The position numbers and the translations under genes are program-made. The notes below the pieces were generated by a model that worked only from the letters and a program-made list of their open reading frames with translations, did not search any database and was not told the origin of the DNA. 57,005 nt of DNA, taken from contig DYJK01000008.1 of assembly GCA_020723165.1 (NCBI GenBank), forward strand, positions 1-57,005, in the 5' to 3' direction. Source of the stretch: Melioribacter roseus (lineage in GTDB: Bacteria; Bacteroidota; Ignavibacteria; Ignavibacteriales; Melioribacteraceae). This document shows, in pieces, positions 1-57,005 of this stretch (its first letter is position 1; each line of letters begins with the position of its first letter).

Positions 1-2
1 TG

Positions 3-2732
3 ATTGTGTTTTTCTCAAGTGCTGGTCTTTTGTTAAGTCAAACTACCGGTAAAATTGCCGGTAAAGTGTACGATAAAAAAACTAAAGAAACGCTATTGGG
101 CGTTAATGTTGTTCTTGTTGGAACTACTATGGGCTCGGCAACAAATATTGATGGTGAATATTACATAATTAACATTCCTCCGGGTCAATATGATCTTAAA
201 TTTTCGATGGTTGGTTATTCTCCGGCGCTATATAAAAACATCCAGGTTTCTGTTAACAGAACTACAACAATTGATGCCGAGATGGAACTTGAAGACATTG
301 CATTATCGGAAGTCGTCGTTACTGTAAAAGCAGTTAATGAAAAGAAAGATCAAACAAGTTCAATCAACAACATATCGGCAGATCAAATTAAGTCTCTGCC
401 GGTTGAAAGTATTTCCGATGTAATAGGTTTACAAGCCGGTGTTGTGCAAGGACATTTTAGAGGAGGCAGAAGCACAGAAGTTTCATACATGGTAGATGGA
501 GTATCTGTCACTGATGGTTATTCTCGCGAAAACTTTAATGTGGATATAGAAACTGAAGCTGTTCAAGATATGGAGGTTATCACCGGAACGTTTAATGCCG
601 AATATGGCCGTGCAATGAGCGGTGTTGTTAATATTGTTACCAAAGAAGGGTCCGATAAATTTCACGGCAGTTTTTCCAGCAGCCTTTCTAATTTCTTGAC
701 CACTCATGATGATGTTTTTATTGGATTAAAACCCGGAGACGTTTCAAGAAACCAGGATTATAAAGTTCAATTAGAGGGACCTATCTATAATAATTACATT
801 ACTTTTTTTGCTAATGCAAGATATCAAGACAATAAAGGTCATCTTAACAGCATAAGAAGATTTAATGTGGATGACTATTCGGACTTTTCTCATTCAGATA
901 TTAATAATGGTGTTCACACAGAGTGGGATGCAGTATTTGGCAATGATACTTATTACTCAGAGCATACCGGCGATAACGCATATGTATCGATGAACACGCA
1001 CATGGAATATTCTCTTATCGGTAAACTTACTTTCAGACCTTTACCAGATATAAAATTTTCTTTAATGTATACAAAAAATTATGGCGAGAACCAGTATTAT
1101 TCTCACGTACTAAAATACAGACCGGATGGAAGACGAACTTATTATGATAAAACAGATTTTTTCCTCGCACAGTTTAACCATGTAATTTCTAACAGTATGT
1201 TTCATGATCTAAAGATTTCTTATAAACAAGTTCTCTATGAAAACTATCTGTATAAAGATCCTTTCGACACGAGATATGTAGCAGATAATTATGGAAAAAG
1301 TGTCGGTGGTTTTATAACCGGCGGTCAGGATAAAGGTTACAATAGTGTTGAATTAAATGATCTTAATCTAAAGTACGATATTACATGGCAGTTAAGCACA
1401 CACCATTCTTTAAAAGCCGGTTTTGATTATACCAAACACGATTTAACAAAAACAACAGTAGTTGTTAGAGATATTAAGTATGGAACAGCCGAACAAGAAG
1501 AATTTTATTTTGATCCTGAATTAAACAAGATTGTTTTCAATCCATACGAACCCGAGATACTTCAATATGCTGTTTCATCTGACAACTACAATAAAAAGCC
1601 GTATGAGTACTCGGCTTATTTCCAGGATAAAATGGAATATGATGAGTTAGTTATCAATGCCGGTGTGCGTTACGATTATTTTAATTCCAACACTGTATAT
1701 CCGTCGCAATTAAGAAATCCGGGTAACCAGTTAAGCTACCCTGAGTATCCCGAACGTATGTCTGTTTATCCAATGACAAAAGCACAAACTCAATTCAGTC
1801 CGCGCTTTGGACTTTCTTATACTCTTGGAGAAACAGCGGTTCTGCATTTTAGTTACGGCCATTTTTTCCAGATGCCGCCGCTATATGCATTATATCAAAA
1901 CAGCAGATTCTTGATTCCTTCCGGTAACTTCGAAACTATTCTTGGCAATCCGAATCTTAAACCTGAAAAAACTGTTCAGTACGAAATGGGTATCTGGCAA
2001 GAGCTACAAGAAAATTTAGGTCTTGAGGTATCGGTCTTCTACAGAGATATTTATGAATTACAAACAGCAATTGTAATCACTACTTATAACCAGGTTAAGT
2101 ATGGTTACTACAGCAACAAAGATTATGGTAATGTTAAAGGAATGGAATTGAAACTAGATTATTCGGACGGACCTTTATCAATATTCGCAAACTACACACT
2201 TCAATTTACAAGAGGTATTGCAGATAATCCTCAATCGACATTTACAAGAGCCGGGGAGAATTTAGATGAAATTTCAAAATTGATTGCTCTTGAGTGGGAT
2301 CAAAGACATACAATGAATTTAAGCGTTGATTATACCGGCGAGAATTACGGATTAAATTTAATCGGTACATTAAATTCCGGTTTAGCTTATACATATAAAC
2401 CTATTTCCGAAAGTCCATTATCAAAGCAAACACTTTTCCCGAACAATCAACATAGGCCAACTACTTTCGATCTTTCATTTAAAGGGCATTACGATTTAAC
2501 TCTTTTAGATAACATTAAAATGAGATTGTTCTTATCTATATATAATCTTCTCGATCGGCTAAACGAAACAAGTGTTAATGAAACAACCGGAAGAGCATAT
2601 ACAGCAATCATAAGACCGACTGAAGTATCAACATTCAAGAGTAACTTTAATGATGTATATGATATTTCCGAGGATCCTTCAATGTATGCTGCGCCGCGTG
2701 AAGTTAAGATCGGTATCGGGATTGTTTTTTAA
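3..2732 (+). CDS. TonB-dependent outer-membrane receptor, 5' end cut by window
   Basis: Outer-membrane receptor for TonB-driven uptake, substrate unknown. The reading frame is open at the window edge. A GTG at position 6 is available, but the residues before it continue a hydrophobic signal peptide ending in a ...LLLSQ cleavage-like stretch, so the true start lies upstream. After the signal comes a carboxypeptidase-regulatory-like beta-sandwich (about residues 15-100: GKVYD..TKE.L.GVNV, then TNIDGEYYIINIPPG). A plug domain follows (about 110-220, with RGGRSTEVSYMVDG and EVITGTFNAEYGRAMSGVVN), then a long beta-barrel ending in a terminal Phe, as outer-membrane barrels do. No SusD partner follows; instead a PorV-like gene starts 36 bases downstream. 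It is clearly paralogous to the receptor at the right-hand edge of the window (same DQTSS, QAGVV.GHFRGGR and EVITGTFNAEYG blocks). Confidence 0.93.
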   Translation: MVFFSSAGLLLSQTTGKIAGKVYDKKTKETLLGVNVVLVGTTMGSATNIDGEYYIINIPPGQYDLKFSMVGYSPALYKNIQVSVNRTTTIDAEMELEDIALSEVVVTVKAVNEKKDQTSSINNISADQIKSLPVESISDVIGLQAGVVQGHFRGGRSTEVSYMVDGVSVTDGYSRENFNVDIETEAVQDMEVITGTFNAEYGRAMSGVVNIVTKEGSDKFHGSFSSSLSNFLTTHDDVFIGLKPGDVSRNQDYKVQLEGPIYNNYITFFANARYQDNKGHLNSIRRFNVDDYSDFSHSDINNGVHTEWDAVFGNDTYYSEHTGDNAYVSMNTHMEYSLIGKLTFRPLPDIKFSLMYTKNYGENQYYSHVLKYRPDGRRTYYDKTDFFLAQFNHVISNSMFHDLKISYKQVLYENYLYKDPFDTRYVADNYGKSVGGFITGGQDKGYNSVELNDLNLKYDITWQLSTHHSLKAGFDYTKHDLTKTTVVVRDIKYGTAEQEEFYFDPELNKIVFNPYEPEILQYAVSSDNYNKKPYEYSAYFQDKMEYDELVINAGVRYDYFNSNTVYPSQLRNPGNQLSYPEYPERMSVYPMTKAQTQFSPRFGLSYTLGETAVLHFSYGHFFQMPPLYALYQNSRFLIPSGNFETILGNPNLKPEKTVQYEMGIWQELQENLGLEVSVFYRDIYELQTAIVITTYNQVKYGYYSNKDYGNVKGMELKLDYSDGPLSIFANYTLQFTRGIADNPQSTFTRAGENLDEISKLIALEWDQRHTMNLSVDYTGENYGLNLIGTLNSGLAYTYKPISESPLSKQTLFPNNQHRPTTFDLSFKGHYDLTLLDNIKMRLFLSIYNLLDRLNETSVNETTGRAYTAIIRPTEVSTFKSNFNDVYDISEDPSMYAAPREVKIGIGIVF

Positions 2733-2768
2733 TCAACATGAATGAGAATTTTTTTCAAAGGTTTATTT

Positions 2769-3830
2769 ATGAAAACTAAGATTTCATTTTTAATAGTATT
2801 AATGGTTGCGCTGAGCTTTACAAATTCATTAGCTCAAAAACCATACAGAGTAGGTACAACAGCCGCTAATTTTTTAGAGATTGGTTACGGAAGCATTGCC
2901 AACGCTACCGGAGATGCACATGTTGCTGTTATAAACGGCGATCTGACTTCTATTTATTGGAACCCGGCGAGTCTTGGTTACCGTAATCAAAATGAAGCTT
3001 ACGTTTCTGTGCTTCCGTGGTTTGCCGGTATTGATATTTCTTCTGCCGGATTTGCCTACATACACCCTACACTTGGTTCATTTGCCGGCAGTTTAATAAT
3101 GATGAATTACGGAGCTGAAGACGTAACAACAGTTTCAAATCCTGAAGGTACCGGTGAAAAATATGATGGAATGGATTTTTGCGTGAGCTTTTCTTACGGA
3201 AAAAAATTAGTCGATTGGTTCTCTTTTGGGTTTTCGGCAAAATATATCAACTCGCAAATATGGCATGAATCGGCAAGCGCTGTTGCAATTGATCTTGGTG
3301 CTATTGTTAATACCAAATTTTTTGTCTGGACAGATATTCCAGGTGATGGTTTAAATATTGGCATGTCAATTTCGAATTACGGTACACGTTTGACTTATGA
3401 CGGAATTGATCTTAAACAATCTGTTGATATCGAACCGGATGAAAATGGTAACTATGCAAATATTCCAACAAGATATGAATTAGATGAATGGGAATTGCCA
3501 CTTCTCTTCCGGCTTGGCGTTTCGTTCTATCCTTATAAATCAGATATCCATTCTTTACTTTTTGTCGTAGATGCAATTCATCCGAATAACAACAGCGAAT
3601 CTTTGAATGTTGGCTGCCAGTATTCTTTAACAATTCCAACATACGGACAAGTTTTTATACGTGGTGGATATAAAGGATTATTCATGGATGAATCGCAATA
3701 CGGATTGTCATTAGGATTCGGTGTTTTAGTGAATATGTTCGGTAACCAATCGTTAAAATTTGATTATGCTTATAGAAATCATGAAGTGTTTGGTGCGATC
3801 AATTCCTATTCAATCGGTTATTCATTTTAA
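2769..3830 (+). CDS. PorV/PorQ-family outer-membrane protein
   Basis: Predicted outer-membrane barrel of the PorV/PorQ (FadL-like) family. PorV is the T9SS shuttle that binds sorting domains; whether this copy does so is inference. A GTG at 2742 would add nine residues. The ATG at 2769 is preferred because AAAGG sits eight bases upstream and the protein then begins with a normal signal peptide (KTKISFLIVLMVALSFTNSLAQ). The mature start shows the family signature (FLEIGYGSIANATGDAHVAV, then a YWNPASLG motif) and the C-terminus is SIGYSF with a terminal Phe. It is about 353 residues, normal for the family. It lies directly between a TonB receptor and a large exported protein, so it probably serves this cassette. 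Confidence 0.82.
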   Translation: MKTKISFLIVLMVALSFTNSLAQKPYRVGTTAANFLEIGYGSIANATGDAHVAVINGDLTSIYWNPASLGYRNQNEAYVSVLPWFAGIDISSAGFAYIHPTLGSFAGSLIMMNYGAEDVTTVSNPEGTGEKYDGMDFCVSFSYGKKLVDWFSFGFSAKYINSQIWHESASAVAIDLGAIVNTKFFVWTDIPGDGLNIGMSISNYGTRLTYDGIDLKQSVDIEPDENGNYANIPTRYELDEWELPLLFRLGVSFYPYKSDIHSLLFVVDAIHPNNNSESLNVGCQYSLTIPTYGQVFIRGGYKGLFMDESQYGLSLGFGVLVNMFGNQSLKFDYAYRNHEVFGAINSYSIGYSF

Positions 3831-3863
3831 TTATATGAAGGTGTGAAGTTAGGAGAATTAAAT

Positions 3864-6800
3864 ATGAAAAATTTTGTATTAGCTGCTTTGTTATTTATAA
3901 TATTGGATGTAACAGCGTTTGCACAAGGTAGAATTTATGATGGCCCGGATGATCCGGCTGGCGATAAAGCTGAAGAGCGTGTAGGTTATATGACCGGTAA
4001 TAGAGTTCTGCTTCAATTTAGAAATACAACTGAATTAAGTGATTGCTGCGGATTAGGATATGAAGTTTCGAAGTGGCCCAATAATTACAACGGAACAAAG
4101 ATGCACGATGGAATTGCTACTTTAATCGGTTCGAGAGTTTTTCTTGAGAACGATACAATTCCGGTTACAAGCGGTTACCAGGGTAGAACTGATCTTGATA
4201 CTTTATACTATATTCAAAGCAGCTATAGAGAACACATGGATAAAGATCCAACCTTAACAATTGAGTATGGACTTTACCCGGTGAAGGGATATTTTAATGA
4301 ATTGAGTGAAACACCGGCAATGAGCAATCTTCCCGAATCATGGCCAATTAACGGATGGCCGGCAAATGGAAATAACAAATGGCCCGGTGAATGGAATGGT
4401 AGATTTGGCCGTGGTGTTATTAAGTCAGACCTTGAATGTTTCTTCGTTGCAAATGATGCGCAAGATCAAGAATACCTTGAAAGCGGAAATACTGTTCGTT
4501 ACTATCCACGACCCTCATTAAAGATTGGTCACAAAGATCCTAACGTTACGATTCAAAAAGGAAAACCATGGGGCGGTATTGGAATCAGAATTGAAACAAG
4601 AGGATTCCAATGGAGTAATCCTTCTGCCAACGATGCTATTTTTTGGGAACATACAATTGCAAATATATCAGATTACGATTTACCCGAAATGGTTTTTGGT
4701 TTCTGGATGGATAATGCTGTTGGCGGAGAAGAAGGTGTTGGCGATGATCTTGCTTACTACAATAAAGAATTGAATATGGCTTATTCATGGGATATTGATT
4801 TTGTTCCAGTTGGCGGTGGTAAAGCCCCGGGTCTTTTAGGATTTGCATATTTAGAAAGTCCCGGTTTACCGTTCGATGGTATTGATAATGATAATGACGG
4901 AATTACTGATGAGAAGAGAGATAATGTTGCTGTAACAAAAGTTGGAGCTACAGATGGTATAACCGACATCCAGAAATTTCTTGATTATTATCACTTAACA
5001 CAAGATGATCTAAAAGAACATTGGGATGCTGATGAAGATCAGGATTGGGAAGACGGAATTGATGCGAATGGAAATGGTGTGTACGATAATAATGAAACTG
5101 CCGGTGATGATGTCGGTCTCGATGGTGTAGGCCCCGGGGATCTTAACTACACCGGACCGGATGCAGATGGAACAGAGTGTAATCATAAACCTGATTTTCA
5201 AGAAGGTATCGGCTCGGAACCAAATTTTGCATCGACCGATATTAGTGAATCCGACATGCTTGGTTTAACCTCTTTCCATTATACGACCGACATAGATCGG
5301 TTAGCAATTATTAGAACAGACGAAAGCTTATTCAAATATATGTCGGATGAATTATTTCATGATTTCCAGGATCAGCCGCTGAACTTTATGGAATTTTTTG
5401 CGTCCGGTATATTCCCGTTATACAGAGGCAGAACCGAGCGTGTATCTATGGCTGAGGTTCATTCTTATGATCCGCTTTCCGGTTTAATGAATGATACACA
5501 TGATGCCCCGGCACTTTTTAGGTTGAAAGAAGTTGTTCAAGTTATTTATGAAACCGATTATCGATTTGCGCAACCGCCTTTAATGCCTACCTTGAAAGCT
5601 ACGCCGGCAAACGGAAAAATAATTTTAACATGGGATGATGTTGCCGATAAACTTACACGGGATGAATTTGTTAATAATAAAAATGATTTTGAAGGTTACA
5701 AGCTGTATAAAGCTACTGATAAAAAAATGTCCGATGCGGAATTGATTACAGATGGTTATGGAAATCCAACGTTAAGGAAACCAATTTTTCAATGTGACAA
5801 AATTGACAACATCACCGGGTTCGCAGATTTTGGAGAGATCAATGGTGTAGAATATTACTTAGGAGATGATTCCGGCATACAGCATTATTTTGTTGATGAA
5901 GATGTTGAGAACGGCAGAACATATTATTATGTGCTCGTAGCTTACGATTATGGTTTGCCGGATGTTGGTGATGGTATTAGTCCGTCAGAAAATAGTTTTG
6001 TAATCCGGCTTGATGAAGCAGAAGAAGTTGTAGAGATAAGCAAGAATGTTGCAATAGTTAAACCTCACCAATTAGCTGCCGGGTACGTTGAACCGAATAT
6101 AAGTATGAATGACGATGTTGAGAGACTCGGTGATGGTGAATTTATTCCTAAAATAATTGTCCCGGATGAAATAAAACCTAACCACACTTACCAGGTTTAT
6201 TTTGATGTTGATACTGTCACTTATTTACGATTGACACAACAATTAAGAAGCGATGCCGACTTGCTGTTTGTAAACAACGGCTTTAGAGTCTATGATGTAA
6301 CAGACGGAAATAAATTAGTCTATTCGGAAAGTGGTACAGATTATTCAGGTGAAAATATTAAGAACGATAAATTTTCTTCACCCGGCGGATTGACTTATGA
6401 TTATAAACGGCTCAACACAACTTTGGTAACATCCGGTATGTTTGAGGGAATTCAGTTAGTGTTGGAAAATGCGATGAATATTGCAACCCCCGATCAGCAG
6501 AATACCGGCTGGGTAACCGGGAGTTCGCCGATAAATGTAAACATCAGTTCAACAGAAGGGATATTCTTCCCCTGGCAGTATAATATTGTTTTTACTAGTG
6601 ATAATAATTCATACACAACAAAAACAAATTCAACAAGCAGAGTAAAAGATACTGATAATAACTCGTTAGGCCCGGCACAAATTCTTCTAAATCAGGGTTT
6701 CAACTTTTATGTTATAAATAAATCTTTAACAGATGATAATGACGAACCTCTTAAACTTGATATAATAGTTTATGATAAAAATCAGAATGGCACTTTTGAA

Positions 6801-7385
6801 TATGCTTCCGATGAAGTGTTGGTCGGTTATTCGGTTATTTCCGGGTCAAAAACATATTGGGCCGGTACGGTGTTCGGTATTGATTTTAGTACAGCTTACA
6901 CTGAAGGTACTATGCCGGCAAACGGGAATGTGTACCAGGTAGATTTCAAACGTCCGTTTACGGCAACAGATTATTTCGAGTTTACTGTGATGCCTGAAGT
7001 TGAAGTAGACACCGATAAATTAAAAAATGATATGAATAACATAAAAGTTGTTCCTAATCCTTATGTAATGACAAATACTTTAGAAGGTGCTGTTGCTAAT
7101 TACCAGTTGAATCAAAAAAGACAATTGATGTTTACAAACATACCGGCGGATTGTGTTATTAAAATATTTACTGTTAGTGGAATACTCATTGACGAAATAG
7201 TAGTAAATAACTCAACCAGCAGCCGTACAACTGATTGGGATCTAAATTCAGGTTCAAACGGAACTGCTTTCTGGAATCTGAAAACACGAGAAGGATTAGA
7301 TGTTGCATCGGGATATTATATATATCATGTTAAATCTAATCTAACCGGGGAAGAAAAAATCGGGAAGTTTGCAATAATTAAATGA
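3864..7385 (+). CDS. Large exported multidomain protein with C-terminal sorting domain
   Basis: I do not recognise a specific function. The ATG at 3864 (AGGAG at 3851) gives 1173 residues with signal peptide MKNFVLAALLFIILDVTAFAQ; the upstream GTG at 3843 has no such support. Acidic Asp/Asn-rich loops (DNDNDGITDE near residue 340 and DANGNGVYDNNE near 400) resemble calcium-binding thrombospondin-type-3 or EF-like loops. A fibronectin-III-like segment (FEGYKLYKA, YYYVLVAYDYG) begins near residue 585. From about residue 575 to 1050 the sequence is collinear with the exported EEP-fold protein at 11344. The C-terminus (VVPNPY, then SGYYIYHVKSNLTGEEKIGKFAIIK) is a FlgD/T9SS-type sorting domain. 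With the preceding receptor and PorV-like gene it forms an apparent cassette, so a surface-attached partner of the receptor is plausible. Confidence 0.75.
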   Translation: MKNFVLAALLFIILDVTAFAQGRIYDGPDDPAGDKAEERVGYMTGNRVLLQFRNTTELSDCCGLGYEVSKWPNNYNGTKMHDGIATLIGSRVFLENDTIPVTSGYQGRTDLDTLYYIQSSYREHMDKDPTLTIEYGLYPVKGYFNELSETPAMSNLPESWPINGWPANGNNKWPGEWNGRFGRGVIKSDLECFFVANDAQDQEYLESGNTVRYYPRPSLKIGHKDPNVTIQKGKPWGGIGIRIETRGFQWSNPSANDAIFWEHTIANISDYDLPEMVFGFWMDNAVGGEEGVGDDLAYYNKELNMAYSWDIDFVPVGGGKAPGLLGFAYLESPGLPFDGIDNDNDGITDEKRDNVAVTKVGATDGITDIQKFLDYYHLTQDDLKEHWDADEDQDWEDGIDANGNGVYDNNETAGDDVGLDGVGPGDLNYTGPDADGTECNHKPDFQEGIGSEPNFASTDISESDMLGLTSFHYTTDIDRLAIIRTDESLFKYMSDELFHDFQDQPLNFMEFFASGIFPLYRGRTERVSMAEVHSYDPLSGLMNDTHDAPALFRLKEVVQVIYETDYRFAQPPLMPTLKATPANGKIILTWDDVADKLTRDEFVNNKNDFEGYKLYKATDKKMSDAELITDGYGNPTLRKPIFQCDKIDNITGFADFGEINGVEYYLGDDSGIQHYFVDEDVENGRTYYYVLVAYDYGLPDVGDGISPSENSFVIRLDEAEEVVEISKNVAIVKPHQLAAGYVEPNISMNDDVERLGDGEFIPKIIVPDEIKPNHTYQVYFDVDTVTYLRLTQQLRSDADLLFVNNGFRVYDVTDGNKLVYSESGTDYSGENIKNDKFSSPGGLTYDYKRLNTTLVTSGMFEGIQLVLENAMNIATPDQQNTGWVTGSSPINVNISSTEGIFFPWQYNIVFTSDNNSYTTKTNSTSRVKDTDNNSLGPAQILLNQGFNFYVINKSLTDDNDEPLKLDIIVYDKNQNGTFEYASDEVLVGYSVISGSKTYWAGTVFGIDFSTAYTEGTMPANGNVYQVDFKRPFTATDYFEFTVMPEVEVDTDKLKNDMNNIKVVPNPYVMTNTLEGAVANYQLNQKRQLMFTNIPADCVIKIFTVSGILIDEIVVNNSTSSRTTDWDLNSGSNGTAFWNLKTREGLDVASGYYIYHVKSNLTGEEKIGKFAIIK

Positions 7386-7421
7386 TTATCCCGTTTAACA
7401 TTTAAACTAAACTTGTGAATA

Positions 7422-8933
7422 ATGTTTGAAAGAAAAAAACATATAGTCAAATTATTCAACACATTCTCTCTTTTCTCCGTAATATTTTTTTTGGGCTTTA
7501 CACAAAACAGCGATGAAACCATCATTGCAAGAGTAGGGGATAAGACCATTTCTCTTAACGAATTTATACGCAGAGCGGAATATACAGTTAGACCGGTTTA
7601 TTGTAGAAACAATACTAATCTCGATAAAAAGATTATTCTAAATTCTCTTATCGCAGAAAAACTTTTAGCTTTAACAGCCGGAGCTGATAATTCATTTATA
7701 ACTAAAAGCGAAGTAGAAACTTTTCTTCTCGGTAGAAAAGAACAATCCATGAGATTGTTTCTCTATAATGATGAAGTAAAAAGTAAAATACGGTTAGATA
7801 GTACAAAGATTTATAACATGTTGAAATATGTAGGACGCAAGTACCAAGTATCCTATGTAAACTTGCAAGATACACTGGTGGTTAAACAGCTAGAAGAAGA
7901 GGTGATTAAGAATAAATTCAATTTTGAGAAGATCCTTACTGAAAACTACAATCTAAAAGAAATTCCCCAAAAGAAAGTTGCGTGGAGTAATCTTGAACAT
8001 CCCGTAATCCTGGACGTGTTGTTTACTAAGGATTATACAAAGGACGAAGTAATCGGACCTATTAAAGTTGATACCGGCCAATTTATGTTTATCAAAATTA
8101 ACGGATGGATTGATTCACCGGCTTTAACAGAGATGAAAACTCAAGAGAGATTTAATATTGTAAAAGATGTTTATGAACAGATTCAGGGAAAAGAAATTTT
8201 TGAAAACTACATCAAACATGTAATGCACGGAAAAGAACTTGTATTTAATAAAGAAAAATTCTTCGCTTTAGCCGATATAGTGGGACCTATTTATATGCAG
8301 AGTCAGAATGAAAAAGAGGAATTATTTAAGAAAGGTGTGTGGAATTATAAAAATGAAGAAATGAAATATGAAAGTGTTAAACCAGGCCTGGATGAAATTA
8401 AAAATGAAACTCTATTTACAATCGATAACCAATCATGGACGGTAGAAAAATTTTTAGCGGAAACAAGAAGGCATCCCCTGGTTTTCCGTGAGAAAAGTTT
8501 TTCAAAAACTGATTTTGGATTTCAATACCAGCTTGCGATTCTTGATATGGTGCGAGATTTTTACCTAACAAACGAAGCTTACTCCCGTGCATATGATAAA
8601 TTACCTGAAGTTACACGTGACTATCAAATGTGGAAAGATAATGTGAATGCTCTTAATGAAAAGCACAAGATATTAAAGGAAAAAAATCAAGATTCTTTGT
8701 ATTTAGAAAATTACCTCGCTGTTGTCGAGCAGACTTTTAATCCATTAATTGATTCATTGCAAAAAAAATACTCTAATCGGATATTTATCAACGTTGAAGC
8801 ATTTAATAAAATTAAACTGACTAATATTAATATGGCTGCAACATATTCTAGTAGTCCGTTTCCACAAGTTGTGCCAGGTTTCCCGATAATTACTACGGAT
8901 AACAAATTAGATTATGGGGGGCCAATTAAATAA
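7422..8933 (+). CDS. SurA/PpiC-like periplasmic foldase-type protein
   Basis: Probable periplasmic chaperone or peptidyl-prolyl isomerase-like protein of 503 residues. It has a short N-terminal hydrophobic export signal (FSLFSVIFFLGF), then the SurA/PpiC N-terminal pattern ETIIARVGDKTISLNEFIRRAE followed by helices with LNSLIAEKLLALTAG. A parvulin-like region follows (about residues 140-250, with VSYVNLQD, FEKILTENYNLKE and IGPIKVDTGQFMFIKINGW), and then a second helical region. The parvulin signature is weak, so catalytic isomerase activity is uncertain. It lies 36 bases after the large exported protein and may assist folding of the outer-membrane or secreted proteins of the same cassette. 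Confidence 0.65.
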   Translation: MFERKKHIVKLFNTFSLFSVIFFLGFTQNSDETIIARVGDKTISLNEFIRRAEYTVRPVYCRNNTNLDKKIILNSLIAEKLLALTAGADNSFITKSEVETFLLGRKEQSMRLFLYNDEVKSKIRLDSTKIYNMLKYVGRKYQVSYVNLQDTLVVKQLEEEVIKNKFNFEKILTENYNLKEIPQKKVAWSNLEHPVILDVLFTKDYTKDEVIGPIKVDTGQFMFIKINGWIDSPALTEMKTQERFNIVKDVYEQIQGKEIFENYIKHVMHGKELVFNKEKFFALADIVGPIYMQSQNEKEELFKKGVWNYKNEEMKYESVKPGLDEIKNETLFTIDNQSWTVEKFLAETRRHPLVFREKSFSKTDFGFQYQLAILDMVRDFYLTNEAYSRAYDKLPEVTRDYQMWKDNVNALNEKHKILKEKNQDSLYLENYLAVVEQTFNPLIDSLQKKYSNRIFINVEAFNKIKLTNINMAATYSSSPFPQVVPGFPIITTDNKLDYGGPIK

Positions 8934-9080
8934 TGTTATCCTCCAGTCATCCTAAATATTAGTTGTGTAATGAACAATTTAAGAAGAACAAGGTACTTTA
9001 AAATGAATTTATATTGTAAAAAGAACACTAAGTCCAGTAATCATAAATCCATTATTTCTTAATTAACATATTCATTAAAT

Positions 9081-9087
9081 AGGAGGT
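9081..9087 (+). promoter_or_regulatory. Strong Shine-Dalgarno site
   Basis: AGGAGGT lies four bases before the ATG at 9091. It is one of the best ribosome-binding sites in the window. It shows that this organism uses anti-SD pairing, unlike many Bacteroidetes proper. Confidence 0.8.
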
Positions 9088-9090
9088 ACT

Positions 9091-11274
9091 ATGAAAAGCA
9101 AGATTCTACTAATCGCAATGTTCATATCCATACCTATATTGTTGAGCGCTCAAACTTATATTGATCCAGGTCTTAATGTAGAGGCAAAAGTTTTTGCGTA
9201 CAAATTAAATAATACGCCAACAATAGATGGGTTGAGCACAGAATGGGAAAACATCCCATGGCAAAAATTATATTTTTTAGATAAGGATTATAACAGCGAT
9301 GGATTAGCTGATCCAATACCATCAAGATATGATTTTGAAGGTAAATACAAAGCAGCTTGGGTCGCCGGTACTAATGTCCTTTATATGCTTGTTAATTTGA
9401 AAGACGACAGATTCCATAATCCTGATAGTGTTAACTGGTATAATATTGATGGAATGGAAATTCGTATTGATCCGTTCGATTCTGAAGCTGCCGGTGAACC
9501 ATCATCTTCCGGTACTGCTTTTAATATCGGCTTTACTATTGGCGAAAACAATGCTTCCGGTGTTGAGGGACCTACATTCAATTATACCGCAGCATGGAAT
9601 GTAAACTCTAATTCTTTCCCTAAAGAAGCTACTTTAGAAGTTGCCATTGTTCTTCCTCAGTCTGTAATACCGGTTGAAAATTATATTATGGGTTTCATGC
9701 TTTATCTGAGTGATAATGATGATCTTCAGGATAATTCGCCAAAAGATAAAGATGCAGTATTAGCCCCGTGGCCACAACGTTATTACGGTGCAACTCAAAC
9801 AAAAATTGGAATCGATGGCACATGGGAAAATATTTATTACTGGGGTAATATCGAATGTATATCTTTGAATGTGATCAATGTTGCATCAGGCGGTTCGATC
9901 CAAACAGCAGTCAACACAGCAACAGAAGGAAGCATCATAAAAATTGCAGCCGGCACATTCACGGAAAATATTGTAATCGATAAACCGTACATCCAGTTAG
10001 TAGGAATACTTACAGAAACAGATACGACCAAATTATTACCAGCCGATGCAAATCAACCGGTAATAAAAATATCAAACGATGATGTAGCTCCCGGAGTAAG
10101 AATCCAGAATATTGGATTTTTTGGATGGAGCAGCGGACAAGGCGGAGAGGTAGTATATGGTAACAAAGGAATCGAGATCGGCTCTGCATTAACAGAAGTA
10201 GTGGGTAATTATTTCACTGGATTTGAAAGACCGATAATAAAGAGTGATGTTGATGATACAAAGGCATATGCCCAGGTTTTCGAGGATAACCATTTATACA
10301 AATGTAAAGGAGGAATCAACTTCAACACACCAAATACAATAATGCGGTATAATGTAGTAGAAGAAAACACCGGCGGTTATGGATTGGAATCGAAAGGACT
10401 GCTAGCTGAAAATGCAGTTGATATCGGGTACAACACAGTATTCAATCATCACGGAGAATGTGCAGTAGGTTATGGAGGATCGGGAGTATTCACTGTACAC
10501 CATAACATGTTTGTTAGAAGTGAGCAATTATACGGATCAGGCGATACAAGCGGAGATGACGGAATCGAAAATCAAGATGCCGGCGGATCAACAGATTATA
10601 TCTATAATAATACAATTGTAGGTTGGAAGAGTGATGGAATGCAATTGGGCGGTTCATCAACCGGAACAAGCAAATACTACATTAGAAACAATTTGATAGC
10701 TCATTGTAAAGGAAAAGATTATGATATAAGAACGACCGGCTCGTATGATATTGATTACGGATTATCGTTCAACAATAACGGTGGAAATTTAATATCAACA
10801 CTGGGAACTCATTCGGTAGTATCCGATCCATCATTCACAAATGAGTTTGAAGATGATTTCACGATATTATCTTCATCACCGGCTGTAGATGCTGGATTAG
10901 CAGAACCGTTCGGATTTAAAGTAATGTATTTAGATAACGGTTTGGATATCGGTGCTTATGAAACCGGAATAGTAGTATCGGTAGAGGAAGAGATTAATAG
11001 TGAGATACCAACCGGTTATGTACTCGGGCAGAATTACCCGAATCCATTTAACCCGGTAACGACTATTAATTTTAGCATACCGCAAAGTACAAAGGTAACG
11101 ATGAGAGTGTATAATGTGTTAGGTCAATTGTTAGGAACATTGGTAGAAGGTGAGTTTGGAGCTGGAACATATAATGTAAAATTTGACGGAACAAAATTAT
11201 CGAGTGGTGTATACTTCTATACTTTAGAGACTAATGACTTCACTTCTTCCAAAAAGATGATACTTGTTAAATAA
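9091..11274 (+). CDS. Exported CBM9-like / right-handed beta-helix protein with T9SS sorting domain
   Basis: Secreted or surface carbohydrate-active protein of 727 residues. Signal peptide: MKSKILLIAMFISIPILLSAQ. Residues about 35-255 are a CBM9/DOMON-like sandwich (TPTIDGLSTEWENIPW, YKAAWVAGTNVLYMLVNLKDD, NIDGMEIRIDPFD). Residues about 260-620 are a right-handed parallel beta-helix of the pectate-lyase/DUF1565 type (GGSIQTAVNTATEGSIIKIAAGTFTENIVI, then repeated NNTIVG, RNNLIAHC and YNTVFNHHG rungs). The last 80 residues are a T9SS type-A domain (QNYPNPFNP...SGVYFYTLET...SSKKMILVK) without the palindromic inserts seen in three other genes here. It may be a polysaccharide lyase or a glycan-binding protein; no catalytic triad could be assigned by eye. 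Confidence 0.78.
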   Translation: MKSKILLIAMFISIPILLSAQTYIDPGLNVEAKVFAYKLNNTPTIDGLSTEWENIPWQKLYFLDKDYNSDGLADPIPSRYDFEGKYKAAWVAGTNVLYMLVNLKDDRFHNPDSVNWYNIDGMEIRIDPFDSEAAGEPSSSGTAFNIGFTIGENNASGVEGPTFNYTAAWNVNSNSFPKEATLEVAIVLPQSVIPVENYIMGFMLYLSDNDDLQDNSPKDKDAVLAPWPQRYYGATQTKIGIDGTWENIYYWGNIECISLNVINVASGGSIQTAVNTATEGSIIKIAAGTFTENIVIDKPYIQLVGILTETDTTKLLPADANQPVIKISNDDVAPGVRIQNIGFFGWSSGQGGEVVYGNKGIEIGSALTEVVGNYFTGFERPIIKSDVDDTKAYAQVFEDNHLYKCKGGINFNTPNTIMRYNVVEENTGGYGLESKGLLAENAVDIGYNTVFNHHGECAVGYGGSGVFTVHHNMFVRSEQLYGSGDTSGDDGIENQDAGGSTDYIYNNTIVGWKSDGMQLGGSSTGTSKYYIRNNLIAHCKGKDYDIRTTGSYDIDYGLSFNNNGGNLISTLGTHSVVSDPSFTNEFEDDFTILSSSPAVDAGLAEPFGFKVMYLDNGLDIGAYETGIVVSVEEEINSEIPTGYVLGQNYPNPFNPVTTINFSIPQSTKVTMRVYNVLGQLLGTLVEGEFGAGTYNVKFDGTKLSSGVYFYTLETNDFTSSKKMILVK

Positions 11275-11291
11275 TCTTCTGGTGCCTCTCT

Positions 11292-11326
11292 ATTTGGGAG
11301 GTATGTGCAGCGCATATCTCCCAAAT
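11292..11326 (+). terminator. Strong hairpin after the beta-helix gene
   Basis: A 14-bp stem with one G-T wobble (ATTTGGGAGGTATG against CATATCTCCCAAAT) and a seven-base loop lies 17 bases after the stop codon. It is followed by AT-rich sequence without a long T run. It is likely a transcript-end or processing hairpin between the beta-helix gene and the EEP gene. Confidence 0.55.
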
Positions 11327-11343
11327 ATTAATCTTAAATAACT

Positions 11344-13992
11344 ATGAATACATTTTTAAATATTCGCAGTTCTTTTTTAGTTGTCACTTTTATCTCATCT
11401 TTTATTATTGCCCAGGGAAATGGAATAACTATTAATGTAATGACTTATAACATTCAGCAAGGTAGTCATTATAATCCGCAGACAACGCCGCAAGCTGTTG
11501 CCGAGATTATTATTAAGAACGAAATCGATTTTTTAGGTTCGCAAGAACTGCATATAGACGGGGTAAAAAGTTTAAGTTCCTTATTACCAAATTATGAATG
11601 GTTTGGTGTAGGCAGAGACAATGGTAAAGAAGTTGGAGAAACCGGTTGTATCTTTTTTGATAGCAGCAAATATAAACTCCTGGAACAGTCAACTTTTTGG
11701 TTGTCAACAACACCGGATGTTATTGGAAGCAAAAGCTGGAATGCTGCTGATGTAAGAATTGTAACATGGGGAAAATTTCTTGTCGTCTCCGATTCAAGCA
11801 TTGTTTATCTGTTCAATACTCATTATGATCATATAAGCAGTTTGGCGCGTTTAGAAAGTTCTAAACTGCTGTTAAAAAAAATTTATGAAATTGCCGGGAT
11901 GAATCCGGTTATCGTCACCGGTGATTTTAATATGATAAGCAGTTCTCAAGAATACAATCTTCTTGTTGATGACTATTATAACTATCTGCATTTATACGAT
12001 GCACAGTCTAAATCAGTAAATGGCAGTACCGGGCCGCCAGGTACATTTAATAATTTTACAACTAATTATCCTACAGAAAAAATCGATTTCATTTTTGTTA
12101 ATCCATTTTTTGATGTTATTACACATGCTGTGTTAACAGATAAATATGATAACGGTGAATTTATTTCCGATCACTTCCCGGTTAGAACCCAGTTAAAATT
12201 GAAATACCCATCGGCACCAATCACACCGGAATTAATAACAGTCAGCGGTAACAATAAAGTTACACTCTACTGGAATTCCATTTCAGAAAAAGAAACCGTT
12301 GAAACGTTTACCGACTCAACGAATGATTTTCAAGGTTACAAACTTTATAAATCAAGAACACCAGGTATGGAAGATGCCGTTCTTGTTCCCGGGAAATGGG
12401 ATATACCTTTATTAAGAGATCCGCTTTTCGAATGTGATTTAATTGATGATAAACAAGGTTACACAAATTATGGAATTGTGAACGGCTTCGGTTATTATCT
12501 TGGTGATAACAGCGGCATTCAACATTTTTATATAGATGAAGATGTTCAGAACGGACAAACATATTATTACGTTCTAATAGCTTATGATCATGGCATACCT
12601 GGTATGGCAGATGGTTTTCCACCAATGGAAACACCATTTATTCTTAATGTTAATGCTGATGGAAATATTTTAAACAAATCGTCAAATGTTGGTATTGCAA
12701 AACCGGAAGAACCAACGCAAGAAAAACCGGTACCGGGAGTTACTTTAGAAAATAATATTACCGGAGGTACCGGCACAGTAAGTGTTAAAATTATTGATCC
12801 GTTGAAGCTTAAAAATGGTAGATACAAAATTAAATTTGATGTTGATACACTTAATTATAATGCGGTTACAAATCCTAAGTACAGAAGTAATAGAGATATA
12901 TATTTTGTTAACACCGGTATCAATGTAATTTCTATGAAAAATGATTCGGTGATCTACAAAGAAAATCGTTTGAGCTATTCAGCACGTAACCTGGTTTTAA
13001 ATCCATACTTGAATTATTATTTTCTCAACACAACTGAACCGGTAACTACCGATGAGATCGATGGTTTCCAGGTTGTACTGGATGATCTTGTAGAGAGAGC
13101 AGAATTCGATACAGATAAATCGGGCTGGAAAACTGGAAACTCAAATATTCAGATTCTGCCTTCATCTAAAGAAGCATATTATTTCCCATGGAATTGTGAG
13201 ATTCGTTTTGGTGAACAATATACTGGACGAACATCAACATTAAAATCGATCTATGATGCCAATGGTAATATTGTAGCTTACACACAATTACTTTTAAATC
13301 ATACATTCGATTTCAGTGTTGTGAGCAAAGATTTCCCCGATGAAAAACTTGATCTGGTTGTGTATGACACAAACCTAAACGGTTTATTCGATTATGGTCA
13401 GGATAAAGTATTGGCCGGTTATTGTGTTCAGCTTGCAAATAAAGTTTATTGGGCCGGAACGGTCTTTTCCATCTCGTTTGAATATACAAGTGGAAATTTG
13501 CCGGTATCCGGGGATGTATATGAATTATTTTTTAAGAAACCGTTTTTAGATTCGGACGAAATTGTTTTTAGCGTTGATGATGATATTACTTCGGTTAGTC
13601 CGGGCAACGATCAAGAACTCATTACGGATTTTTCACTAAGTCAAAATTACCCGAACCCGTTTAATCCAACGACTACAATAAGGTACACAATACACACCCC
13701 CACCTTCGGTGTCACCTCTCGAGAGGGGAATCAAAAGGGTGTGTTCGTAACATTGAAGGTTTACGATATTCTCGGTAGAGAAGTAACAACTCTAGTCAAT
13801 GATTTTCAGCAGCCCGGGAAATATTCAGTGCAATTTAATGTAAAGACGCGCCATCAGCCTCGACAAGGCGGAGGCTTGACGGGTGGCGCGTCTCTACCAA
13901 GCGGTGTTTACTTTTATACATTAAGAGTTAGTCCTTTGGGAAATACGGGGCGTGAATTTCAGAAAACAAAAAAAATGTTACTGTTAAAATGA
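11344..13992 (+). CDS. Exported endonuclease/exonuclease/phosphatase-fold enzyme with T9SS domain
   Basis: Metal-dependent phosphodiesterase or phosphatase of the EEP superfamily, 882 residues, exported (signal ending FISSFIIAQ). Catalytic landmarks in order: MTYNIQQG, Gln-Glu with E68, NTHYDH, GDFN (D194, N196), KIDFIF and SDHFPV (D276, H277). This matches the subfamily common in Bacteroidetes glycan loci; relatives include inositol-polyphosphate 5-phosphatases and sphingomyelinases. Residues about 290-745 repeat the module seen in the 1173-residue protein at 3864 (FQGYKLYK, YYLGDNSGIQHF, YYYVLIAYDHG, KVYWAGTVFSI). The C-terminal T9SS domain carries two palindromic inserts. The gene lies 182 bases before the inositol operon, which suggests, but does not prove, a substrate such as an inositol phosphate or phosphoinositide. 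Confidence 0.85.
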   Translation: MNTFLNIRSSFLVVTFISSFIIAQGNGITINVMTYNIQQGSHYNPQTTPQAVAEIIIKNEIDFLGSQELHIDGVKSLSSLLPNYEWFGVGRDNGKEVGETGCIFFDSSKYKLLEQSTFWLSTTPDVIGSKSWNAADVRIVTWGKFLVVSDSSIVYLFNTHYDHISSLARLESSKLLLKKIYEIAGMNPVIVTGDFNMISSSQEYNLLVDDYYNYLHLYDAQSKSVNGSTGPPGTFNNFTTNYPTEKIDFIFVNPFFDVITHAVLTDKYDNGEFISDHFPVRTQLKLKYPSAPITPELITVSGNNKVTLYWNSISEKETVETFTDSTNDFQGYKLYKSRTPGMEDAVLVPGKWDIPLLRDPLFECDLIDDKQGYTNYGIVNGFGYYLGDNSGIQHFYIDEDVQNGQTYYYVLIAYDHGIPGMADGFPPMETPFILNVNADGNILNKSSNVGIAKPEEPTQEKPVPGVTLENNITGGTGTVSVKIIDPLKLKNGRYKIKFDVDTLNYNAVTNPKYRSNRDIYFVNTGINVISMKNDSVIYKENRLSYSARNLVLNPYLNYYFLNTTEPVTTDEIDGFQVVLDDLVERAEFDTDKSGWKTGNSNIQILPSSKEAYYFPWNCEIRFGEQYTGRTSTLKSIYDANGNIVAYTQLLLNHTFDFSVVSKDFPDEKLDLVVYDTNLNGLFDYGQDKVLAGYCVQLANKVYWAGTVFSISFEYTSGNLPVSGDVYELFFKKPFLDSDEIVFSVDDDITSVSPGNDQELITDFSLSQNYPNPFNPTTTIRYTIHTPTFGVTSREGNQKGVFVTLKVYDILGREVTTLVNDFQQPGKYSVQFNVKTRHQPRQGGGLTGGASLPSGVYFYTLRVSPLGNTGREFQKTKKMLLLK
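13693..13743 (+). repeat. In-frame palindromic insert, T9SS loop 1 (EEP gene)
   Basis: Nested inverted repeat inside the sorting-domain coding sequence. The outer arms are CACACCC and GGGTGTG; the core is the perfect palindrome CCTCTCGAGAGG (13715-13726). It adds about 14 residues (TPTFGVTSREGNQKG region) between NPTTTIRYTI and VTLKVYD, where the beta-helix gene's sorting domain has only a short loop. Reading frame is kept. Confidence 0.75.
13840..13897 (+). repeat. In-frame palindromic insert, T9SS loop 2 (EEP gene)
   Basis: The arms AGACGCGCCA (13844-13853) and TGGCGCGTCT (13884-13893) are perfectly complementary. An inner GCCTC/GAGGC pair lies between them. The element begins GTAAAGACG and ends CGTCTCTAC, like the shorter elements at the same protein position in the two arylsulfotransferase-fold genes. 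It adds about 15 residues before LPSGVYFY, in frame. Confidence 0.8.
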
Positions 13993-14100
13993 TCAGTAAC
14001 GGGTGATACCCAAGAGATTAAAGTTTATGGGACAAATAAAAAAGTTACATACGATCCCTCACAAAAAATTGGTGTAGGTATATCAAAATCAAATTTGTAA
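13993..14100 (+). other. In-frame 35-codon extension after the EEP stop; possible gene remnant
   Basis: Immediately after the TGA of the EEP gene, the same frame stays open for 35 codons to TAA at 14098. It reads like ordinary protein (GDTQEIKVYGTNKKVTYDP, then IGVGISKSNL). It has no start codon of its own. It could be the decayed tail of a gene whose body was replaced, or chance; stop-codon readthrough is unlikely because the upstream protein already ends in a complete sorting domain. The rest of the gap to 14174 holds only the ribosome-binding site of the next gene. Confidence 0.3.
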
Positions 14101-14174
14101 AGATATCAGTATGGAAATTTCAGTGTACTTATTAACAGAATAACAATGGGGACAAAAGTAAAAAGGATAAAGTT

Positions 14175-15362
14175 ATGAGAACCGTTTCATTATTTGCATC
14201 ATGGGATCCAAAACCCGGTTTTGTATTAGGGCAAAAAGATATCGAAGGAAAGCTGACATATTTAGGAAGCAAAGTCTGGCGTAATCCTTACATTAAAATA
14301 GTTGAGAAAGAAGTACGTGATATAAAACCTTCCGAAGTTCTAATAGAAGTGAAAGCTTGCGGCATTTGCGGCAGCGATGTTCATATGCGTCAAGCCGATA
14401 AAGACGGGTACATTTATTATCCCGGACTTACTGCTTTCCCAAGCACACTGGGTCATGAATTTTCCGGGCAAGTAGTTGCAGCCGGTGAATTAGCAATTAA
14501 TAAAAGAACAAATAAAAGATTCGAAATTGGTGAAGCGGTCTGTTCCGAAGAGATGATGTGGTGCAGCTGTTGCAGACCATGTTCCGATGGTTTTCCCAAC
14601 CATTGTGAGAATCTTCAAGAGATCGGGTTTTCATGTGATGGCGCTTATGCAAAATATATAGTTGTCGATTCACGTTATCTATGGAGTATTGAAGGTCTCC
14701 GGAAAAAATACGGTGAAGAAAAAATGTGGCTTCTCGGAAGTTTGGTCGAACCAACCTCGGTTGCTTATAATGCTGTTATAGTTAGAGGCGGAGGAATATG
14801 TCCCGGTGAAAATGTCGTTGTACTTGGCGCCGGTCCGGTAGGAGCCGCTGCATGTGCAATTCTCAGTAAAGCCGGTGCCGCAAATGTTATCCTCTCTGAA
14901 CCATCCGCATCTAGAAGAGAGATGGCTTTATCGATCGGCGCTACCCACGCAATCGATCCTACAAAAGTAAATGTTGCTGAAGCTGTTTTAGATATTACTA
15001 ATGGTCACGGCGCAAAATTGATTCTTGAAGCTACCGGTCTACCAAGCGTTGTCTGGAAAGATGTTGAAAGAATTATCTGGGAAGGTAGAGCTGTTAATAC
15101 AACCGTTGTTGTTGTTGCCCGTGCAGATGATCGTATTCCGGCTAATGGTGAAGTTTACCAGGTGAGAAGAGCAAATATTGTTGGAGCGCAAGGGCATTCG
15201 GGCCACGGAACGTTTCCTAATGTAATTAATTGTATATCATCGGGTATGGACGTATCACCGATGATTACTAAAAAAATTAAGCTTGATGAAGTTGAAAAAA
15301 ATCTTGTGATGCTTCAAACCGACCGTGATGAAGTAAAAATAACTGTTACGGATTTTGAATAA
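14175..15362 (+). CDS. iolM: scyllo-inosose 3-dehydrogenase (IolM-type zinc MDR dehydrogenase)
   Basis: Cytoplasmic zinc-dependent medium-chain dehydrogenase, 395 residues. In Thermotoga maritima IolM (TM0412) oxidises 2-keto-myo-inositol to a diketo-inositol using NAD. This protein matches what I recall of TM0412 through its whole length, including the family-specific N-terminus (SWDPKPGFVLGQKDIEGKLTYLGSKVWR). Zinc and fold motifs: ACGICGSDVH, GHEFSG, the structural-zinc cysteines in MMWCSCCRPCSDGFPNHC, and the Rossmann motif GAGPVGAAACA. Also shared are SLVEPTSVAYNAVIVRGGG and VGAQGHSGHGTFP. AAGGAT upstream supports the ATG. It starts an operon with iolN 23 bases downstream and iolO after that, the same enzyme trio as in Thermotoga. 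Confidence 0.88.
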   Translation: MRTVSLFASWDPKPGFVLGQKDIEGKLTYLGSKVWRNPYIKIVEKEVRDIKPSEVLIEVKACGICGSDVHMRQADKDGYIYYPGLTAFPSTLGHEFSGQVVAAGELAINKRTNKRFEIGEAVCSEEMMWCSCCRPCSDGFPNHCENLQEIGFSCDGAYAKYIVVDSRYLWSIEGLRKKYGEEKMWLLGSLVEPTSVAYNAVIVRGGGICPGENVVVLGAGPVGAAACAILSKAGAANVILSEPSASRREMALSIGATHAIDPTKVNVAEAVLDITNGHGAKLILEATGLPSVVWKDVERIIWEGRAVNTTVVVVARADDRIPANGEVYQVRRANIVGAQGHSGHGTFPNVINCISSGMDVSPMITKKIKLDEVEKNLVMLQTDRDEVKITVTDFE

Positions 15363-15385
15363 ATAAAAGTAGGAAGGAGAATAAA

Positions 15386-16480
15386 ATGTCAAAATGGATA
15401 AAAGCAGATCGGGGAGATATTCTTTTCGAAGATACATCCGTAGGAAGATTGAAAAAGAAAATATGGGATGCTTCCGATGGAGAGATAGAAAAAATTTTAA
15501 GTGAATATGAAATTCCGTCATCATCGGAATTGGGAAAACCCGGTACATACATTCAGACTACTATACGTAAAAATGTAATAGAGAACCGAAAAAAGAACGA
15601 TATACTTTTTATTCCAATCGGCTGCACGGAATTACACGGCATGCACACTGTTTCTGCATTGGATACTTTCATGGTAACGCAAATACTTGAAGGAGTAAGA
15701 AGGTTCACGGCAAAAAAGGGAAACCCGGTAAATCTAAGTTGGACGCCGCTCAATTTTGGCGGTCATCCGCATCACCATGTTGGAATGCCGGGCACAATTC
15801 ACCTTGAAGATGAAGTTGTAAAAAAAATATTGATTGATGTGATGGTTGGTTTTTGGAATGACGGATTTAGAAAAATAATTTTGGTCAACAACCACGGGCA
15901 TTCATGGCTTCTCGAAGCGGCTATCCAGGAATTACAAAAAACATGGAACCTACCGGGAATATTTAGAACAATTGATTGGCACAGAGCCGTTCGGGAATTT
16001 TTCCGTACTAAGGATAGAGGCGGTGATTGGGATGATGATTTCGTTCATGCAGATGAAGCCGAAACTTCTGTGCTGCTCTTATTAGCTAAAGAATTTGTTG
16101 AAATGAATTATGCTGAAGAGACAAAAGTTCCGCATTATTTACCGGAAGGACATTTTGATAAAGCTGTCGATCCGTTTGGAAGGCCTTCGCGATGGTCTGA
16201 AGGTCAAGGTCATTTTCCAACAGAGATTGGTTCTGTTCCAGAGGGTGTAGTTGGAAGACCAACAATAGGTACTGCTCAAAAAGCAAAGAGAACCATTGCG
16301 GCTATTCTTTCTTATTTAACTTTAGTTCATGATGAAATTTTTGAAGCATTCCCTTCGGGAAAAGTACCGCCGATAGAAAAAACAACGCTGAGAACGGAAA
16401 AAGAAATGGAACCATTCCTTAAAGAACCTTTTAGCGAAGGATGGCGGCCGGTTTATGCCATTAATAAAATGGGATTGTGA
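15386..16480 (+). CDS. iolN: 3-dehydro-scyllo-inosose hydrolase (IolN, creatininase family)
   Basis: Creatininase-family metal-dependent hydrolase of 364 residues, longer than typical creatininases (about 250), as expected for IolN. In Thermotoga this enzyme opens the diketo-inositol ring to 5-keto-L-gluconate. Visible metal and active-site features: IPIGCTELHGMHTVSALDTF (Glu-His and Asp), FGGHPHHHVGMPGTIHL, VNNHGHSW and HADEAETS. Start supported by GGAAGGAG at 15371-15378. Its stop is followed two bases later by the ATG of iolO, so the two are probably translationally coupled. Assignment rests on family plus the diagnostic neighbour pair. Confidence 0.85.
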   Translation: MSKWIKADRGDILFEDTSVGRLKKKIWDASDGEIEKILSEYEIPSSSELGKPGTYIQTTIRKNVIENRKKNDILFIPIGCTELHGMHTVSALDTFMVTQILEGVRRFTAKKGNPVNLSWTPLNFGGHPHHHVGMPGTIHLEDEVVKKILIDVMVGFWNDGFRKIILVNNHGHSWLLEAAIQELQKTWNLPGIFRTIDWHRAVREFFRTKDRGGDWDDDFVHADEAETSVLLLLAKEFVEMNYAEETKVPHYLPEGHFDKAVDPFGRPSRWSEGQGHFPTEIGSVPEGVVGRPTIGTAQKAKRTIAAILSYLTLVHDEIFEAFPSGKVPPIEKTTLRTEKEMEPFLKEPFSEGWRPVYAINKMGL

Positions 16481-16482
16481 TA

Positions 16483-17292
16483 ATGAAATTAAGCATTGTT
16501 CTATCTACACAACCAACTTCATTTTCTGCTCTTGCATACAAAGGTGAAATCGAGAGCAACATAAAAAAAATTAAGGAGTTCGGTTACGATGGTGTTGAAC
16601 TTGCTGTAAGAAATCCTGAAGAGTTAGATATTGAATTCATCGAATCCATTATTTTAAAAAATGACCTAATTGTTCCGGCTATCGGTACCGGGCAAGCTTT
16701 TGTAGAAGAAGGTTTATCATTTACTAATCCTGATCCTGGAATCAGGCAGAAAGCAGTAGGTAGAATAATCGATCAGGTACACCTTGCCAAAAAATTTAAT
16801 GCAATGGTGATCATTGGTCTTATCAGGGGAGTTACAGCAAAGAATTATGATCGGGAGAAAGCAGAATCGGATTTGGTTGATGCTTTGAGAAGTTGCGCAG
16901 CTATCGACCAAGAAATAAAAATTTGTATCGAGCCGGTGAATAGGTATGAAACAAATTTAATTAACACTGCTGATGAATGTTTGAAAATAATTGAGAGGGT
17001 TGGTAAACCAAACGTAGGAATATTGTTAGATACGTTTCATATGAATATTGAGGAAGTATCGATTACAGAGAGTATTAAAAAAGCCGGCAATAAGTTATTC
17101 CATTGTCATGCAGCAGATTCAAACAGATGGAGTCCCGGCAAAGGGCATATTGATTTTGCATCTGTATTAAAAACACTCAAAGAAATTGGTTACAACGGAT
17201 TTATATCGGTGGAGATATTACCGTTACCTTCTCCCGATTTAGCCGCAAAAGATTCTGTTGTATATCTCAAAAGTTTATTAGGTAAACAATAA
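16483..17292 (+). CDS. iolO: 5-keto-L-gluconate epimerase (IolO-type TIM barrel)
   Basis: Sugar-phosphate-isomerase / AP-endonuclease-2 family TIM barrel, about 269 residues. In Thermotoga, IolO (TM0416) converts 5-keto-L-gluconate to D-tagaturonate. Shared blocks: MKLSIVLST at the N-terminus, GYDGVELAVRNPEELD, IGTGQAFVEEGLSF, VIIGLIRG, CIEPVNRYETNLINTADECL, GILLDTFHMNIEEV and CHAADSNRWSPGKGHIDF. The Glu, Asp and His residues in the last three carry the metal in this fold. A GTG at 16477 overlaps the iolN stop, but the ATG at 16483 is preferred. The tagaturonate-processing enzymes (UxaB, UxaA) are not in this window. Confidence 0.85.
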   Translation: MKLSIVLSTQPTSFSALAYKGEIESNIKKIKEFGYDGVELAVRNPEELDIEFIESIILKNDLIVPAIGTGQAFVEEGLSFTNPDPGIRQKAVGRIIDQVHLAKKFNAMVIIGLIRGVTAKNYDREKAESDLVDALRSCAAIDQEIKICIEPVNRYETNLINTADECLKIIERVGKPNVGILLDTFHMNIEEVSITESIKKAGNKLFHCHAADSNRWSPGKGHIDFASVLKTLKEIGYNGFISVEILPLPSPDLAAKDSVVYLKSLLGKQ

Positions 17293-17339
17293 TCACAGAT
17301 TCATTTAGTTGTAAACTATAACGCAAGCGAGGAGAAAAA

Positions 17340-18374
17340 ATGAAAGCACTAGTTTATAAAAGTCTTGGGAAAATTCAGTTGGAAGAAAGACCGGTCCCCA
17401 AAATTAGTTCTGAAAACCAGGTACTGTTAAAAGTAATTGCGTATGGAATTTGCGGAACGGATGTGAAAATTTTGGAAGGAAAACACGCTGTTGGGAACAA
17501 CAACATTTTGGGTCATGAGTTTGTTGGTACTGTGGTAGATAAAGGTTCGGGGGTTACAACATTAAATATTGGTGATCGTGCCGCTGTTGATAATAGTCTC
17601 CGCTGCGGACTATGTGAGCATTGTAGAACCGGTAACAGTAGCCAATGTGATTGGTTGAAAGATAAATCGATTGGAATTTTCCAGGATGGCGGCTATGCAG
17701 AATATTGTATTCTACCTGAAAACGCTTGCTACAAAGTACCGGATGAAATTGACGATATCACCGCTACACAAATTGAAACTTTAGGAACTGTGCTAAACGG
17801 GATGAATATAGTTCAGATGCAATGTTATGATTCGGTTGTAATATTAGGTTTTGGACCAATCGGTTATTTGTTTTCTGCACTTGCAAAGAATGTTGCGTCA
17901 AAAGTTATGGTAACGGAAATCGATGAATTTAGAAGAGGGGTAGCAAAGCAGCTTGGTGTGCCCGTTTTTGATCCCAACTCGGTTGATCTTGAAAAAGAAG
18001 TTATGAAATTTACAAATGGTAAAGGGGCCGATATTGTGATTGATGCATGCGGAAGCCAATTAGAAAATGCGATTAAATATGTAGCACCTGGTGGAAAAAT
18101 TTTAGCGTTTGGAATGGACAGCAGCATCAAAGCTACGATTACACCAAATACAATTACTAGGAAGGCAATTAAAATTCTCGGTTCTTACATCGGGCAGAAT
18201 ACTTGTTTACCGGCTATTAAAATTTACCAGGCAAAAAAAATTGATATGAAACCTTTCTTTACCGAGGTGATAAAATTAGAAAATGGTGTCTCGGCTTTTG
18301 GTAAACTTGGGCTCGATCTTGGAACCCTAAATCATATTCCTAAAAAAGCGATGAAGATTGTAATTCAACCATAA
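17340..18374 (+). CDS. Zinc-dependent MDR dehydrogenase in the inositol operon
   Basis: Medium-chain zinc dehydrogenase of 344 residues, of the sorbitol/threonine dehydrogenase type. It has YGICGTDVKILEG, GHEFVGTVV, the four-Cys structural-zinc segment CGLCEHC...SSQCDW and the Rossmann motif GFGPIGYLFSA. A strong GAGGAG precedes the ATG. It follows iolO by 47 bases and so is probably co-transcribed. Its substrate is unknown. Two options are open: it performs the first step (myo-inositol to 2-keto-myo-inositol) in place of the missing GFO/IDH/MocA-type IolG, or it reduces the final keto-acid such as D-tagaturonate. It is only a general paralog of IolM and lacks the IolM-specific N-terminal extension. 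Confidence 0.82.
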   Translation: MKALVYKSLGKIQLEERPVPKISSENQVLLKVIAYGICGTDVKILEGKHAVGNNNILGHEFVGTVVDKGSGVTTLNIGDRAAVDNSLRCGLCEHCRTGNSSQCDWLKDKSIGIFQDGGYAEYCILPENACYKVPDEIDDITATQIETLGTVLNGMNIVQMQCYDSVVILGFGPIGYLFSALAKNVASKVMVTEIDEFRRGVAKQLGVPVFDPNSVDLEKEVMKFTNGKGADIVIDACGSQLENAIKYVAPGGKILAFGMDSSIKATITPNTITRKAIKILGSYIGQNTCLPAIKIYQAKKIDMKPFFTEVIKLENGVSAFGKLGLDLGTLNHIPKKAMKIVIQP

Positions 18375-18463
18375 AAAATTGCTCTGTACGATTAGTTTCT
18401 CCAAATACAATAATTTAGATTTACAGAGGTGGAATTGAAATTTTACTATTTGGGTAACATATA

Positions 18464-19972
18464 ATGAAAACAAGAATATTAACTGCTTCGCTGTTTCTTC
18501 TTACATATACAATTGTTATCCTAGGTCAACAAACAGTAAATAAAAATTTTATCCCGGTTTTACCTACAGATACAAAAAATGAAATAATAAGCAAAGCTGC
18601 TAATATTATTCCGACACAACAACAATATGATTGGCAAAAGATGGAGTACATTGCTTTCCTCCACTTTGGTATAAATACTTTTACCAATAGAGAATGGGGT
18701 GAAGGAAATGAAGATCCGAAAATTTTCAATCCAGAAAAACTTGATGCTGAGCAATGGGCAAAAGCTCTCAAAGATGCCGGTATGAAGATGGCAATTTTAA
18801 CTGCCAAACATCATGATGGTTTTTGTTTGTGGCCGAGTAAGTATACAGAACATAGTGTCAAAAACAGCACATGGAAAAACGGCAAAGGTGATGTAGTCGG
18901 TGAATTTACAGATGCTTGCAGAAAATACGGATTAAAAGTAGGTCTCTACCTTTCACCATGGGATAGAAATAATCCTCTGTACGGCGATTCACCAAAGTAC
19001 AATGAATTCTATCTCAATCAATTGCGCGAACTATTAACCAACTATGGGGAAATATCTGAAGTATGGTTCGATGGTGCATGCGGCGAAGGTCCAAATGGAA
19101 AAAAACAAATATACGATTGGCAGTCATATTACAAGTTGATTAGAGAGCTTCAACCTAAAGCGGTTATATTCGGTATGTCTCCAGATTTAAGATGGGTTGG
19201 AACTGAAACCGGCTACGGAAGAGAAACCGAATGGAGCGTTATACCGATTGATTTGGGTAATGTTAATATTGATAACCAGTACCCACTTGATGAAATTTAT
19301 TCTCCTCATGATTATGTAGATAATGATTTAGGAAGTCGGGAAAAATTATACGAATCAAAAGGAATGTTCTGGTACCCGGCAGAAGCTGATGTATCGATCC
19401 GTCCCGGGTGGTTCTATCATAAGAGTCAGGATGATTCGGTGAAATCGGTCGAAAAATTGCTTGATATCTATTTTAGTTCTGTTGGAAGAAACTGTGTGCT
19501 GCTTCTTAATATTCCACCGGATCAAAACGGGCTGCTCTGCCAAAAAGATGTTGATACTATTAAAGCCTTGAAAAATATTATTGATAAAACATTTAATAGA
19601 AATTTGGCAGAAGGATCTAAAGTTGTTGTTGATGAAGATAAAAGCGAAATAAGCTATGAATCGTTTTTCCAAAAGAGAGAATTATTAACCGGTAGAGAAG
19701 ATATTACATTGAATTTTGTACTTACCGCTGAAATAAGCTTTGATGTTGTAATGCTTCAAGAAGATATTATGACTGGACAGCGAATTGAAAAATTTCATTT
19801 AGATTATTGGAACGGTGAAGAATGGATCAAATTTACAGAAGGAACCACTGTTGGTTATAAACAGTTGCTTCGGTTCAGCCCGGTTGAAACAAATAAAGTT
19901 CGTCTTGTAATCGAACAATCAAGAGCAAATCCGTTGCTTGCCAATTTTGGATTGTTCAAATTGAATAAGTAA
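18464..19972 (+). CDS. Alpha-L-fucosidase, GH29
   Basis: Exported GH29 exo-fucosidase, 502 residues, signal peptide ending near TIVILGQ. GH29 barrel motifs: MEYIAFLHFGINTFTNREWG, LTAKHHDGFCLWPS, GLKVGLYLSPWDRN and EVWFDGACG. In the last, D203 is the expected catalytic nucleophile. The C-terminal 110 residues are a small beta-sandwich domain (FHLDYWNGEEWIKF, RLVIEQSRANPLL), as in other GH29 enzymes. There is no T9SS tail, so a periplasmic location is likely. It lies 89 bases after the inositol operon and may be in the same transcript. Confidence 0.9.
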   Translation: MKTRILTASLFLLTYTIVILGQQTVNKNFIPVLPTDTKNEIISKAANIIPTQQQYDWQKMEYIAFLHFGINTFTNREWGEGNEDPKIFNPEKLDAEQWAKALKDAGMKMAILTAKHHDGFCLWPSKYTEHSVKNSTWKNGKGDVVGEFTDACRKYGLKVGLYLSPWDRNNPLYGDSPKYNEFYLNQLRELLTNYGEISEVWFDGACGEGPNGKKQIYDWQSYYKLIRELQPKAVIFGMSPDLRWVGTETGYGRETEWSVIPIDLGNVNIDNQYPLDEIYSPHDYVDNDLGSREKLYESKGMFWYPAEADVSIRPGWFYHKSQDDSVKSVEKLLDIYFSSVGRNCVLLLNIPPDQNGLLCQKDVDTIKALKNIIDKTFNRNLAEGSKVVVDEDKSEISYESFFQKRELLTGREDITLNFVLTAEISFDVVMLQEDIMTGQRIEKFHLDYWNGEEWIKFTEGTTVGYKQLLRFSPVETNKVRLVIEQSRANPLLANFGLFKLNK

Positions 19973-20130
19973 ATGTCAAGCTGTTAAAATCTCACTAACC
20001 TCGATAGCATATCTTAGATAATCTGCGCTTGTACATATTTTTACCGCTTTCACTGAATTTATTTATCATACCAAAAATATTTTTTCTAAATTAAAGCTAA
20101 ATTTTCAAAAAACTAAATTTGGAAACATCA

Positions 20131-21234
20131 ATGGAAAAATCTGGAGATAATAGGTTAGTGTCACTTGATGCATTGCGCGGATTTGATATGCTATGGATTG
20201 CCGGCGGAGAAACAATGATTCGTTCTCTAAAAGATTATACCGGCTGGGATTGGCTGGTCTGGTGTTCAACGCAGCTCGATCATGTTGAATGGAATGGTTT
20301 TCATTTCTACGATTTAATTTTTCCACTCTTCCTTTTTCTATCCGGTGTTACAATGCCTTACTCGCTTACCCGTCAATTGGAAAAAGGAATTCCCAAAAGT
20401 GATATTTATAAAAAAGTAATTAAGAGAGCATTACTGTTAGTTCTGTTTGGTGTAATATATAATGGTCTGTGGGACTGGCATATTTCACAAATTAGATTTG
20501 CATCTGTTCTTGGGCAAATAGGTATTGCATACCTTTTCGGGGCTTTGATATTCTTAAATACAAATTGGAAGCAGCAAATTTACTGGGTTGTAGGAATTTT
20601 GCTTGGTTACTGGGCAATTCAAGTTTTAATTCCGGTACCGGGATATGGTGCCGGTGTGTTGACTAAAGAAGGAAGTATTAATGGTTTCATCGATAGGCTT
20701 TTTATGCCGGGGCAACTCTACCTAGGGATTCACGACCCTGAAGGTTGGCTTGTTAAAATATCTGCAACTGCCACAGCATTACTCGGCGCTCTTACCGGCA
20801 CTTTTATCAAAAGCGAAATGTTAGATAAGAAAAAGAAAGCGCTATTCTTGTTTGGTGCTTCGATTGCCCTATTACTTTTTTCACTGTTATATGATTTGGT
20901 ATTACCTATCAACAAAAATCTTTGGACAAGTTCATTCGTAATTCATACAGCCGGCTGGTCGATACTCCTCTTATCAATATTCTATTTTATAATTGATGTA
21001 ATGAATTTCAAGGGCTGGTCATTCTTCTTTGTTGTTATCGGGATGAATTCTATAACTATTTACATGCTGCGGTCACTGGTTGATTTCAACGGACCGATGC
21101 AGCATATCTTCGGGGGATTAATAGCATTTGCCAATACCGGTTTACAACCGATCATAGCTGCATGTTTAGTAGTATTTATAGAATGGGTTCTCCTTTATTT
21201 CTTTTATAATAAAAAAATATTCTTGAAGGTTTAA
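20131..21234 (+). CDS. NagX / heparan-alpha-glucosaminide N-acetyltransferase-like membrane protein (DUF5009)
   Basis: Polytopic inner-membrane protein of about 367 residues in the DUF5009/DUF1624 acyltransferase family. The family includes human HGSNAT, which acetylates terminal glucosamine, and bacterial NagX found in chitin/GlcNAc loci. Signature elements: the N-terminal SLDALRGFDMLWI, an Asp-His in TQLDHVEWNGFHFYDLIFPLFLFLSG (the His of this segment is the family's active site), then about ten hydrophobic helices. A TTG at 20119 is in frame, but the ATG at 20131 with GGA about eight bases upstream is a better start. With GH20, NagB and ROK genes further on, a role in GlcNAc handling is plausible. 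Confidence 0.8.
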   Translation: MEKSGDNRLVSLDALRGFDMLWIAGGETMIRSLKDYTGWDWLVWCSTQLDHVEWNGFHFYDLIFPLFLFLSGVTMPYSLTRQLEKGIPKSDIYKKVIKRALLLVLFGVIYNGLWDWHISQIRFASVLGQIGIAYLFGALIFLNTNWKQQIYWVVGILLGYWAIQVLIPVPGYGAGVLTKEGSINGFIDRLFMPGQLYLGIHDPEGWLVKISATATALLGALTGTFIKSEMLDKKKKALFLFGASIALLLFSLLYDLVLPINKNLWTSSFVIHTAGWSILLLSIFYFIIDVMNFKGWSFFFVVIGMNSITIYMLRSLVDFNGPMQHIFGGLIAFANTGLQPIIAACLVVFIEWVLLYFFYNKKIFLKV

Positions 21235-21283
21235 TTCTTATGGATGCTTATCTATTTTGGATTTAATAAAGTTTCACTTAGAA

Positions 21284-23092
21284 ATGAAAATCAAATTCGT
21301 TATACTATTAGCTTTTATCCTTACAAGCATCCAGCTTTCTGCATCAGGAATTCAAAATAGGTCTACCCGGAACAGACTTTCCGGAATTCCTAAGTTTAAT
21401 ATTACCTATTCCACCGGTTGCGATACTAATTATATTTTTTTGGCTACAACCACTTCTCTATCGCCCTTCATAATGATAATTGATAATAACGGCGAACCGA
21501 TTTTTTGGAAAAACACCGTTGGCGGTGCTTATGATTTTAAACCGCAGCCAGATGGAACATTATCTTATTACGATCTCAAGATGGATTGCTTTTATATATT
21601 AGATAAGAATTACAATCTCATCGATAGTGTAAGATGTTTGAACAGTGTGCAGACTGATATACACGAATTAAGAATTCTTCCGAACGGGAATTACTTAATT
21701 CTTGGACGCGATGATAATCATCAAGCTGATCTAAGCGGTGTTGTTGATGGAGGCCGTACTTCCGCTACTATCATCAGCTATACAATTCAAGAGATTGATA
21801 AGAACAAGAACCTTGTCTTTGAATGGAATACCTGGGATAATTTTGAAATCACCGATACCTATTCTGATCTTAAACAAGGAACGATTGATGTATCACACGG
21901 TAATTCACTCGAAATAGATTTTGACGGTAATTTTTTAGTATCATTTAGAAATACCCAGGAAGTTACCAAGATAGACAGAGTAACCGGGGAAATTATTTGG
22001 CGTTTGGGTGGAAAGAAGAATCAATTCACTTTTATAAACGATACTTTAGGATTTTCATGGCAGCATGCCGCAAGAAGATTACCTAACGGAAATATTATGC
22101 TTTTTGATAACGGGTTTCGTCGAGAACCGGCTATAATGGCATTTTCAAGAGCATTAGAATATAAAGTAGATGAAATAAATAAAACTGCAACTTTAGTTTG
22201 GGAATATAGAAATGTGCCGGATGTTTACAGTATAGGACTTGGTTATTCGCAAAGGTTACAGAACGGCAACACATTCATTGCGTGGGGCGCTGCAACACCG
22301 GCAATAACTGAGGTAACACAGGGTAAGGAAGAAGTATTTGAGTTATCATTCGTTGAAAATTATTCAACGTACCGTGCCTATCGCTTTCCCTGGAATTTTG
22401 AAAAAGTTAATAACGGTTTGGATATAATTTCCACAATTGATAAATGTAATTTCAACGTTAATAAAATGGATGATACTGCTTCAGTGGAAATTTGTTTGGT
22501 TAACAGCAATTCGTTTAATGTAGCTGTCACATCGATAACAAATAATGAGAGAACTTTTTACATACCATTTGAATTCCCGGCGCAAATAAATAAGGAAGAC
22601 AGTTTAAAATTCAGAGTTTACTTCAGACCAAATTTATCAGGGCAGTTTGTTGATACATTAAAGATTACAACCAATATTAATGAAATTCTAATTCCACTTT
22701 CGGGGAATGTTACAACAGATTTAAAAGAATCAGATCCTTATTTGGCAACAGACTTTTGCTTGGAACAAAATTATCCAAATCCGTTTAACCCAAGCACTAC
22801 AATAACATACACAATTTCGACCCCATCCCTTGCCCCTCCCCTTAGTAAGGGGAGGGATATGGGAGGGGTTGTAACTTTAAAAGTTTATGATATCCTTGGA
22901 CGTGAAGTTGCAACACTTGTTGATGAATACCAGCAACCGGGAAAATATTTTGTACAACTTGATGTAAAGACGTTGCATGCAACGTCTTTACCAAGTGGAG
23001 TATATTTTTACACATTACGGGTTTGGGACTCTTCTCCCGATAAATCGGGATCAGAGTTCAAAGAAACAAAAAAGATGTTACTACTCAAGTAA
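21284..23092 (+). CDS. Arylsulfotransferase-fold exported protein with ASH-like and T9SS domains
   Basis: Secreted protein of 602 residues. The ATG at 21284 gives a proper signal peptide (KIKFVILLAFILTSIQLSASG); a TTG at 21257 is less likely. Residues about 30-380 match the arylsulfotransferase (ASST) propeller: DIHELRILPNGNYLILGRD, VSHGNSLEIDFDGNFLVSFRN, IDRVTGEIIWRLGGKKNQF, WQHAARRLPNGNIMLFDNG and QRLQNGNTFIAWG. An ASH/HYDIN-like Ig domain follows (about 390-480), then a T9SS domain interrupted by three palindromic inserts. True ASST enzymes move sulfate between phenols; whether this relative does so on a glycan or phenolic is unproven. It is paralogous to the protein at 43151. Confidence 0.82.
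   Translation: MKIKFVILLAFILTSIQLSASGIQNRSTRNRLSGIPKFNITYSTGCDTNYIFLATTTSLSPFIMIIDNNGEPIFWKNTVGGAYDFKPQPDGTLSYYDLKMDCFYILDKNYNLIDSVRCLNSVQTDIHELRILPNGNYLILGRDDNHQADLSGVVDGGRTSATIISYTIQEIDKNKNLVFEWNTWDNFEITDTYSDLKQGTIDVSHGNSLEIDFDGNFLVSFRNTQEVTKIDRVTGEIIWRLGGKKNQFTFINDTLGFSWQHAARRLPNGNIMLFDNGFRREPAIMAFSRALEYKVDEINKTATLVWEYRNVPDVYSIGLGYSQRLQNGNTFIAWGAATPAITEVTQGKEEVFELSFVENYSTYRAYRFPWNFEKVNNGLDIISTIDKCNFNVNKMDDTASVEICLVNSNSFNVAVTSITNNERTFYIPFEFPAQINKEDSLKFRVYFRPNLSGQFVDTLKITTNINEILIPLSGNVTTDLKESDPYLATDFCLEQNYPNPFNPSTTITYTISTPSLAPPLSKGRDMGGVVTLKVYDILGREVATLVDEYQQPGKYFVQLDVKTLHATSLPSGVYFYTLRVWDSSPDKSGSEFKETKKMLLLK
22819..22870 (+). repeat. In-frame palindromic insert, T9SS loop 1 (first ASST gene)
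   Basis: The core CCCTCCCCTTA / TAAGGGGAGGG (22834-22856) is a perfect inverted repeat around a single G, flanked by CCCCATCCC-like and GGGAGGGGTT arms. It encodes a Pro/Gly/Lys-rich loop (PPLSKGRDMGG) between TITYTI and VVTLKVYD. The same core occurs at 45841 in the same protein position of another gene. Confidence 0.85.
22964..22991 (+). repeat. Perfect 28-bp palindrome, T9SS loop 2 (first ASST gene)
   Basis: The sequence is GTAAAGACGTTGCA followed by its exact reverse complement. It adds about five residues (KTLHATS) before LPSGVYFY. I recall near-identical palindromes (GTAGAGACGTTGCA...) being dispersed in Bacteroidetes and cyanobacterial genomes, which points to a mobile palindrome; that needs a database search. 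Confidence 0.85.
23035..23050 (+). repeat. Palindromic insert, T9SS loop 3 (first ASST gene)
   Basis: TCCCGAT and ATCGGGA flank a two-base centre, giving WDSSPDKSGSEF between YTLRV and KETKKMLLLK. Sorting domains without inserts have only a few residues here. Confidence 0.65.
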
Positions 23093-23278
23093 AGTAATTT
23101 TGAAATTATTTTATTCTCAAATTCTATTTTATCATAATACAGTATCAAATTATCAATTCAATACCTATTAAAATTACTCGCTCACCGTCTCAATTACGCG
23201 CTTAAAGCATTTAATTTGTTACTCGTAGGTACTAAAACTATTTTATTTTCAGTAATCTAACTAAAAAGGGATTAGACC

Positions 23279-25855
23279 ATGAGAAAGTTATTCTACCTTA
23301 TTTTTGTTGTTTCACTCGTTACAAATCTAAATGCTCAAAAAGTACTGGACAACTTCGATACTGCACCAGCCGATACGAATCATTGGGTGTTTCTAATTGA
23401 CCAGGCAGTACAAGGCGATTATATGAACATAAGTTATGTTAACAGCCCGGTTTATGAGGGAACCGGTGCAATGAAAGTTGATTACAGATCTTCAGGTTAT
23501 TATTCATGGGGATGCTTCGTTGGCGCAGAACAATGGGCGCCCGGTGATGAAGTTTACGATTTATCGGGTTATGATAGTCTTACATTCCGTTACTACGTGC
23601 AAACGCCGGTTCGTGATGACGTTGACGTTTTGTTCCGTTTATGCTTGCTTGATGTCAGCGATGCTGTAAGCGGTACTTCAGCAGCTACTCAATCCGAATG
23701 CGAAAAATATTGGAGCTTCCTTCATATACTCTATGATAATACTCCCGGATGGCATTATGTCTCAATACCTTTAGTTAATAATGATAATACTGAAGGAAAT
23801 GGATTTGCACAAAGAGGATGGGGTGGCGTGCAATGGGGCAATTATACTTTGGATTTAGATATGATAAAAGGTTTTGTCTGGGAATTCGTTATTAATGAAC
23901 AAACAGATAAAATTTGTGAAGGCAGTATTCTTTTTGATCAGTTTGAATTACACGGATTGCAAAGTAAACCCCTTACTTTTTTCAACGGAAGAGCAATTCC
24001 ATCCAATATTACTTTTTCACAAGGAAGAGCCGGCTCATGTGTGGTTACGGATGAAGAGACATCGAACCCGGCAACACACAGCTATTCACTTAAATGGACT
24101 ACGCCCGGTCAATGGGATGGTCCAATCTGGGAGTTAAGCAGATCAGTTAGTTTAATGGAACAGTGGGTAATCGATACACTGAAATTTAAAATTAAAGCTC
24201 CGACCGGTATTGGTGATTTGAGAATCATTTTCCAGGATGAGGATGAAGATGGTGTAGCAACCGGGGATTATCCATTTGATGCAGTATATATTTTAAGAGC
24301 GGATGATATGAGCTATGATGGAACATGGAAAACACTTGAAATTCCTCTCATTAACTTTGATAGAAATGCCGGTGTTTGGGACGATCTTACATCTGCGCAA
24401 GTTGATGGAGTTTTTGATACTACTAAAGTATTGAAATTTAAAATATTCAGAACGAATGATTCACGATGGCAGAATCAGATAGTTTATTTAGATGAAATTT
24501 GGACCGGCTCGCCGGTATTTGATGTTATGCCTCCGCAAGCTGTTGCAACTGTACAAGGAAGTGCTGCTGGAAATTATAACAATGTTGTTTTGTGGGAAGA
24601 TGTTCCTTTTGAAAATGGCGAAGTATATGATATTTATTGCAGCCAAAATCCAATTACAGATTTAACATCTGAAGATGTAGACCACATTGGATCCCAGATA
24701 GAAGAAGGCGTTCAAATGCTTAATCACCCGTTATTAGCGCCGCTAACGGATCAAAATGTTACTTATTATTATGCCATTGTTTGTACGGATGGTGCCGGTA
24801 ATATAGGGGGTATGACAACTTCATCTTCAGGAACAGCTAACCTTGCTAAAGGCGTACCGGTTATTAATGACGGAGCCCCTTCAAGTTTTGCTGCCGATGG
24901 CAATTTATCTGAGTGGAGTACAATAAAACCATTTACAATTTCTCAAGCAGAAGGTACCACCCACATACCCGATGGCTACGGTTATACATTGGATAACGAT
25001 AGTGATTTTTCTTTTGATGTTTATTTAGCCGTTGATCAAAATAATTTATACGTAGGAATTGATGTTGACGATAATATCCTTTATGAAGATCCTACTAATA
25101 ACCTGGACCTTTCGTATCTCTATGATGGTGTGGATCTATTTTTAGGATTGTATGATTGGAGAGGTGAATCACATACAAGTTATCAAAAAGGTGAGGAAAC
25201 TGATTTCCACTTTAGATTTAATCAATGGGGTGTAATATTAGATCAAGCCGGCGGAGGAACAATTTTAGATAATACCTCTTCCGATTTTGAATTTGTCGAA
25301 AAATTCCCGGCCGGTTATAAAATGGAAGCAAAAATTCCTTTTGAAACAATTGCAACAAAATTATCAACCGGTTATACTTTTGCACCTAAACTTGGTATGA
25401 GAATACCAATAGACTTTATTGGTAACGACAATGATGGAACCGAGCCGGATAAGACAAGAGAATGTGTACTCACTTACTCTGCAAAAAGCAATGACATTTC
25501 TTATATGAATGTATCTGTTTGGACACACTCATGGATTGGAACGGAATGGACTGTTGGAGTTGAAGAGGATGGACAGAATGATTTGTTAGCTTACGAGTAC
25601 AAATTAACACAGAACTACCCGAACCCGTTTAACCCATCAACAGAAATTTCATTCAGTTTGAAAAATCATGGAAACGTGGTGCTGAAGGTATATGATGTTT
25701 TAGGACGTGAAATAAAAACTTTAGTGAATGAATTTAAAAATGCCGGCAGCTATAAAATAAATTTCGATGGTGCAAATCTTCCTTCGGGTATTTATTTCTG
25801 TCAAATGATTTCAGGTAGTTACTCAAATACAATTAAAATGCTGTTGCTCAAATAA
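23279..25855 (+). CDS. Exported multi-CBM protein with T9SS sorting domain
   Basis: Secreted 858-residue protein with signal MRKLFYLIFVVSLVTNLNAQ. No catalytic domain is evident. Two jelly-roll domains of the CIA30/CBM11-like kind (about residues 20-215, FDTAPADTNHWVF...DYRSSGYYSWG; and about 235-420, with DTTKVLKFKIFRT and YLDEIWTG) are followed by a fibronectin-III-like segment (YDIYCSQNPI, YYYAIVCTDGAGN). A CBM9-like domain is at about 540-780 (FAADGNLSEWSTIKPF, DVYLAVDQNNLYVGIDVDDN, YLYDGVDLFLGLYDWRG). It ends in a T9SS domain (QNYPNPFNPSTEISF...SGIYFCQM...IKMLLLK) with no palindromic insert. It is probably a surface glycan-binding protein that replaces SusD-type binders in this locus. 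Confidence 0.75.
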   Translation: MRKLFYLIFVVSLVTNLNAQKVLDNFDTAPADTNHWVFLIDQAVQGDYMNISYVNSPVYEGTGAMKVDYRSSGYYSWGCFVGAEQWAPGDEVYDLSGYDSLTFRYYVQTPVRDDVDVLFRLCLLDVSDAVSGTSAATQSECEKYWSFLHILYDNTPGWHYVSIPLVNNDNTEGNGFAQRGWGGVQWGNYTLDLDMIKGFVWEFVINEQTDKICEGSILFDQFELHGLQSKPLTFFNGRAIPSNITFSQGRAGSCVVTDEETSNPATHSYSLKWTTPGQWDGPIWELSRSVSLMEQWVIDTLKFKIKAPTGIGDLRIIFQDEDEDGVATGDYPFDAVYILRADDMSYDGTWKTLEIPLINFDRNAGVWDDLTSAQVDGVFDTTKVLKFKIFRTNDSRWQNQIVYLDEIWTGSPVFDVMPPQAVATVQGSAAGNYNNVVLWEDVPFENGEVYDIYCSQNPITDLTSEDVDHIGSQIEEGVQMLNHPLLAPLTDQNVTYYYAIVCTDGAGNIGGMTTSSSGTANLAKGVPVINDGAPSSFAADGNLSEWSTIKPFTISQAEGTTHIPDGYGYTLDNDSDFSFDVYLAVDQNNLYVGIDVDDNILYEDPTNNLDLSYLYDGVDLFLGLYDWRGESHTSYQKGEETDFHFRFNQWGVILDQAGGGTILDNTSSDFEFVEKFPAGYKMEAKIPFETIATKLSTGYTFAPKLGMRIPIDFIGNDNDGTEPDKTRECVLTYSAKSNDISYMNVSVWTHSWIGTEWTVGVEEDGQNDLLAYEYKLTQNYPNPFNPSTEISFSLKNHGNVVLKVYDVLGREIKTLVNEFKNAGSYKINFDGANLPSGIYFCQMISGSYSNTIKMLLLK

Positions 25856-25874
25856 TTTGCCTTTCCTTATCTGT

Positions 25875-25919
25875 TGGGATGCAGCATGAGTTTAGCTGTA
25901 TCCCATTTTTTTTATTTTA
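25875..25919 (+). terminator. Rho-independent terminator
   Basis: An 11-bp stem (TGGGATGCAGC with GCTGTATCCCA, one G-T wobble) and a nine-base loop are followed directly by eight T residues and more T-rich sequence. It lies 19 bases after the stop of the multi-CBM gene, so the GH20 gene starts a new transcript. Confidence 0.88.
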
Positions 25920-25999
25920 TTGTTAACTTATTTCTATCGTAGAATTACTTTGTAACTTTTTGTGATAAACCAATCTCGAAAATTGTTAAGGATCCTTCT

Positions 26000-27511
26000 A
26001 TGAAAAAAATATTGGTTTTACTGACATTTCTTTTTGTAATTATCATCGAAAATATTTATTCACAAGAACTTAATATTATCCCCAAACCGGTAAACCAGGT
26101 TACACTAACCGAAAGATTTAATTTGAATGATGAATGCCGGGTAATTATTCAAAAAGATAACAAAGAAGTAAAGAGACTTGCCGAATATTTAAAATCGGAT
26201 TTTGAAAAAAGAACCGGTTTAAAACTAAAAATTGATTATGATAAGAAGAGCAAAGGGATTCAACTTAAATTAGATACTTCTATTAAAGAAACCGACGGAT
26301 ATAAATTAGCTGTTGGTAGTGATAATATCATTGTATCGGGGAATAATTACAAAGGGATCTTATACGGTATTCAAACGATGAAGATGATTTTATCGCATGA
26401 TAAAGAATTCTATCTGCCGGGTTGTAGAATTACCGATTATCCCCGTTACCCGCACAGAGGATTTATGCTTGATGCAAGCCGGCATTTTCAATCGATCGGT
26501 TTTGTAAAAAAAGTTTTGGATATGATGGCATTACTAAAATTAAATGTTTTCCACTGGCACTTGATAGATGATGAAGGTTGGAGGATTGAAAGCAAAAAAT
26601 ATCCCAAGCTGAATGAGATTGGATCTTACCGCGACTCGTTATACGCAGTTGAAAGGAACGGTTATTATTCTCAAGCGGAAATTAAAGAAGTGCTAAAATA
26701 TGCCGGGGAACGTTACATTAAAGTTATTCCCGAAGTTGAAATGCCCGGTCACTCGCGCTCGGTTATGGCAAGTTACCCGGAATTACTTTGCCCGACCGGT
26801 GAAGGCGGAAAAACATATTGTGCCGGTAATTTGAAAAGTTATGAATTCTTGAAAAATGTTATCACTGAAATTCTTGATCTATTTAAACCGGAAATAATCC
26901 ATGTTGGCGGCGATGAAAGACCGAAAGGTGTTTGGGAAAAATGTCCTGACTGTAAGCAAATGATCATTGATAAAAATCTTGCCAATGAAGATATGCTGCA
27001 AAACTATTTTATGAAAGAGATATGCGATTTTATCAGCAAGAAGGGAGTAAAAACATTTGCTTGGGCAGAAAATATTAAAGATGGCATTCCTAAAAATCAG
27101 ATAGTAGAAGGATGGCATCCGGGAGAATCATGGGAAGCTGCCAACCGCGGTTACTACACCGTTAACGCTGATAATTGGTTCACATATTTTGATTATCCAA
27201 GTTATCCGAGAAACGATAGACCGGATTGGATGCGAGTTTTAAATTTGGAAACAGCGTATTCCTTTAATCCTACACCCGATAGTTTACAAGAAAGCCAGCA
27301 CAAATTTATACTTGGAAGTGAGTGTGCTTTGTGGACGGAGTTAGTACTCGAAAATGATGTGCAATATCAATTATTCCCAAGAATTTTAGCTTTCTCAGAA
27401 GTTGTATGGAGCTTGCCCGAAAAAAATTATGAACAGTTTCTGTATAGAGTTAAAAAAGTAAAACCATATATCAACTCGATCGGGTTTGAATTTGAAAAAG
27501 GAGCGTGGTAA
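26000..27511 (+). CDS. Beta-N-acetylhexosaminidase, GH20
   Basis: Exported exo-hexosaminidase releasing GlcNAc or GalNAc, 503 residues, signal peptide ending ENIYSQ. The N-terminal GH20b-type domain (residues about 25-135) is followed by the catalytic barrel starting YPHRGFMLDASRHF. Further landmarks are NVFHWHLIDDEGWRIE, PEVEMPGHSRSVM and the catalytic Asp-Glu pair D305-E306 in IIHVGGDERP; the Asp orients the substrate acetamido group, which acts as nucleophile. AAGGAT precedes the ATG. There is no sorting domain, so it is probably periplasmic. Its product would feed the NagB-LmbE/ROK genes further downstream. Confidence 0.93.
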   Translation: MKKILVLLTFLFVIIIENIYSQELNIIPKPVNQVTLTERFNLNDECRVIIQKDNKEVKRLAEYLKSDFEKRTGLKLKIDYDKKSKGIQLKLDTSIKETDGYKLAVGSDNIIVSGNNYKGILYGIQTMKMILSHDKEFYLPGCRITDYPRYPHRGFMLDASRHFQSIGFVKKVLDMMALLKLNVFHWHLIDDEGWRIESKKYPKLNEIGSYRDSLYAVERNGYYSQAEIKEVLKYAGERYIKVIPEVEMPGHSRSVMASYPELLCPTGEGGKTYCAGNLKSYEFLKNVITEILDLFKPEIIHVGGDERPKGVWEKCPDCKQMIIDKNLANEDMLQNYFMKEICDFISKKGVKTFAWAENIKDGIPKNQIVEGWHPGESWEAANRGYYTVNADNWFTYFDYPSYPRNDRPDWMRVLNLETAYSFNPTPDSLQESQHKFILGSECALWTELVLENDVQYQLFPRILAFSEVVWSLPEKNYEQFLYRVKKVKPYINSIGFEFEKGAW

Positions 27512-27599
27512 ACTTTTGTTCTAAGTTAATAAGTGGTTTGATGATATAAAGCTTTAACAGCGTATAATAATTGATTGAACAAATAATTAATTTAATAAT

Positions 27600-27699
27600 C
27601 AGTTGTGTGAATTAATTTGTAAACCGTTCCGCCAAAATAATGTCGGACAAGTGAAACGGTTTCATTTTGCTTATTTTAATTTTTTAATTCACACAATTG
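27600..27699 (+). other. Nested inverted-repeat element upstream of GH3
   Basis: The 231-base gap before the GH3 gene holds a 16-bp inverted repeat (CAGTTGTGTGAATTAA at 27600-27615 against TTAATTCACACAATTG at 27684-27699, one wobble). Enclosed is a second pair, AAACCGTT (27621-27628) and AACGGTTT (27655-27662). It can fold as a long hairpin of about 100 nt. It may be a structured leader or a small miniature element with terminal inverted repeats. Confidence 0.55.
27652..27664. promoter_or_regulatory. LacI-family-like operator palindrome
   Basis: TGAAACGGTTTCA is a perfect palindrome around one central base. It resembles binding sites of LacI/GalR-family sugar regulators. It lies about 80 bases before the GH3 start, inside the larger nested inverted repeat. 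No LacI-HTH gene is present in the window. Confidence 0.45.
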
Positions 27700-27742
27700 A
27701 TAAATAAGTAAAATACCAGAAATAAAACTAACTGAGTAACTC

Positions 27743-30364
27743 ATGAAAAAAATTGTATTGAGTCTTTGGATTATCAGTTCATTACTGGCAGCACAAACCA
27801 ACCTGAAACATTTCGATACTTCGCTTCCAATTGATGAGCGTGTTGATTATTTAATCAGCTTAATGACGGTTCAGGAAAAAATCTCCCAGATGAATTATGA
27901 TGCACCGGCAATTGAACGGCTGGGAATTCAAAAGTATAATTGGTGGAGTGAATGCCTACATGGAGTCGCAAGAAATGGATTAGCAACTGTTTTCCCTCAA
28001 GCTATAGGACTTGCGGCAACCTGGGATAAAAATCTAATGTTACAAGTTGCAAGCGCAATAGCTGATGAAGGACGTGCTAAATACAATGATGCGGTTGCTA
28101 ATAATAAGCGTGGTATTTATCAAGGAATAACTTTTTGGTCGCCCAACATAAATATTTTCCGCGACCCCCGTTGGGGACGCGGCATGGAAACCTATGGCGA
28201 AGACCCGTACTTAACCGGGCAGATGGCAGTTCAATTTATCAAAGGTCTGCAAGGTGATGACCCGAAGTATTTTAAAACTATTGCAACTGCAAAACATTTT
28301 GCTGTTCACAGCGGACCGGAACCTGATCGACATACATTTGATGCAATAGTAAGCGAGTACGATTTACGGGAAACATATCTGCCGGCTTTCAAAATGTCTA
28401 TCCAGGAAGGTAATGTTCAATCATTAATGTGTGCATACAATCGTTTCCGCGGTGATGCGTGTTGCAGTAATGATCCGTTGCTTGATAATATTTTACGAAA
28501 TGAATGGGGATTTAAAGGTTACGTTGTTTCGGATTGTTGGGCTATATCAGACATATACCAATATCATAAACTTACTAAAGATGCTTCGGAAGCTTCCGCA
28601 ATTTCCGTTAAAGCCGGTACCGATCTAGAATGCGGCAGTTCATATCCATCTCTAAACGAAGCTGTACAAAAAGGATTGGTTAATGAAGATGAAATTAATC
28701 TTGCATTAAAGAGATTGTTTAAAGCGCGCTTCATGCTTGGTATGTTTGATCCGCCGGAGATGGTTCCATTCTCTAAAATTGGTCTGGATCATCTCAATAC
28801 TGAAGAGAATAATAACCTGGCACTGCAAGCCGCAAGGAAATCGATTGTATTGTTAAAGAATAAAGATGAACTGTTACCCTTAAGTAAGAATTTGAAAACC
28901 ATTGCTGTAATTGGTCCAAACGCTAATGATGAAGAAACTTTGCTTGGTAATTATAACGGAACACCATCGAACCCGGTTACGCCTTTGAATGGTATTTTGA
29001 AAAAAGTTGGTAAGAACACAAAAGTAATTTTTGAAAAAGGATGCGACCTTGCCGATAACATGCCGTATCTAGAAGTAGTCCCGACTGATTTCCTTTTTAC
29101 TACTGCCGATAAAAAAGAAACCGGATTCTCAGCAGAATATTTTGACAATCTTAAACTTGAGGGTGACCCGGTTCTTAAAAGAGTAGATAAAAAAATTGAT
29201 TTTAAGTGGCTTCAGAATTCTAAAGATAATGTTTATGAGGGGAATAAAAGTGTAAGGTGGACCGGTTATTTGGTTCCTACTATATCCGGTAATTACAACC
29301 TTGGTGGATACGGATTTAACGGGTTTAGAATTTATCTTGATGACTCTTTATTGGTTTCGTTCGATGGTGAACATCATCCAAATAAAATTTACAAGCCGGT
29401 ATATCTAGAAGGCGGCAAAGCATATAAAATACGAATTGAGTTCTATGCATTTACAAGATACGCACAAATGCAGCTGCTATGGACTGCACCCGATGATAAC
29501 GCTGAAAAACGTGCTTTAGAGGCAGTTAAAAAATGTGATGTTGCTATTTTATTTATGGGACTTTCACCACGCCTTGAAGGTGAAGAAATGAACGTCCCGG
29601 TACCTGGCTTTTCCGGTGGCGATCGATTAACGCTTGATCTGCCATCTACCCAAGAAAATTTGATCAAGAAGATCTCATCACTTGGCAAACCGACAATTCT
29701 TGTGCTGCTGAACGGAAGTGCATTAGGTATTAATTGGGAGAATGAAAATATTCCGGCAATTGTAGAAAGCTGGTACGGCGGACAAACTGCCGGTGATGCA
29801 ATTGCAGATGTTTTGTTCGGCGATTATAATCCGGCCGGTAAATTACCGGTTACATTTTATAAATCGGTAGAGCAATTACCCGATTTCAAAGATTACGATA
29901 TGAGAAGTGCTAATGAATCGGCAGTTAATAAAAAATCACCCGGGAGAACTTACAGATACTTTGAAGGTGAAGTTCTTTATCCTTTTGGATATGGATTAAG
30001 TTATTCTTCATTTGAAATAAACAATCCGGTATTAAGCTCAAATATATTTTGCGAAGGTGATACTCTCAAATTAACTGTAGATGTTATTAACACCGGTAAA
30101 GTAGCCGGAGAAGAAGTTGTTCAATTGTATGTTAAAGGAAATAGGAAATCCGGAGATGGGGCAATCAAATCCTTAAAAGGTTTTGAAAGAATCGAATTAA
30201 AACCAAACCAAACGAAAAAAATTGTATTTAATATTACATCTGAAACGTTTCAAGAATACCTGGAAGAAAAAGGAATGGTTGTAGATAAAGGAGAACGCAT
30301 TTTAATGGTTGGCTCATCGTCCTTGGACCCAAATATGAAAGAGGTCAAAGTAATTGTTGAGTAG
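27743..30364 (+). CDS. GH3 beta-glucosidase/xylosidase with PA14 domain
   Basis: Exported GH3 exo-beta-glycosidase, 873 residues, signal MKKIVLSLWIISSLLAAQ. N-terminal barrel with YNWWSECLHGVARNG, FWSPNINIFRDPRWGRGMETYGEDP, KHFAVHSGPE and the catalytic nucleophile D264 in GYVVSDCWA. This WW-ECLHG/DPRWGRG pattern is typical of the beta-xylosidase/arabinosidase branch of GH3. A PA14 carbohydrate-binding domain is inserted in the second domain at about residues 458-585 (GFSAEYFDNLKLEGDPV, RWTGYLVPTISGNYN). The (alpha/beta)6 sandwich resumes with ILVLLNGSALGINWE, and a fibronectin-like C-terminal domain ends the protein. It is followed closely by the GH43 and GH16 genes. Confidence 0.93.
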   Translation: MKKIVLSLWIISSLLAAQTNLKHFDTSLPIDERVDYLISLMTVQEKISQMNYDAPAIERLGIQKYNWWSECLHGVARNGLATVFPQAIGLAATWDKNLMLQVASAIADEGRAKYNDAVANNKRGIYQGITFWSPNINIFRDPRWGRGMETYGEDPYLTGQMAVQFIKGLQGDDPKYFKTIATAKHFAVHSGPEPDRHTFDAIVSEYDLRETYLPAFKMSIQEGNVQSLMCAYNRFRGDACCSNDPLLDNILRNEWGFKGYVVSDCWAISDIYQYHKLTKDASEASAISVKAGTDLECGSSYPSLNEAVQKGLVNEDEINLALKRLFKARFMLGMFDPPEMVPFSKIGLDHLNTEENNNLALQAARKSIVLLKNKDELLPLSKNLKTIAVIGPNANDEETLLGNYNGTPSNPVTPLNGILKKVGKNTKVIFEKGCDLADNMPYLEVVPTDFLFTTADKKETGFSAEYFDNLKLEGDPVLKRVDKKIDFKWLQNSKDNVYEGNKSVRWTGYLVPTISGNYNLGGYGFNGFRIYLDDSLLVSFDGEHHPNKIYKPVYLEGGKAYKIRIEFYAFTRYAQMQLLWTAPDDNAEKRALEAVKKCDVAILFMGLSPRLEGEEMNVPVPGFSGGDRLTLDLPSTQENLIKKISSLGKPTILVLLNGSALGINWENENIPAIVESWYGGQTAGDAIADVLFGDYNPAGKLPVTFYKSVEQLPDFKDYDMRSANESAVNKKSPGRTYRYFEGEVLYPFGYGLSYSSFEINNPVLSSNIFCEGDTLKLTVDVINTGKVAGEEVVQLYVKGNRKSGDGAIKSLKGFERIELKPNQTKKIVFNITSETFQEYLEEKGMVVDKGERILMVGSSSLDPNMKEVKVIVE

Positions 30365-30402
30365 ATAGAATTGTCGAAATCAAAAGAGCTCTATTTGGAA
30401 AT

Positions 30403-32130
30403 ATGTTAGTGAAACGTCTCTATTTTCTTTTTTCATTTTTATTAATTGTGCTTTCGATGCATCTAAATGGCAGCAGCAATAATAAATCTAACAAGACTTA
30501 CTGTAACCCGGTTGGCATTAGTTATAGGTTTTGTTTAGATAAACCTTCACGAAGGGAAGCAGCTGACCCAACTATAATTTTTTTCAAAGATGAGTACTAC
30601 ATGTTCACTTCAAAGTCAGGTGGCTACTGGTATTCAAAAGATTTAATAGACTGGAAATTAATTGTAACCGATGATTTGCCGATAGAAGAATACGCACCTA
30701 CTGCAGTTGTTATAGGCGATTCAGTTTATTTTATGGCGAGCGGTGAAAAAAGTCCAATCTTTAAAACAGACGATCCAAAATCCGGTAAATGGGAAATTGT
30801 TAACCCGGCATTCCCTTATTCTGTAACAGACCCTGATTTATTTTATGATGATAATGGAAGACTTTATTTGTATTGGGGGTGTTCAAACAAAGAACCTTTG
30901 TACTGTATTGAATTAGATTTACAAAATAACCTCGAACCAATCGGAATACCGGTAAAACTATTTAGCGCTAATACAAAAGAACATGGATGGGAAAGACAAG
31001 GAGACTTCAACCAGCTTACCACGAATCCGTGGCTTGAGGGTCCATGGATGAATAAACATAACGGAATTTACTACTTGCAGTATGCGGCGCCGGGAACCGA
31101 ATTCAAAAGTTATGCAGACGGAGTTTATACATCTAAGCATCCGCTCGGACCTTTTGAATATCAAAAAAGTAATCCCTTCTCACTAAAACAAGGTGGATTT
31201 ATCTGCGGTGCCGGGCATGGAAATACATTTGAAGATCGATACGGAAATTTTTGGCATATAGCTACACAAACTATTTCGGTCAAACATATTTTTGAACGAA
31301 GGATCGGAATTTTTCCAGCCGGGTTTGATGATGATGGGGTGATCTACACTCAAACTGCATGGGGTGATTATCCACAATACATGTATGACAAAAAAAGGAA
31401 TCAGTTGGAAAGTTCTTTCACCGGTTGGATGCTTCTTTCCTATAAAAAAACATCGTACGCATCATCCGAAATTGATTCACTTCCGGCAGCTAATGCTTTT
31501 GATGAAGATATAAGAACGTACTGGAGTGCGAAGACCGACGAAAAAAGTGAATGGTTAAGTGTTGATCTTGGTGATAGATTTCCCGTGTATGCAATTCAAA
31601 TTAATTTTGCCGAACATGAAGCAAATATTTACGGAAGGAATGAAAAGATTTTTCATCAATATACTGTTGAATATTCACTTGACGGAACAACATGGGACAT
31701 GTTAATTGATAAAAGTGAAAATAATTTTGATATGCCACATGATTATATTCGATTGGAATTGCCGGTAGAAGCGAGGTATTTAAAACTTAATAATGTTTAT
31801 GTACCGGGCGGAAAATTCGCTGTTTCCGGTTTTAGAATATTTGGTAAAGGCGATAAACCAAAACCGGAAGCAGTTGATGAATTCGAAATTTTTAGAGATT
31901 CTTCCGATAAACGTAATGCAATGATAAAATGGAAAAAGATCGATAACACAACCGGTTTTATGATTAACTATGGTATTGATGAGAACAAACTTTATAATCA
32001 CTTGATGGTATACGATTCGAATTCTGTTATTTTGAAAAATCTTAATACTAACAGCAACTATTATTTTTCGATTGATAGTTTTAACGAAAACGGGATATCG
32101 GAAGGTAAAGTAATCAAACACATACAGTAG
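30403..32130 (+). CDS. GH43-like five-bladed propeller glycosidase with F5/8C domain
   Basis: Exported 575-residue glycosidase. The beta-propeller shows the three expected GH43 acids: D55 in EAADPTIIFF (base), D143 in VTDPDLFYDD (pKa modulator) and E212 in WLEGPWMNKHNG (acid). GH43 enzymes cleave alpha-L-arabinofuranosides or beta-xylosides, which fits the araBDA genes later in the window. Residues about 345-475 form a discoidin/F5/8 type C binding domain (SYASSEIDSLPAANAFDEDIRTYW, EWLSVDLGDRFPVYAIQINF). A fibronectin-III-like domain ends it (ATGFMINYG-like, SNYYFSIDSFNENGIS). It lies 38 bases after GH3 and 3 bases before GH16, clearly one operon. The exact family (43 or a neighbour such as 117) is less certain than the fold. 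Confidence 0.85.
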   Translation: MLVKRLYFLFSFLLIVLSMHLNGSSNNKSNKTYCNPVGISYRFCLDKPSRREAADPTIIFFKDEYYMFTSKSGGYWYSKDLIDWKLIVTDDLPIEEYAPTAVVIGDSVYFMASGEKSPIFKTDDPKSGKWEIVNPAFPYSVTDPDLFYDDNGRLYLYWGCSNKEPLYCIELDLQNNLEPIGIPVKLFSANTKEHGWERQGDFNQLTTNPWLEGPWMNKHNGIYYLQYAAPGTEFKSYADGVYTSKHPLGPFEYQKSNPFSLKQGGFICGAGHGNTFEDRYGNFWHIATQTISVKHIFERRIGIFPAGFDDDGVIYTQTAWGDYPQYMYDKKRNQLESSFTGWMLLSYKKTSYASSEIDSLPAANAFDEDIRTYWSAKTDEKSEWLSVDLGDRFPVYAIQINFAEHEANIYGRNEKIFHQYTVEYSLDGTTWDMLIDKSENNFDMPHDYIRLELPVEARYLKLNNVYVPGGKFAVSGFRIFGKGDKPKPEAVDEFEIFRDSSDKRNAMIKWKKIDNTTGFMINYGIDENKLYNHLMVYDSNSVILKNLNTNSNYYFSIDSFNENGISEGKVIKHIQ

Positions 32131-32133
32131 GTT

Positions 32134-33951
32134 ATGATGAATGACATGTTAAACGTTATAAAAAAAAATTTCCTTGTTATAATATTATTTCTGCATCAAT
32201 CATTTTTTCCTTCGAGCTTATACTGTAAAGATTATTGGAGCGGTGAAGTAAGAACACGACAATCAATTTTATATGGTAGGATTGAAGTGAGAATGAAATC
32301 TGCTTCCGCGAGCGGTATAACATCAACTCTTTTTACCTACAACACTAATTCCAGTATCTACAACGAAATTGATATTGAAATAATGGGAAAGGATAATGAC
32401 GAGGTGCAATATACAACCTTCGCTCCTGATCAGAGCGGAGTAAATTACAAACAGAAAGTAAGTTTTAATCCCCACGCCGCTTTTCATGTGCACGCTATTG
32501 AATGGACTCCTGATTACGTTGCATGGTATGTTGATGGTCATGAAATACACAGAGATAATTCAGCACGCATTCAAGAATTATATCTTCCTCAAGCTATAAT
32601 GATGAATTTTTGGGCACCTAATTCCGTAGAATGGGCGGGCACTTTAAGCGAAAGCAGTCTCCCACTTTATGCAATGTACGATTGGATAAAATATTATGAG
32701 TACACACCCGGAACAAATAATAATTTTACATTAAGCTGGTCGGATAATTTTGACTCGTTTGATAATAACCGTTGGATAAAATCTACTTCAACCTTTGCAG
32801 CCAATTACTGCGATTTTAAACCGCAGAACGTTTTGATAAAAGATGGTTACTTACTTTTATGTATGACTAAAGACAACGAAACAGCCGGCTATACAAATGC
32901 AATTATTGACGAAGATGTTGATGCACCATACCCGGTGAGCGGATGGATATTTAATGATCGGATGGTTATCAAGTTTTCGGAAGAAGTAGATGAAACCTCT
33001 GCAACTAATGCATCTAATTATATCACACTCGGTTTAACGTTATCAAACCCGGTGCTTGATGAATCGAAACGAAAAGTTACTTTTACAGTAAGCGGTGCAG
33101 TAGAAGATAAAACATACGCGGTTGTAATTCTTAACATAAGAGATTTAGCGCCAACACCACATCAATCTTCTATGAAGACAGTTAACGTCCGGAGTACCTT
33201 TTCATGCCCGGTAATTGTTGATCTTGGTAATGATGCAACAAGTATAAACGGTTCACTCAAAGATCAAAAATGGGATGAAACAAAAGAGTATGGAACAATA
33301 GGCGGTTCACTTAAAAATGAAAATGGAATTACATCTCCAGGTGAATATTCTTTTCTGTTTGATAACGCTTCCGAAAAATTAACTTTTTACCGGCATCGGC
33401 TGCGTAACGGAAAATATAAACTCAAACTCTTTCTTGCTGAAACCACTTATAATGAAGCCGGGGGCAGAGTTTTTGATATTTATGTGAATGGAAATCCCGC
33501 GATTGAAAACTTAGATATATTCAGTGAAGCCGGGCTGAATAATGCTCTTGAAAAAGTTATAGATGGGATTGAAGTAGATGATAACATTCTTGAAATTTAT
33601 TTTAAATCCGGCTCCGGTCAATCTATTTTGCATGGAATATTGATAGAAGAAGTTACAACTTCTATTGAAGAGACCGGGGATTACATTCCGACGCATATCG
33701 AACTTAAAACTTTCCCCAATCCTTTTAATGCAACTGCAAATATTATTTTTACTTTGCCTAAACGTTCACTTGTTAATATTAATGTTTACAACGGACTTGG
33801 GGAAAGATGTGGAGAGTTAACGTCCGGTTTCTACGAAGCCGGTGAACATAAAATAAATTTTAACGGTTCTAGCATAGCAAGCGGTATTTATTTTGTTACA
33901 CTCGAAACATCGAGTAGAATAGTTTCGGAAAAAATTGTTCTTTTGAAATGA
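32134..33951 (+). CDS. Circularly permuted GH16 lichenase with Ig-like, malectin and T9SS domains
   Basis: Exported endo-1,3-1,4-beta-glucanase of 605 residues. The catalytic motif NEIDIEIMG places nucleophile E78, D80 and acid/base E82. Order is unusual. The protein begins with the middle of a GH16 jelly roll (YWSGEVRTRQSILYGRIEVRMKSA) and only after the last strand (DWIKYYEYTPG) has the segment that normally starts GH16 (LSWSDNFDSFDNNRWIKST...QNVLIKDGYLLL). This is the arrangement of the Fibrobacter succinogenes lichenase. After it come an SbsA-type Ig domain (about 270-350), a malectin-like domain (about 360-510, DLGNDATSINGS, GGRVFDIYVNG) and a T9SS domain (NPFNATANIIF...SGIYFVTLE...SEKIVLLK). 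It is three bases behind the GH43 stop. Confidence 0.87.
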   Translation: MMNDMLNVIKKNFLVIILFLHQSFFPSSLYCKDYWSGEVRTRQSILYGRIEVRMKSASASGITSTLFTYNTNSSIYNEIDIEIMGKDNDEVQYTTFAPDQSGVNYKQKVSFNPHAAFHVHAIEWTPDYVAWYVDGHEIHRDNSARIQELYLPQAIMMNFWAPNSVEWAGTLSESSLPLYAMYDWIKYYEYTPGTNNNFTLSWSDNFDSFDNNRWIKSTSTFAANYCDFKPQNVLIKDGYLLLCMTKDNETAGYTNAIIDEDVDAPYPVSGWIFNDRMVIKFSEEVDETSATNASNYITLGLTLSNPVLDESKRKVTFTVSGAVEDKTYAVVILNIRDLAPTPHQSSMKTVNVRSTFSCPVIVDLGNDATSINGSLKDQKWDETKEYGTIGGSLKNENGITSPGEYSFLFDNASEKLTFYRHRLRNGKYKLKLFLAETTYNEAGGRVFDIYVNGNPAIENLDIFSEAGLNNALEKVIDGIEVDDNILEIYFKSGSGQSILHGILIEEVTTSIEETGDYIPTHIELKTFPNPFNATANIIFTLPKRSLVNINVYNGLGERCGELTSGFYEAGEHKINFNGSSIASGIYFVTLETSSRIVSEKIVLLK

Positions 33952-34050
33952 TTTGGTTAACTACTTCAGAATTACTGTTGATTACCAATTAGTGTTATCT
34001 AAATATTGTTTAATTTTCGGTGTATTTTTTTTAAAATCTCACTATTAGAT

Positions 34051-35619
34051 ATGAAAAATTTAGCTGAAGATACGCTGATCAAAAAATCAAGTAGGTTAAA
34101 ACTGTTCACCGGCAATAATAAATATTTCCAGATTTTTGGTATGTATCCCCATCCCGTACTAATAATTAATCCGGCAGATTTATCTATCAAAGAAGTAAAT
34201 AAAGCAGCATCTGCTTTCTATGGATTTGATCGTAATCTTTTTCTTAAAAAAAATCTTTATGATATCGACCCCTCATTAATGGGTAAATCAAAAAGTTATA
34301 TTTCTAAGTTATTAAAACAGAAAAATTTCAAATCACTCCACACAATAAAAGATAAATCAACACATAAAGTGAACATATCAACCGGCATATTGAATGAAAA
34401 GGGTCGGATTTATTTTTCTCTATTTGTAACAAGCGATAGTAATATAGGTAATGAATTATTAAAGAAATCACCCGGGCAACAAACAGAAAAGGGAAATAAA
34501 GATTCATCGATTTATAAAGATGATGATAGTCTTATTACTCTATCTTTTGCGTTGATAGAATCAATACGTTACCCGGTGTTAATAAGAGACGGTAATAAGG
34601 TATTTTTCAACTGTAACACAGAGTTTGAAAGATTACTGGGTTATAGTAAAAAATTTATGGTTAATAAAAATATTCAAGAATTATTCGATGGCGAGATTGC
34701 AGCACAAATTGAAAAATTAGATAAACAATCATTCGTACAGAAACGATTATCCTTTAACGAAATTTCTTTGACCAAGGATGACGGTGTAGAAAAAAAATAT
34801 TTAGTAACATCCAATCCCATTTACCGGGATAATAACAAGTTATCATTTATCATCAGCGTGTTTACTGATATTTCAGGTTCGGCAATACTGCAAAACTGCG
34901 AAAAAGTTTTTTCTGAAAGAGAGAAGCAGCTTAATGATCTAAAATTAAGATTCCTATCTACTACCTCACATGAATTTAGAACCCCGTTAACAACTATTCT
35001 TACCTCATCGGAGTTACTGTTGATGATTGGCAGAACATTAAACGAAGAAAGGTATGTTGAATATATTTATCAAATTCAAAATGCCGTTAATTATATGACA
35101 AGCTTGCTTGATGATATTCTTACTGTTAACAAAACCGAAGTAGGAAAATGGAAGTTTAGCCCTTCCAAAATCGATTTATTTGATTTTCTGCATAAGTTAG
35201 TTGAAGAAGCAAAAAATAATGGAACGCCAAATCACAATATTATTATTGATTATAAATTAAAAGAGAATAATGCTATTGTTGATAACAAACTTCTCCAGCA
35301 TATCCTTTCTAATCTTTTATCTAACGCTATAAAATATTCTCCTAATGGCGGAAATATTATTTTGAAAGTTAAAGCTTCGAAGTCCGATTTTGATTTTACG
35401 ATCGTTGATAATGGAATCGGTATTTCAAAAAAGGATCAGAAGAATTTGTTCGAAACATTTTATAGGGGACACAACACCGGCAAGATAGAAGGTACCGGGA
35501 TGGGGCTATCGATAGTTAAACGCTGCGTTGAATCTCACGGCGGCAAAATTAGTTTTAAAAGTGAATTGAATAAAGGTTCTACTTTTACAGTTTCTATTCC
35601 AATGATGACAATAATTTAA
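34051..35619 (+). CDS. PAS-domain sensor histidine kinase
   Basis: Cytoplasmic sensor kinase of about 522 residues without obvious membrane segments. The ATG at 34051 is preferred; an in-frame upstream TTG at 34006 would add an unusual Phe-rich leader. Two PAS-type domains are visible (about 25-130, PHPVLIINPADLSIKEVNKAASAFYGF; and about 165-285, YPVLIRDGNKVFFNCNTEFERLLGYS). HisKA follows with phospho-acceptor H307 in TTSHEFRTPLTTILTSSELL, then HATPase with N box LLSNAIKYSPNGG, DNGIGISKKDQ and GTGMGLSIVKRC. The response-regulator gene starts 21 bases later. The signal sensed is unknown. Confidence 0.92.
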   Translation: MKNLAEDTLIKKSSRLKLFTGNNKYFQIFGMYPHPVLIINPADLSIKEVNKAASAFYGFDRNLFLKKNLYDIDPSLMGKSKSYISKLLKQKNFKSLHTIKDKSTHKVNISTGILNEKGRIYFSLFVTSDSNIGNELLKKSPGQQTEKGNKDSSIYKDDDSLITLSFALIESIRYPVLIRDGNKVFFNCNTEFERLLGYSKKFMVNKNIQELFDGEIAAQIEKLDKQSFVQKRLSFNEISLTKDDGVEKKYLVTSNPIYRDNNKLSFIISVFTDISGSAILQNCEKVFSEREKQLNDLKLRFLSTTSHEFRTPLTTILTSSELLLMIGRTLNEERYVEYIYQIQNAVNYMTSLLDDILTVNKTEVGKWKFSPSKIDLFDFLHKLVEEAKNNGTPNHNIIIDYKLKENNAIVDNKLLQHILSNLLSNAIKYSPNGGNIILKVKASKSDFDFTIVDNGIGISKKDQKNLFETFYRGHNTGKIEGTGMGLSIVKRCVESHGGKISFKSELNKGSTFTVSIPMMTII

Positions 35620-35640
35620 CAGAATATAAATCAATGTAGC

Positions 35641-36408
35641 ATGAAAAAAATATTAATTATTGAAGATGAAGAACCGGTAAGAACGGGCATTAAAGATTTA
35701 CTCGAATTAAAAAATTTCAAAGTCTTTACTGCAGAAGGAGGTGCGGAAGGATTAAAATCTGCTAAAGAAAATTTACCCGACCTGATTATATGTGATATTA
35801 AAATGCCCGGTATAGACGGGTACGAAGTATTGAAACGTATAAATAAGGAAGAAATCCTCTCATCTATTCCATTTATTTTCCTTACTGCTAAAACAGAAAT
35901 GTCGGAAATGAGATACGGTATGAATTTAGGAGCCGATGATTATATAACCAAGCCATTCATGGCTACTGATTTATACAAAGCTGTTGAAGTAAGACTAAAT
36001 AAAAGTGAGAGAGTTAAAAAGAAAGGCAGCCCCTCAAAAGTTACTGTTGATGATGCAGAATCTAAAAAGAACATTGGGGAACACCTCTTTATAACTGAAG
36101 GAAACAAACCCCAATTTGTTAAGATTCACGATATTGAATGTATAACCGCATTCAATGAGTACACGAATGTTTACCTGAATAATTCGAAAAAATTGATCAT
36201 TAGGAAATCTCTCAAAGAATGGGAAAGTGCATTGCCGGACAGTATGTTTATCAGGATTCATAGATCGACCATAATAAACTTTGAACATGTAGATAGGGTA
36301 GAAAAATTTTACGACAGATCGTACTTGGTTTTTCTAAAAAATATCAAACAGCCATTCATCATAAGCCAGAGATATTTATCTAAACTCAAAAAGAATCTCT
36401 TCTTTTAA
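35641..36408 (+). CDS. LytTR-family response regulator
   Basis: DNA-binding response regulator of 255 residues, cognate to the preceding kinase. Receiver domain: acidic pair E8-D9, phospho-acceptor D52 (LIICDIKMPGIDG), T82 and K104 (DDYITKPF). The C-terminal part (about 150-255) is a LytTR domain (DIECITAFNEYTNVYLNN, IRKSLKEWESALP, FIRIHRSTIINFEHVDRVEKF). LytTR regulators often control cell-surface and polysaccharide functions. Likely targets are the flanking glycosidase or transporter operons, but no direct-repeat LytTR site was identified by eye. Confidence 0.92.
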   Translation: MKKILIIEDEEPVRTGIKDLLELKNFKVFTAEGGAEGLKSAKENLPDLIICDIKMPGIDGYEVLKRINKEEILSSIPFIFLTAKTEMSEMRYGMNLGADDYITKPFMATDLYKAVEVRLNKSERVKKKGSPSKVTVDDAESKKNIGEHLFITEGNKPQFVKIHDIECITAFNEYTNVYLNNSKKLIIRKSLKEWESALPDSMFIRIHRSTIINFEHVDRVEKFYDRSYLVFLKNIKQPFIISQRYLSKLKKNLFF

Positions 36409-36583
36409 AAGAATCCGGCTTATTCAACTTTTGAGACAAACTCACAGCATATTTAACGCGTTTACTGCATTTTATGCAATAGAGGATTTATCTTTAATTA
36501 CTTTTGCCGTAAATAAAAGCGGATTCTTTAAAGTTTTCATTGCAATTATATACGCATAATTAAAAAATTTAATTAGAGTCTTT

Positions 36584-38365
36584 ATGCAGTTAACAATAAC
36601 CGACCTTTTTGTAATATCGTTATACTTCATATTTAACCTATTAATTGCTCTTTGGCTGCGTAAAAGAGCAACACAAAATGTTAGCGAATTTTTTATTGCC
36701 GGTAAAAAAGTTTCGTGGTGGCTTGCCGGAACATCGATGGTTGCTACAACTTTTGCTGCAGATACTCCTCTTGTTGTAACGGGTTTAGTTGCTGCTAACG
36801 GTATTGCCGGTAACTGGATCTGGTGGAGTATGGCTTTTAGCGGCATGCTTACAGTATTCTTTTATGCCAAACTTTGGAACCGGTCCGGTGTGTTGACAGA
36901 TGTTGAATTTGCAGAGATTAGATATAGCGGAAAACCGGCTACGTTTTTACGCGGATTCAGAGCTATCTATTTGGGATTACCAATTAATCTAATAATTATG
37001 GGATGGGTCAATCTTGCTATTGCAAAAATTCTAATGAGTGTTTTAGGTGTCTCAAAGGTTGAAGCGCTCGGTATTGCTTTATTGATAATGTTTATCACTG
37101 CTTCAATTTCTACTATCTCCGGGTTGTGGGGAGTACTGTGGACAGACCTATTTCAATTTGTTTTGAAAATGGGGATGGTAATAGCACTTGCTATCTTTGC
37201 AGTACATGCAAGCGGCGGTATGGATTCATTGATAGGTAAATTGCACGAGATTGATCAAGCAAGAGATCCGTCAAGTTCAATTTTATCATTTATCCCTGAT
37301 ATAAATTCTGCATGGATGCCGATGATTACATTCTTCGTGTTCATTGCAGTTAACTGGTGGGCTTCATGGTACCCAGGTGCAGAGCCCGGTGGCGGTGGAT
37401 ACATTGCCCAGAGAATTTTTTCTGCTAAAGATGAAAAACATTCCTTACTTGCTACTCTTTGGTTTAACATTGCCCATTATGCAATAAGACCCTGGCCATG
37501 GATTCTTGTAGCTTTAGTTGCTGTTGTCAGGTTTCAAAATGATCAGCAATTTATTGATGACCCGGAATCCGGGTACATAAGAATTTTGCTTAGTGATCTG
37601 CCAATTTATTTAAGAGGTTTGATGCTTGCTGCATTTGCCGCTGCTTATATGTCAACTATCGGAACGCAGTTAAACTGGGGTGCAAGCTATATAGTTAATG
37701 ATGTTTACAAAAGATTTTTAGTTAAAGAGAAAACTGAAAAACATTACGTAAAAATTTCGCAAGCTGTAACAATGCTGCTAATGCTTTGTTCCGTAATCGT
37801 TACTTTTTATATGGATTCTATTGCTAACGCCTGGAAAATTTTAATGGCAGTCGGAGCCGGTACCGGACTTGTATATATTCTAAGATGGTTCTGGTGGCGG
37901 ATAAATGCATGGAGTGAAATATCGGCAATGAGTGCAGCATTTATCACATCATTGGTTTTACAATTTGGGTTTAATTATAATGAAAACGATCCGCGGGAAT
38001 TTGCAATTCTTCTTTTAATTACCGTTGCAGTTACAACTGCAGTTTGGCTAGTTGTAACTTTTTTAACAGAACCGGAACCAAAAGAGATATTATTAAAATT
38101 CTATAGAAAAGTTAGACCCAACGCAACAATGTGGGGTCCGATTGCAAAAGAAGCAGTAGATGTGATTCCCGAAAGAGATGGAATATTCAACCTGGTAAAT
38201 TGGTTGACCGGTGTAGCTATGATCTACTCATTCTTGCTCGGCATCGGGAAAATAATTCTTGGAAGTGAGGCGGTTGGAATATTACTTACCTTATTGGGTT
38301 TTGTTCTCGGCGGAATAATCTATTATAGAATAAACAAGAAAGGATGGCAGACCTTAAAACAATAG
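36584..38365 (+). CDS. Sodium:solute symporter (SSS family), amino-sugar locus
   Basis: Inner-membrane SSS/SLC5-type sugar symporter of 593 residues with some 13-14 hydrophobic helices. It starts MQLTITDLFVISLYFIFNLLIALWL and has the family motifs FFIAGKKVSWWLAGTSMVATTFAADTPLV, GLWGVLWTDLFQF and PWILVALVAVV. Its gene is followed 62 bases later by the NagB-LmbE fusion and then two ROK genes, so GlcNAc or a related amino sugar is the most likely substrate. That is inference from context; the sequence alone does not fix specificity. Confidence 0.9.
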   Translation: MQLTITDLFVISLYFIFNLLIALWLRKRATQNVSEFFIAGKKVSWWLAGTSMVATTFAADTPLVVTGLVAANGIAGNWIWWSMAFSGMLTVFFYAKLWNRSGVLTDVEFAEIRYSGKPATFLRGFRAIYLGLPINLIIMGWVNLAIAKILMSVLGVSKVEALGIALLIMFITASISTISGLWGVLWTDLFQFVLKMGMVIALAIFAVHASGGMDSLIGKLHEIDQARDPSSSILSFIPDINSAWMPMITFFVFIAVNWWASWYPGAEPGGGGYIAQRIFSAKDEKHSLLATLWFNIAHYAIRPWPWILVALVAVVRFQNDQQFIDDPESGYIRILLSDLPIYLRGLMLAAFAAAYMSTIGTQLNWGASYIVNDVYKRFLVKEKTEKHYVKISQAVTMLLMLCSVIVTFYMDSIANAWKILMAVGAGTGLVYILRWFWWRINAWSEISAMSAAFITSLVLQFGFNYNENDPREFAILLLITVAVTTAVWLVVTFLTEPEPKEILLKFYRKVRPNATMWGPIAKEAVDVIPERDGIFNLVNWLTGVAMIYSFLLGIGKIILGSEAVGILLTLLGFVLGGIIYYRINKKGWQTLKQ

Positions 38366-38427
38366 AAATGGTTTTTAAATTGGCCCAGTAAAAATTAATA
38401 TAATTGGTAGAAGGAAGGAGTTGATAA

Positions 38428-40797
38428 ATGGACAGTAGTCCGTATGAAGATAAACAGATACAAAACATTTCAAAAGTTGAAGAATATTATCTTGGTATAT
38501 CAGGTAAGAAAATTATATACAGCCCAACGGAAAAGATTCCGGTAATCCAGGTTAATAATTTCCCGGAACTTGGCAGATTAACAGCGCTACGTTTTATTGA
38601 ATGGGTTCAACAAAATCCTGATGGAGTTATATCTTTACCTACCGGTAAAACACCAGAACATTTTATTAAATGGGTAGGATATTTCTTGAAAAACTGGAAT
38701 CACAAAAGCGTAGTTGAAACTTTTGAGAAAGCCGGTTTGGATCCTTCGATAAAACCCGATATGCAAAGTCTGCGCTTTGTTCAAATAGATGAATTCTATC
38801 CAATCGATTCTTTTCAGCATAACAGTTTTTACTATTACATACAGAAATATTATTTCCGCAATTTTAATCTTGATCCTAAGAAAGCATTACTAATTAATGT
38901 TAATGAAATTGGTACGGCAGATGATCTCCCTCTCGATCAAGTTTTCCCCGAAAAAATTGTTGACTTAACATTACGAACAAGATGGGCAAGCAGCCGGTTA
39001 GAGAGAATTCAAAAACGAACCATAGAAATTGTTGATGAGTTCTGTACTAACTATGAAAGAAAAATTAGGGAGATGGGGGGAATCGGGTTTTTCCTCGGCG
39101 GCATTGGTCCCGATGGTCATATCGGGTTTAATATTCAAGGGAGCGATCATTTTTCAACAGCACGTTTAATTGCTACAAATTACGAAACCCAGGCAGCCGC
39201 TTCCGGCGATTTGGGCGGAATAGAAATTGCACGCAACCGGTTGGTAATTACCATTGGTCTTGATACAATTACATATAACGAAAATGCAGTTGCAATTATA
39301 ATTGCCGCCGGTGAAGCAAAAGCAAACATCATACGCGATTCTATTGAGAATACACAGCAGAATAAATACCCGGCTACGGTTCTTCAGAAACTTAAGAATG
39401 CAAAATTTTATTTGACACATGGTGCATCATTACGCTTACGTGAACGCCGTTACGATGATATGGCAAAGGAAGAAACTCTTTCACAATTTTCTATAGAGAG
39501 ATCGATAATTAACCTTGCAGTTGAAAAACAAAAAGAAGTTCTTGATCTGACTGATAAAGATTACAACTCCGACAAGTTTGGTAAATTAATTCTCGAACGT
39601 ACCGGCTTAACAGCAAAAGAGATTAACAAATCGATTCACAGTTCAGTATCCGAAAGATTTAGGAAGGGGATTTCATTAGTTGAAAATGAAACCATACTGC
39701 ATACCGGTCCTCATCACGATGACATTATGCTTGGATATTTACCGTACATAGTGCATCTTGTACGCACTGCGTCGAATTTGCATCACTTTGTAACATTAAC
39801 GAGTGGATTTACCGCTGTAACTAATTCTTACATGCTTGATATTATGGAGAACTTAAAAACTCATTTGAGCAGTGATGAATTCAAATCTAAGTTTTCTGAA
39901 AAATATTTTGACCCGGCATTCCATGAAGGAAAAAACCGCGATGTAAATTTATACCTAGACGGACTTGCATCACACAGCAGAACAATTAAAAGAGAAGCAC
40001 TTGCAAGCAGAGTGCTTCGTTATTTAATCGAAATTTATGAAGAAGATAATCTAAACTATCTTGTTGACCGCGTTGATGAATTAATAAATTACTTCAAAAC
40101 GCAGTACCCGGGTAAAAAAGATATACCGCATGTTCAGAAATTGAAAGGTATGCTTCGCGAATGGGAAGAGGAAATTGTATGGGCTTATTTCGGTTTTAAC
40201 AACAGCAGTGTGTCTCATATGCGCTTAGGATTCTACCAGGGTGAGATGTTCACAGAGAATCCTGAAGTATCAAGGGATGTAATACCAATTCTGGATTTAC
40301 TGAGAAAGGTCAAACCAACAATTATAACAGTAGCACTTGATCCTGAAGGTAGCGGTCCGGATACTCATTACAAAGTTTTGCAAGCTATAACTGAAGCGTT
40401 GAGATTATATGAAAAAGAAGCCGATATCTCCAAGCTGAAAATTTGGGGTTATCGAAATGTGTGGTACCGCTTTCACCCGGCAGAAGCAAACATTTATGTG
40501 CCGGTGAGTTTAAATTCTTTTGCTATCCTCGAAAACATTTTCATGAATAGTTACGGCTCACAGAAAGATGCCAGCTTCCCGAGTTATGAATATGACGGGC
40601 CTTTCTATAGGTTAGCACAAAATATCCAGGTAGATCAATATCGTACTATCAGGTTATGTCTTGGTAAAGATTTTTTTCTTAAACATCCAATACCGCGTGT
40701 GAGAGCTGCACACGGAACGGTCTATTTAAAAGAATTGACACTTGAAGAGTTTTACACAAAATCAATTGAAATTAAGAAAATGACGGAAACCGGGTAA
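38428..40797 (+). CDS. nagB: Glucosamine-6-phosphate deaminase fused to LmbE/PIG-L-type deacetylase domain
   Basis: Two-domain cytoplasmic enzyme of 789 residues. Residues about 35-335 are NagB-like: SLPTGKTPEHFIKW, the catalytic Asp-Glu in VQIDEFYPI and GGIGPDGHIGFN. This activity converts glucosamine-6-phosphate to fructose-6-phosphate and ammonia. Residues about 425-720 are an LmbE/PIG-L-like domain with the zinc motif PHHDD (LHTGPHHDDIMLGYL) and a later Asp-His (DPEGSGPDTHY). Similar long NagB proteins occur in Bacteroides; this one is longer than the roughly 660 residues I recall. If the LmbE domain acts on GlcNAc-6-phosphate, one protein would do both NagA and NagB steps; no nagA is in the window. 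GGAAGGAG precedes the ATG. Confidence 0.87.
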   Translation: MDSSPYEDKQIQNISKVEEYYLGISGKKIIYSPTEKIPVIQVNNFPELGRLTALRFIEWVQQNPDGVISLPTGKTPEHFIKWVGYFLKNWNHKSVVETFEKAGLDPSIKPDMQSLRFVQIDEFYPIDSFQHNSFYYYIQKYYFRNFNLDPKKALLINVNEIGTADDLPLDQVFPEKIVDLTLRTRWASSRLERIQKRTIEIVDEFCTNYERKIREMGGIGFFLGGIGPDGHIGFNIQGSDHFSTARLIATNYETQAAASGDLGGIEIARNRLVITIGLDTITYNENAVAIIIAAGEAKANIIRDSIENTQQNKYPATVLQKLKNAKFYLTHGASLRLRERRYDDMAKEETLSQFSIERSIINLAVEKQKEVLDLTDKDYNSDKFGKLILERTGLTAKEINKSIHSSVSERFRKGISLVENETILHTGPHHDDIMLGYLPYIVHLVRTASNLHHFVTLTSGFTAVTNSYMLDIMENLKTHLSSDEFKSKFSEKYFDPAFHEGKNRDVNLYLDGLASHSRTIKREALASRVLRYLIEIYEEDNLNYLVDRVDELINYFKTQYPGKKDIPHVQKLKGMLREWEEEIVWAYFGFNNSSVSHMRLGFYQGEMFTENPEVSRDVIPILDLLRKVKPTIITVALDPEGSGPDTHYKVLQAITEALRLYEKEADISKLKIWGYRNVWYRFHPAEANIYVPVSLNSFAILENIFMNSYGSQKDASFPSYEYDGPFYRLAQNIQVDQYRTIRLCLGKDFFLKHPIPRVRAAHGTVYLKELTLEEFYTKSIEIKKMTETG

Positions 40798-40857
40798 GTT
40801 TTTATAAAAATATTTTAATCATTGTGAAAAAATTTTAAATAGGATTAATGCTTAAAG

Positions 40858-40998
40858 GAAACTTCTGAAAAATGTTACTTGTCATTTCGATCCCGACAAA
40901 GCCGGGAGAGAAATCTTGCTTCTGACTTGCCTTCGCAAGTAGGTAAGATTTGTCAGCCGCTTCTCCGAAATGACATCTTCGAATTATTCAGAAGTTTC
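40858..40998. repeat. 141-bp nested palindromic repeat element
   Basis: Intergenic element made of four nested complementary arm pairs: GAAACTTCTGAA/TTCAGAAGTTTC (40858/40987), TGTCATTTCG/CGAAATGACA (40880/40966), AAATCTT/AAGATTT (40911/40945) and the central hairpin ACTTGC-CTTC-GCAAGT (40925-40940). The TGTCATTTCG...GAGAAATCTT signature is, to my knowledge, a dispersed intergenic repeat in many Bacteroidetes-related genomes. It probably folds as a long RNA hairpin and lies between nagB and the ROK genes. Confidence 0.82.
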
Positions 40999-41020
40999 TA
41001 AAGGATAATCGATAATTCAC

Positions 41021-41033
41021 AACAATTATTGTT
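41021..41033. promoter_or_regulatory. AACAAT-T-ATTGTT palindrome upstream of ROK genes
   Basis: A perfect 6+1+6 palindrome ends 17 bases before the ATG at 41051. Half-sites match the longer palindrome at 48452 upstream of the arabinose symporter. It is a candidate operator only. Confidence 0.3.
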
Positions 41034-41050
41034 AGGTGGGTTTTTCAAAT

Positions 41051-42049
41051 ATGAGTTCAACTCAAGTTGTTTTAGGTATTGATATCGGCGGTACAAATAC
41101 TGCTTTTGGATTAGTTGATGAAAAAGGTAAATGTTATTTAAATGACCAGATACAAACAGATAGGCATAGCTCGGTTGAATCTTTTTTGATCAAACTTTTC
41201 GAAGCTTTCAATTTACAGTTTGAACAGATTAAAGATGATTTTGAATTAATAGGCATCGGGCTTGGCGCCCCCTCGGCGAATTATTTTAAGGGTACAATCG
41301 ATAACCCGACAAACTTTAGCTGGGGTTATGTTGACATTGTAAAATTAATACAGACTCAATATGCTTTGCCGGTGGTAGTAACAAATGATGCTAATGCGGC
41401 GGCTATTGGTGAATTGAAATACGGTGCAGCAAAAGGTTTGAACAATTTTATCGAAATCACTTTAGGTACCGGTCTAGGAAGCGGTATTGTTGTTAACGGT
41501 TCACTGTTCCATGGTCACGATGGTTTTGCCGGTGAACTTGGTCATATGATTATAGAAGATAAAGGAAGAATCTGCAATTGTGGTAGAAGAGGCTGTCTGG
41601 AAACTTATGTTTCGGCTAACGGAATCAGGAGAACTGTTTTTGAATTGCTGTCGATTTATTCTGTTGAAAGTTGTCTAAGAGATTATTCATATAATTCACT
41701 TACATCAAAATTAATTTATGAAGCGGCATTGAAGAATGATGAAATAGCAAAGATGGCTTTTGAACGTACTGCCGAGAAGCTCGGTAAAGCTTTGGCAAAT
41801 TATGTTGTTCTTCTTAATCCGGAAGCCATAGTTTTGTTTGGAGGTTTAGCGCTAGCCGGGGATCAAATACTTGGTCCGCTCAACCATCATTTCGAAAATA
41901 GTTTGTTGAATCTTTATAAGGGCAAAGTTAAAATTTTGCTTTCAAGTTTAATGGAATATAAAAATGCAGCTATACTTGGTGCAGCAGCTATTATATGGGA
42001 AGAGATTCATAAGAAAAGCCGCGATTTACAAATGCAAGTAATAACTTAA
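41051..42049 (+). CDS. ROK-family sugar kinase
   Basis: Cytoplasmic ROK kinase of 332 residues, probably acting on glucose, GlcNAc or a related hexose. All motifs look intact: phosphate-1 GIDIGGTNTAFG (D11), catalytic Asp in NDANAAAIGE, phosphate-2 LGTGLGSGIVV, sugar-binding ExGH (GELGHMI), zinc cluster CNCGRRGCLE and adenosine motif LFGGLALAGD. A GTG at 41036 is in frame, but ATG 41051 with AGGTGGG about ten bases upstream is better. It forms a tandem pair with the next gene and lies downstream of nagB, so phosphorylation of an amino sugar before NagB is plausible. Confidence 0.9.
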   Translation: MSSTQVVLGIDIGGTNTAFGLVDEKGKCYLNDQIQTDRHSSVESFLIKLFEAFNLQFEQIKDDFELIGIGLGAPSANYFKGTIDNPTNFSWGYVDIVKLIQTQYALPVVVTNDANAAAIGELKYGAAKGLNNFIEITLGTGLGSGIVVNGSLFHGHDGFAGELGHMIIEDKGRICNCGRRGCLETYVSANGIRRTVFELLSIYSVESCLRDYSYNSLTSKLIYEAALKNDEIAKMAFERTAEKLGKALANYVVLLNPEAIVLFGGLALAGDQILGPLNHHFENSLLNLYKGKVKILLSSLMEYKNAAILGAAAIIWEEIHKKSRDLQMQVIT

Positions 42050-42093
42050 TTAAAACTGTAATTGATTTATTACAAAATAAAATTGTAGGAATT

Positions 42094-43062
42094 ATGAATC
42101 GAAAAAAAGTTACGCTTGGAATTGAAATTGGGGGTACACAAACATCCTTTGGCTTGGTAGATATTTCAGGAAATTGTTATATAGAAAGTAAAATTCCTAC
42201 CAAAGCAAATGAATCGCCAGAAGCATTGTTCGAACGGCTTTACAAAAAATTTAATAAGGTTTACAAAGGGGAATCAAATAAGTATGAACTGCTGGGTGTT
42301 GGTATTGGGGCACCGAGTGCAAATTACTACAAAGGTACTGTAGAATATTCATCAAACTTGAATTGGATTTATGTAAACATAATTGACCTGGCAAAAAAAT
42401 ATTTTGATCTGCCGATTGTTATTGCTAACGATGCAAATGCAGCAGCTCTGGGTGAAATGAAATTCGGTGTTGCAAAAAAAATGAAAAATTTTATTCAGCT
42501 TACTCTTAGTCGTGGTTTTGGAAGCGGTATTGTTGTTGACGGAAATATTGTTTACGGAAGTGACGGGTTCGCTGGTGAAATCGGGCATACTATTGTAGAA
42601 AAGAACGGTAGAAGCTGCGGCTGCGGCAGAAAAGGTTGTCTTGAAACTTATGTTTCTGTTGGCGGTTTGGTAAGAACTTATTATGAATTGCTTTCCAAGA
42701 TAAATGAAACAAGTGTTCTAAAGGAATTTTCGCCTAATCAGATTAATGCGGATTTGGTTTTGAGAGCAGCTAAGAACGGCGATAAACTTGCAATATCTGC
42801 TTTTGAATATACCGGGCAAATTCTTGGTGAAGCATTAGCAAATGTAGTTGCTTATTTAAGTCCGGAAGCTGTAATCCTATCGGAAGGTTTAGCCGCTGCC
42901 GGTGATCTGTTGTTAAACCCGACTAAACATCACATGGAAAAAAATATGTTGAACCTATTCCAGGGTAAAGTTGAGATTTTACTATCGGGACTTGTAAAAG
43001 GCAATGTAGCTATTCTTGGTGCTAGTGCCTTAAGCTGGCACAATATTCAAAAAAATAAATGA
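42094..43062 (+). CDS. ROK-family paralog with altered ATP-binding motifs
   Basis: A 322-residue tandem paralog of the preceding ROK kinase. The sugar side is kept: catalytic Asp in NDANAAALGE, GEIGHTIV, and zinc cluster CGCGRKGCLE. All three nucleotide-binding motifs have changed: phosphate-1 is GIEIGGTQT (E11 in place of Asp), phosphate-2 is LSRGFGSG instead of LGTGLGSG, and the adenosine motif is LSEGLAAAGD instead of LFGGLALAGD. It has no DNA-binding HTH, so it is not a NagC/XylR-type ROK repressor. It may be a weak kinase, have another phosphoryl donor, or be a sugar-binding partner of the first copy. Confidence 0.85.
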   Translation: MNRKKVTLGIEIGGTQTSFGLVDISGNCYIESKIPTKANESPEALFERLYKKFNKVYKGESNKYELLGVGIGAPSANYYKGTVEYSSNLNWIYVNIIDLAKKYFDLPIVIANDANAAALGEMKFGVAKKMKNFIQLTLSRGFGSGIVVDGNIVYGSDGFAGEIGHTIVEKNGRSCGCGRKGCLETYVSVGGLVRTYYELLSKINETSVLKEFSPNQINADLVLRAAKNGDKLAISAFEYTGQILGEALANVVAYLSPEAVILSEGLAAAGDLLLNPTKHHMEKNMLNLFQGKVEILLSGLVKGNVAILGASALSWHNIQKNK

Positions 43063-43150
43063 TTACTCTTAACCTACAGTAACAATGTTGCAATTCAATT
43101 TTCAATCTGTGAACAACCTTGAAAATGATTAACAACAATATAAACTTACC

Positions 43151-46093
43151 ATGAAAGCATTTCTTAAAATTTACTTACTTCTTATTACCGGTTTATCAAT
43201 TATAACACATGCTCAAGGAATCGATGCTTATAAATATGTATCGCCGCTCCCCAATTCTAAATTTGTTACTAAGGAAACAAATATAATTTTATGTTACGGG
43301 GAAAAAATTGATATAAGTACGGTAACAGAAAGAATGGATATCCAAATATTAGGAGAGGGCAGCGGCTCTCACAATTACGAGCCGGTCCTTTCCGATGATG
43401 ATGAAACAATAATTCTTAATATTCCTATTCCGTTTCAACCCGGCGAAACGGTAAAAATCATTTTTAATACAGATATAAAAACAATATACGGGCAAGTGCT
43501 TCCTTCGTTTGAATATTCATTTAATATTTCCCCATTAAAAGAGAGACTCAACTATTCAATACTTAAGAATTATGAAGAGAATTCAGACGAGCAGATCAAA
43601 TCTTTTCAAAAGGTTCTACCGGTTACGGTAGCAGATTCTATACCTTCAGACTTTCCTAAAATTGAAATTAAAAATATAGACAACAACGCACCGGGCTATG
43701 TTTTTATTACAACTTCATCTGTGGTAAACGGAGTGGGATATTATTTGATGATGATTAAAGATGATGGAACTCCATACTACTATAAAAAGTTTGATAATCA
43801 CTTCCCGGCAGATTTTAAAATGCAGCCGAACGGACTTCTTTCATATGCAGATATGCAGAATGATTATTTCTATGCCGGTGGTGGAGAAGCGGTTCACATA
43901 TTAATGGATTCTTCTTATGCTGTTGTAGATTCATTTAAAATGGGGAATGGCTATGTTGCTGATGGACATGATTTTCTGCTTCTTCCAAACGGACATGCTC
44001 TTATGTTTGCGTACGATCTTCAGCAAGTAGATATGAGTGCACTTGTCCCGGGCGGCAAACCGGGTGCTCTTGTTGCCGGATCTGTGATTCAGGAAGTTGA
44101 TGCAGATGGTAATGTTGTCTTTCAATGGCGAAGCTGGGATCATGTTCAAATTACAGAATCGTATTTTAATTTGACTCTCGCTGCGTTCGATCCTGTACAT
44201 GCAAACTCAATAGAATTTACAAACGATGGAAATATTTTAGCTTCATTCAGAAATATCAGCCAGGTTATTAAAATTAGCCGTGCAACCGGTGAAATGATCT
44301 GGAGACTTGGCGGAAAGAAAAATGAATTTACTTTTGTAAATGAACATTCAGAAAATTCGCCGCTCTATTTTTCAAGACCACATGGTGTTAGCGAACAAAG
44401 CAACGGTAATATTACGCTTTTTGATAATGGCCTCGATCATTCTCCTCAATATTCCCGTGCAGTTGAATATAAAATAGATGAAACAAACAAAACCGCCGAA
44501 CTTGTTTGGGAGTATAAACACCCGATGAATGTTTACGGCGCTACGCAAGGTAGTGTGCAGCGGCTATCGAACGGCAATACATTAATTTGCTGGGGCAGCG
44601 CTCCTAAAGCTAACAATTCATGGCCGGGTGTAACCGAAGTTCATCCTGATGGAACGATCGCCTATGAAATGTATTTCAGAGATGAAGGGATGCTTACTCT
44701 GCATGCATTCAGGCATTTGTGGAAAATAAAAGAATACGATCAAGTAACAGAGTTTGAAATTTTACAAGGGAATGAATACGAATTTAATAACAACAGCGAT
44801 AGCACTTTTACTACACTTAATGTAAATAGTTTTAGCGGTTCAGGTTATAATTCGGTTACAGTAACTAACTATCCGCATGCACCGTACAAACCGGAATTTA
44901 TTAATAATGCGCCGATTGTTTTAAATAGAAGGGTTGTAATGCAAGCGAGTGAAATTTACGAGATAAACGGAACATTAAGTTTTTACGCTCCCAAAATTGT
45001 TGATCAACACGATGCGGAAAGTATTGTTATTTATCAAAGAGATGTTGAAGGTAACGGTGTTTTTGTTCCATTGAATACAACTTATAATAGTGTTACACGG
45101 CAGATTTCTGCTGATATAACAAAATTCGGTGAATTTATTTTTTGCGTACCCGGTAACACAGATTTAGCTTATTCACCAACTTTATTGTATCCTAGCGATT
45201 CTTCAACAGTAAACCAAACTCTTCCGTTGGAATTGAATTGGACACCCAATGGATATATCAATTCGTATCAACTTCAAGTTGCTTTTAATCCCGAGTTTAT
45301 AAATCCGTTTATTGATTTGGTTGGTTTGACTGAATCATTGTTTGTGATTGATTCATTAGATCATAATAGTACATATTATTGGCGTGTTAAATCATTCAAT
45401 TCCGAAGACAGCAGTGATTGGTCCGAAACTTTCTCCTTTACAACAGTTACACCATACGTAGAAATTACAACTCCGAACGGTGGTGAAAAATTTCATAGAG
45501 GATTGAAATATTATATTAAGTGGGATGATAATTTCGAAGAAGATGTTGTTATAGAACTCTTAAGAAATAACGAAATTATTTCTGTGATTGATACCACTTC
45601 AAGCTCCGGTGTTTACCAATGGGCTGTCAACCAGGGTGTTACCATCGATAACAATTATGCTATAAAAATTAAAAGCTTAGTTGACGAAAATCTTTTTGAT
45701 TATAGCGATTATACTTTTGAAATAATTGATACAACAACTTCCGTTGAGAACGAGGTTGATAATATTTATTCGTACAGATTGGAACAATGCTATCCCAACC
45801 CGTTCAACCCAACAACAACTATTGAGTACACAATACCAACCCCTCCCCTTAGTAAGGGGAGGGATATGGGTGGGGTTGTTACGTTAAAAATCTATAATAT
45901 CCTTGGACAAGAAATCGTGACACTTGTGGATAAAGAACAATTACCGGGAAAATATCGTATTGATTTTAATGTAGAGGTATTGCATGGAGCGTCTCTACCA
46001 AGTGGAGTATATTTTTATACATTAAGAGTTAGTCGTTCGACAAGCTCAGGACAAGAATTTCAGGAAACAAAGAAGATGATACTGATTAAATAA
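43151..46093 (+). CDS. Large arylsulfotransferase-fold exported protein with T9SS domain
   Basis: Secreted 980-residue protein with signal peptide ending LSIITHAQ. Residues about 28-130 form an SbsA-like Ig domain (VSPLPNSKFVTKETNI). An ASST propeller spans about 175-540, with GHDFLLLPNGHALMFAYD, VHANSIEFTNDGNILASFRN, ISRATGEMIWRLGGKKNEF, FSRPHGVSEQSNGNITLFDNG and QRLSNGNTLICWG. Linker, fibronectin-III-like (PTLLYPSDSSTVNQTLPLELNW) and Ser-Thr-rich/KNH-like (ITTPNGGEKFHRGLKYYIKW) domains follow, then a T9SS domain with palindromic inserts. It is paralogous to the protein at 21284. Sulfate transfer to extracellular acceptors is suggested by the fold but not shown. Confidence 0.83.
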   Translation: MKAFLKIYLLLITGLSIITHAQGIDAYKYVSPLPNSKFVTKETNIILCYGEKIDISTVTERMDIQILGEGSGSHNYEPVLSDDDETIILNIPIPFQPGETVKIIFNTDIKTIYGQVLPSFEYSFNISPLKERLNYSILKNYEENSDEQIKSFQKVLPVTVADSIPSDFPKIEIKNIDNNAPGYVFITTSSVVNGVGYYLMMIKDDGTPYYYKKFDNHFPADFKMQPNGLLSYADMQNDYFYAGGGEAVHILMDSSYAVVDSFKMGNGYVADGHDFLLLPNGHALMFAYDLQQVDMSALVPGGKPGALVAGSVIQEVDADGNVVFQWRSWDHVQITESYFNLTLAAFDPVHANSIEFTNDGNILASFRNISQVIKISRATGEMIWRLGGKKNEFTFVNEHSENSPLYFSRPHGVSEQSNGNITLFDNGLDHSPQYSRAVEYKIDETNKTAELVWEYKHPMNVYGATQGSVQRLSNGNTLICWGSAPKANNSWPGVTEVHPDGTIAYEMYFRDEGMLTLHAFRHLWKIKEYDQVTEFEILQGNEYEFNNNSDSTFTTLNVNSFSGSGYNSVTVTNYPHAPYKPEFINNAPIVLNRRVVMQASEIYEINGTLSFYAPKIVDQHDAESIVIYQRDVEGNGVFVPLNTTYNSVTRQISADITKFGEFIFCVPGNTDLAYSPTLLYPSDSSTVNQTLPLELNWTPNGYINSYQLQVAFNPEFINPFIDLVGLTESLFVIDSLDHNSTYYWRVKSFNSEDSSDWSETFSFTTVTPYVEITTPNGGEKFHRGLKYYIKWDDNFEEDVVIELLRNNEIISVIDTTSSSGVYQWAVNQGVTIDNNYAIKIKSLVDENLFDYSDYTFEIIDTTTSVENEVDNIYSYRLEQCYPNPFNPTTTIEYTIPTPPLSKGRDMGGVVTLKIYNILGQEIVTLVDKEQLPGKYRIDFNVEVLHGASLPSGVYFYTLRVSRSTSSGQEFQETKKMILIK
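45838..45877 (+). repeat. In-frame palindromic insert, T9SS loop 1 (second ASST gene)
   Basis: The core at 45841-45863 is identical to that at 22834-22856 (CCCTCCCCTTA, G, TAAGGGGAGGG). It is enclosed by AACCCC and GGGGTT arms. It encodes PPLSKGRDMGG at the same place before VVTLKIYN. Confidence 0.85.
45971..45998 (+). repeat. Imperfect 28-bp palindrome, T9SS loop 2 (second ASST gene)
   Basis: It starts GTAGAG and ends CTCTAC, with TTGCATG near the centre. It has the same length and position as the perfect palindrome at 22964, but with several substitutions, so it looks like an older, decaying copy. It encodes VEVLHGASLPSG. Confidence 0.7.
46034..46055 (+). repeat. Candidate repeat insert, T9SS loop 3 (second ASST gene)
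   Basis: CGTTCGACAAGCTCAGGACAAG lies at the third insert position and encodes RSTSSGQ. I recall TTCGACAAGCTCAGG as a frequent dispersed repeat motif in related genomes; complementarity within it is only partial. Confidence 0.4.
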
Positions 46094-46129
46094 GAAAATT
46101 TTTTTATTCTTGTTATAAAGAGATTACAA

Positions 46130-47185
46130 ATGATTAATATGAAAAAATTTGGTGTATTAAAAACCGGCGATGAAATAAATATCTATACATTGATAAATAG
46201 CCCCGGATCAAAATTAGAAATAATTAATTACGGGGCTATAATTGTTTCATTACATGTACCTGATAGAAATGGTAAACTGGAAGATGTTGTTACCGGTTAT
46301 GATTCGTTGGATGGATATGTTGAAGATAAATTTTACTTTGGTGCTGTTGTCGGCAGATACGGTAACAGAATTGCAAAGGGCAAGATTAAACTGGATGGTA
46401 AAGAATATCAATTAACAGTTAATAACGGGGAGAATCATTTACACGGAGGTAATAAAGGTTTCTTCAAAGCTGTGTGGGATGTCGAACCGGTTGAATCTGC
46501 AAGCGGACCTTCACTGAAACTTACTTACAATTCTCCTGATGGTGAAGAAGGATACCCCGGAAATGTTAAAATGGAAGTTACATATTCCTTAACGAATGAA
46601 AACGAACTTGTAGTTGATTATAATGGTAAGACTGACAGAACCACAATATTAAACCCAACGCATCATTCATATTTTAATTTAAGTGCTGATTTTCAAAAAA
46701 CTATTTTAGATCATGAATTGTTTATCGATGCCGATTACACTACTGAGGTAGGTTCAGATTTAATTCCAACCGGCAAATTGATTCCGGTGGCTGATACTCC
46801 GATGGATTTTAAAAAACAAATTCCGATCGGAGCTGGAATCAATTCCAGAGATCAGCAAATAATTTTAGGACGTGGTTATGATCATAATTGGGTACTTAAT
46901 AATTTTAATGGAAAGGTTAGAAAGATTGCATCATTGCACGACCCCACTTCAGGCAGATTAATGGAAGTACTGAGCGATCAGCCCGGGATTCAATTCTATT
47001 CGGGAAATTTTCTTGACGGTTCCAAGAAAGGTAAAAACGGTATAACATATAATTTTCGTTCTGCTCTATGTTTGGAAACCCAGCATTTCCCGGATTCTAC
47101 AAATCATCCCGGTTTCCCTTCAGTAACACTTAAACCCGGTGAAATATATAAACAAAAAACTATTTACCGCTTTTCAATAAAATAA
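46130..47185 (+). CDS. galM: Aldose 1-epimerase (mutarotase)
   Basis: GalM-family mutarotase of 351 residues interconverting alpha and beta anomers of sugars such as glucose, galactose, xylose or arabinose. Family landmarks: NYGAIIVSLHVPDRNG, FGAVVGRYGNRIAKGK, NGENHLHGGNKGFFKAVW (substrate His), NPTHHSYFNLS (catalytic His), YDHNWVL and LCLETQHFPDSTNHPGFPS (catalytic Glu). No signal peptide, so cytoplasmic. Starts at 46130 and 46139 are both possible; they differ by three residues. It lies 21 bases before the XylR-type regulator. Confidence 0.93.
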   Translation: MINMKKFGVLKTGDEINIYTLINSPGSKLEIINYGAIIVSLHVPDRNGKLEDVVTGYDSLDGYVEDKFYFGAVVGRYGNRIAKGKIKLDGKEYQLTVNNGENHLHGGNKGFFKAVWDVEPVESASGPSLKLTYNSPDGEEGYPGNVKMEVTYSLTNENELVVDYNGKTDRTTILNPTHHSYFNLSADFQKTILDHELFIDADYTTEVGSDLIPTGKLIPVADTPMDFKKQIPIGAGINSRDQQIILGRGYDHNWVLNNFNGKVRKIASLHDPTSGRLMEVLSDQPGIQFYSGNFLDGSKKGKNGITYNFRSALCLETQHFPDSTNHPGFPSVTLKPGEIYKQKTIYRFSIK

Positions 47186-47206
47186 ATTTTCATTTGTAAA
47201 AGGGTC

Positions 47207-48346
47207 ATGAAAAAAATAGTTCTGTTGGTAGAAACATCCCGTGAGTTTGGAAGACAGCTTATTTGCGGGATTGCCCGTTACTCCAGGATCAACGGTCCAT
47301 GGTCGTTTTATAGGGAACCAACCGGATTAAGATCATCTATACCCAAGCTCACAAACTGGGGTGCTGATGGAATTATTATGCGCAACTCGCTGATCAAGAA
47401 GGAGCTTCTTGATTTAAAATTACCCACCATTTTAGTTTTACACGATACCAACCGCCCGGATTATTTGCCGGCTGTTGTTACCGATTCCCAGGCAATTGCA
47501 AAATTGGCAAGCGAGCACTTGATAAGTAAAGGATTCAAATATTTTGCATTCTGTGGATTTGATAATTATGAATGGTCTAACGCACGTAAATTTCATTTTA
47601 AAAAATTTATCGAAGAAACCGGTTACCATGTTTATGTATATGATCAGCCCTCAAAAAATAAAATTCTTAATTGGAAGAACGAGCAAGTTAGAGTTTTAAA
47701 TTGGCTTAAGTCGTTACCAAAACCAATTGGAATTATGACATGTAACGATGACCGCGGACAACACATACTTGAGGTTTGCAAACTGGTTGGCTTGAAAGTA
47801 CCTGAAGATGTATCGGTTGTAGGTGTTGATAACGACCCGATGATATGCGAAGTTGGTGATCCGCCGCTTACAAGTATTGCATTAAATGTGGAACCGGCTG
47901 GATACGCTACCGCCCAGTTACTAGATGAGTTGATAAATGGGAAAAAAATGTGCGGACAAGAAATACTTGTTACGGCAACACATCTTGTGCAGAGACAATC
48001 TACCGATATACTCGCAGTAAACGATCCCGAAGTAGCAAAAGCAATCCGCTTTATTAAACAGAATGCTAAGAATAAACTCCCCGTTAATGAAGTTGTTAAG
48101 AACACTTATTTAAATAGACGCAGTTTGGAACTTCGATTCCGGAAAACAATTCACAGGTCGATTCAACAAGAAATAAGACACGTACGCGTTGAATGGATTT
48201 CGAAGTTACTTTTGGAAACAGACTTACCCATTTCGGAGATCACTTCGCTTTTTAACTTCACGGATGTAGAGCATATCTCCCGTTACTTCAAGAAGGAAAA
48301 AGGAATGGGCTTAAAGGAATTCCGTAAGCTGCACCGTCCTTTTTAA
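47207..48346 (+). CDS. XylR-type AraC-family regulator with LacI-like sugar-sensing domain
   Basis: Transcription regulator of 379 residues. Residues 1-265 are a periplasmic-binding-protein-like sensor (IVLLVETSREFGRQLICGIARYS, GIMTCNDDRGQHILEVCKLVGLKVPEDVSVVGVDND), as in E. coli XylR and LacI proteins but without an N-terminal HTH. Residues about 275-379 are an AraC double HTH (NEVVKNTYLNRRSLELRFRK, PISEITSLFNFTDVEHISRYFKKEKGMGLKEFRK). It sits just upstream of the symporter-araBDA operon and most probably activates it in response to arabinose or xylose. Candidate target: the palindrome at 48452. Confidence 0.9.
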   Translation: MKKIVLLVETSREFGRQLICGIARYSRINGPWSFYREPTGLRSSIPKLTNWGADGIIMRNSLIKKELLDLKLPTILVLHDTNRPDYLPAVVTDSQAIAKLASEHLISKGFKYFAFCGFDNYEWSNARKFHFKKFIEETGYHVYVYDQPSKNKILNWKNEQVRVLNWLKSLPKPIGIMTCNDDRGQHILEVCKLVGLKVPEDVSVVGVDNDPMICEVGDPPLTSIALNVEPAGYATAQLLDELINGKKMCGQEILVTATHLVQRQSTDILAVNDPEVAKAIRFIKQNAKNKLPVNEVVKNTYLNRRSLELRFRKTIHRSIQQEIRHVRVEWISKLLLETDLPISEITSLFNFTDVEHISRYFKKEKGMGLKEFRKLHRPF

Positions 48347-48643
48347 CAAATTTTGAGTTTTTTATTCGCAAAATGGTGAGAAAAAAGTAAGAAAAGGCTT
48401 CCATAAGACTATCAGCTCCGTTATAATTGAACCGCCAATAATAACTTGTCGAACAATATGAATATTGTTACACACTACTCGATTTTTATTTTTCCTTCTG
48501 AAGTTTTGGTCCTACCCCGGAATATTTTCTCTTCTTTAAATCGGTTCGATGTAACGAGTGGAATAGAATCTTATGAGGCGTTCAAATCGTGTGTAAGTAA
48601 TTCATTAATTCATAACAAACAAATTTAAACGGCGGAAAACAAT
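48347..48643. other. 297-base regulatory gap before the arabinose operon
   Basis: It contains no convincing gene: the 60-codon frame at 48446-48628 would start with TTG, has no ribosome-binding site and has unremarkable composition. The palindrome at 48452 is its only clear structure. Promoter elements could not be assigned confidently. Confidence 0.5.
48452..48469. promoter_or_regulatory. AACAATAT-GA-ATATTGTT palindrome, candidate operator
   Basis: A perfect 8+2+8 inverted repeat about 175 bases before the symporter start, in the gap between the XylR-type regulator and the operon it probably controls. AraC-type proteins more often use direct repeats, so the binding factor is uncertain. Confidence 0.4.
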
Positions 48644-50380
48644 ATGATAAATAATTTTCATTCGCTGCTGACAATTATGATGACCGATCCTACAAATCTA
48701 TTATCACTTGGCTGGGTCGATTCATTCATAATTATTGTCTATTTCATTTTCGTTCTTGGCATTGGTTACTACTTACTTCGGTTTACTAAAACCGGTGAAG
48801 ATTTTTTTATGGCCGGTAGAAAAATGACTGCGTGGATTGCCGGACTTTCTTTTGTTGCAGCAAATCTTGGTTCACTCGAATTAATGGGTTGGGCAGCTTC
48901 GGCATACCAATACGGTATTCTTGCAACTCACTGGTATTGGATCGGCGCAATACCGGCGATGCTCTTCCTTGGTATAATTATGATGCCGTTCTATTATATC
49001 TCAAAGACACATTCGGTTCCCGGCTACTTGAAGTTAAGATTTGGAGAAGGTTCAAGTATGCTTTCGGCAGTTTCATTCGGATTTATGACCGTGTTTATGA
49101 GCGGTATAAATATGTATTCAATGGCAATCGTTATGAAAGTTGTTCTCGGTTGGGATATACATTTTAGTATTTGGGTATCATCAATTACTGTGATGGTCTA
49201 TGTTGTATTAGGTGGATTGCTCTCGGCAATATTTAATGAGGTACTGCAATTTATGTTGATCTGGCTCGGTGCTTTGATCATTCCCATAATCGGATTAATT
49301 GAAACGGGTGGCTGGGATGGAATGGTTGAAAGGATCAGCCAAAACTTTCCGGCTGGAGATTATACACATCTCTGGAGTACGATGGGTTCATTCCAGGATA
49401 ACCCGATGGGAATTCACTGGACAGGAATTGTATTCGGACTTGGATTAATAATTTCATTTGCTTACTGGACTACAGATTTTCTTGTAGTGCAAAGAGTCCT
49501 TTCTGCAAAAGATTTACGCTCAGCAAAAATGGCTCCGATAATCGGTGCCGGATTTAAAATGATGGTACCGTTCATCGTTATTCTTCCCGGTTTGTTAGGA
49601 TTAGCAGTTATTCTTCCACCGCTTGTTGGCGAAAATCAAGTTAGTGCAATGAATCCTCATAGTTATAATGAAGTTTTACCGTTGATGCTTGCGCGTTATG
49701 CCGGTCCCGGTTTACTTGGCCTTGGTGTTACGGCATTAATCGCCGGTTTCATGTCTGGTATGGCCGGTAATGTTAGTGCCTTTGCAACAGTTTGGACATA
49801 TGATATTTACAAACCGACGCATTTAAAATTATCCAAGAAAGAAGAAAGCGATGCATATTATGTAAAGATTGGAAGATGGTGTACAGTGCTTGGTGTATTT
49901 GTCAGTATCGGTACTGCTTACCTTGTTCAACAGTTTGCAAGTATAATGGATTATGTACAAGCACTATTTAGTTTCTTTGTCGCACCGTTATTCGGGACAG
50001 TTATACTTGGAATGCTATGGAAACGTGCAACGGCCGCCGGTGGGTTCTGGGGATTGTTTGCCGGTATCGGTTCATCAATTGGAATGTGGGCATGGGTTAA
50101 AATTTATCCCGGTGCTTTGAAATACATCGCACTTTCAGAACATGCAAAAGACATGGCTGAAAACATGTACCGTGCGTTATGGTCATGGCTGATATGTGTT
50201 ATTGTTACTGTTGTCGTTAGTTATTTAACAAGACCGAAGGCGGATTCCGAATTAGTAGGATTAGTAAGAGGATGTACCGATATACCTTCCGAAGGAGATC
50301 TCCCGTTAATCAAAAGACCAATCTTTTGGGCTTCGATTGTGTTTGCAATTTTCATTGTATTAAACATCATTTTCTGGTAG
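48644..50380 (+). CDS. Sodium:solute symporter (SSS family), arabinose operon
   Basis: Inner-membrane SSS symporter of 578 residues, related to vSGLT-type sugar transporters (FFMAGRKMTAWIAGLSFVAANLGSLELMGWAAS, GYLKLRFG, VLGGLLSAIFNEVLQF, GLGLIISFAYWTTDFLVVQRVLSAKDLRSA). About 14 hydrophobic helices. First gene of a tight operon with a small membrane protein and araB-araD-araA, so L-arabinose (or xylose) with sodium is the probable substrate. It is a distant paralog of the symporter at 36584. Confidence 0.92.
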   Translation: MINNFHSLLTIMMTDPTNLLSLGWVDSFIIIVYFIFVLGIGYYLLRFTKTGEDFFMAGRKMTAWIAGLSFVAANLGSLELMGWAASAYQYGILATHWYWIGAIPAMLFLGIIMMPFYYISKTHSVPGYLKLRFGEGSSMLSAVSFGFMTVFMSGINMYSMAIVMKVVLGWDIHFSIWVSSITVMVYVVLGGLLSAIFNEVLQFMLIWLGALIIPIIGLIETGGWDGMVERISQNFPAGDYTHLWSTMGSFQDNPMGIHWTGIVFGLGLIISFAYWTTDFLVVQRVLSAKDLRSAKMAPIIGAGFKMMVPFIVILPGLLGLAVILPPLVGENQVSAMNPHSYNEVLPLMLARYAGPGLLGLGVTALIAGFMSGMAGNVSAFATVWTYDIYKPTHLKLSKKEESDAYYVKIGRWCTVLGVFVSIGTAYLVQQFASIMDYVQALFSFFVAPLFGTVILGMLWKRATAAGGFWGLFAGIGSSIGMWAWVKIYPGALKYIALSEHAKDMAENMYRALWSWLICVIVTVVVSYLTRPKADSELVGLVRGCTDIPSEGDLPLIKRPIFWASIVFAIFIVLNIIFW

Positions 50381-50389
50381 GAGGAAATT

Positions 50390-50626
50390 ATGATCGAGAA
50401 TAAAGGAATATCAATTTGGTTTTTTATCGGGTCGCTCTTACTCATTTATGGAGTAGCAATAACCATCGCAAATGTCTATGAAATGATTTCTCCTTCTATG
50501 GAAAAGCAGATAGTTCTAAGGGAACTGAACTTTGGAGTTTGGTGGGGTATCTTGCTTGTAATTGTTGGGCTGATCTACTTTATAAATTTTAGACCCTGGA
50601 AAAAAGGTAATAACAATAAAAATTAA
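50390..50626 (+). CDS. Small two-TM membrane protein between symporter and araB
   Basis: A 78-residue protein I cannot name. Two hydrophobic helices (ISIWFFIGSLLLIYGVAITIANVY and GVWWGILLVIVGLIYFINF) are linked by a charged segment, and a basic tail follows (RPWKKGNNNKN). TAGGAGG precedes the ATG, nine bases after the symporter stop, and araB follows 30 bases later, so it is translated as part of the operon. A role as an accessory subunit of the symporter is a reasonable guess from position and size. Confidence 0.82.
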   Translation: MIENKGISIWFFIGSLLLIYGVAITIANVYEMISPSMEKQIVLRELNFGVWWGILLVIVGLIYFINFRPWKKGNNNKN

Positions 50627-50656
50627 ATTGAATCAAATGCCGGTTACGGAGATACT

Positions 50657-52357
50657 ATGAACAAACTTGTTATTGGATTGGATTTTGGAACCAACTCTTG
50701 CCGTTCTCTAGTTGTTGATGTAATGGATGGTAAGGAAATTGCATCGCATGTTTTTCCTTACCCCTCGGGAAAAGATGGAGTAATAATTGATGAATCGGAT
50801 CCAAATTTAGCCCGGCAAAATCCAAACGATTATTTATTAGGAATCGAAGTAACTATTAAAGAAGCATTACAAAAAGCGAAACAATTCTACCCTGATTATA
50901 AACCTGAAGATGTTATCGGTGTTGGTGTTGATACTACCGGCAGCAGCCCGATGCCGGTAGATATAAACGGACAAGCACTTTGTAATAACCCGAAGTTCAA
51001 AGATAACCCGGCTGCTTATGTGTGGTTGTGGAAAGATCATACAAGTTTTGCCGAAGCTGCATCGATAACAAAAACAGCAGCCAATTTTCGTCCGCAATAC
51101 CTAGCAAAAATTGGAGGAGTCTATTCATCTGAATGGTGGTGGAGTAAAATTTTGCATTGCAAGAAAACTTCACCGGAAGTTTTTGATGCAGCTTATAGCT
51201 GGATGGAAATTTGCGATTGGATACCGGCTAATTTAATTGGTGACCTAAAGCCGCAAAATGTTAAACGTAGTATTTGTGCAGCCGGTCATAAGGCTATGTT
51301 CAATCCGGACTGGAATGGATTACCCGATGAAGAATTTTTAGAAATACTTTCGCCCGGCTTGGGCAAGTTGAGAAAACGGTTGTTCGACAAAGCTTTTACC
51401 GCAGAAAACATAATCGGATTTCTTTCTAAAGAGTGGGCTGATAAATTAAGTCTTACAACAAATGTTGCAGTAGCTGTCGGTGCTTTTGATGCCCATATGG
51501 GTGCAGTAGGTGCCGGTATATCTACCGGTACACTTGTTAAGATATTGGGAACGAGTACATGCGATGTGATGATCTCATCACATAAAGAAAAATTGAATGA
51601 CATACCCGGAGTGTGCGGAATTGTTGATGGCTCCGTAATGGATGGTTATTACGGAATTGAGGCCGGACAGTCTGCTGTTGGCGATATCTTTTTATGGTTT
51701 GTGAATAATCTTGTTCCGGAAAATTATGGAAGAACTCAAGACGAAAAATTTATTAATCTCGAAAGGGAAGCATCGAAATTAAAACCCGGTGAAAGCGGAT
51801 TACTTGCACTCGATTGGAACAATGGCAACAGAACAATTTTAGTTGATGTCCGGCTTGCCGGATTATTATTAGGACAAACACTTCATACCAAACCACACGA
51901 AATCTACCGCGCATTAATTGAAGCGACAGCTTTTGGTGCATTAGCAATAATCGATCGTATCGAAGAGTATGGGGTGCCGATCAAAGAAGTTGTGAATTGC
52001 GGCGGACTTGCAGCAAAGAACCCATTGTTAATGCAAATTTATGCGGATGTAACCGGTCGACCCATGAAAATATCTCGGAGTGATCAAACACCGGCTTTGG
52101 GCGCTGCTATCTTTTCTGCCGTTGCTGCCGGTAAAAAATCCGGCGGTTATGATTCTATTGACAAAGCAATTAAAAATATGACCGGGACAAGTTCTGTCTT
52201 TCAACCGATACCGGAAAATTATGATGTATATAAAAAACTTTATCGTTTATATAAACAACTTCATGATGGATTTGGAAAAGCTGGTTGGAATGGAAACATG
52301 TTCAACGTAATGAAAGATCTGCTAAACATCAGAGATGAGGTTAGGAGAAATAAATAA
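50657..52357 (+). CDS. araB: L-ribulokinase
   Basis: FGGY-family ribulokinase, 566 residues, the usual length for AraB. It phosphorylates L-ribulose at O5 with ATP. Seen: phosphate-binding LVIGLDFGTNSCRSLVVDV, VGVDTTGSSPMPVD, AYVWLWKDHTS, SEWWWSKILH, the catalytic Asp in GAFDAHMGAVGAG, KILGTSTCDV, GIEAGQSAVGDIF and the nucleotide motif VNCGGLAAKNPLLMQIYADVTGRP. Its TAA overlaps the ATG of araD by one base, indicating coupling. Confidence 0.96.
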   Translation: MNKLVIGLDFGTNSCRSLVVDVMDGKEIASHVFPYPSGKDGVIIDESDPNLARQNPNDYLLGIEVTIKEALQKAKQFYPDYKPEDVIGVGVDTTGSSPMPVDINGQALCNNPKFKDNPAAYVWLWKDHTSFAEAASITKTAANFRPQYLAKIGGVYSSEWWWSKILHCKKTSPEVFDAAYSWMEICDWIPANLIGDLKPQNVKRSICAAGHKAMFNPDWNGLPDEEFLEILSPGLGKLRKRLFDKAFTAENIIGFLSKEWADKLSLTTNVAVAVGAFDAHMGAVGAGISTGTLVKILGTSTCDVMISSHKEKLNDIPGVCGIVDGSVMDGYYGIEAGQSAVGDIFLWFVNNLVPENYGRTQDEKFINLEREASKLKPGESGLLALDWNNGNRTILVDVRLAGLLLGQTLHTKPHEIYRALIEATAFGALAIIDRIEEYGVPIKEVVNCGGLAAKNPLLMQIYADVTGRPMKISRSDQTPALGAAIFSAVAAGKKSGGYDSIDKAIKNMTGTSSVFQPIPENYDVYKKLYRLYKQLHDGFGKAGWNGNMFNVMKDLLNIRDEVRRNK

Positions 52358-53064
52358 TGATTGAGAAATTGAAAAAGGAAGTTTTGCAAGCTAATCTTGA
52401 TCTTGTAAAGTACGGCCTGGTAACATTAACATGGGGAAATGTAAGCGGTATTGATCGATCGGAAGGGTTGGTTGTGATTAAACCAAGCGGAGTTAGTTAT
52501 GATAAGCTTACTGAAAATGACATGGTTGTTGTTAATCTAAATGGAAATGTTGTTGATGGGAAAAAGAAACCTTCAAGTGATACGCCTACGCACATAGAAT
52601 TATATAAAGCATTTTCAGAAATTGGCGGAATAACTCACACACATAGTAAATATGCAACAATCTTTGCACAAGCTTGCAAAGAAATCCCATGTTTTGGAAC
52701 AACACATGCGGATCATTTCTCCGGGAAAATTCCGTTAACAAGATTCTTAACAAAAAAAGAAGTTGAAGACGGTTACGAAAAGAACACCGGGAAAATTATC
52801 ATCGAGAGATTCAAAAAATTAAATCTGCTTTTAATACCGGCAGTATTGGTAGCCGGTCATGGACCGTTTACTTTCGGAAAAGATGCTGCCGAATCAATAA
52901 AGAACAGTTTGGTTCTTGAAAGAGTTGCCGAAATGGCAATAGGTACTGTTCAGCTTAATAAGAATGTTAAAGAGCTGCTAAAATATATTTCAAACAAACA
53001 TTATCGCCGGAAACATGGCCCGGATTCTTATTATGGACAAAACGATTCCGGTGATAAGGAATAA
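52357..53064 (+). CDS. araD: L-ribulose-5-phosphate 4-epimerase
   Basis: Class-II aldolase-family epimerase, 235 residues, converting L-ribulose-5-phosphate to D-xylulose-5-phosphate for the pentose phosphate pathway. Seen: LTWGNVSGIDR, the substrate-phosphate Ser pair (KPSGVSYDKL, KKPSSDTPTHIELY), zinc ligands in THTHSKYATIFAQ (two His), THADHF, and the third His in LVAGHGPFTFG. Start overlaps the araB stop by one base, with TAGGAG at 52342-52347. Confidence 0.96.
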   Translation: MIEKLKKEVLQANLDLVKYGLVTLTWGNVSGIDRSEGLVVIKPSGVSYDKLTENDMVVVNLNGNVVDGKKKPSSDTPTHIELYKAFSEIGGITHTHSKYATIFAQACKEIPCFGTTHADHFSGKIPLTRFLTKKEVEDGYEKNTGKIIIERFKKLNLLLIPAVLVAGHGPFTFGKDAAESIKNSLVLERVAEMAIGTVQLNKNVKELLKYISNKHYRRKHGPDSYYGQNDSGDKE

Positions 53065-53082
53065 AATTTTTCTGAGGGAAAA

Positions 53083-54582
53083 ATGATCGATCTAAAAAAT
53101 TATGAAGTCTGGTTTGCAACTGGCAGTCAGCATCTTTACGGACCACAGACACTTCAGCAAGTGGCAGAAGATTCACAATTTATTATTGATGGCTTGAATC
53201 AATCAGGTAAAATTCCGGTAAAGATAATTTTTAAACCGGTACTAACTACGCCGGAAGCAATCAAATCGATTTGTCTGGAAGCGAACAATGATAAAAATTG
53301 CATCGGGCTTATAACATGGATGCATACTTTCTCCCCGGCAAAAATGTGGATAGCCGGGCTAAAAATTTTGAGCAAACCATTTGTTCATCTACATACACAA
53401 TTCAACCGTGATATACCATGGAATACTATTGATATGGATTTCATGAATTTAAATCAATCTGCACACGGCGACCGCGAGTTTGGTTTTATCGGTACAAGGA
53501 TGAATAAGAAAAGAAAAGTTATTGTTGGTCATTGGCAAAGTGAATCGGTTCAGGAAAAACTTGCGACCTGGACAAGAGTTGCATCCGCATGGGCGGATAT
53601 GCAAGATACAAAGGTTGCACGTTTTGGCGATAACATGCGCGAGGTTGCTGTTACCGAAGGCGATAAAGTTGAAGCTCAATTACGTTTTGGATATTCCGTG
53701 AACGGGCATGGCGTAGGAGAATTAGTGCAATATATAAAACAAGTATCGGAATCTGACATTGATAAACTTATATCAGAATACAATGATAAATATATTGTTG
53801 CTTCAGCGGCACGTTTAGGCGGTGATAAATATGATAACCTTCGTGATGCTGCACGCATTGAACTTGGAATGCGGACATTTTTACAAGAAGGAGGCTTCAA
53901 AGCATTTACAACTACTTTTGAAGATTTATATGGCTTGAAACAACTGCCGGGTCTTGCTGTCCAGCGTTTGATGAATGATGGTTATGGATTTGGTGCTGAA
54001 GGTGATTGGAAAACCGCTTCATTGGTGCGTGCCATGAAAATTATGTCGCATGGATTAAAAGGCGGTACATCTTTCATGGAAGATTACACTTATCACCTCG
54101 ATCCCGATGGAATGAAAGTTCTTGGCGCTCACATGCTTGAAGTTTGCGAATCAATTGCGGACGGCAAACCAAATCTCGAAGTACATAAACTTGGCATTGG
54201 CGGAAAAGATGATCCTCCGCGTTTAGTTTTTAATGTTCCGGGCGGTCCGGGGTTGAATGCCTCAATTATTGATATGGGAAACCGGTTCAGGTTAATTGTA
54301 AATGAAGTTGAAGTAGTAAAGCCCGATAAACCGCTTCCTAAACTTCCGGTTGCAAGAGTTATGTGGATTCCCAAACCAAATTTAGAAGTTGGAGCCGGTG
54401 CATGGATATTAGCCGGCGGTGCTCATCATACCGGTTTCAGCCAGGCAATAACTTCCGAATACATGGAAGATTTTGCCGACATGGCTGATATAGAATTTGT
54501 TTTGATTGATGATTCAACAAAAATATCTGGGTTCAAAAAAGAACTTCAGTGGAATGAAGTTTATTATCAATTAAGAAAGTAA
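53083..54582 (+). CDS. araA: L-arabinose isomerase
   Basis: AraA of 499 residues, the normal length, converting L-arabinose to L-ribulose with a divalent metal. Family landmarks: [68 protein letters not shown] and the metal-site residues in [37 protein letters not shown] and GGAHHTGFS. It completes the B-D-A operon, 18 bases after araD. TGAGGG precedes the ATG. Confidence 0.97.
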
Positions 54583-54641
54583 ATAAGATTTAAGTAAGTC
54601 GTGAAATTTTGCAGTCTACTTTTCAATACTAAGGAATAAAT

Positions 54642-57005
54642 ATGCGGCTGTTAGTTTTTTACAATGAGAAAAACAGAATTAACATTTACTTAAAACAAAT
54701 TTACTTTTCTATCATTTTTCTTTTAACAGTAATATCATCGATTAACGCGCAAACAACCGGGAAAATTTCGGGAAAAATTATTGATGGCCAAACCGGCGAG
54801 CCGTTGATTGGTGTTAATATCATAATCGAAGGAACAAGATTAGGCAGCAGCTCCGATATAAACGGTGACTTTTACATTATCAATATTCCACCCGGTACGT
54901 ATAGAGTAAAAATCAGTATGGTTGGTTATGAAACAAAAATTGTTCAGAATGTAGTAGTATCGGTAAACAGAACGACTAGTGTTGATGCCGAACTTAACGA
55001 GACGGTAGTTCAGGGGCAAGAAGTTATTGTAACTGCAGATAGAATAACAACCAAGAAAGATCAAACAAGTTCCGTTAGAAATGTTAACTCAGATCAAATT
55101 AAAATGCTGCCGGTAGAAAATATTAATGCAGTTGTGCAGATGCAAGCCGGTGTTGTTGCCGGGCATTTCCGCGGCGGCCGTCTTGATGAAGTTTCCTACC
55201 TTGTTGATGGTTTATATGTTGATGAAGCATCGGGCAGAAGCCGCGCTGTTAGAGTTGAAAAAGAAGTTGTCTCCGAAATAGAAGTTATTACCGGAACGTT
55301 CAATGCCGAATACGGTAATGCAATGAGCGGAATAGTTAATGTTGTTACAAAAGATGCCGGTAATGATTTCCACGCTTCCGCAACAGTCAGCTCTTCTAAT
55401 TTTTATACTTCCAATAAAGATATCTTCTTTGGTTTGGAAGACTCGGATTTTTTTAGAACAAAAGATTACCAGTTATATCTCGAAGCTCCAATAGTTAAAG
55501 ATATACTTTCTGTTTTTGTTAATGGAAGATTCCAGGATATCAAAGATCAGTATAACGGAATAAAAAGATTTGAGTCCGATAACTACAGTAATTTCTTAAA
55601 TGAAAATGCTTCACAATGGTATTCCGAACATACCGGCGACAGCGGCTTGGTTGCCATGGGAACGAGTAAAGATTTTTCACTCTTCACTAAACTTTCGTTC
55701 AAACCGGTTACTTCTATAAGATCGTCTTTAACTTATTCTTTGAACAAGACCGATTCAAAATGGTATTCGCACTACTGGAAATATAACCCGGATGGGAGAA
55801 GTACGAATCACACACGTACGGATATGGTTGCTTTTCAGTTGAATCATACACTTACAAATGATCTTTTCTATGAATTCAAGTTATCGTATTTAAAAAACAG
55901 TGATGGTACTTATCTCTTTGAGAATCCATACGATTCACAGTACATTCATGATGAATATTCTATTAACACCGGCGCCGGTTTTTCTACCGGGGGACAAGAT
56001 AAAAATTATTACAAAAGATTATCACAAGATATTAGTGCAAAGTTTGATGCAACATGGCAGCTTAATAAAAATCATATTCTTAAAAGCGGATTCCTTTACA
56101 CAAAACATGATATCGATCTATTCAATGCTCAAATAAAAAATAAATATGAGGGCACTGCGGATGAATATACTTATGTAATTGATTCGGTTACCAATAAAAG
56201 AGTTTATCTTTATTACGAACCGACCTTAGTAACGGAGGAATCGATCTATTCGGATATATATCGTGTTTACCCGGTAGAGTTCTCATTATATCTGCAAGAT
56301 AAAATGGAATATGATTACATGGTTATCAATTGCGGTCTGCGGTATGATTACTTCGATCCGGCAGCAACATATCCTTCGCAGCTAAGAAACCCGGCAAACC
56401 AATTAAGTTATCCCGATAATCCTAAATATATGAGTACATATCCCAAAGCAAATACAAATTCACAATTAAGTCCTCGCTTTGGAATTTCTTACCAGCTTGG
56501 TGAAATGGCACTGCTTCGTTTTTCGTATGGACATTTTTTCCAGATGCCGCCTCTATATGCGTTGTACACGAATTCCCGGCATATAATTGGTGTAGAAGAT
56601 TATACTACAACAATGGGCAATCCTTTAGTTAAACCGCAGAAAACTATTCAATATGAAATTGGATTATGGCAGCAGTTGATCAAAGGAATGAGCATAGAGG
56701 TCGCTGTTTTTTATCGAGATATTTATGATTTACTAAGTACAAGAATTATTACAACATTTAACCAGGTGCGGTATGGATTATACAGCAACAAAGATTATGG
56801 TAATGCACGTGGTCTTGAATTGAAATATGATTTTTTCTCTGAACCAATAACTGCAACAATAAATTATACTCTCCAGTACACAAAAGGAAATGCCGATAAC
56901 CCGGTTTTCAATTTTTCGCGTGCCGGTTCAAACATGGACCCGGTTAGCGTACTGATACCGATGAGCTGGGATCAACGCCATACTCTTAATTTATCTGTTG
57001 GGTAT
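54642..57005 (+). CDS. TonB-dependent outer-membrane receptor, 3' end cut by window
   Basis: The frame is open from ATG 54642 (AAGGA ten bases before) to the window end, 788 complete codons with no stop. An N-terminal signal follows a short basic leader (LKQIYFSIIFLLTVISSINAQ). A carboxypeptidase-regulatory-like domain comes next (GKIIDGQTGEPLIGVNIIIEG, SSDINGDFYIINIPPGTYRV), then the plug (NAVVQMQAGVVAGHFRGGR, EVITGTFNAEYGNAMSGIVN) and most of the beta-barrel. It is paralogous to the receptor at the left edge; long stretches, for example around FSYGHFFQMPPLYALY, are nearly the same. Position after araBDA suggests uptake of arabinose-containing oligosaccharides. The gene continues beyond the window. 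Confidence 0.93.
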   Translation, partial: MRLLVFYNEKNRINIYLKQIYFSIIFLLTVISSINAQTTGKISGKIIDGQTGEPLIGVNIIIEGTRLGSSSDINGDFYIINIPPGTYRVKISMVGYETKIVQNVVVSVNRTTSVDAELNETVVQGQEVIVTADRITTKKDQTSSVRNVNSDQIKMLPVENINAVVQMQAGVVAGHFRGGRLDEVSYLVDGLYVDEASGRSRAVRVEKEVVSEIEVITGTFNAEYGNAMSGIVNVVTKDAGNDFHASATVSSSNFYTSNKDIFFGLEDSDFFRTKDYQLYLEAPIVKDILSVFVNGRFQDIKDQYNGIKRFESDNYSNFLNENASQWYSEHTGDSGLVAMGTSKDFSLFTKLSFKPVTSIRSSLTYSLNKTDSKWYSHYWKYNPDGRSTNHTRTDMVAFQLNHTLTNDLFYEFKLSYLKNSDGTYLFENPYDSQYIHDEYSINTGAGFSTGGQDKNYYKRLSQDISAKFDATWQLNKNHILKSGFLYTKHDIDLFNAQIKNKYEGTADEYTYVIDSVTNKRVYLYYEPTLVTEESIYSDIYRVYPVEFSLYLQDKMEYDYMVINCGLRYDYFDPAATYPSQLRNPANQLSYPDNPKYMSTYPKANTNSQLSPRFGISYQLGEMALLRFSYGHFFQMPPLYALYTNSRHIIGVEDYTTTMGNPLVKPQKTIQYEIGLWQQLIKGMSIEVAVFYRDIYDLLSTRIITTFNQVRYGLYSNKDYGNARGLELKYDFFSEPITATINYTLQYTKGNADNPVFNFSRAGSNMDPVSVLIPMSWDQRHTLNLSVGY

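Follow-up and report, generated by a model that had tools for sequence, protein, structure and literature searches.

The inositol breakdown route of the Thermotoga type is known from a hyperthermophile. In Thermotoga maritima the inositol pathway comprises TM0411-TM0416 (Rodionova et al. 2013, as cited in PMC5931981 and PMC3750489); when tested in PMC3750489, inositol did not support growth of T. maritima. In the L-glucose/L-galactose pathway of Luteolibacter LG18, LguD, an NAD dehydrogenase for L-gluconate/L-galactonate, acts together with the IolO-like 4-epimerase LguG (PMC12632266).

We analyzed a stretch of 57,005 nucleotides (the window) from the draft genome of Melioribacter roseus (3.8 Mb, 193 contigs, 98% complete). 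An earlier note on this DNA had reported, at the same coordinates as ours, that genes for IolM, IolN and IolO of the Thermotoga type are adjacent here and that a fourth gene encodes a second zinc MDR dehydrogenase, which we call MDR2. All four genes were intact and on the + strand, with a 23-bp gap, a 4-bp overlap and a 47-bp gap between them in gene order. The operon and the gene directly downstream of it are as follows.

14175..15362, + strand: iolM, scyllo-inosose 3-dehydrogenase, a zinc MDR (NF041097; structure 3ip1)
15386..16480, + strand: iolN, 3-dehydro-scyllo-inosose hydrolase, creatininase family (NF041098)
16483..17292, + strand: iolO, 5-keto-L-gluconate epimerase, TIM barrel (NF041099; TM_0416)
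17340..18374, + strand: mdr2, zinc MDR dehydrogenase, candidate inositol dehydrogenase for the first step here (ADH_N, ADH_zinc_N)
18464..19972, + strand: secreted GH29-type alpha-L-fucosidase-like protein (PF01120; GH29 relatives 4zrx and 3ues)

The first three genes were assigned with curated NCBIfam equivalog models, each of which has its own cut-off. IolM scored 484 bits against NF041097 (cut-off 450), IolN 300 bits against NF041098 (cut-off 245) and IolO 358 bits against NF041099 (cut-off 300), and the two domains ADH_N and ADH_zinc_N identify the fourth product as a zinc MDR, so that the description of the four genes in the earlier note was borne out. The nearest solved structure to IolM was 3ip1 (583 bits), and that to IolO was TM_0416 of T. 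maritima (2zvr, 262 bits). Because both the profile and TM_0416 align from the methionine at ATG 16483, this codon is more likely to be the IolO start than GTG 16477, which opens the reading frame. IolM shared 80-84% identity with its counterparts in other Ignavibacteria, and IolN 86-91% with its orthologs in the class, the distant G082 being excluded from both comparisons. The branch lengths of IolM, IolN, IolO and MDR2 in this genome were ordinary, and IolO was divergent in every lineage compared; relaxed selection on the operon was therefore set aside. Among the genomes searched, the four-gene order was found in this genome only.

We next considered iolG, since the operon had been described as lacking a GFO/IDH/MocA-type iolG. 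The surroundings of the operon hold no gene of this family, and a tblastn search of the window for remnants of iolG was negative. Family and protein searches of the genome extended this result beyond the operon: they yielded no iolG ortholog and no gene scoring above the cut-off (355) of the iolG model TIGR04380. The genome encodes five GFO/IDH/MocA proteins, of which the best two, on contigs 49 and 180, scored 145 and 131 bits against this model. Whereas the IolG proteins of seven related loci are 47-86% identical to one another, the five proteins share at most about 28% identity with them over any long stretch, and those of contigs 49 and 180 share 22-28%. The gene neighbours of the latter two, judged from their open reading frames, showed no visible link to inositol. 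Taken together, these searches lend good support to the absence of iolG from the draft assembly.

Then, we asked how the operon compares with iolN loci elsewhere. Of 294 class genomes, 7 had IolN above its cut-off, as did 4 of 395 genomes sampled from the phylum. The loci that we read were those of six other genomes of the class, a member of the same family (G318), one KSB1 genome and one Neomarinimicrobiota genome. At every other iolN locus read, iolG was present in the cluster, and most of these loci also carried mdr2. The phylum sample of 395 genomes held no further iolN locus lacking iolG; the loss of iolG was seen in one genome only. Two of the relatives' IolG proteins were scored against TIGR04380: one passed (361) and the other fell just under the cut-off (330), and no other model came near. 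MDR2 orthologs were 64-81% identical, with G082 left out, and in G082 and G255 IolG was present and MDR2 absent. MDR2 (E < 1e-60) occurred in 5 of the 294 class genomes, all five among the seven with IolN, a co-occurrence whose chance probability would be about 1e-9 for independent genomes; these genomes are not independent.

The fuller loci of the relatives encode a GntR-headed regulator with a LacI-type sensor domain, an RbsABC-type ABC transporter, an FAD/iron-sulphur protein, MDR2, an MFS protein of the organophosphate-antiporter type (OPA-type), a PfkB-type kinase and calcineurin-like phosphoesterases. The FAD/iron-sulphur protein, of about 955-957 residues, consists of a GlcD/YdiJ-like FAD oxidase joined to a GlpC-like iron-sulphur part (for example at L054:2130-5003). 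In four relatives (G113, G222, G208 and G082) about 20 kb or less separates the iol genes from a gene for a beta-propeller phytase. The phytase gene of G113 and that of G222 each adjoin a gene for a UxaE-family paralog (about 190 bits; L079:9889-11139 and L080:10505-11749), which may act on a substrate other than tagaturonate. Because of these neighbour genes, the loci of the relatives are probably phytate/inositol loci. A search of the Melioribacter genome found no phytase, and the regulator, the ABC transporter and the FAD/iron-sulphur protein are absent at this locus, in checks that covered the window and a small number of loci. The earlier note held that the pathway appears little described in this lineage. 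We found no description of these Ignavibacteria loci in the open-access text searched.

The relatives also share a palindrome. TTGTCTAnACAA, or a near copy of it, stands about 25-90 bp upstream of both the regulator gene and mdr2 in the Ignavibacteria relatives, and in G113 it also lies upstream of the phytase gene. Where loci were scanned at a tolerance of one mismatch, shuffled sequences rarely or never reached the observed count. We suggest that the palindrome is a putative operator common to the regulator gene and mdr2 in these relatives. In the window we found no copy near the operon; the one match, with one mismatch, was far off and at chance level. Neither an operator nor an inositol transporter was identified for this operon, and matches to sigma-70 promoters in the region did not exceed the chance level.

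We examined the MDR2 protein itself for signs of its substrate. This two-domain zinc MDR passed no curated equivalog cut-off, and the models for threonine dehydrogenase and IolM ranked top. It scored 176 bits against TIGR00692 (L-threonine 3-dehydrogenase; cut-off 458) and 172 bits against NF041097 (IolM; cut-off 450), and it is 27% identical to the IolM of the same operon. Both scores lie far under their cut-offs, and neither assignment is supported. The zinc ligands C38/H59/E60 and C89/C92/C95/C103 and the GxGPxG motif are intact and are conserved among the orthologs, and MDR2 here changes no faster than they do. When MDR2 was used as a query against its own genome, only MDR2 and IolM were matched. 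The nearest solved structures are threonine, sorbitol and other alcohol dehydrogenases, all similarly distant, and they indicate no substrate. A structure model that drew on seven orthologs was of low quality (mean pLDDT 49).

Because the relatives carry iolG, mostly beside mdr2, MDR2 is, judged from gene content and the shared palindrome, an accessory member of a putative inositol (probably phytate) regulon and not a lineage-wide substitute for IolG. In this genome, MDR2 would most likely supply the keto-inositol that IolM needs. It is the best candidate for the source of inosose because IolM needs keto-inositol and because mdr2 has been retained, co-occurs with iolN and appears co-regulated in the relatives. 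Furthermore, IolM is itself an MDR acting on keto-inositol, suggesting that the MDR fold can handle cyclitols. The proposal of the earlier note that MDR2 could replace IolG thus remains the most plausible one here and does not hold as a property of the lineage, where iolG is present.

The explanation that we favor, and to which we give about an even chance, is that the locus is a shortened form of an inositol (probably phytate-inositol) regulon scattered in Ignavibacteria, KSB1 and Neomarinimicrobiota, with MDR2 as the first-step inositol dehydrogenase. Here, iolG and the remaining genes of the regulon would have been lost, and iolMNO and mdr2 kept side by side. MDR2 would oxidize inositol (myo- or another isomer) with NAD to keto-inositol, IolM would convert the keto-inositol to a diketone, IolN would open the ring of the diketone to give 5-keto-L-gluconate, and IolO would epimerize the latter to D-tagaturonate. 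Hexuronate genes elsewhere in the genome, for UxaE, a mannonate oxidoreductase, a nickel hexonate epimerase, an aldolase and a kinase, would complete the breakdown.

The presence of mdr2 beside iolG in relatives suggests that its normal job there differs from the plain myo-inositol step. Given this coexistence, and given that G082 and G255 have IolG and lack MDR2, the substrate of MDR2 in the relatives is probably a different isomer or a related compound; where both enzymes occur, it might handle a second inositol isomer or some related cyclitol alongside IolG. The OPA-type transporter and the PfkB protein beside MDR2 in relatives could point to a phosphorylated or different substrate. More tentatively, and at somewhat less than an even chance, MDR2 may represent a new, non-homologous family of inositol dehydrogenases, such that both ring oxidations are carried out by MDRs here and a second isomer (e.g. 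scyllo- or chiro-inositol, derived from inositol phosphates in soil) is brought into the pathway by MDR2 in the relatives.

We weighed other roles against this one. MDR2 might be an L-gluconate or L-galactonate 5-dehydrogenase giving 5-keto-L-gluconate or D-tagaturonate and thereby feeding IolO in parallel to the inositol branch, as LguD and LguG form such a pair in Luteolibacter (PMC12632266). MDR2 does match the zinc oxidoreductase model PRK10083 (142 bits, below the cut-off of 376), and RspB (4ilk) is among its solved relatives. However, its top scores are to the threonine dehydrogenase and IolM models and not to hexonate enzymes, and this role would leave IolM and IolN, both intact and highly conserved, with no source of inosose here; we consider it unlikely. 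We are similarly doubtful that inosose is made by a protein outside the operon, whether a remote GFO protein or one of another fold, or is taken up ready-made, with MDR2 keeping an accessory role. The coexistence of MDR2 and iolG in relatives agrees with such a role, and the GFO proteins of contigs 49 and 180 do give scores against the iolG model; these scores, however, are far below 355, and neither the low identity of the two proteins to the relatives' IolG nor their gene neighbours suggest a function in inositol metabolism.

The genes for the later steps bear on the possibility, already raised for D-tagaturonate in the earlier note, that MDR2 reduces this compound (to D-altronate) or another downstream keto-acid. 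UxaE is encoded in this genome: PF16257 gave 512 bits on contig 9, and the N-terminal piece is on contig 62. The two pieces (L083:3-1226 and L084:9916-10307) lie on contigs that appear to join. Its cluster also contains uxaC and genes for a KDPG-aldolase-like protein, an SDR mannonate oxidoreductase, a PfkB kinase, a HAD protein and a nickel hexonate epimerase. The SDR D-mannonate oxidoreductase scored 389 bits (cut-off 281) and the nickel-dependent putative hexonate epimerase 668 bits (cut-off 500). No match to PF03786, the UxuA mannonate dehydratase family, was found in this genome, and the cluster without UxuA suggests a detour from mannonate to gluconate. Although mdr2 adjoins iolO, whose product is D-tagaturonate, and the UxuA family is missing here and in two relatives, UxaE, the mannonate oxidoreductase and the hexonate epimerase offer D-tagaturonate a possible outlet that needs no tagaturonate reductase, and this lowers the reductase reading to very unlikely. 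Finally, there is only a slim chance that iolG is present inside an assembly gap: the assembly has 193 contigs and splits at least one gene (uxaE) between two of them, but it is 98% complete, and the operon is interior to its contig with an unrelated secreted protein as its upstream neighbour, so that this reading would require relocation of iolG to another part of the genome.

We also looked at the neighbours of the operon. Directly upstream of iolM, 11344-13992 encodes a secreted protein of the endonuclease/exonuclease/phosphatase family, whose substrate could be an inositol phosphate or lipid. Whether the GH29-type gene directly downstream of mdr2 belongs to the operon is uncertain. In G277, of the same family, a classical inositol operon (IolB, C, D, MMSDH-type, E and G; L106:3637-13431) contains a secreted GH29 gene, the product of which is 68-69% identical to that of 18464-19972, whereas GH29 homologs in other genomes sit with other genes such as nagX. 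The link of the GH29 neighbour to inositol, as a putative inositol-glycosidase, is thus only suggestive. After the GH29 gene, 20119-23092 encodes a NagX-like membrane acetyltransferase (363 bits, under the cut-off of 480) and a secreted arylsulfotransferase-like protein with a T9SS tail. Further downstream, 36584-43062 encodes a protein resembling glucosamine-6-phosphate deaminase, two ROK kinases in tandem and a sodium/solute symporter, which might serve as a carrier for the region.

Taken together, these data place the Thermotoga-type route in Ignavibacteria and other bacteria of the FCB group, in an apparent phytate-degradation regulon, which would tie the route to an abundant organic phosphate. 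The operon is apparently a reduced variant of this wider phytate/inositol regulon, which seems to be undescribed so far. If MDR2 is indeed an inositol dehydrogenase, the entry step would have a second, unrelated enzyme family, and genomes scored as pathway-negative for a missing iolG would need rescoring.

Compared with known systems, the locus resembles the T. maritima pathway in having orthologs of IolM, IolN and IolO over their cut-offs in adjacent genes and UxaE in the genome. Unlike in T. maritima, there is no IolG here, a second MDR is added, UxuA is absent, and no ROK-type IolR or InoEFGK-type transporter was identified at the locus. The classical iolABCDEG operon of G277, in the same family, shares the inositol substrate and has a homolog of the neighbouring GH29 gene, but it proceeds through IolE, IolD, IolB, IolC and a semialdehyde dehydrogenase and not through ring opening by IolM/N/O. 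The Luteolibacter LG18 pathway likewise pairs an NAD dehydrogenase with an IolO-like 5-keto-L-gluconate 4-epimerase toward D-tagaturonate; its substrate, in contrast, is a hexonate, and no IolM or IolN is described for it. The phytase-associated iol loci of the relatives differ in adding iolG, the regulator with its putative operator sites and an ABC sugar transporter, usually together with the FAD/iron-sulphur protein, the OPA-type transporter, PfkB and phosphoesterases, and in four cases a phytase nearby. In the genes that they share with this locus they are alike, with identities, excluding G082, of 75-84% for iolM, 79-91% for iolN, 49-62% for iolO and 64-81% for mdr2.
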